Below are positions 1-32,337 of a DNA stretch of 32,337 nucleotides, in pieces. The position numbers were made by a program, and so were the translations under genes. The first letter of the stretch is position 1; every line of letters begins with the position of its first letter. Below the pieces are notes generated by a model. It saw nothing but the letters and a program-made list of their open reading frames with translations, was not told the DNA's origin and searched no databases. The DNA comes from a virus: IMG/VR virus record IMGVR_UViG_3300024346_000297, positions 1 through 32,337 of that record; one strand, 5' to 3'.

Positions 1-507
1 TACGACTTTGATCCAAAGTCAGCGTCACGTGCCTTTGCTACTCCACGTAGCTGGGCATTCGTATCCGAATTGTTGTTCGATGACGAAGAAGATACTGATA
101 CATTGACCGACTTGATATCGGGTGCGGTCGGTGAAGGATTGGCTGTTAAGTTTATGGCACACCGTAAGATTAGCTCAAAGTTGCCCGATCCTACAGACAT
201 CTTAAACGGCAAAGTTAAGAAAATGGACACTAAAGAAATCAGTGCCATGTACTCATTAACTGTGTCTCTGTGCTATGAGCTCAAAGATGCCGCTGATAAA
301 AACGACAAGAAGTTTAACGACAAAGTCAACTACTTCTTCCAGTTTATGATGGATAATTTTGAGACTGAATTGGTTGTGATGGGTACTAAACTTGCACTGA
401 CTCAATACCAGTTGCCATTGGATCCAGATGAGATCAAATGCTTTGATGACTTCCATGCCAAATATGGTAAGTACATTGCGGCGGCTACAGAAAAGCATTC
501 ACGCTAA
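1..507 (+). CDS. MoxR-like AAA+ ATPase, C-terminal part (5' end outside window)
   Basis: The reading frame is open from the first base, so this is the last 168 residues of a longer protein. The stretch SPRSW-like 'TPRSWAFVSELL' followed by 'GAVGEGLAVKFMAHRKI' and 'LPDPTDILNGK' is typical of the C-terminal lid region of MoxR-family AAA+ ATPases found in large T4-like phages. The Walker A and B motifs would lie upstream and cannot be seen. MoxR ATPases usually work as chaperone-like motors with a partner that carries a VWA domain, and exactly such a partner is the next gene, 76 bases downstream on the same strand. A TTG inside the frame at 70 could be called as a start, but the conserved residues before it argue for a longer protein. 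Family assignment is from recognition of the pattern, not from a search. Confidence 0.72.
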   Translation, partial: YDFDPKSASRAFATPRSWAFVSELLFDDEEDTDTLTDLISGAVGEGLAVKFMAHRKISSKLPDPTDILNGKVKKMDTKEISAMYSLTVSLCYELKDAADKNDKKFNDKVNYFFQFMMDNFETELVVMGTKLALTQYQLPLDPDEIKCFDDFHAKYGKYIAAATEKHSR

Positions 508-523
508 TTTGAGCTTGTGCCAG

Positions 524-552
524 TTGACAGGAGCTTCGGCTCCTGTTATAAT
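524..552 (+). promoter_or_regulatory. consensus sigma-70 promoter (TTGACA-17-TATAAT)
   Basis: TTGACA at 524-529 and TATAAT at 547-552 are both exact matches to the bacterial sigma-70 consensus and are separated by the ideal 17 bases. The site lies between the ATPase gene and the VWA gene and would start transcription about 25 bases before the VWA ATG at 584. It implies that the plus-strand operon can be read by unmodified host RNA polymerase, as early or middle genes usually are. The spacer is almost wholly occupied by a hairpin, listed separately. Confidence 0.75.
525..548 (+). terminator. UUCG-tetraloop hairpin, possible terminator or mRNA-processing/stability element
   Basis: ACAGGAGC (527-534) is followed by the loop TTCG (535-538) and the exact reverse complement GCTCCTGT (539-546). 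A G-T and a T-A pair at the base extend the stem to 10 bp. C(UUCG)G loops are exceptionally stable and are known from intercistronic regions of T4 mRNAs. The sequence after the stem is TATAATATA rather than a run of T, so intrinsic termination may be weak, and a role in 3'-end stability of the ATPase transcript is equally possible. It overlaps both promoter boxes. Confidence 0.65.
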
Positions 553-583
553 ATATACATACAGTAAATATTTAGGAGCAAAA

Positions 584-1759
584 ATGTCAAATTATTTAGA
601 TCCAATTGTTGATAAAATTATCGTAGCACGAGTCGGGTTGCTACTTCGCCATCCGTTTTTTGGCAATATGGCTACTCGTCTTAGAATTGAAGATGCTACA
701 GAATGGTGTGCTACTGCCGCAACAGACGGACGTCACTTATATTACAATAGAGACTTTTTTGCAGACTTGACTACTAAACAGGTTGAGTTTGTTGTTGCAC
801 ACGAAATTCTACATAACGTGTTTGAGCACATGCTACGTGTAGAAGGTCGTGATCGCAAGATATGGAACATTGCCGCTGACTACTCAGTTAACGGTACATT
901 GGTTCGTGATCGTATTGGTGAATCTCCCCCAAAGATTAAAATCTTCCATGACACTGCTCACTACGGAAAAAGTTCAGAACAGATCTATGACGAGATCTAT
1001 GACACAATGGATGACCAAGAGCTCAATGCACTTGGCGAGTTATTAGACGAGCACATTGATTGGGAAAAGGAAGGCAAGGGCCGTCCTGCATACTCAAAAG
1101 AAGAGCTCAAACAAATCCGTGATGAGATCAAAGAAGCTATGATGACTGCGGCGCAGGCGGCGGGTGCGGGAAATGTGCCTGCAGAGATTGGTCGTATGAT
1201 CAAAGAGCTTACTGAGCCAAAGATGAACTGGCGTGAAATTCTGCGCCAGCAAATCCAAAGTACTGTTAAAAACGACTACACCTTTATGCGACCTAACCGC
1301 AAGGCGTGGCATATGAATGCTATTTTGCCAGGTACTAACTACGACGAGACTATTGATATCTGTATTGGTATTGACATGTCCGGATCTATTGGCGATGAAC
1401 AGGCTAAAGACTTTATTAGTGAGATCAAAGGCATTATGGACGAGTATAGAGAGTACAAGATCAAACTGTGGTGCTTTGATACTAAAGTCTACAATGAGCA
1501 AGACTTTGACGGCTACGGCGAAGACATTATGGAATACAAAGTGATGGGTGGTGGCGGTACTGAATTTGATGCCAACTGGGATTATATGAAAGCTAACGAT
1601 ATTCAGCCTAAAAAGTTTATCATGTTTACAGATGGCTACCCTTGGGGATCATGGGGTGATGAAAACTACTGCGATACAGTATTCATCATCCACGGTAATA
1701 CTAGTATTGTTCCTCCATTCGGTGCTCACGCATACTATGAGTCTAGTGATAAAACTTGA
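584..1759 (+). CDS. VWA-domain protein with HExxH metallopeptidase-like region (DUF2201-like)
   Basis: This 391-residue protein has two recognisable parts. Near the N-terminus 'HEILHNVFEH' (73-82) is an HExxH zinc-metallopeptidase signature of the type seen in the DUF2201/VWA-like family. The C-terminal half is a von Willebrand factor A domain with a complete metal-ion-dependent adhesion site: DMSGS (264-268), T326 in a GGGGT stretch, and D350 in FTDG. Such proteins are partners of MoxR-type AAA+ ATPases, and the preceding gene encodes one, so the two probably form a chaperone or remodelling complex. The target is unknown. The start at 584 is chosen because TAGGAGC lies just upstream. A longer frame reaching 428 would run back through the promoter and into the ATPase gene. 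Whether the HExxH site is catalytic is not known. Confidence 0.8.
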   Translation: MSNYLDPIVDKIIVARVGLLLRHPFFGNMATRLRIEDATEWCATAATDGRHLYYNRDFFADLTTKQVEFVVAHEILHNVFEHMLRVEGRDRKIWNIAADYSVNGTLVRDRIGESPPKIKIFHDTAHYGKSSEQIYDEIYDTMDDQELNALGELLDEHIDWEKEGKGRPAYSKEELKQIRDEIKEAMMTAAQAAGAGNVPAEIGRMIKELTEPKMNWREILRQQIQSTVKNDYTFMRPNRKAWHMNAILPGTNYDETIDICIGIDMSGSIGDEQAKDFISEIKGIMDEYREYKIKLWCFDTKVYNEQDFDGYGEDIMEYKVMGGGGTEFDANWDYMKANDIQPKKFIMFTDGYPWGSWGDENYCDTVFIIHGNTSIVPPFGAHAYYESSDKT

Positions 1760-2306
1760 TCCGGACGCATTCAGTGCCGGCCAAATTGAAAGTAAAGTTT
1801 GGGCGGCACGTGAACTAGAAATCATAGTGGCTCAACAGAAAATTGAGCCATTACGTATTGCCATCCTAGGTGGCTGGTATGCACTACTACATTTTATCTT
1901 GCAGACTAGAGAACGTGTCACAATAGAATACTGTAGATCTTACGATGTTGATCCGAGTGTATGTATAGATGCAAATCTTATCAATAACACTTGGGAAATA
2001 AAAGATTGGCAGTTTAGATCGTTTCCCAGAGACGCTAATAAAGCTACATATGATGACAATATTAATCTAGTCATTAATACTTCGACAGAACATTTTTCTA
2101 GTCAAGACTGGTACGATCGTATTCCTAAAGGTACACTATGCTTGTTCCAAGGTAATGATCTAGTTATTGATGATCATGTACAGCGTCCAGAAAATTTGGA
2201 ACATTTTAAATCTCTTTGGCCTCTCAAAGAGTTGTTTAGTGGCTCATTATATTTTGATTTTAAAGATGCACCTTACACTAGACATATGACTATCGGTTAC
2301 AAATAA
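1737..2306 (+). CDS. putative class I SAM-dependent methyltransferase-like protein
   Basis: This protein of 189 residues starts at an ATG inside the end of the VWA gene (23-base overlap, different frame). 'IAILGGWY' (41-48) resembles the glycine-rich SAM-binding motif I, and 'SYDVDPS' (68-74) looks like the acidic motif II of a Rossmann-fold methyltransferase. 'INTSTEHF' (113-120) and the ending 'TRHMTIGYK' match a family I recall from T4-like marine phages with NTSxEH and RFMxIG signatures. The substrate is unknown. The frame is open further upstream, but that part is only the shadow of the VWA gene. The fold assignment is moderately sure, and methyl transfer itself is inferred. Confidence 0.6.
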   Translation: MSLVIKLDPDAFSAGQIESKVWAARELEIIVAQQKIEPLRIAILGGWYALLHFILQTRERVTIEYCRSYDVDPSVCIDANLINNTWEIKDWQFRSFPRDANKATYDDNINLVINTSTEHFSSQDWYDRIPKGTLCLFQGNDLVIDDHVQRPENLEHFKSLWPLKELFSGSLYFDFKDAPYTRHMTIGYK

Positions 2307-2584
2307 TGGCATTAAAAAATGGTAAACCTAATGCTCTAAATGCACTGGATTTAAGAAAAGTCTTTTTTCCAGCACATCATTTTCATTATACCTTATTAGA
2401 AAAATATACACCTATCTATCATAAAACAATAGATTCGTGGATATATCAGAATCTCAATAGTCGCTACTATATTGGTCAAGCAGTTGATCTAGTAGATAAT
2501 ACTATTGTTTATGTTACTAAAATTGGATTTGAGCAGGAAAAAGAACTTAGTTTTTTCAAACTTGCATGTCCACATTTAACCTAA
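2306..2584 (+). CDS. hypothetical protein, 92 aa
   Basis: I do not recognise this protein. Its ATG shares one base with the stop codon of the methyltransferase-like gene, which suggests translational coupling in the same operon. The sequence is rich in aromatic residues (for example 'HHFHYTLLEKYTPIYHK') and in hydrophobic residues, with no signal peptide, membrane helix or metal-binding motif that I can see. It may assist the upstream protein, but only the position suggests this. Confidence 0.6.
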   Translation: MALKNGKPNALNALDLRKVFFPAHHFHYTLLEKYTPIYHKTIDSWIYQNLNSRYYIGQAVDLVDNTIVYVTKIGFEQEKELSFFKLACPHLT

Positions 2585-2627
2585 CAGATAATTAATATAC
2601 ATATATAACTTATACAAGGAGATTATT

Positions 2628-2849
2628 ATGACTGAAGAAACTAAAGTAGAACAACCTGCAGAAGCTGCGCCGCAACAAGAATCCAATGATTTAACAATCA
2701 ACGATCTTAATGCTATGAGAACCATCATTGATATTGCCAGTTCACGCGGTGCGTTTAAACCAAACGAAATGGTAGCAGTTGGACAAACGTACACTAAATT
2801 ATCTGCATTTTTAGACACCGTAGCCAAGCAACCAAAGCAAGGAGCATAA
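2628..2849 (+). CDS. small conserved phage protein, 73 aa
   Basis: A good ribosome binding site (AAGGAGA) precedes the ATG. The N-terminal 25 residues are acidic, rich in E, P, A and Q, and probably disordered. Residues 26 to about 65 ('LTINDLNAMRTIIDIASSRG', then a GAFKPNEM and VGQ-containing helix) resemble a helical domain I recall from small hypothetical proteins of T4-like cyanophages. No function is known. The gap of 43 bases before it is AT-rich with weak -10-like hexamers but no convincing promoter. Confidence 0.7.
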   Translation: MTEETKVEQPAEAAPQQESNDLTINDLNAMRTIIDIASSRGAFKPNEMVAVGQTYTKLSAFLDTVAKQPKQGA

Positions 2850-2850
2850 T

Positions 2851-3504
2851 ATGCAAACCTTAAAACATGTGGGCCGCATTAAGTCAACAGGACGTAGATG
2901 CTTAGTAGTGTTTAGAACCCTACCTGGAGATGCATTTAGTTGTTTGATCATTCAAACAGAAAGCCTCGATCCAAGCCAACATGATTCACTAATTAATCTA
3001 GTTGAATCAAATTCTGCACAATCAGCAAACGAATTTAGTGAAGTATTGGCTAGAGCAGTTTTCAGTGACGGAAGTACTATGCTGCCAAGTCTTCATGCAA
3101 GAGGCTTGTTAACAAAATTTCCAACAGATAAAATTGAAATGGTGCCTAACATGCAAGCTACAATTTTACTGTCAGAATTAAATCAAGTTATTGCACAACA
3201 AGCTGGCGTCAGTGTACAAGACCTTGCTATCCGTCCTTCTGCTAAAGAAAGTGCGCAAATAGAAGAACTAGTAAAAGTAAAAGATATTAGCCCTACTACA
3301 GGTAATACTGACCCGCTAATAGACCAATATGATGCAGGTAAAACTACATCAGCATCAGTAAATGAAGATGGTATTTTAACCGATGATATGTTGGCTAAGA
3401 AATATCGTAGCGATGCAGATCGACTAAGCAAGGAAGCTGCTCAACTCCGTCGTATGGCCGAAGACCTAGTGCCTGCAAAGAAAAAAACCGCAGTTAACGA
3501 GTGA
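2851..3504 (+). CDS. conserved T4-like marine phage protein of unknown function, 217 aa
   Basis: It begins one base after the stop of the 73-aa gene, whose end supplies the AAGGAGC ribosome binding site. Residues 1 to about 125 form a compact domain starting 'MQTLKHVGRIKSTGRRCLVVFRT-like' and continuing through 'LPGDAFSCLIIQTESL'. I recall this pattern from hypothetical proteins of T4-like cyanophages. The C-terminal part ends in a charged stretch with an alanine/leucine/lysine pattern (about 180-210) that could form a coiled coil. It has no enzymatic motif. It overlaps the next gene by four bases. Confidence 0.7.
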   Translation: MQTLKHVGRIKSTGRRCLVVFRTLPGDAFSCLIIQTESLDPSQHDSLINLVESNSAQSANEFSEVLARAVFSDGSTMLPSLHARGLLTKFPTDKIEMVPNMQATILLSELNQVIAQQAGVSVQDLAIRPSAKESAQIEELVKVKDISPTTGNTDPLIDQYDAGKTTSASVNEDGILTDDMLAKKYRSDADRLSKEAAQLRRMAEDLVPAKKKTAVNE

Positions 3505-3821
3505 CAACTGGAAAGCCGTTTCCCAAAGATGTAGTTGAACATTGGCCTGAGGTATTTGGAGAGATTACCCTAAACGTGGTACCTCTTAAATATCTCGACT
3601 CAGTCACTGTTACATTTAAAAATAAAAAAGTTTGGGAAATTAAGATATCTTCTAAACAAGCACAGGAAGACTGGAATTCGTTTGAAATAAATCTCAAAGA
3701 AATGTTGGTATCGTATGAAAGCGAAATAGAGAATGTTGATTTTAAACTCGATACAGAAAGAGTTAAAAAAGATATGATCAATAATACAAACAAATTTTTA
3801 AAAAAAAGAAAATTGAAATGA
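3501..3821 (+). CDS. conserved small phage protein, 106 aa, GTG start
   Basis: The start is a GTG in a GTGA overlap with the previous stop, which is typical of coupled phage genes. 'PKDVVEHWPEVFGEI' near the N-terminus and 'LDSVTVTFKNKKVWEI' further on look like a conserved family from T4-like marine phages that sits near thyX. The C-terminus is strongly basic (ending KKRKLK), which might indicate nucleic-acid contact, but this is speculation. It overlaps thyX by four bases (ATGA). Confidence 0.65.
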   Translation: MTTGKPFPKDVVEHWPEVFGEITLNVVPLKYLDSVTVTFKNKKVWEIKISSKQAQEDWNSFEINLKEMLVSYESEIENVDFKLDTERVKKDMINNTNKFLKKRKLK

Positions 3822-4501
3822 ATGTTAAATTAATTAGTTACAGTCAACCCACACAAGAATTTGCAGACTTAGGTGTTGATAATGCACAAGAACTAATTGC
3901 ATACTGTGCTCGTGTTAGTAATCCTGCTAATCAACTTAACACAGAAACAAGTGAAAAACTAATCAAGTATTTGGTCAAACACCAACATTGGTCGCCACTT
4001 GAAATGGTGTCTGCTTGTATTGAAATTACAACTACTCGTGATATTGCTCGACAAATCCTACGTCATCGTAGTTTTAGTTTCCAAGAGTTTAGTCAGAGAT
4101 ACGCTGATCCTACAAAGGATCTAGACTTTGTAACTCGTGAAGCAAGACTGCAAGATCCAAAGAATCGTCAAAATAGCATTAGTACTGACGACGAACAACT
4201 GCAAGCGGAATGGGAAATGATTCAGCAGGCTGTAATCGGGGCTGCTAAAGAAGCCTACGAGTGGGCTATTGAAAACGGTATTGCTAAAGAACAAGCTCGT
4301 GCTGTATTGCCCGAAGGTCTTACAGAAAGTCGTTTATACATGAATGGCACACTGCGTAGTTGGATTCACTTTATTGAATTACGCAGTGCTAACGGCACAC
4401 AGAAAGAACATCAACTAGTTGCGATTGCTTGTGCAAAAGCAATTACCGAGATTTTTCCAATGGCTGCTGGTCTAGTTACTCAGGACGCATCGGCAACTTA
4501 A
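3818..4501 (+). CDS. thyX: flavin-dependent thymidylate synthase ThyX
   Basis: ThyX makes dTMP from dUMP using methylene-tetrahydrofolate, FAD and NADPH. The diagnostic ThyX motif is present as 'RHRSFSFQEFSQRY' (82-95), matching RHRxxSxxxxSxRY. Also present are the 'QARAVLP' segment (159-165) and 'RSWIHFIELR' (180-189) that shape the active site. The length of 227 residues is normal for the family. The gene is the last of the plus-strand operon and starts in an ATGA overlap. It fits the usual phage strategy of raising dTTP supply during genome replication. Its last 26 bases overlap the end of the convergent minus-strand gene, so there is no terminator between them. Confidence 0.96.
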   Translation: MNVKLISYSQPTQEFADLGVDNAQELIAYCARVSNPANQLNTETSEKLIKYLVKHQHWSPLEMVSACIEITTTRDIARQILRHRSFSFQEFSQRYADPTKDLDFVTREARLQDPKNRQNSISTDDEQLQAEWEMIQQAVIGAAKEAYEWAIENGIAKEQARAVLPEGLTESRLYMNGTLRSWIHFIELRSANGTQKEHQLVAIACAKAITEIFPMAAGLVTQDASAT

Positions 4502-5546
4502 CGTTAAGTTTAAATTGTTCGTACAACCAGGACCAGTCATTAATTTTTGCTAATGCGTCCTGGTTTCCCTTATTCTCCGTACCGTATTGCATACCTAACA
4601 CGGCTCCAGGGATAACGTACTCCCCAAATCTTCTATCTAAACCTTTGGTAGTCCATGCTGTTAATCGATTAGCAGTTTCTTCTTGATCACTTCTTGCAAT
4701 CACATTGCTGGCTAACTTGGCCGCTTCTCTAAATCCACTACGCCAGGCATTCCAAGGACTAGATGCAAATCTATTAACACTTGCTACTTTAGGCACTATA
4801 GTGAGTTTATTGCTGAGACTGGTAGTAATGTCAACTCCGTCTTTTGTTACGTCAAATAACATTTTAGGTAGCAATTTAATCGCACCATTGCCATACTCGA
4901 GATCGTTTATTTCGTTACGACTGTGCCAAATATGTACTAGATCAAATGCATAGTCTTCTACATAATAATCAAAGTCAAATGATTCTAATACTTCATTATC
5001 AGCATCTACTATCCAAAAATAATCACTTGTGGATTTCTTTGCAGCGTCTTTGTGACTCTTGTATATATTTTTCTGGCCAGCAATACGTTGAGCTTGAGGA
5101 AATCTAGAAGATAGTGTAATCCAATTTTCCCAGCTGTTAGGTTCCTTATAAGTTAAAAAGAAAATATCATATAGCGTATCTGCTTTAACAACAAAATCAT
5201 TTATGTATTTTAAATTAACAAAAAATTCTTGATAGTAATCTGTTTTAAATTCTCGAGGAATTAGATAACATTGAAATTTGTCAGCATACTCCTGAAACAA
5301 TTTAAAAATATGTGTATACTCGTTATCCCATTTTTTAGGCTCAAACTTTATCATAGAATCTAAAAATTCATAGTTCGAATCTATTAGCCAGAAAAATTTT
5401 GTGTTAGTTTGTTTAACAGCCAAAGTTGCAGTATACGCTGGAGACCGCGAATACTCTATAAACCTTGCATGAGGAAATTTATCCTTTAAAAGTTCTTGTC
5501 GAGATTTTTCTAATTCACCTCTATTATAAAATACTATATCGTACAT
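4476..5546 (-). CDS. glycosyltransferase-like protein with duplicated domain, 356 aa
   Basis: The protein contains two related halves. Each begins with a 'YDI(V/F)F' strand, continues to a 'FPxA' element and a 'FW(L/I)(I/V)D' strand. The second half has DAD (181-183) in 'WIVDADNE', which fits the DxD metal and nucleotide-sugar site of GT-A glycosyltransferases. The first half has DSN (56-58) at the same place, so it is probably inactive. 'YGNGAIKLLPK' and 'SPWNAWRSGFREAAKL' are shared with the next gene upstream, showing that the two are paralogues. It starts in a one-base overlap with that gene's stop. It is the last gene of the minus-strand cluster. The family is known to me from T4-like marine phages, and the sugar and acceptor are unknown. 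Confidence 0.65.
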   Translation of the reverse strand: MYDIVFYNRGELEKSRQELLKDKFPHARFIEYSRSPAYTATLAVKQTNTKFFWLIDSNYEFLDSMIKFEPKKWDNEYTHIFKLFQEYADKFQCYLIPREFKTDYYQEFFVNLKYINDFVVKADTLYDIFFLTYKEPNSWENWITLSSRFPQAQRIAGQKNIYKSHKDAAKKSTSDYFWIVDADNEVLESFDFDYYVEDYAFDLVHIWHSRNEINDLEYGNGAIKLLPKMLFDVTKDGVDITTSLSNKLTIVPKVASVNRFASSPWNAWRSGFREAAKLASNVIARSDQEETANRLTAWTTKGLDRRFGEYVIPGAVLGMQYGTENKGNQDALAKINDWSWLYEQFKLNVKLPMRPE

Positions 5547-6457
5547 TATTCTTTATCCAGAAATCCACTACCTTTACGATATTGGTTAAGGTGCACTGAT
5601 TTAAAAAATTTACTAGCATCAGCATCTAATGTTGCTATCTCAAGATCGAGTGCGTTTTTTAAACTAACACCATAGGTCTTAATAGAGTCTTCAACAGTCA
5701 TATGCTCTACATCACTGTGCCACAGGCTAGTAAGATAATCAAAATCTCTAACCTGTACGTAGTCCCAATCAGTGCAATTGGTCATATAACATCCGTGGCG
5801 AGCACCAAGAATTGCCCACAGGCCGTTTGTTGAGTCAGCTCCAACATTCAGCCAAACTCTCAAACGATCTAAATTCTTCCAATGAATTTCTTTCTTGAAT
5901 TCTTTATTAGCAGTTCGTACTCCGCGCTCAAGTGACATCTTTACACCTTCACGGAAGCCTGCTCTCCATGCCTGAAACGGACTTGCATTATTATACACAT
6001 CACTAAAACAACTATTCATCTGTATGTACTCAGCATCCCAACAAAAGTCCACCTGGGCATTAGGATCGTCTGTAGGTGCGTTTTCATGCGTTTTCATGTC
6101 TAATACATACTGCTTAGGCCATAACTTTAATCCGCCGTTGCCATACATAAGTCCGTTGACTACATTATAACCTGCCCAGCTAATAACACATTTAGACAAG
6201 TCTTTATGCTCGTCAAAATCAATTTCTTGATTAAGGAAATCTTCACGTACTGTATTGTCACCGTCAACAGTAACAAATCGATCTGTGTCACTTAGGCGGG
6301 CACAGGCTTTGTGTGCTTCATCGCTGCCTTTGACTCCGTGTATACGTTTTGCCCAAGGTACTTTTTTTAGTAAATCTGCATAATTTTTTTCAGCATTTGG
6401 TTCATCATAGCTGAGATAGATGATATCGTAATCTAAAATTTTAACAGTTTGTGTCAT
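5546..6457 (-). CDS. glycosyltransferase-like protein, 303 aa
   Basis: This is a single-domain paralogue of the neighbouring 356-aa protein. 'YDIIYLSYDEPNAEKNY' at the N-terminus, DGD (65-67) in 'VTVDGDNTV', 'YGNGGLKLWPK' and 'SPFQAWRAGFREGVKM' line up with the second half of that protein. DGD is a plausible DxD site for a GT-A-type glycosyltransferase. The gene is coupled to the one before it by an ATGA overlap. The position downstream of fibre genes suggests a part in glycan modification, but donor and acceptor are unknown. An alternative is a non-enzymatic sugar-nucleotide-binding protein. Confidence 0.65.
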   Translation of the reverse strand: MTQTVKILDYDIIYLSYDEPNAEKNYADLLKKVPWAKRIHGVKGSDEAHKACARLSDTDRFVTVDGDNTVREDFLNQEIDFDEHKDLSKCVISWAGYNVVNGLMYGNGGLKLWPKQYVLDMKTHENAPTDDPNAQVDFCWDAEYIQMNSCFSDVYNNASPFQAWRAGFREGVKMSLERGVRTANKEFKKEIHWKNLDRLRVWLNVGADSTNGLWAILGARHGCYMTNCTDWDYVQVRDFDYLTSLWHSDVEHMTVEDSIKTYGVSLKNALDLEIATLDADASKFFKSVHLNQYRKGSGFLDKE

Positions 6458-7071
6458 TTTATTATATAGTATCCTACTGTAGAAAAGAATTGTTTAACAT
6501 ATACTGCAATATTATTAATATCGCCTTCTTTATCAGAATGATAGTATACTATTTCTCTGTCTTTTTTAATTAATTCATTGATTGAGACTTTGATAGTCCT
6601 GTATATAAAATTCATATTACGCTTGTCAATTATATAAATTTCAAGCGTGGTATTAAGATTATATTTTTTTAATATTTCTCGTTGGTCATTGCGTATTTGA
6701 AATCCCCACTTTTTAAATGTAGGATAATTTTCAATAGTAAACATGCTATCCCAGTCAGTAACTACTGGGGCACAGGTTAAGAATACTGCTGCAATATCAT
6801 CTTCATATTTAGAAACAATTCGTGGTGTATTTTGATCAATAAATGTAACTTGAAAATCTTTAGATTGACTTGTGCCGTTTAAAAAATCTTTAACAATGTC
6901 AAAGTCAAATTCTACAAAACAATCATAGTGTAAGCTGGCTTCATTAGTAATACTTAAAATATCCCCTGAGTCTTTTTCGAAGTATACTCGGTAAGGTAAT
7001 ACCACAGTACTCAATGCCAACGATTGCGCTAATAATTCATAAGGAACAATATCTTCTTCTGGATTATACAT
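6454..7071 (-). CDS. hypothetical protein, 205 aa, within the glycosyltransferase cluster
   Basis: I do not recognise a domain. The N-terminal half has a strand-rich look with 'YRVYFEKDSGDILSITNE', and the C-terminal half is lysine and isoleucine rich ('LEIYIIDKRNMNFIYRTIKV'). No signal peptide or membrane segment is evident. It overlaps the upstream glycosyltransferase gene by 8 bases and the downstream gene by 4, so it is made with them and may belong to the same process. I cannot support any function beyond that. Confidence 0.6.
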   Translation of the reverse strand: MYNPEEDIVPYELLAQSLALSTVVLPYRVYFEKDSGDILSITNEASLHYDCFVEFDFDIVKDFLNGTSQSKDFQVTFIDQNTPRIVSKYEDDIAAVFLTCAPVVTDWDSMFTIENYPTFKKWGFQIRNDQREILKKYNLNTTLEIYIIDKRNMNFIYRTIKVSINELIKKDREIVYYHSDKEGDINNIAVYVKQFFSTVGYYIIK

Positions 7072-7888
7072 TTAATTTCTCAATGACATCATTAGTAAGG
7101 AATGCATCTTCCACATAATGAAACACGCCCTGTTGTCTAAAATTATTTAGATATAGTTCTTTAGCATCTGTAAAATTTATTAGTAGCTGACTAAGACAAG
7201 ATTGTGGAATTGGGTCCCATCCTTGCAATGCTGGCTTTAAATGTGTAAATGTAAATGGGCTGTTTTTATTTGTAATGACGTCATCAATTCCCATTAACTT
7301 AGCGGCTATTGCGATTGATACATCTAGACTATAAAAATTCTGCATATTTTTTGGAGCAACTCTATTATACATGTTCTCCCAATTATTTGTTATAAATTCT
7401 AATAATTTAAAAAATTTAAGAGCAGCATCTGATTTTCTAAAATAACACATCCCTGAATATAGATTAGGAAGATCATTTGCCACAAACATTTTTCTATATG
7501 TGGGATTATTAATTACACGACGTTTATAATCAACTACCGACGATGTGAAAAATAAATCTCGATCGTTGACAAATTTCCATACTCTTTCAATATTATCTAA
7601 TACTAACATATCGGTATCAAATATTATAGTTTCATTGTACGGGCTTGCATGATAAAGTTTCCAACGATTCTCAACTTTCCATGTACTATTAGATGCAGCA
7701 TCGTTAAATGGAATTGGGATAATTTGATCAAATGCTGCTTGATATTTTTTAGGAACTGCATCGTTAGTGACAATACTAATATTGTTAATAGTAGGCTGTG
7801 TTGCTCGGATACTTAGAGCCAGAGCATATGCTTGTCTAATATAGTCAACATCGCTGTTTTGAGCAAGTACTAAAAAGCCCTTACTCAT
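7064..7888 (-). CDS. GT8-like glycosyltransferase, 274 aa
   Basis: The order of elements is that of a GT-A nucleotide-diphospho-sugar transferase. It has an N-terminal strand 'GFLVLAQNS' and a segment 'YALALSIRATQPT' like the opening helix of GT8 enzymes. A central 'ETIIFDTDMLVLDNI' follows, with DTD at 91-93 as the metal-binding DxD motif. A later 'NLYSGMCYFRKS' resembles the loop that follows it in such enzymes. It is a paralogue of the preceding 279-aa gene (same start pattern and same DxD setting) and overlaps it by 8 bases, with GGAG ahead of the ATG. The likely role is adding a sugar to a phage or host surface molecule. The acceptor is unknown. Confidence 0.7.
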   Translation of the reverse strand: MSKGFLVLAQNSDVDYIRQAYALALSIRATQPTINNISIVTNDAVPKKYQAAFDQIIPIPFNDAASNSTWKVENRWKLYHASPYNETIIFDTDMLVLDNIERVWKFVNDRDLFFTSSVVDYKRRVINNPTYRKMFVANDLPNLYSGMCYFRKSDAALKFFKLLEFITNNWENMYNRVAPKNMQNFYSLDVSIAIAAKLMGIDDVITNKNSPFTFTHLKPALQGWDPIPQSCLSQLLINFTDAKELYLNNFRQQGVFHYVEDAFLTNDVIEKLNV

Positions 7889-8720
7889 GTACTACTCCGT
7901 CAATGCAGCGAGTAAGACTATATTTGTTCATAACATGTACATCTAGATTACTAGTTTTAACAGCAGTATATTCACCATTATAGTTTTTCTTTTCTACTAG
8001 AAATTTTAATTTTGATTTATCTATATCTAACAATATATCTCTATCTAAAATGTAGTTCATCTTTCCAGGTAACGGGGCTGCAAAATCTTCACCCATCATA
8101 TGTATAGCAATACTAAATGCAAAGTCATTTCTAAATACTGTAGAGTCTATATTATATAACAATCTATAGTAATTCCAATTTAATTTAATATTTTTAATTA
8201 GATCAAAGAAAGCCCAAGTGGCCGTGGTCTTTTTAAAATAAAATGCAGTGGCCCAATAGAATGGAATTGAATGTTGATTTAAATATCTAAAACTACGGTC
8301 GTCGCGCCAGTTAGCTAGATCAAAACTATCGTTATATATTAAAAAATCGTTTTGATTATTCCATATATTTTTTAATGTGGGACTGCTTATAATAAAGTCA
8401 CTGTCAATAACTAGCGTCTCATCATAAGGGGACAAATGACAACAGTCGCCCCTTGATAAGTTTTTCCATGTTAGTGTTTTTGCAGCCAAAGATCCGTCAT
8501 AGAATTTTTTAGTCTGATGCGTTTCTGTCCATATTTCTATAATTTGATCAAATACTGATTCTGCGTCAGGTTGACTTTGTTTAAGCCAATTTGAGCTATC
8601 AGTGATAAGACTCACCGGAACTCCAAGGTATTCTTTTACTCGTTTGGCAGCAAACAAAGATATCTTTGCATAATCAATTTCTGCATTGTTTTGTGCAAAT
8701 ATTAAAACGCCACGTGTCAT
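7881..8720 (-). CDS. GT8-like glycosyltransferase, 279 aa
   Basis: This is a paralogue of the 274-aa gene. It begins 'MTRGVLIFAQNNAEIDYAKI', has DSD (106-108) in 'ETLVIDSDFIISSP' as the expected DxD site, and carries 'SPYDETL' in the same relative position as 'SPYNETI' in its partner. The two have diverged well beyond this core, which suggests different donors or acceptors. It is coupled to the 115-aa gene through an ATGA overlap and has no strong ribosome binding site of its own. Glycosyltransferase activity is inferred from the motif and fold pattern. Confidence 0.7.
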   Translation of the reverse strand: MTRGVLIFAQNNAEIDYAKISLFAAKRVKEYLGVPVSLITDSSNWLKQSQPDAESVFDQIIEIWTETHQTKKFYDGSLAAKTLTWKNLSRGDCCHLSPYDETLVIDSDFIISSPTLKNIWNNQNDFLIYNDSFDLANWRDDRSFRYLNQHSIPFYWATAFYFKKTTATWAFFDLIKNIKLNWNYYRLLYNIDSTVFRNDFAFSIAIHMMGEDFAAPLPGKMNYILDRDILLDIDKSKLKFLVEKKNYNGEYTAVKTSNLDVHVMNKYSLTRCIDGVVHE

Positions 8721-9064
8721 AGAGCCATTAAATCGCCAACGCGGCGTTTGGTTTTAATTTGATTATATTTTACCAAGTAGTCATTAGTTGCACTAAAATA
8801 GATAGAAATAATCTCGTCTAAAAATAATTTTAAATCGGGTATTTCTACGGGGATGTTGTTGTCGTCAAGTACTACTGCTACAGCAGTGTCTCGACCAACC
8901 AGTGTGCTGATAAATGCGATTAAGTTTCTATCAATGGTAAAACTTGCACCTTGAAAATAATAGATAAGACTTTGTTGAAATTCTTCAAGAATAACCTTGC
9001 GTTGATTGCTCAACGTGGTCATATAATTGGCTGTTTGAAATGCTTTTTCTAGTCGTTCGTCCAC
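8717..9064 (-). CDS. small conserved phage protein, 115 aa, GTG start
   Basis: The first codon is GTG, preceded by GGAGA at a suitable distance. The sequence 'RLEKAFQTANYMTTLSNQRKVI' followed by an 'FQQSLIYYFQGASFTIDRNLI' block resembles small hypothetical proteins of T4-like cyanophages. The first 35 residues look helical, and the rest alternates strands and helices. No enzymatic motif is visible. It is the first gene after the hairpin at 9077-9110 and so heads the sugar-transfer group. Its function is unknown. Confidence 0.65.
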   Translation of the reverse strand: MDERLEKAFQTANYMTTLSNQRKVILEEFQQSLIYYFQGASFTIDRNLIAFISTLVGRDTAVAVVLDDNNIPVEIPDLKLFLDEIISIYFSATNDYLVKYNQIKTKRRVGDLMAL

Positions 9065-9076
9065 GGTAATCTCCAG

Positions 9077-9110
9077 AGCTAATTACTATTGTAACTTATA
9101 GTAATTAGCT
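9077..9110 (-). terminator. 13-bp perfect inverted repeat between virion genes and sugar-transfer genes
   Basis: AGCTAATTACTAT (9077-9089) and its exact reverse complement (9098-9110) flank an 8-base loop. The repeat fills most of the 63-base gap between the 298-aa virion-like gene and the 115-aa gene. No T-run follows on the minus strand, so it is not a classic intrinsic terminator. It could be an attenuator, an RNA-processing or stability hairpin, or a protein-binding operator. Confidence 0.55.
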
Positions 9111-9127
9111 TGTCAAGAGATTTGAAG

Positions 9128-10024
9128 TTACATTCCTGACTGCGATGCAGTAGGTCCGGTGACTGATACGTTTGCGCCAGATGGGCGATATTGACTAACT
9201 ACGCTATTTAATGTACCGTCAGCATTTTCGTCAAAGTTTGGATCTCCAACGTCATTGTCCTGGAATTCAATAGTTAAAATTATTTGTGTTGATCCTGCAT
9301 CTCTACGAGCATATACATAGTATCTATTTTCTGCATACGAGCCCGACGGCGCACTTTTTTGACCAATTAATTGATTAGATGTTGTAAGATCAAACCATCC
9401 AAGTGCTGAACCAGTTGCACTTGCTCCAGTAACCGTTGTTTGAGTATAATCCATAACAAATTCACCCATTTGACTAAACATTGTATCCCAGGTAGTATTC
9501 TTGCTACTGGCAGTGCCGCCGGATCTATTAGCGGATACACGAATCTTGCCGCCTGCATTAAAAAAATATCTCATATCATCAGCAGTACTTGACACTGTTA
9601 CAGTGTGCGTAAGAGTTCCGTTCCATGCTGTTGAACGAGATCCGGTAATTAATCCTTCACTAGAAAATTGTGCAGAGCCGATTAAGAATTTATCCGATGT
9701 TATAGTATTTGAAAATAAATTAAATTGATTACGTAATGCTTCGGTGATTGAAATTCCGCTTGCTGGAAGTAATAAATTTGAACCGTCTGTTGCACTACTA
9801 GTACCTATTGTGCTGCCAGTTTGATGCTGACGAGCTTTTACCATATCATTTCTCAATGCAACCCACTGTGCTGCTGAGATTGTTGAGCCTGCAGTTACTG
9901 CCGGTGAAGTTACGGCCTGCCCGTAGCCAGTTTGACCTGATCCAGTACCAAAAACTAAATCTACTTTAGCCTTAATAGTATCATAGTCTGCCTTTTCAAT
10001 TAATGAGCCTACACCTGCTGACAT
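9128..10024 (-). CDS. probable virion structural (tail/fibre-associated) protein, 298 aa
   Basis: The N-terminus ('GSLIEKADYDTIKAKVDLVFG', then 'GYGQAVTSPAV' and 'ISAAQWVALRNDMVKARQHQ') resembles a structural protein family I recall from T4-like marine phages. The remainder is rich in S, T, G and N with alternating short strands, as in fibre or adhesin beta domains. It is the last gene of the fibre group, 10 bases after the 496-aa fibre gene, with AAGGGA upstream of its ATG. It may be a fibre tip, an adhesin or a chaperone, and the sequence does not decide between them. Confidence 0.55.
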   Translation of the reverse strand: MSAGVGSLIEKADYDTIKAKVDLVFGTGSGQTGYGQAVTSPAVTAGSTISAAQWVALRNDMVKARQHQTGSTIGTSSATDGSNLLLPASGISITEALRNQFNLFSNTITSDKFLIGSAQFSSEGLITGSRSTAWNGTLTHTVTVSSTADDMRYFFNAGGKIRVSANRSGGTASSKNTTWDTMFSQMGEFVMDYTQTTVTGASATGSALGWFDLTTSNQLIGQKSAPSGSYAENRYYVYARRDAGSTQIILTIEFQDNDVGDPNFDENADGTLNSVVSQYRPSGANVSVTGPTASQSGM

Positions 10025-10034
10025 GTTTTATCCC

Positions 10035-11525
10035 TTATAATACCAATGCTTCGACTAGCTTGACGCCAGTATCATCATTGCTTTCTAATGCTATTGCAAA
10101 TACATCATTTGAGTGATGTACTCCTACACTTGCACAACCGTCATTTGCTGCAATTAGATTGTCGCCTTTGCGAACGGACCCAATTACTTTAACTGGTACA
10201 CGACCTTTAAGTGCAATATATGTTCCGCCTTCTAATGCACTATTCATCATGTAGGCTGGATTAGCAGAAACAACACCGACTGCACGTTTGCCCCATGAGC
10301 TAGCTGTTACTTCTTTTTCACCGCCAACAACAACCACTGTGCCCGGTTCATACTCTGAATCTGCAAGGTATTTTTCTGCCAAGTCAGCATATCTAGCTTG
10401 GGCAGCAATACCTTGGAATACGTTTGCTGTTAAATCCCCGTTATTATCTCTAGCTGCAATCGTATTAATACCTGCTGAAGCAGTTGCTGTACGATAAATT
10501 CCGCCCACATTAAGAGAGTCAGCTTGAGACGCTGGACCAACAAACGAGTTTGCAAAAATTGTTGCATATTTAAAGTCTGATGATCCGATGTTAGATGTAC
10601 CGTTTGCTCCCGGCAGTATATTATTACCAGATAATGTTAGTGGTGTTCTAACAGTTCCTGATGTTGTTTGGAACGACATCAACGCTGTTGCAGATTTAAA
10701 TACTGGATTACTGCTAGTAATATTAACCGTTAGTGTATCAACGCCAGCGCCACTTGTTCCGCCAACTGTAAATCCGCCATTATTAAATAACGCAGGAGTA
10801 ATGGCAGGTGTAAAATTATAATTTAAAATACCAAGGAAATCACTAGCAGGATAGCCACCTAATCTAAGTGCATTAGTTGCTGTTCCATGGAATAATTCAG
10901 TTGCTGTAGTTGTTACGCCGGTTTCGTTGTTTGTATCTGCTAGAGTAATACCAGCTTTGATAATCCCAAAACCCGGAATGCTGTTGCCTGGAAGAGCATC
11001 ATTTATTACAAAGGACGTTCTAGAAATAATATAGATAGTAGTACCATCAACAATTGCTTGAATAATTGGTTTTGGGGCTCCGCCGACGGCTGTTACACTA
11101 CGAGATTTCATCTGTGTAGTACCACTGCCTGTTACACCTTGAGGGCCAACTAGGATAAATTCAGTACCAGAAAATGCGTATAATTGATCATTAGCGTTAT
11201 CCCACCAAAAGTCGCCTTCAGTTAATGATGTAGGAGCAGTGCCGCCAATTTCTGCGCCGCCTGTTGTGCGCCAATTAATGCCGTCATAAAATTTTAATTT
11301 CTTAAGACTGCTGTCAAACCAAATTTGGCCGGATATCTTACGATCAGGGCCGTTAGGTCCTGCACTAGAAAAGTGCTCTAACAAATGTAGGAAATTTTCG
11401 TTTTGAACTTCACCGTATCCAGCATAATTTTTGCCGATAAGTTTAATATCGAGCGTATTATCGATGGTACCGTCTTCAACGACGGTTAGTGTTGTTCCAT
11501 TATATCTATCAATGCTATACGACAT
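10035..11525 (-). CDS. tail fibre protein with C-terminal ADLAE/peptidase-G2-like domain, 496 aa
   Basis: Residues 1 to about 130 form a domain shared with the two neighbouring fibre proteins. Its marks are 'LIGKNYAGYGE', 'ENFLHLLEHF', 'GQIWFD', 'LKFYDG' and 'EGDFWWD', ending 'ILVGPQ'. The middle is low-complexity and beta-rich. From about residue 375 the segment 'ARYADLAEKYLADSEYEPG' opens a C-terminal domain that is common at the ends of phage fibres. It continues through 'GVVSANPAYMMNSALEGG' and 'LKGRVPVKVIGSVRKGD'. Related domains are described as intramolecular chaperone or auto-processing (peptidase G2-like) domains. It has GGGG ahead of its ATG and a late-promoter-like site 21 bases upstream. 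Confidence 0.8.
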   Translation of the reverse strand: MSYSIDRYNGTTLTVVEDGTIDNTLDIKLIGKNYAGYGEVQNENFLHLLEHFSSAGPNGPDRKISGQIWFDSSLKKLKFYDGINWRTTGGAEIGGTAPTSLTEGDFWWDNANDQLYAFSGTEFILVGPQGVTGSGTTQMKSRSVTAVGGAPKPIIQAIVDGTTIYIISRTSFVINDALPGNSIPGFGIIKAGITLADTNNETGVTTTATELFHGTATNALRLGGYPASDFLGILNYNFTPAITPALFNNGGFTVGGTSGAGVDTLTVNITSSNPVFKSATALMSFQTTSGTVRTPLTLSGNNILPGANGTSNIGSSDFKYATIFANSFVGPASQADSLNVGGIYRTATASAGINTIAARDNNGDLTANVFQGIAAQARYADLAEKYLADSEYEPGTVVVVGGEKEVTASSWGKRAVGVVSANPAYMMNSALEGGTYIALKGRVPVKVIGSVRKGDNLIAANDGCASVGVHHSNDVFAIALESNDDTGVKLVEALVL

Positions 11526-11546
11526 TCGATCTACCCCTTAACTATT

Positions 11547-11555
11547 AGTATTTAG
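11547..11555 (-). promoter_or_regulatory. T4-late-promoter-like site (CTAAATACT)
   Basis: On the minus strand this reads CTAAATACT, close to the T4 late consensus TATAAATA (core TAAATA identical). It lies 21 bases before the ATG of the 496-aa fibre gene, inside one of the few true gaps of the virion operon. The same nine bases occur before the gp6 gene at almost the same distance. Promoter activity is inferred. Confidence 0.45.
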
Positions 11556-11563
11556 TTTTAAAT

Positions 11564-12682
11564 TCAATTTAAATCTACCCATGCGCCTGCTGCATATGCT
11601 TGAATTTTATCTGTTGTTGTGTTATAAATTAACTCACCGTTATTTCCACTGGTCATAGCTCTTGCATCACGATTAACAGTTGTGTATTTTGGAAGCTGTA
11701 ACTGTGTAGATGCTCTAAACCCGCCTGTTACATCTAGTGTATATGTAGGAGTATTATTAAAAATACCAACTTTACTGTTTTCGTCTACTAGTATTGCATT
11801 TACAATAGTACCAGCTGTATTCTTAACTTTAAGTAAAAAATTCTGATAGGTGCCAGTTAGACCAGCACATACTATCTGAAAAGAATTAGGAGTAACTCTG
11901 ATATCAGTTTCAGAACCTGCACCTAATTTAAGTGGCTGATCGTTTAGGATTGTTAGTGTACCAGCACTTCCTAAGGAAGAAATTGTTGAATTTCCAAGGG
12001 TTGATACAAAACTACTGGCTGGTTTAAGTACGTTTCCGTCACGTAATGCATCGGCTGCAGAAGCAGTAACACGGAATTTTTGACCTGATAATGTGCTTTG
12101 ATTAAATCCTGGGCCAATTTCTCCAGTAAATCCTCCTATTCCGGCAGTGCCGTCACGAGGAGTAAATGGTATAGGGTCTCTGCTGAATATACCAAGTAAT
12201 GTTTGAGCAACCCACAGTTTAACAATTACTCTCGGAGCATTATTAGTGTCATAAATAGTATCAACTTCAAAACCAGATATCCCCTGGCTAGATTTATATA
12301 TTGGACCTGCTAATACCCTATTACTGCCTGTATAAAAGTGTAATTGATTCTCAGCACTGTTAATCCAAAAGTCTCCTTGAATAGCAGTTGTTGGGGCGGT
12401 ACCTGAAACTATAGGACCGCTTCCGTTCTTAAAACCAAGTCCGTCATATACTTTTAATCTGTTTTCACTGGTGTCAAACCATAGTTGTCCAGCTAATGGG
12501 TTATTAGGTTGACTAGTACTAGCAAAATTTTCAAGTATCTTTACAAAATTTTCATTAATGAATTCTCCGTATCCGGATACATTTTTACCGATGAGGGTAA
12601 TATCTGTTGCTGTTTGATCTATTGCACTGTCAATGACTTCAGTGATTAGAGACCCATCAGTTTTGTTAATCTTATAAGTCAT
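11564..12682 (-). CDS. tail fibre protein, 372 aa
   Basis: It shares the N-terminal anchor domain with the 496- and 697-aa fibres: 'LIGKNVSGYGE', 'ENFVKILENF', 'GQLWFD', 'LKVYDG' and 'QGDFWINSAENQL'. A later 'VGIFNNTPTYTLDVTGGF' matches the VGI...P...LxVTG repeat typical of phage fibre shafts. The last 45 residues ('GELIYNTTTDKIQAYAAG') look like a small terminal cap. It has neither the collar domain nor the ADLAE domain of its paralogues, so its receptor-facing end is different. The ATG shares one base with the stop of the 697-aa gene, with TAGGA upstream. Confidence 0.75.
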   Translation of the reverse strand: MTYKINKTDGSLITEVIDSAIDQTATDITLIGKNVSGYGEFINENFVKILENFASTSQPNNPLAGQLWFDTSENRLKVYDGLGFKNGSGPIVSGTAPTTAIQGDFWINSAENQLHFYTGSNRVLAGPIYKSSQGISGFEVDTIYDTNNAPRVIVKLWVAQTLLGIFSRDPIPFTPRDGTAGIGGFTGEIGPGFNQSTLSGQKFRVTASAADALRDGNVLKPASSFVSTLGNSTISSLGSAGTLTILNDQPLKLGAGSETDIRVTPNSFQIVCAGLTGTYQNFLLKVKNTAGTIVNAILVDENSKVGIFNNTPTYTLDVTGGFRASTQLQLPKYTTVNRDARAMTSGNNGELIYNTTTDKIQAYAAGAWVDLN

Positions 12683-14775
12683 TATATAATCCTACCAGTA
12701 AAGATGATGTAATTAATTGTCAAGTACGGATTCATTGTGTTAAAAGGAACTGCTAATGAACCTGACGTTTGTATAGGACCGCTGTTAGTTAAGTACTGAC
12801 CGGCGGCAGCAGCGGTTGCTCCTAGACCGCTTGATGCATCTGTATCGTCAGGAGCACCTGGTGTATTTCTAAATGCATAGTATTGGCCGCTGGCATTTCC
12901 TTGCAGATTATGTCTGTGTTGTGGAAGATTATTCACAGTTAGTGTTTTATCTTCAGCACCATTAGACATACCAACAGTGTCAGCAGTAACTGAAGTAACT
13001 CTATCAGCTGCTGGGTCAATTGTTGAATTAGATGTTAGTCCAGTTGGTAATAATGGAACAACGGTACCGTTGTTCATACTGTCTTTACCTAGTGGAAATC
13101 TTCCTCTTAGGTCAGGTACTGCAAATGTTGAAACTCCTACTATATCCACTAGCGGTTTATAAGTGTATTCAATTGCTGCAAATAATTCCGGATATGAAGA
13201 AATTAACTGCTCGCTACCATCGCATAACAAATATCCATTAGGAACTGTAATTCCAGCAAATGGTAATATTGCGCCTGCTGGTACTGTTGCCACGTTTGAT
13301 AAGAATGTTTGCTTGTTAGTTTTTCTTAAACCTGTTCCAATTCTATTGATAATAAGTTCATCAGTAGCAGTTGAGTCAATTACTGAAGTTTTAGTATTAA
13401 TAAAGTCTGAGCTAAGAACTGTTGTGAACGTTGCAACACCGCCAACTTGTGTCCCAGTAAAGCTAATAGCATTACTGGTCATATCTCCTTGCAATTGAAA
13501 TACAGTTGGACTAGCTAATCTAGTTGCTGTACCAGTTACTGATCCCGAAAGTTGCCCAACAAATGTTCCATTAAATGTAGTTGCATTAATTGTAGTTGCA
13601 GTTATTGCTCCTGAAGATACAATTGCTCCAGTAACAGTTAGTGCTCCGGTAGATGCAGTTCCTGCAACTACTATATTTTGTCCTACTTGTAGATTTTTTG
13701 TAACGGCCACGCCGCCTGCAGTTTGTAAACTGCCAGTGATTAAATTAGTAGCATTAGCAGTGCCAGCAATCAATATGCTGTCGCTTGCTGTGATTTTTCC
13801 AGTTACCTGTAATGACTCTGTCGGATTTGAGTTGTTAATTCCAACTTTTGATCCAGACACCGTAATAACATCTCTGTCTGCACCACTTTCTTTAACTCTG
13901 ATAAAAATACTTGAGCCTTCAATCTTATTATATAAGATAGATTCTCCTACTTGACTAGTAGTCAAAGATGTTGCTAAGTCCGATCCTACAGTAATTCCTG
14001 AATTATTTCGTATGCTTAAACCATAATTAGTAACACTGGCAACATCACTTCTTAGAAAATTTGCAGCAGCAACTGAATTATTTCCCACTAACAGACTATT
14101 AGCAGTTTCAGCAGTACCCCATAATTTGTTAAGTACGGTGCCACTGCCATTGAAGTCTTTAGTAGAAATGTTGATGCCTTGCTTAATTGTTGCAAAACCT
14201 TGAATAGTAATTTTCGGAGTAAATGCGTCTTTACTAATAATTGCTACAATTTCGTCAGCTACTACTAGACTGATCACAGTATGACCAATACCAATAGGTG
14301 CTGTAGTGTCAATTATTGTTTCAATTTTTGGACCTGTTTGGGTACCTTCACTGAATTGTGGTCCTACAAGAATCCAACTAGCGCCAGACCATAGAGATAG
14401 TTGCTGGTTCGATGTGTCTACCCATAGATCACCAAGGACTGCTGTATCGGCACCAGGAGCACTAATTGATTTTTTAACATTGCCAGCAGCTACAAATCGT
14501 GTACCATCAAATACTTTTAATTGGGGCTGCGGTGGAACAGAATTAGATCCAGTATCATACCAAATTTGTCCCTTAACTGGGTTTTGCGGTTGAATGGGTC
14601 TAGCAAAATTTTCCAGCAAGTGAAGAAAATTTTCAGCAATAAATTGCGAATAACCAGTATAATTCTTTCCAACAAATGTTAAACTAGTCTGTTCATTAAG
14701 CTCTTGATCATCAACAGTGAGAGGAATACGAGGATCTGAATTTGCTGGGTCGGTAAAATTAATGTTATATGACAT
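12682..14775 (-). CDS. tail fibre with gp12-type collar domain, 697 aa
   Basis: The N-terminal ~140 residues are the anchor domain shared with the two other fibres ('FVGKNYTGYSQ', 'ENFLHLLENF', 'GQIWYD', 'LGDLWVD'). The middle holds short beta repeats, including 'VGINNSNPTESLQVTG' and an alanine/threonine/glycine-rich shaft. From V498 to the end is a phage tail collar domain (the T4 gp12 type). It starts 'VPAGAILPFAG', has 'GYLLCDGS' and 'VPDLRGRFPLG', a metal-binding-like HRH (620-622), and ends 'MNPYLTINYIIFTG'. In T4, gp12 trimers carry this domain and bind lipopolysaccharide. Here it is fused to the anchor domain, so it is not a simple gp12 homologue. The gene is coupled to its neighbours by one-base overlaps on both sides. 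Confidence 0.85.
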   Translation of the reverse strand: MSYNINFTDPANSDPRIPLTVDDQELNEQTSLTFVGKNYTGYSQFIAENFLHLLENFARPIQPQNPVKGQIWYDTGSNSVPPQPQLKVFDGTRFVAAGNVKKSISAPGADTAVLGDLWVDTSNQQLSLWSGASWILVGPQFSEGTQTGPKIETIIDTTAPIGIGHTVISLVVADEIVAIISKDAFTPKITIQGFATIKQGINISTKDFNGSGTVLNKLWGTAETANSLLVGNNSVAAANFLRSDVASVTNYGLSIRNNSGITVGSDLATSLTTSQVGESILYNKIEGSSIFIRVKESGADRDVITVSGSKVGINNSNPTESLQVTGKITASDSILIAGTANATNLITGSLQTAGGVAVTKNLQVGQNIVVAGTASTGALTVTGAIVSSGAITATTINATTFNGTFVGQLSGSVTGTATRLASPTVFQLQGDMTSNAISFTGTQVGGVATFTTVLSSDFINTKTSVIDSTATDELIINRIGTGLRKTNKQTFLSNVATVPAGAILPFAGITVPNGYLLCDGSEQLISSYPELFAAIEYTYKPLVDIVGVSTFAVPDLRGRFPLGKDSMNNGTVVPLLPTGLTSNSTIDPAADRVTSVTADTVGMSNGAEDKTLTVNNLPQHRHNLQGNASGQYYAFRNTPGAPDDTDASSGLGATAAAAGQYLTNSGPIQTSGSLAVPFNTMNPYLTINYIIFTGRII

Positions 14776-15386
14776 TATGCAACCTCACTTAATCCAGAGA
14801 GACTTTGTATACGCACTGTATAGTCAACTTGTATCAAACGATTTAAACTCTTCTGAACAGGGTGAAAAATAACGTGGGTTAAGAGTTTACCATTACCCGA
14901 TGGACTATATGATCGTAATCCTAATTCATCAAATACAAACTCTGAATTATTATTAGTTGTGTTATCAAATGCATCCTGTCCTTGAGGCTCACCGTAGTCA
15001 AGTAAACAGGTAATAAACACATCAGTGTAGTTTGTACCAGTTACATGTCGAGTTTCAATCTTGTTTCTTACAGGATCTAAATTAGTTACTGAGCGATCAT
15101 CTATTACTTTACTGTAGGTCTCACTGTATAATGTAGCACTTGTACCTGTTGAATTTGGCGTTAAGTAGGTAATAATACCTGTAGGATCTACAGTTGTACC
15201 ACCGTTACCAAAGGCAATTTCATAGATAAATCCTTGCCCGGCATTGGCAATACTTTCTGCCAGCGCAACGCTCATATTTTCGTAGTGTATAGCATTACGT
15301 TTATTAATGAAAACCTCTTGGGTTCTAGGGTCATATATTTTAATATGTCCCTCTATGTGAATTCCTGATAAGTCTTTACCTTGCAT
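14775..15386 (-). CDS. virion structural protein, probably baseplate/fibre attachment, 203 aa
   Basis: 'GHIKIYDPRTQEVFINKRNA' followed by 'IHYENMSVALAESIA' and 'IAFGNGGTTVDPTGIITYL' is a pattern I recall from virion proteins of T4-like marine phages. No catalytic motif is seen. It lies between the 4473-aa baseplate protein and the fibres, the place where T4 has gp8, but it is shorter than T4 gp8 (334 aa) and I see no clear similarity to it. A connector between baseplate and fibres is a reasonable guess. It starts with ATG after GAGAG, and a late-promoter-like site lies 20 bases upstream. Confidence 0.65.
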   Translation of the reverse strand: MQGKDLSGIHIEGHIKIYDPRTQEVFINKRNAIHYENMSVALAESIANAGQGFIYEIAFGNGGTTVDPTGIITYLTPNSTGTSATLYSETYSKVIDDRSVTNLDPVRNKIETRHVTGTNYTDVFITCLLDYGEPQGQDAFDNTTNNNSEFVFDELGLRSYSPSGNGKLLTHVIFHPVQKSLNRLIQVDYTVRIQSLSGLSEVA

Positions 15387-15406
15387 ATTGATCTCTCATT
15401 GTTTAT

Positions 15407-15414
15407 TATTTATC
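15407..15414 (-). promoter_or_regulatory. T4-late-promoter-like site (GATAAATA)
   Basis: The minus strand reads GATAAATA, seven of eight matches to the T4 late consensus TATAAATA. It is 20 bases upstream of the 203-aa gene start and overlaps the TAA stop codon of the 4473-aa gene, which lies within the octamer. Spacing and setting match two other candidate sites in the window. Activity is inferred. Confidence 0.5.
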
Positions 15415-18400
15415 GTGGCCAAACAGTTACGTTTTCCTTCAAGAAATTAGCAATCTTATTATTAGATCTTGCTAAACTCTTACCCGGATCGTTCCACAAT
15501 GTTAACTCTTTCTTAACAATAACCACCTCAGTGCCTTCGGCAGCAGCATTTGTTACTGTAATTCTGTTAGTAGTTCCGTCTACACTAAATTCTGCAGAGA
15601 AAGTACTATCACCTTCTGTACTGTACGGATATCCATTAGTTTCTTCAAACAATTCGTACTCCGCTTTCTTCAACTTATATCCGCTGACAAATACATCAAC
15701 TTCATTTATATCTAATGGAGTATAACTTAGATTACCTAAATTTGTTGTAACTCCATTACTAATAACAGTATCGATAATGATCTTGTCAGCGTAAGGAATA
15801 GTTTCAGTTGGGCCAATGTCCTGTACCGTTTGTCCTGCTAGATGTACTGCCGGTGTTCCAGTGCCTAACGTGCCTCTGCGTAACTGTCCAAGTACATTAC
15901 CAACCTTAGTAAAATATTCAATACGCTCACCGTAAATTTCAATAATACCCGGCAGGTTTAATGCTGGATTTGGTAGGGAGAATACAGATCCGTCTACTAC
16001 GGTAATTTGAATATCTGATTGTGTTAGATTACTTGCCAGTACAGATGCTTTTTCTGCACGTAGTCGCTTGTAATGTACTCGATTTAACATGTCCTTAAAC
16101 TGCATAAATCCAAATGTACTACGGACAGTTTGATCAGAGAACAACATTACCTGCACTACGTCAGTAGACTCTAAAGAATCTTTCAATCTAACAGTTACAC
16201 GATCATCGTCAACAGCATAGTCAACACTATGAGTTAGTAGTGTACCATTTTTAATAATCCATACAAAATCGTCCGATACTGATGATCGGCGTAGTGTAAA
16301 ATATCCGCCTAATTTATTTGTAAATTCATAGTAGTCAGTTGTACCAGGCGTCAATGTAGTTGACGGTATCATTATATCAGTAGTTCTATCTATGTCTAAT
16401 AACATGTGATTGTAGAATGAAATTATTTCAATGTCGGTATTTGCCGGATATAATGTAGAAAACTCAATAGTTCCTGCATCAGTTATTGCATAATCAAAAT
16501 CTACATTAATTACCACTGCTAACTTAGCACCAGCTATATACGACGATTGAGAAATCTCAATTGTAATTCCTAATAAATCAACAATATATCCTACGCCGGG
16601 TGTTAGTACATTAGAATCAGCATATACTCGAATATTATTAGAGCTAATTGAATACGTAGCAAATTTATGTGCAGGAATTGTGTAAGATAATACATCATTA
16701 GCCATTGTAAAGTATATCACAGTTGACGGACGTAGTATTTCTTGACCTTTGCGCACAATAACATTTGTTTCGTACGGTTGTAATCTATTTCCGGGTAATA
16801 CTCCAGAATTTAAATTATCTAAATTGTAAACTCTAGCAGTTCCATTAGTAGTGATAAGTTGACTCTTTACTACACTAGCGGTTTGAACAGTAGTTCCAGT
16901 ATCTATCATGTAGTTAATAAGTGAATCTGCTTCAACTGACGAACTAAATCGTATAGCAACTCTGTTAGGACTGTCATATGTATTGTCAGTTCTAAATAGT
17001 TCATACGTAGGTACTATGCCATTAACCAACACGGTAGAAGTTAATTCACCGTCAATCCATGGGGCACGAGTAACATATTCAGTAGTAGTGCCGTCGGCTA
17101 CGAAATGATCCAAATCTAATATATTTTCACTGTTAAAGCCTACACTAATTATGCTAACTACAGAATTGGCCAACGGAGCAGTATCAAATATTACAGAGTT
17201 TGATGCCCAATCAATAGTATATGCGATTTGTTCAATTATTACGTTGCCAACTTTAACAATCACTGCTCGGTCAGTAGCAAAGTATTGACCTATAATAAAT
17301 GTATTGGTAACACCATTGCCTATATAGTTCTTAAATAAGATGTTTGGGGCGCCGCCTTCTGGCCTATGATATACTTTAATGGCCAGTGCATCTGTTATCT
17401 GTCCGGGAACAATTTCTTCCGGAGCATAACTAGTTGCGGGGGTAACAAAATCATCGCCGTCAATGTTAATATCTGCAGGAGCGTATCCAGTTGCTGTTGT
17501 TAGCACTGATCCGTTAAAGGCGCCGCCTTGTAATTGTGTATCGTAATCATTAGGTCTTGGAAGAATGCTTCCATCGCTTGTGCTCTTACGGAATATAACT
17601 TTATCTTTATTATTAATAGTTAAATTAGAATTAGGTAATGTAAATATTTCTGTTGTTCCGTTGCCAACAATAGAGTTCATTATTGCATCAAGATTAGTTT
17701 GTTGCGGGGTATTGTAAGCTGGATCATCAAGTCTAACAGGGGCACTGTATGTGTATCCGTATACAGTGCCGCCTGTGCCCAAAACTACAACCTTGTCTAA
17801 ACTAATTGAAAATGTATTTTCAGAAATTATTTGACGAATTCGATATGTGCCATTATAGTTTCCAGCAGTTACTCCTGCTATAGTAACAAACATATCAGCA
17901 GTAAATCCGTGTACAATGGCGGTGGTAATCCAAACAGATTTATTGCTTAACGCGGACTCAGTTGCTGAAATAATATTAACAGTTGCAGTTGGATTGTATC
18001 TAGAAATATAGACGTTCACTAATTCTCCAACACTAGGAGCATATTGTAAATCATATGTATAGAGACCCGTTGATGCTGTAATTATTCTATCATCATAGAT
18101 TGGGTCAAATCCATCCCACTCATCAGTGAACCACGGAAGGGCGTCCCACCCGCCGGTTGCTCCAAATCCTAATCCTTGTAGTTGTACACCACTATAATCA
18201 ATTCCGTTCATTAGTTGGGCTAGATCTTTACCTAACATTCCACTTGTTGGCTCATAGAAGAAATTAATTCTGTCAGCTGCCGACATATGTTCAAAGTTTT
18301 TCTCATAGGTAATTCTAATTGTCTCTCCCACAGTAGGTGCAGTATCTAATGTTAACAATCCAGAATAACTGGTGTATCCTCTGCTGGTAGATTTTCTAGT

Positions 18401-21400
18401 CGATAACGTATACTCGCCTCGTAAAATGTCAATGCCAGTAACTCCAGGAGTGTTAGGATTTATTCCTGCTGGATATAACTTGATAGAAGCTGATCCTATT
18501 TCTATTCTTGGACTCCACTTTAACGCAAATTGTACACGTGACCCTGTACCAAGTAATGTTTCAGTTTCAGTTTTTTCACTAATATGATAGTCTCTAGTTA
18601 TTCTATCAAATTTAATAGCAATCTTATTTGCTCTAACTACTTCACTTTCAATAATAGCAATTGCGGTTGCTGCGGTTCCTGTCTCAGATAGGCCGCCGTC
18701 TAGTGTGATGATAGGTGCCTTAAGATAGCGTGTGCCGCCTGATATTAAATCAATTCTGTTGACTTTGCCGTTGGAAATATATGCTTTTGCAGATGCGCCG
18801 GTGCCGAATCCACTTTCAATTTTAACTACAGGTTGATTAATATATCCGCTGCCGCCATTAAATATTTCTATAGACTGTATAGTAAATCCTACATGATCAT
18901 ACCAGTGTTTCCACGGATATGCTAATATGCTATTTGAAGATGCATCAATAGTGCCATTGTTGGCAACTGTTACATTCATCGGTGTAACTGTTAAATTTTC
19001 AGTGACTAACGGAATTAAATCAAAGTCAGTTGTTGATTGTCTAGCATAATCTGTTTTGTTATAAGAACTAACATACTCTCTAATTTTTGTTCTGTATGGT
19101 TTTACTTCATTAATATAGTCTTCAAAATTAGACAAATTATCGTTATTATATGTAACTTTTTCTTTTAGTTCGCCTACATTATGAGTTGCTTTTACAAAAC
19201 TAGTCTTAAATGCCCAGTCAATAAAAATTTGCTCGTGCATTACATAACGCAAACTTGAAAAGAATAATTTTAAATATTCAACTCGAAGATTGTCAACGAA
19301 AATTTTATCTTTAATAGAATTGATAATAATTCTTAATTCAGCTGCTGCATAATTATCATACAAAGAAGCATCAAATAGTTGATTGTCAAATCCTACTGAT
19401 GAGTTAATAAATGTATAAATGTTACTTGCAAATTGTATAGTTCCGGATTGTCTGCCAACAACTTTATAATTTTGTGTATAGTCAATTGTTGTTAAATTAT
19501 CGTATTTCTCTAATAGTAGCCAGCCGCCGCTACCGATATTTTTTACCTTAACTATGCTGCCAATGTTTGCAGACAGTGTTACAAGATAATATGTATTGTC
19601 GACTAGATAATCAATTTTTGTAAACTGTGTATACCCAGTAGCATACCAATCAGCATACGTCCAGAATTTTGTTACATCAAATGATTGACTTCTTATACGA
19701 TTCCAACTGCTGTCTCTAGCAGTCCACTCATAGATACTCCATTTATCAAATGAACTAGTATCGCTGGACACCAACACAGCATGAGGTCTTACTATTAGCA
19801 TAGTCTCACTGAAATACCCGCGCCCGGCATTTTGTATAGTAACACTGATAATTCTGCCAGCAGTATCTAATATTGGAAATAGGACTGCCCCAATTCCTGA
19901 ACTTACAATTTTGATAAGTGGAGGATTTTTGTATCCGTATCCTGGATTATCTATCAATATATCAGTTATAATTCCATTTTCAGTTACCGCAGTTAGTGTT
20001 GCCTGAACTAATGATGCAGTTCCAATAAATCGCAACTCAGTGTCTAAGTCAATAACAGTGTCCCACAATCCTGAAACTGTTGACGGGGCAGGATCAGATA
20101 ACATTAGATCACTTATATCAAAGTCATCGACAATTAAATTTTCCATTAAGATAGCATTAACTCGTTCTATGTACTGTTTTAATGCTTCAACTCTATTAAC
20201 AAACATCCCCTGACGAGGTCTAAATTCTATTCCGTAACGATTTTTTACTGGAAGATTAGTATCAGGAATAACCCGATCGTTACTGTCTTTTCCGATTAAA
20301 CTGTCTATCCATTTGTTTTCAATATTTTTAGGAATAGTTGTGTTTGGATGCTCGCTTATAATTTTCCATTGACTGTGCATGTTAATGTCATGATTCTCTA
20401 TTAACCATGTCTGGAAATTTAATACTATATCAGTACCTTCTAATAGATTAGCAAAATTAACTAAACTAAAACTGTTTGTACCAGTAGGGGCAACACAGGT
20501 GTATCCGTATCCTATAGGATCAGATATTAGGCTGGATATTTTGTCTGCTGCTATTGTTCTACCAGCAGCATTAGGTGTTATTTTTTTATTCTTAACCCAG
20601 AAATAATATGTAGGAATTAATCGTTGCCCAACAGTGTCATATTTGTTTTTAACACTATAGACAGTGTCCCCATAAAGGCTTGTACCACTAATACCTGCGG
20701 CCAGTCCTTTAGTAGTATCAGCTAAATTGTTCCATTCGCTTGGTAGATACTTTGTTTCAACCCATTCGTAGATATCAATGCTTGCAGTTTTATATAACTT
20801 GTTCCAAGTAGTTGATCTATATACTACTTCTCCTCCTTGGTTGTCTAAAAACTTAGCACGAGTTAAATTCCACCATAACATACCTACTTGAGCGGTAGTC
20901 CAATTTAATCCGCTATCAACGTTAACTGCACTAGTACCCACAGAGTAAGTTGCTGGGTCAAAATATGTTTTGTATCGAATTTCTTGGTCGGCTATGCCTG
21001 GAATTTTTCCCTGTATCGGATCAACTACGTCAAGGTACGTTACAATAGTATTGGTTATTTTATTGTATAGATATGCCTTTTTAACATTAGAAATATTTGG
21101 TCTCGGTTGCTCGTACACTTTTAAAGTCCATGATTTTAACACCGGTGATTTAACATATGAGAACATTGTACCGGCAGAGCTGTTAAAATTAGGTGCTCCA
21201 ACTAAAATTGTATTATTACCTGTGGCAATTGATGCTCCGTAACTGACAGCAGTTGAAGTGACACTTTCGCCGTATAAAAATTTAGTACCGTAAAGATCAT
21301 AAATATCAACTCGGCTTGCGCTAGTAGCAAATACTACTAACGTAGTATCGTTGTTAGTAAATTGTACCGTTGTGCCAAATTGGTCGCCTATATCTTTAGT

Positions 21401-24400
21401 TAAACTTGTAATTATTTGATACGGTGTGCTGGCACTGGTCGTATTGTATATATAGACGTTACCAATATCACTGCCAATAGCAATATACTGAGAAGATTGG
21501 GCTAACGAAATACTTTTACCAAATCTATCACTTGATGCAATGCCACTAAGCGTAGTTGACAATACATAATTGTTTAGAGTTAACGTATATAGTTTTACTT
21601 GACCTTTATTTGAAACAGCACTCGGTACTGCTGCGGCAAACCTGTTGCCTGTTGCAGACATTGTGATATTTTCAACATCAGTTATTAATAACGAGTTTAC
21701 ATAATTGGCCCAGCTACTATTCCCAGTAGCTTGATAAAAATACACTGCATCAATTGACGACACTGCTAAAATATAAGTAGTTCCATTTTTAGCAAATGCT
21801 AACTTAGTTCCAAATTGTTTGTCAGCTGCCGGAGTTTGACTTATTATATAATTAACAAAAGTATATCTATTGCCTGCTGCTTTATAATACAGGGAAACAT
21901 ACCCTTGATTATTAAATCCGCTTCCATTGACATTAGATGCTGACGAGGCGGCAATTGCTAACCATTTGCCGTCAGCTGATAACGCAGTTTCGGCACCAAA
22001 TTCTTGAGTAGCAATGTCAGCTATAGATGAGTCAATTACCAGTGAATGCGTTTGAATCCATTTATATACTTGCGTACCAATAGTAGTGTTGTATGTTCCT
22101 GAGACATTTTGTCTTTCTAATATAATTACCTGGGCAGCATCTGTTACAATTGCCGTGGTACCGGTTTGAGATACTGTTACTTTTTTACCAAAGTTTAAAC
22201 CAGTAAGATCAGGAATAGTAGTAAGGTCTATATTAAAAGAATTATATATTGTATTATTTTCGTAAACACCCCAGGTGCCGTTGCCAGAATCTTTGGTCCA
22301 TAATAATTCACTAGGTTTAATACTAGTTGGTAAATTATTATTTACATTATCAATTGTATCAAACAAGCAAGGAACAAACTGGTACAATACTATTGCTGGT
22401 GGTTCCGGTAACGGCGACCAGCCTGTTGCTACTGTGCGAATAACAATTTTTCGTGGTGTTGATGCTCCGGGCGTGCTGCCAACTCGCTCTACGCCAACTG
22501 AGTACACCGTATAAAATCCATCTTTTGGAACAGCAACATTTGTGAGACCTACTATATCGCCAGCGACTACATTAGGAATTATATTGCAGGTTAGAACTAT
22601 TTCTCCAATTTTACTAGTAGAGTTATAAAAGTATTCTGCTTTAGTTACAGTGAATGCACTCTGAGTAAATCTATATACATTCCATCGTTCTTTAAAACTG
22701 TTTAATTTATTTTCAAATGCGCACCATACATAGTCACCTTCGGTAAAGATACTAATATCATTTAGTAACGTAACGTCTAATGTGTCAACACTTAAATTTA
22801 CATCTTCATATCTAACAAATCCAGGAGTACGCAGAAACTGTTTAGTGCCTGTTACTGTCCATATATCGTTATTATATCCTAACGGTTTAATGTATATATC
22901 CGACGGACGTTGTCTGTAGACAAAATCAACTACTGCGGAATCAATTGTTGATACTAACTCTACTGGTTGAGGATTTATTTTAAATTGTGATTCATCTAAA
23001 ATAAATTCTGTTTCATCAAACGCGGTAACGGCGCCGTATGATCCTACACGAACTGCCCATTCTTCGTTAAATGTTAAACTTTCTACGCCATCAGCACTTA
23101 GCACGTCAAACAATTTATTAAGAACATTTTGCGTACCTTTTTCAATAATCATACCTTGATAAAATTTATATTGACTCACATCGTCTTTGATAATATTTTC
23201 AAGGTACTGACGTTTCTGGTATCCAATTAAGTGCTGTGCAAATTTCTGTTGCTCTGCATCAAAATTGTCAGTATCGAGGTCGTAAAAATCGGTAAACTGT
23301 TCAGCTCGATAATCCCAGTTAGCTGACATTTTTGCTGTGGGCTTTTCAGCAAGCAAGGACCAGTTAGCAGCATTGAACTTTTGGACACCCGGTAAGGTTG
23401 ATAATGCAGAATAATAAAATTCTTTATACTTTACAATGTCACCTAGTTTATAATCAGTCCATGGTGTCCAGTCATATATTCTAGCTTGGTCAAAAATAAA
23501 TCCTGGAATGTTAAAACCGCCCTTCCAACTTTGACTGAGATATCCGATAACTTTAATACGTTCCTGACGGTATCCGGGTTCAAGATCATAGATAACATCA
23601 TTAAACAATGTTCTGTTATCTAAGATCATTACATGTTCTTTTTGTATCATATAAAATACAGCGCCATATATTCCATGGGTAGTACTTGTAGGAGTTATTG
23701 AAAATTGATTTTCATCGTCATTTCGATAGGTATTAGTAAATTCAGGTTCTAATTTTTGACCATCTACTCTAAATATTTTATATCCATAAAACGGATCTAG
23801 CAGATCATTAACCACACTGTTAGTAGTAGATAAGGTTATTCTATTTGCTGCTGGGCTCACAGAAAGTACTGCGCCGGCGCTCCAATTCTGGGTTGTCCAA
23901 AACATAAATTCTTTTACTGCGGTTTCCCAGTTGGTAATAGCTTTTAATGTAGTGTTAAAGTCATCAAATACAAATCCTTGATTTGACAAATATGCCCCGT
24001 ACCCTTGCAAGAAATCTACTACTTCTTGAACTGTTGCTAACTTTGTTCCGTAGCCCAAAGTTAATGGTAGTGTAGTATCCCATGATTTTCTAATGTTGGC
24101 ATCACGGCCGCCACTAACTGGCAATACTGCAAGTCTAGAAAATAGTGTAGCGTCAAACGTATCTGTAGAGGTATGGACAACATTTACTCGATAATATTGG
24201 TTACCGTAATATACAATTCCACCAGCAACATAACGTTTGCCAGCTGACCATATAATATAACTTTCAGATATTCCGCCAACATTAATAGTTCTAGCAGATT
24301 CTAACCACGGATAGTAATTAAAATACGGTTGCTCGTTATAATATCCGGTGATTTCAAAACCATCAACATGTTTGGTAATAACTACTCCGCTGTATACTAC

Positions 24401-27400
24401 TTTTTTAACTGCTGACGATGTGTTTAAGAAAACAGTGTAATTTTCTTCAGGAATAAAAATACTACCAGTACTGGTTGGACTCTTACTATCTAATAATAAT
24501 TTAAATTTATTCTTTGCGGTAAATCCGCCTAACTTAACTCCAAGATTGTTAGTTAGAGTATCTAAATCAGTCTGATACTGACTAATCAACACGGTTGTAT
24601 CATTGGTCAAATAGTCAACGATGTAGTTGATTAATCCTGATGTTGATACTCGTTGTGTACTTGTTGCAGTTGAGGGCAATACAATATCAGCAAGCCTAAT
24701 ACGTAATCCAGTTTCAGAATAGACTAATTGATTACTAAGATTACGCACCGTACGACTTCTATCTAAACATGTTCCAAGAACTCGATTAGGTTGCATTAGT
24801 AATGCTGCTTGAATGATTGCAAAAGGATAATGTCCCGAACGACGCCATGCAGATTCAACTGGTCCAACATCGCCAAATGTATAATAGCCTTCTGCAGTTG
24901 GTTTGATAGGACCGTTTACAAAATTAGAATTAACTGGGTCTTGCAATTCGCCATTCTCGTCTACAGGCACACCGTGGGCTAAGATAGACTTTGCAAATTT
25001 ATCCAAACGTCTAATAGGTTGTCCAGGTTCTCTAACTATGCCCTGACGGATATCATCCCACATGATTAAATTGTCACTAGTATAAGGGACTGGACCGTAG
25101 ACTTCTTGCCACCACGTTGGAGCTAAACTAAATCCCAAACACTCCCATGGATGTGTATGCGGGCGGTCAGTATCTAACAACCAACGATATATACCTCTCC
25201 AGTAAGCCGGAACAGGGTATCCGTTAGGAGAATAATTACCTCGATAATTAAACGTAAATGGATCTAATCTGTTCCACCATTCAATATTCTGTTTAGTAAA
25301 ATCTTGTCCAACATTGCTGGTCCATTGATAAAAGAATGTGCCTAGGATAGATTCGTATTCATCTTTTGAGTATACTGTTGCTCTATCATACCCCGGAACG
25401 TAATCGTAGATATTAAAAATATCAGGATTATATTGTACTTTGATATTATTGAAAATACGTTTTTCTAATTCCAAGATTAGGTCATCTCGGTAGTCGCCAA
25501 ATGCAATAGTTATACTACCATCGTGTCCTTGAATAACTTCCGTTGGTACGGCGTAGGTAGTGTCTACAAATTTTGAAGGAACAAACTTAGGATATAAACC
25601 TAACTTAGTAGGTGTAGCAGGACAGAATGACCCGTCAGTACTTTCGTACTCTACTGCCATGATAATATCACCATCAGTAAGGTCAGTTAGTATTTCAAAG
25701 AATACATCTGTACCAAATACGTAATCTTGGCCTTCTACTAGTTGCACATCGTTTAGGTAAAGATTAACTGCTTTATTTGATAATACTGTTAAATTAAATA
25801 CCGCATTTAATGGATATATTTTTGTACGAGCATCAAGCACTGTATATTCAAATATACTAGACGCGGCATATCCAAACATATCTGATAGGTAGTAAGGACG
25901 TGATGTGGATTTATCTTTTGCTAATTCTGCTAGTACATGGTCAACGTGTCGTCGTGGATCTGTGTCAATTCCCGAACTAGTTGCTGTTACAATAAATGCT
26001 CTCTTAAATTTACTGTAATCATCTCGTGCTTGTTCTAATGCTTTGAATACATTTGCAGTTGGGGTGCCGAGGTGGTATAGACTTAAATTTACAGGACCAG
26101 AATGTTGAATAAATCGTGTGCCATACGCTGTAACATTTCCAATATCTCGTAAATTACCAGTGCCAGGATATGTACCAACAAATGCACTAATATTGTCAAT
26201 TATAGTATCAACGTGATCAATTACTTGACCTAATGTAAATTCTGATAAGTTATTGTTTAATGGATTGTTTTGTAAATTAACTGGGATTTCATAATATCCG
26301 TTATTATTTTTTTGCTGTGCAGAAAAACATTTCAATGTAACTACGTCAGTCAATGCAACATTAGTCGTTAGCAATATATATTTTCTAACACTGTTTTCAG
26401 TAATAGTATAATTAGACCTAGGCTGTCTCTTTCCGTTGATGTATACTCTAACTTCTAAATCAACTAACTTATCTACATTTGAATATACGTCAACTGGAAA
26501 ATTATTAACTAATCCACTTTCTTTAAATATTCTAATAATGGGCTGTAAATTTGTTATCAGTGTAGTCTTCCATCCATTAACATAATTAAAAGTAGTTAAA
26601 TTTGAAATTGATTTTAAGAATCCAACATCAGTAGGCTGAGTAATAATATCAACTACATTTTTATATTTAAAAGTGTCAGATAACAGATTAAACTCAAAAG
26701 CAATATCACCAATATTGTTTATATTTTGATAGGATAATGGAAATCCTAATTCGGTATCAGTTGTTCCAGTTCCTACTTTATATGAAAATAATTTAGTGCC
26801 TGCAAATGTTGTACCGTCATATACCAATGCGTTTCCGTAGCTGTTGCCGCTGGCGGCAAATACGTCAAATAATGGAGGTTGATTAACCTCCGTTTTTGTC
26901 TGACCAATTTTCCATGTAGTGCCAGTGTACCAATACATTAGTCCCTGATTCACAGTTCCTTGCTCTACTAACAAAGTTTCATTCACTAATGGAATACTGT
27001 CATCAGCTTCGACTAAATTAATTTGTCTACGATATCCAGAAAACACTTCTAACTTGTGTACATCTGAGCCTGTTGCAAAAATATCAGCAACCACTGTTAA
27101 ATTTTTGTCAGTATATAATTTTATTTGAGTAGTATTAAGTACTAACACATAGTAGGCTTTTCTGTTGATCAACCCAGAAATATCTGCATTACCATTATTA
27201 AGATATAATATTTGATTGCCTGTTGTTAGACCGTGACCAATAGAATTAGTTAATGTGTTAGTTTCTATTGTAATAATATTAGTATCCGTATCAACTCCAG
27301 ATAACGCATAAAAACCAATCTGGCGGCCGGGAACCGTAATATTTACAAAATTAATATTAAAGATTCGATCTTTAACTAGAGAGTCAGTATCTGCTGTAAA

Positions 27401-28831
27401 CAATACTCGCATTCCGGCAGCAAGGTCTACTCCGTCAATATTATACCCTAACTGACCTTCAACGGTTGAAAATACATCTTTAGTAAATGTATCAACTAAT
27501 GTAACGTTGGCTTTTACTTGATGCCCAAAATTAAATAATTTTAGTCCGACATTAAACTCAATAATAGGACGTATTGCTCGGGCTGCTTGATCAAGAGATG
27601 GAACTTGCCCAACTGCTGTTGCGGCAGCTATGATCACATCTTGATGAAACCATCGATTGTATCGACTCCACGGATTTCTATCTGGAGTACCTCGAGCAAC
27701 TAATATGTAGTCCTTATATTGCGGGAAGGATGTGGCAGTACTGAACGGGCTTTGGTCAAAGGGCTCATCATCAAATAATAATGCCCTTTCTTGAGAATAT
27801 GCACTAATAATTTCCAAATCAGTTTCTGCAACTAATCGAATTGCAGTTCCTACCCCCTCTACATACCAATAGCCTGTTGCATAGTTTATAGGAAAAATGT
27901 TACCTTCAAATTTTAATTTCATTCCGTTTGATAAAGGAATGCCGTTACTCATAGTATATGTTTGTTTGCCTAAAATATCAGCATCAACATTTAAATATGT
28001 GTTTTCATCAATATCTAATACATGGAATACTCCACCAGTATCAACACTGTTTTCGCTAACATAATATAATACATCAGGTGAATTAACCCCTACAGTAAAT
28101 GTTATTGTGCCTGATTCAACTGCAGAATTAGAAACTCCAATGGTATACCTATCTAGCGTGCCTGCTACCCTAGCAGTTTTAATACTAAACGGATTGCCTG
28201 GAGAGTTAATAATAAATGTATATGTTTGACCCCTATACAAAGTTAGAGTAGGATTGCGTGTTAGTCCATCAGGTGAGAATAAAAATGCATAATTGTCTGA
28301 TTCATCAACTGCATCAACGGTATATGTACTTTCTATATCTAGTTGCTGTCCGGTAATGCTAATTGGTGCTGGGCCATACGGTAACCAGTAGTATTGTTGG
28401 TAATTAACAAATTTATCCCAGTTAATATGTGGATTCCACGAGTATGATTCTTGACTGTTTAATTTTTCATGATTTAATGCATTGCCGCCAAGAACATCAA
28501 CATGATTTATATGATCAATATAGTCTTTGTAAAAATTAGTATTTCCAAGATAGTCTCGAATAACTGCCGCTGGTTCTAATTGATAATTTTGTCGTGTGGT
28601 ATCAGCAGCTTTTACAAAAATATCATCCGATGTTATTGCCTTGGCCGTTTGTCGACCAATATAGCCATTAATTTTTTTAACCGCACCTGGCTGGGTTAGT
28701 TGATCCAACGTTGCTTGTAAAAACTTTTTATTACTATCTGTTCTAAAAACTCTTGGCAACAAGTTTGCCGAATCTCTGTTGTCAGCACTTGACAGCGGCA
28801 GGCCTGATTCGTTCTGATCATTATTTGCCAT
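15410..28831 (-). CDS. giant virion/baseplate protein in the position of T4 gp7, 4473 aa
   Basis: One uninterrupted frame of 13.4 kb, against 1032 residues for T4 gp7 that occupies this position after gp6. The N-terminus ('VFRTDSNKKFLQATLDQL', 'WNPHINWDKFVNYQQYYW') and the block around 1855-1895 ('EQQKFAQHLIGYQKRQYL') resemble large structural proteins of T4-like marine phages. Regions in order: a Trp-rich segment (~1165-1235); two CBM5/12-like modules (~1523-1568 and 1785-1828); a seven-blade FG-GAP-like propeller (~2210-2561); glycine-rich repeats (~2960-3010 and 3325-3380); a helical stretch (~3148-3265); a run of beta modules (~3720-4260); and a 'YGERIEYF...RRGTLGTG...H' segment (~4290-4335). 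GGGAG precedes the ATG, which shares a base with the gp6 stop. A virion role is well supported by context, and domain roles are inferred. Confidence 0.8.
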   Translation of the reverse strand: MANNDQNESGLPLSSADNRDSANLLPRVFRTDSNKKFLQATLDQLTQPGAVKKINGYIGRQTAKAITSDDIFVKAADTTRQNYQLEPAAVIRDYLGNTNFYKDYIDHINHVDVLGGNALNHEKLNSQESYSWNPHINWDKFVNYQQYYWLPYGPAPISITGQQLDIESTYTVDAVDESDNYAFLFSPDGLTRNPTLTLYRGQTYTFIINSPGNPFSIKTARVAGTLDRYTIGVSNSAVESGTITFTVGVNSPDVLYYVSENSVDTGGVFHVLDIDENTYLNVDADILGKQTYTMSNGIPLSNGMKLKFEGNIFPINYATGYWYVEGVGTAIRLVAETDLEIISAYSQERALLFDDEPFDQSPFSTATSFPQYKDYILVARGTPDRNPWSRYNRWFHQDVIIAAATAVGQVPSLDQAARAIRPIIEFNVGLKLFNFGHQVKANVTLVDTFTKDVFSTVEGQLGYNIDGVDLAAGMRVLFTADTDSLVKDRIFNINFVNITVPGRQIGFYALSGVDTDTNIITIETNTLTNSIGHGLTTGNQILYLNNGNADISGLINRKAYYVLVLNTTQIKLYTDKNLTVVADIFATGSDVHKLEVFSGYRRQINLVEADDSIPLVNETLLVEQGTVNQGLMYWYTGTTWKIGQTKTEVNQPPLFDVFAASGNSYGNALVYDGTTFAGTKLFSYKVGTGTTDTELGFPLSYQNINNIGDIAFEFNLLSDTFKYKNVVDIITQPTDVGFLKSISNLTTFNYVNGWKTTLITNLQPIIRIFKESGLVNNFPVDVYSNVDKLVDLEVRVYINGKRQPRSNYTITENSVRKYILLTTNVALTDVVTLKCFSAQQKNNNGYYEIPVNLQNNPLNNNLSEFTLGQVIDHVDTIIDNISAFVGTYPGTGNLRDIGNVTAYGTRFIQHSGPVNLSLYHLGTPTANVFKALEQARDDYSKFKRAFIVTATSSGIDTDPRRHVDHVLAELAKDKSTSRPYYLSDMFGYAASSIFEYTVLDARTKIYPLNAVFNLTVLSNKAVNLYLNDVQLVEGQDYVFGTDVFFEILTDLTDGDIIMAVEYESTDGSFCPATPTKLGLYPKFVPSKFVDTTYAVPTEVIQGHDGSITIAFGDYRDDLILELEKRIFNNIKVQYNPDIFNIYDYVPGYDRATVYSKDEYESILGTFFYQWTSNVGQDFTKQNIEWWNRLDPFTFNYRGNYSPNGYPVPAYWRGIYRWLLDTDRPHTHPWECLGFSLAPTWWQEVYGPVPYTSDNLIMWDDIRQGIVREPGQPIRRLDKFAKSILAHGVPVDENGELQDPVNSNFVNGPIKPTAEGYYTFGDVGPVESAWRRSGHYPFAIIQAALLMQPNRVLGTCLDRSRTVRNLSNQLVYSETGLRIRLADIVLPSTATSTQRVSTSGLINYIVDYLTNDTTVLISQYQTDLDTLTNNLGVKLGGFTAKNKFKLLLDSKSPTSTGSIFIPEENYTVFLNTSSAVKKVVYSGVVITKHVDGFEITGYYNEQPYFNYYPWLESARTINVGGISESYIIWSAGKRYVAGGIVYYGNQYYRVNVVHTSTDTFDATLFSRLAVLPVSGGRDANIRKSWDTTLPLTLGYGTKLATVQEVVDFLQGYGAYLSNQGFVFDDFNTTLKAITNWETAVKEFMFWTTQNWSAGAVLSVSPAANRITLSTTNSVVNDLLDPFYGYKIFRVDGQKLEPEFTNTYRNDDENQFSITPTSTTHGIYGAVFYMIQKEHVMILDNRTLFNDVIYDLEPGYRQERIKVIGYLSQSWKGGFNIPGFIFDQARIYDWTPWTDYKLGDIVKYKEFYYSALSTLPGVQKFNAANWSLLAEKPTAKMSANWDYRAEQFTDFYDLDTDNFDAEQQKFAQHLIGYQKRQYLENIIKDDVSQYKFYQGMIIEKGTQNVLNKLFDVLSADGVESLTFNEEWAVRVGSYGAVTAFDETEFILDESQFKINPQPVELVSTIDSAVVDFVYRQRPSDIYIKPLGYNNDIWTVTGTKQFLRTPGFVRYEDVNLSVDTLDVTLLNDISIFTEGDYVWCAFENKLNSFKERWNVYRFTQSAFTVTKAEYFYNSTSKIGEIVLTCNIIPNVVAGDIVGLTNVAVPKDGFYTVYSVGVERVGSTPGASTPRKIVIRTVATGWSPLPEPPAIVLYQFVPCLFDTIDNVNNNLPTSIKPSELLWTKDSGNGTWGVYENNTIYNSFNIDLTTIPDLTGLNFGKKVTVSQTGTTAIVTDAAQVIILERQNVSGTYNTTIGTQVYKWIQTHSLVIDSSIADIATQEFGAETALSADGKWLAIAASSASNVNGSGFNNQGYVSLYYKAAGNRYTFVNYIISQTPAADKQFGTKLAFAKNGTTYILAVSSIDAVYFYQATGNSSWANYVNSLLITDVENITMSATGNRFAAAVPSAVSNKGQVKLYTLTLNNYVLSTTLSGIASSDRFGKSISLAQSSQYIAIGSDIGNVYIYNTTSASTPYQIITSLTKDIGDQFGTTVQFTNNDTTLVVFATSASRVDIYDLYGTKFLYGESVTSTAVSYGASIATGNNTILVGAPNFNSSAGTMFSYVKSPVLKSWTLKVYEQPRPNISNVKKAYLYNKITNTIVTYLDVVDPIQGKIPGIADQEIRYKTYFDPATYSVGTSAVNVDSGLNWTTAQVGMLWWNLTRAKFLDNQGGEVVYRSTTWNKLYKTASIDIYEWVETKYLPSEWNNLADTTKGLAAGISGTSLYGDTVYSVKNKYDTVGQRLIPTYYFWVKNKKITPNAAGRTIAADKISSLISDPIGYGYTCVAPTGTNSFSLVNFANLLEGTDIVLNFQTWLIENHDINMHSQWKIISEHPNTTIPKNIENKWIDSLIGKDSNDRVIPDTNLPVKNRYGIEFRPRQGMFVNRVEALKQYIERVNAILMENLIVDDFDISDLMLSDPAPSTVSGLWDTVIDLDTELRFIGTASLVQATLTAVTENGIITDILIDNPGYGYKNPPLIKIVSSGIGAVLFPILDTAGRIISVTIQNAGRGYFSETMLIVRPHAVLVSSDTSSFDKWSIYEWTARDSSWNRIRSQSFDVTKFWTYADWYATGYTQFTKIDYLVDNTYYLVTLSANIGSIVKVKNIGSGGWLLLEKYDNLTTIDYTQNYKVVGRQSGTIQFASNIYTFINSSVGFDNQLFDASLYDNYAAAELRIIINSIKDKIFVDNLRVEYLKLFFSSLRYVMHEQIFIDWAFKTSFVKATHNVGELKEKVTYNNDNLSNFEDYINEVKPYRTKIREYVSSYNKTDYARQSTTDFDLIPLVTENLTVTPMNVTVANNGTIDASSNSILAYPWKHWYDHVGFTIQSIEIFNGGSGYINQPVVKIESGFGTGASAKAYISNGKVNRIDLISGGTRYLKAPIITLDGGLSETGTAATAIAIIESEVVRANKIAIKFDRITRDYHISEKTETETLLGTGSRVQFALKWSPRIEIGSASIKLYPAGINPNTPGVTGIDILRGEYTLSTRKSTSRGYTSYSGLLTLDTAPTVGETIRITYEKNFEHMSAADRINFFYEPTSGMLGKDLAQLMNGIDYSGVQLQGLGFGATGGWDALPWFTDEWDGFDPIYDDRIITASTGLYTYDLQYAPSVGELVNVYISRYNPTATVNIISATESALSNKSVWITTAIVHGFTADMFVTIAGVTAGNYNGTYRIRQIISENTFSISLDKVVVLGTGGTVYGYTYSAPVRLDDPAYNTPQQTNLDAIMNSIVGNGTTEIFTLPNSNLTINNKDKVIFRKSTSDGSILPRPNDYDTQLQGGAFNGSVLTTATGYAPADINIDGDDFVTPATSYAPEEIVPGQITDALAIKVYHRPEGGAPNILFKNYIGNGVTNTFIIGQYFATDRAVIVKVGNVIIEQIAYTIDWASNSVIFDTAPLANSVVSIISVGFNSENILDLDHFVADGTTTEYVTRAPWIDGELTSTVLVNGIVPTYELFRTDNTYDSPNRVAIRFSSSVEADSLINYMIDTGTTVQTASVVKSQLITTNGTARVYNLDNLNSGVLPGNRLQPYETNVIVRKGQEILRPSTVIYFTMANDVLSYTIPAHKFATYSISSNNIRVYADSNVLTPGVGYIVDLLGITIEISQSSYIAGAKLAVVINVDFDYAITDAGTIEFSTLYPANTDIEIISFYNHMLLDIDRTTDIMIPSTTLTPGTTDYYEFTNKLGGYFTLRRSSVSDDFVWIIKNGTLLTHSVDYAVDDDRVTVRLKDSLESTDVVQVMLFSDQTVRSTFGFMQFKDMLNRVHYKRLRAEKASVLASNLTQSDIQITVVDGSVFSLPNPALNLPGIIEIYGERIEYFTKVGNVLGQLRRGTLGTGTPAVHLAGQTVQDIGPTETIPYADKIIIDTVISNGVTTNLGNLSYTPLDINEVDVFVSGYKLKKAEYELFEETNGYPYSTEGDSTFSAEFSVDGTTNRITVTNAAAEGTEVVIVKKELTLWNDPGKSLARSNNKIANFLKENVTVWPR

Positions 28832-31800
28832 TAGTAACTCCCACTGGTAATAGACTGTGTACTTAAAATAGTTGGCGTTGTAGTTATTGCGCCAGCACTG
28901 TTAATTTTACTAGCAGTTACAGCCGATATAATTTCAAGATTATCGATGGTTGCACCGTTAATAAAAATTTGATCTTTTTCTGATCTTATTTCATATAGGC
29001 CGCCAAACGATAGCGTATTATCTTTAGGCACTATTAAAAAGTTTACAATGTTAGGAGTTAATTTACTCATTATATAAGATGATAGTTCGCTAAAATAAAA
29101 GCTGTCGCCAAAGTCCCAGTTTTCAAGCGAAAAGAATTCATTAATTGATGACAAGACTCTTGATTTAATATCGTTATCACTGATGACAACTTCTGCATTT
29201 TTTACAATCTTAAATGTTGCTTGCACGTCTGAAGAAGCTTTTTCGCCAAATAATACTTTATATTTCACTGGGTGATAAATTAATTCATCACTTATCGATT
29301 TGATCTTGTTAAGGTCTGTGGCCAATAATGTGTACAAATAATCAGTGCTTGGCGGCCGCGGTTCAGTAGATATTGTTCCTGCTAACCACTGACGATATAT
29401 TTTATCATATTGCTTAGTTAATATAAATGTATCAATGATATTGGTCAATCCTGGATCTATACGAGACTCATAATCTGCATTATGAATATATTGGAACTTA
29501 ATATCTCTACGACCAGAATATACTTTATAATTTAATGATGATGTAAACGTAGAAGTAATCTTGTTAAGTTGTTTAATAGCACCAATATCTTTAAAATAAA
29601 AATATTGTTTGTCAACATAACTAGAAACTAATGTTGGTTGAGTGTTTACAATTAATACTGTATTGTTACTATTATCAAATAATCGATAATCTTCTTGTCC
29701 CTGAGCAATAATATATCGTTCAAGTATTACATATTTTTTATTGTCTGGAGAGTTAGTTATATCTACAATTTCTTCAAATAGGCTAGGATTATCTACTACA
29801 CTGTCGTCGTCAGAATCGCTAAAAGTAACTTGAATTTTCTTTGTATCAACATACCCGTCAAGTCCGGTATATTCCTCAGTAATTTCCCAATCACGATCAT
29901 AGGTAAATGAGTTAACAAAACTTGGAGGTGCAGTATTAATGCCTAGCACCTTGATTTTATCTTTCACAACGGTGTTGGTCCTGGTATCATAAATTTTATC
30001 GCTAGCATCAAAGAAGAATCGAATCTGAGCATCACTTTCAAAAATATATCTAATTAATCTCGATGTTACTGTGTAAAACTCAGTATCAGTAGTAAACAAT
30101 AATAACCAACTAGAATCTTTTTGTTGGTTTGAGTTATTACCCTGATTAGCAGTATTAAAATTATCTAAGGTATTTAAATTTACTTCAAATACAATTTTCC
30201 AAGTGGATGTTTCAATATCATATCGTAATCCGAACGGTTTATTTGAAAACATTAAATCTACCATAGTAGCAATAGTAGTTGTATTGATTGAAGATTTCCA
30301 TGCTGGGATAAGTTCTAATAACACTGCGCCTGTTGGGATAACGTCATTTAACACAACAGTGCCCGAACCGTCAATAAGTGTTCCGTCTCCGCCACTAGTT
30401 CCGTCTCCAACAACAGATATTACTTTTGCCCATAAGATAGAAGTTAAATTTGCAGAGGTTGCAGAACCTAAAACTATTGCATTATCATTAGTTTTATCAA
30501 AATAATATCCAGACGGTGCTGTAAATTTTAATAGGGCACCAGGAGTTACAAATCGTAAATTAGTATTAGTATACGAGCCTAACTGGTACGGCGCAGCAAG
30601 TTCTCCAATGTATCCAGTTGTTTGATTAGTATCTACTGTATTACTGTACCAGTTAACATCTAACGAATCAGTGGCAATTCTAAAGAATTTTGAGTAATAA
30701 AAATCACGTAGTTGAGTAGTTTTTAAAGTTTCATATATTTGATTATAAATTACTGCTTCAATATCTGTACGGGTTGCAAACGTAAATCTAAAACTAGTAG
30801 TATATTCTTCTTTATATATTGCGCCGTCATCGCCGAACAGGTTCGTTTTACTATATTTGCCAGTTGGATCAACTAGATCAAAGTATCTGCTAATACCGCT
30901 GGCACTTCTATTGACTGCTTTAACTTTAACAACATCTTGATTAACGCCTAGTGGACTTAGGTTATAATCTTCAGCAGTTATCATTCTATTTTGAGTATAA
31001 TAGGTAGCAGGGGCATTATTTTTAATGCTGGTATTTGATTCAGCTTCTGCTGCATTGCCCACTGATGTTTGTAAACTTAATGTTAACGTTAAAGTTTCCG
31101 CTTGACCAACATTAGACACATATGGAATTGAGATACCTACATTTTTTACATCGCGGGGGTTAATGGTGTAGCTAATGCCGTTGCTTGCACGATAGTAAAC
31201 TCTAAATGTTCCACGAGGTAAATTACCAAATGTACCATCACTGAAAACTAAACTTACTCGATCATTAGATCGAGTAGTGACATTATAAATGTTTCTAATA
31301 GATTTATTCAAACTATTATAGATAATATTGTTGCCTTCAAGGCTTGGAACTTTTGCCCAATATTCTGACTCAACGCCATTTTGATCTAAACGATATAACC
31401 ATACATCAGTGTTGTTAACGTTGATTGCGTCAAGGTCAACCGTTTCATTTGTAGCAGGCTGATCAATAGTAAATGTACCTTGATTTAATAGGCCTTGTCT
31501 GAAATGCAGAAAGAACCCGCTGCTACTACTACCGGCGCCTCGACCGTCATTTCTATAGACAAATGCCATTCTATTGCCAATAGTAGGCGGCTCTTCGTAT
31601 ATTTCTTCGCCGCCGTTGAACGTAGTAGATACTACTTCAAAGGTCATATTTCTTCCGTCAATTGCTTTGGCAAAACTGTACACAGGTACATTAACATTAG
31701 ATCCTTGGAATCGATATTGCTCTGTGGAAATACCATATACATCCGCTTTATCGTCAGGATTTCCAAACTGGCGGGTTGCAGGCAATGCTGCATTTATAAC

Positions 31801-32274
31801 TTTGATAAATTGATCATACCAGTTGGGGTTAGCTGGGTCGTTCCAACCAATAACTTGATTTGCAAGATTTCTGCCGTTAGAGTCAACTACTGTTTGAGTA
31901 GTTTGTACTGCTGTAAATTTCAATAGACCGGATCCTGCAATATTACGTTTTGGGTTGTAACTAAGCAAGCGGGCTAGACGTAATACGCTGTCACGACGCT
32001 CTGCTAACTCTAAAAAGTTTTCGCGAGCGTTTAAATCTGTACGAAAACTGATGCTTTGGCCAAGGAACGCAATTAGATCAATAAGGGCTAAGTATTCTGA
32101 GCTTTCAATGTAATCGTTAAAATCTTCCGGATAGTTTTCACGGATATAATTAATCATTACTCTGCGAAGATTTTCAAAGTCGTAGCTTTGGAAATCTGCA
32201 TTACGAAACGTCTGGTATATACGTTTCCAATCTTCTGCTACCAGTAATCTATTTTGTCGATCAGTTGCTGACAT
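28831..32274 (-). CDS. 6: baseplate wedge subunit, T4 gp6-like, 1147 aa
   Basis: Residues 15-110 carry the block known from gp6 of T4-like marine phages: 'FRNADFQSYDFENLRRVM', 'YIESSEYLALIDLIAFLGQ' and 'LNARENFLELAERRDSVLRL'. The C-terminal region from about 1049 ('NWDFGDSFYFSELSSYI' with a following VP...FGGLYEI segment) is like the baseplate-J/gp6 ending. gp6 dimers form the ring of wedges that holds the baseplate together. At 1147 residues it is much longer than T4 gp6 (660), the extra length being in the middle. AAGGG precedes the ATG, and a late-promoter-like site lies 19 bases upstream. It is followed directly by the giant protein gene. Confidence 0.9.
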   Translation of the reverse strand: MSATDRQNRLLVAEDWKRIYQTFRNADFQSYDFENLRRVMINYIRENYPEDFNDYIESSEYLALIDLIAFLGQSISFRTDLNARENFLELAERRDSVLRLARLLSYNPKRNIAGSGLLKFTAVQTTQTVVDSNGRNLANQVIGWNDPANPNWYDQFIKVINAALPATRQFGNPDDKADVYGISTEQYRFQGSNVNVPVYSFAKAIDGRNMTFEVVSTTFNGGEEIYEEPPTIGNRMAFVYRNDGRGAGSSSSGFFLHFRQGLLNQGTFTIDQPATNETVDLDAINVNNTDVWLYRLDQNGVESEYWAKVPSLEGNNIIYNSLNKSIRNIYNVTTRSNDRVSLVFSDGTFGNLPRGTFRVYYRASNGISYTINPRDVKNVGISIPYVSNVGQAETLTLTLSLQTSVGNAAEAESNTSIKNNAPATYYTQNRMITAEDYNLSPLGVNQDVVKVKAVNRSASGISRYFDLVDPTGKYSKTNLFGDDGAIYKEEYTTSFRFTFATRTDIEAVIYNQIYETLKTTQLRDFYYSKFFRIATDSLDVNWYSNTVDTNQTTGYIGELAAPYQLGSYTNTNLRFVTPGALLKFTAPSGYYFDKTNDNAIVLGSATSANLTSILWAKVISVVGDGTSGGDGTLIDGSGTVVLNDVIPTGAVLLELIPAWKSSINTTTIATMVDLMFSNKPFGLRYDIETSTWKIVFEVNLNTLDNFNTANQGNNSNQQKDSSWLLLFTTDTEFYTVTSRLIRYIFESDAQIRFFFDASDKIYDTRTNTVVKDKIKVLGINTAPPSFVNSFTYDRDWEITEEYTGLDGYVDTKKIQVTFSDSDDDSVVDNPSLFEEIVDITNSPDNKKYVILERYIIAQGQEDYRLFDNSNNTVLIVNTQPTLVSSYVDKQYFYFKDIGAIKQLNKITSTFTSSLNYKVYSGRRDIKFQYIHNADYESRIDPGLTNIIDTFILTKQYDKIYRQWLAGTISTEPRPPSTDYLYTLLATDLNKIKSISDELIYHPVKYKVLFGEKASSDVQATFKIVKNAEVVISDNDIKSRVLSSINEFFSLENWDFGDSFYFSELSSYIMSKLTPNIVNFLIVPKDNTLSFGGLYEIRSEKDQIFINGATIDNLEIISAVTASKINSAGAITTTPTILSTQSITSGSY

Positions 32275-32293
32275 ACGCCCTTCCCAATTATTG

Positions 32294-32302
32294 AGTATTT
32301 AG
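32294..32302 (-). promoter_or_regulatory. T4-late-promoter-like site (CTAAATACT)
   Basis: The minus strand reads CTAAATACT, with the TAAATA core of the T4 late promoter. It sits 19 bases before the gp6 start in a 63-base non-coding end of the window. It is identical to the site before the 496-aa fibre gene. It would drive gp6 and the genes that follow. Confidence 0.48.
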
Positions 32303-32337
32303 CGTAGTTTATTATGTAGGAGTTTAATTCACAAGTC

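Follow-up and report, generated by a model that had tools for sequence, protein, structure and literature searches.

A conserved phage gene-boundary element in which a consensus sigma-70 promoter and a putative transcript-3′-end hairpin share bases

Organization of the ATPase–VWA junction

The window analyzed here is the whole 32,337-nucleotide stretch of the IMG/VR virus record IMGVR_UViG_3300024346_000297. Near its start, two tandem genes on the plus strand, the 3′ part of an ATPase gene and a VWA-like gene, are separated by a gap whose features are as follows.

1–507, plus strand: upstream ATPase gene, 3′ part (ORF; PHROG 1297, match E value 2e-26), with stop codon TAA at 505–507, 16 nt before the −35 box
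524–529, plus strand: −35 box TTGACA, exact consensus, of which ACA is also hairpin base (TTGACA in 41 of 43 distinct homologous elements)
525–534, plus strand: hairpin 5′ arm, with 527–534 in Watson-Crick pairs and 525–526 extending it as U-A and G.U (folding, covariation)
535–538, plus strand: UUCG tetraloop, closed by C-G (YNMG in 37 of 43 and GNRA in 2 of 43 distinct homologous elements)
539–548, plus strand: hairpin 3′ arm, with 539–546 in Watson-Crick pairs and 547–548 extending it (folding, covariation)
544–552, plus strand: extended −10 element TGT-TATAAT, its TGT within the 3′ arm (TGTTATAAT or TGTTATACT in 38 of 43 distinct homologous elements)
557–561, plus strand: expected start of VWA transcription, about 7 nt past the −10 box, as predicted from promoter geometry
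574–578, plus strand: Shine-Dalgarno sequence AGGAG (sequence reading)
584–1759, plus strand: VWA-like/putative metallopeptidase gene (Pfam DUF2201_N and DUF2201; PHROG 1314)

The protein encoded at 584 to 1759 is called an HNH endonuclease in PHROG and in many records; Pfam places metallopeptidase-like and VWA-like domains in it, and the HNH label on this VWA/DUF2201 protein looks like a spread annotation error. Elsewhere in the window, a single 4473-aa ORF on the minus strand (15410 to 28831) lies beside a 1147-aa baseplate-wedge-like protein (PHROG 10646), which suggests that a large phage encodes a structural protein of great size here. Consecutive minus-strand ORFs at 4476 to 8720, between a thyX-like gene and tail genes, appear glycosyltransferase-like by eye.

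Read directly, positions 524 to 552 have the form TTGACA-17-TATAAT, with TG at 544 to 545 making the −10 box an extended one. The exact consensus boxes and 17-base spacing proposed in the initial annotation are thus borne out as a sigma-70 promoter with a 12/12 match at 17 bp (range, 16 to 18), the only such match in the 20 kb scanned. The 17-nt spacer (530 to 546) reads GGAGCTTCGGCTCCTGT. Positions 527 to 534 pair with 539 to 546 in eight Watson-Crick pairs around the loop UUCG at 535 to 538, which with its C-G closure is a YNMG tetraloop, and G526.U547 and U525-A548 lengthen the stem to 10 pairs in the RNA fold of the 29-mer (−16.5 kcal/mol; z, −6.0; none of 200 shuffles equally good). The same annotation had largely equated the spacer with an 8-bp stem carrying a C(UUCG)G loop; stem and loop are present, but the stem extends beyond the spacer, since it takes ACA from the −35 box and TGT from the extended −10 and so overlaps both.

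About 0.02 promoters matching at 12/12 are expected per window by simulation and about 0.07 from base composition, and, given the promoter, the chance of a spacer stem is about 3e-5 when base composition only is considered; neither the promoter nor the hairpin at 524 to 552 is expected by chance. No second such site was found within the window. A promoter-like site on the minus strand (9116 to 9088, 11/12) has a spacer without a matching hairpin and falls outside the finding. Searches of Rfam gave no match at the gathering score, the tRNA search returned nothing, and a near-identity DNA search of window positions 1 to 3000 against 50,697 phage records gave no match.

Conservation of the element upstream of VWA genes

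Homologous junctions were fetched by means of the VWA protein and not by the motif, in two sets that overlap in contigs and comprise 160 metagenomic loci. When the same gap was compared across these related phages, as the initial annotation had proposed, a promoter-embedded hairpin was found in 157 of the 160, the automatic criterion being a stem of at least eight pairs around a 4-nt loop. An overlap between hairpin and consensus promoter, at first held to be unusual, is in these phages the rule. Locus L418, which falls short of eight pairs, has a seven-pair version with a 6-nt loop, while L268 and L364 are one contig seen twice, where the element lies farther upstream and an ORF is inserted before the VWA gene (L047).

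In the 43 distinct elements all 430 of 430 pair cells are paired, and both sides have changed in five pairs; such compensatory changes on both sides of pairs are those of a structured RNA. Covariation amounts to 0.42, versus 0.11 in shuffled controls and at most 0.14 with slid partners. A tree built from 112 VWA proteins implies a minimum of 37 changes in the arms and 39 in the loops, counts which are not fully independent events, as the VWA sequences share ancestry and may exchange the cassette by recombination. Pairing is retained at each arm change, even if the counts include cassette exchange, and the promoter boxes are near-invariant across the VWA homologues. In L307 and L425 an outer pair has gone from A-U to G-C on both sides, by which the −35 box and the TG motif are lost. 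We regard conservation of the element in the VWA clade, with its hairpin selected at the RNA level, as well supported by the comparison of sequences.

The pairs next to the −35 box (530–531 with 542–543) are always GG/CC or CC/GG and never mixed, and the VWA tree implies at least 18 flips from one form to the other. Repeated exchange of the cassette between phages is one explanation of these flips.

Loop families and strand sense

The YNMG loops of the 43 distinct elements comprise UUCG (10), UACG (7), UGCG (6), UUAG (6), UCCG (2) and, once each, CGCG, CACG, CUCG, CUAG, UCAG and UAAG; the two GNRA loops are GCAA and GAAA, and the remaining four (CGUA, UCUG, UUUG and CUGG) lie outside the stable families. 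YNMG loops have been described as a family of stable tetraloops in RNA (Proctor et al. 2002, as cited in PMC5311481).

IMG/VR was searched with the pattern TTGACA-N4-CTTCGG-N7-TATAAT, a site being counted as folding when its four variable inner pairs were all matched. The CTTCGG motif is present in at least 120 viral stretches, and 116 of 121 sites fold among the matches listed. With the reversed loop CCGAAG, 18 stretches were retrieved and none folds, and among 84,980 prokaryote genomes (bacterial and archaeal, one per species) there were 87 motif matches, again none folding. Since neither the reversed-loop nor the prokaryote matches ever fold, the element is deemed a phage feature that is specific in sense. 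The control with a swapped closing pair gave 21 stretches, among which one marine lineage does fold; as its loop is G(UUCG)C, closure by a C-G pair is not strictly required. This lineage (L335 to L354) consists of 14 near-identical sites at an equivalent promoter position. In the CGAAAG control, the same loop frame being assumed, all four inner pairs matched in 1 of 25 sites.

Covariation, loops of RNA type and the position after the stop codon argue for a hairpin that would act as RNA. Of the two couplings first envisaged, by a cruciform or by an RNA hairpin, the one by a cruciform is disfavored, as the loops follow RNA tetraloop families and keep one strand sense.

The hairpin without the promoter and comparison with terminators

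Within the clade, L362, from a 372-kb contig, has a decayed promoter (ATGACA...CGTTTT) and a stem that is kept, with nine pairs and a GAAA loop, followed by a T5 tract. The ATPase–VWA junction of the more distant cultured jumbo phages GAP32, XbC2, Kaldavass, CBB, RaK2, XaC1, 121Q and Atu_ph07 consists of a hairpin and a U-tract. As in the window, a strong hairpin follows the ATPase stop (GAP32, CBB, XbC2, RaK2, 121Q, Atu_ph07), but it is followed by a U-tract and has no consensus promoter around it, whereas the window's clade has the −10 box there. The junction of Phosso has its hairpin beside a promoter-like site, that of PA5oct has an extended-10-like sequence, and those of Vibrio 2.275.O, SCTP-2 and CRP-7 look different. 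Because L362 and the jumbo-phage junctions keep the hairpin without the fused promoter, the comparison supports a hairpin that is selected in its own right as a 3′-end signal and that, in the clade of the window, would have been joined to a promoter.

As in an intrinsic terminator, a stable GC-rich RNA hairpin (z, −6.0) stands after the gene. A U-tract after the stem was looked for and is absent, the bases being UAUAAUAUAUAC, which is why we did not file the element among intrinsic terminators. The nT value at the window is 1.68, versus 3.6 to 4.9 in the jumbo-phage homologues. A d'Aubenton-type score is −26 for the fused element, +14.5 for GAP32 and about −13 to +6 for the other comparison hairpins, being negative for some comparison terminators too. 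The terminator scan did not include the element among its calls. Efficient intrinsic termination at the element seems doubtful, since the −10 box stands where the U-tract would be.

Recurrence of the element at other gene boundaries

In most independent contexts the upstream ORF is co-directional and has its stop 3 to 45 nt ahead of the −35 box, and the downstream ORF begins some 53 to 90 nt after that box. Given this place after co-directional stops, read-through RNA from the upstream gene would carry the hairpin.

A second set that was not selected on the motif, the regions upstream of gp32 in T4-like phages, has the device in 29 of 48 distinct regions. In the 27 distinct fused gp32 elements 98.1% of cells are paired, covariation is 0.44 versus 0.16, and the loops are of the UUCG type or a GAGAUU-type hexaloop. 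As for the comparison with T4 drawn initially, T4-like phages share the device at gene 32, but among named phages the gene pair itself has its nearest relatives in jumbo phages (Phosso, PA5oct, GAP32-like) rather than in T4. Slightly ahead of the −35 box, many of the gp32 upstream regions (L535 to L596) contain CTAAATA, which is similar to a portion of the T4 late promoter TATAAATA, so that promoters of early and late type may be stacked there together with a hairpin.

Upstream of the clamp-loader gene 44 (gp44) the fused element turns up sporadically (3 of 72) and is not conserved. One gp44 region, L533, has a different fusion, in which a −10-like TAAAAT lies mostly inside the loop of a terminator-like hairpin that is followed by a T run. 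Besides gp32 and gp44, the motif precedes several further unrelated phage genes. In L031 a gap of 4 nt separates the element from the end of a preceding CobS-like ATPase gene (PHROG 249), making this another AAA-ATPase junction that uses it.

Two cultured phages carry the device as well, Enterococcus phage IME-EFm1 directly after its DNA polymerase gene and the T4-like Aeromonas phage Ahp1_CNU-2021 at position 149285. Both resemble the window in that the spacer of a promoter contains a hairpin and immediately follows the stop codon of a co-directional gene; they differ from it in the 6-nt loop of IME-EFm1 and in the poorer −10 box, TATTGT, of Ahp1_CNU-2021. In their records these junctions carry no annotation as such a device. 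BLAST short-query matches in PX29, Vibrio 2.275.O, pEa_SNUABM_13, GuL6, P-RSM6 and EC3a were set aside as ordinary UUCG or UACG terminator-like hairpins without a promoter, and the S-CAM3 match as a promoter without a stem.

Proposed function and alternative explanations

We consider it likely, on the patterns described above, that 524 to 552 is a compact gene-boundary element in which a transcript-3′-end hairpin and a sigma-70 promoter share bases between tandem genes. A polymerase coming from the ATPase gene would transcribe the element, and the RNA would fold into the UUCG hairpin a few bases past the stop codon. The hairpin would then define or protect the 3′ end of the ATPase mRNA, most likely through termination (probably leaky) or pausing, together with a block of 3′-5′ exonucleases; leaky termination, pausing and exonuclease protection would all fit the element. 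As duplex, the same DNA would be a consensus extended −10 promoter, from which a host-type sigma-70 polymerase would start the VWA transcript about 7 nt past the −10 box, so that the new transcript would exclude the hairpin. Promoter activity, the use of a host sigma factor and the effect of the hairpin on the upstream RNA are what we infer here. The arrangement suggests that one message may be closed and the next opened at a single 29-base spot, and the early proposal that one element serves both the ATPase 3′ end and the VWA promoter is strengthened by the covariation, the RNA-tetraloop loops, the position after the stop and the near-invariant boxes.

A narrower sub-case of this explanation, which we hold to be possible though clearly less probable, is a pure RNA 3′-protection or processing hairpin that does not terminate: read-through RNA would be cut downstream and trimmed back to the hairpin, and the promoter overlap would do no more than save space. 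It agrees with a very stable stem with a UUCG-type loop directly after stop codons and with the missing U-tract, but the U-tracts that follow the hairpin in L362 and other jumbo-phage junctions point to termination. Alternatively, the hairpin could stall or release the upstream RNA and the same polymerase could restart from the overlapping promoter, giving a fixed expression ratio. E. coli RNA polymerase stays on the DNA after hairpin termination in vitro and restarts at nearby promoters (PMC6978380; PMC11347151), in one assay after 37 to 55% of termination events (PMC6978380). In the window the expected release (about 553 to 556) and the expected start (about 559), as predicted from the sequence, nearly coincide, and overlap rather than adjacency is strictly kept in the VWA class. 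The overlap could equally be space economy, however, and the weak U-tract limits termination, which leaves such reinitiation a rather unlikely reading. A broader version, in which a widespread phage "relay" class of hairpins would leave the polymerase on the overlapping promoter, so that termination feeds reinitiation and expression levels are tied, has about the same low probability.

The fused hairpin and promoter also has to be weighed against explanations at the level of DNA, both less likely. Cruciform extrusion in supercoiled DNA might turn the promoter off or on: a perfect inverted repeat lies within the promoter, both DNA strands fold (−8.9 and −8.7 kcal/mol), and repression of a promoter by cruciform extrusion is known from E. 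coli (Horwitz and Loeb 1988, as cited in PMC6060812). A cruciform needs no loops that keep to RNA tetraloop families and to one strand sense (CTTCGG, not CCGAAG), and L362 retains the hairpin without a promoter, so we deem this improbable. Operators typically have such a position and a 20-bp dyad, and the inverted repeat, lying between the two promoter boxes, might be the target of a phage repressor or activator that binds as a dimer. This appears more improbable still, as the arms vary freely while remaining paired, unlike a protein site, a DNA palindrome or operator would not need RNA-type loops, and the genomes searched have one copy per record, with a single site in the window. Chance overlap, or shared ancestry without function, could be argued from the VWA set being one homologous locus, but 100% pairing with dozens of compensated changes and the independent recurrence upstream of other genes make it scarcely credible.

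Relation to known systems and significance

Promoters and terminator-type hairpins are normally seen as separate parts, and here many metagenomic phages keep both in 29 bases. The element offers a natural system for studying how one sequence can satisfy promoter and RNA-end constraints at once, and a motif with which uncultured phages can be searched for gene boundaries. It also provides a compact component for building synthetic gene circuits and allows a direct test of the idea that polymerase is recycled from a terminator to a neighboring promoter. No description of such a promoter/hairpin fusion was found in the open-licence literature, most subscription papers being outside the scope of the search.

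The cruciform-regulated E. coli promoter (Horwitz and Loeb 1988, as cited in PMC6060812) shares the inverted repeat, but there a DNA cruciform regulates, whereas here the constraints point to RNA. With the consensus sigma-70 extended −10 promoter the element has TTGACA-17-TATAAT and TG in common, and differs in that its spacer is a covarying hairpin. Phage T4 reportedly has C(UUCG)G intercistronic hairpins, said to have been described by Tuerk and colleagues in 1988; like the one in the window they are stable and lie between tandem phage genes just after the stop codon, whereas here the next gene's promoter supplies the stem through its −35 and extended −10 boxes, and the loops span the YNMG and GNRA families. 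The element would thus combine the workings of an intercistronic C(UUCG)G hairpin of the T4 type with those of a consensus promoter.
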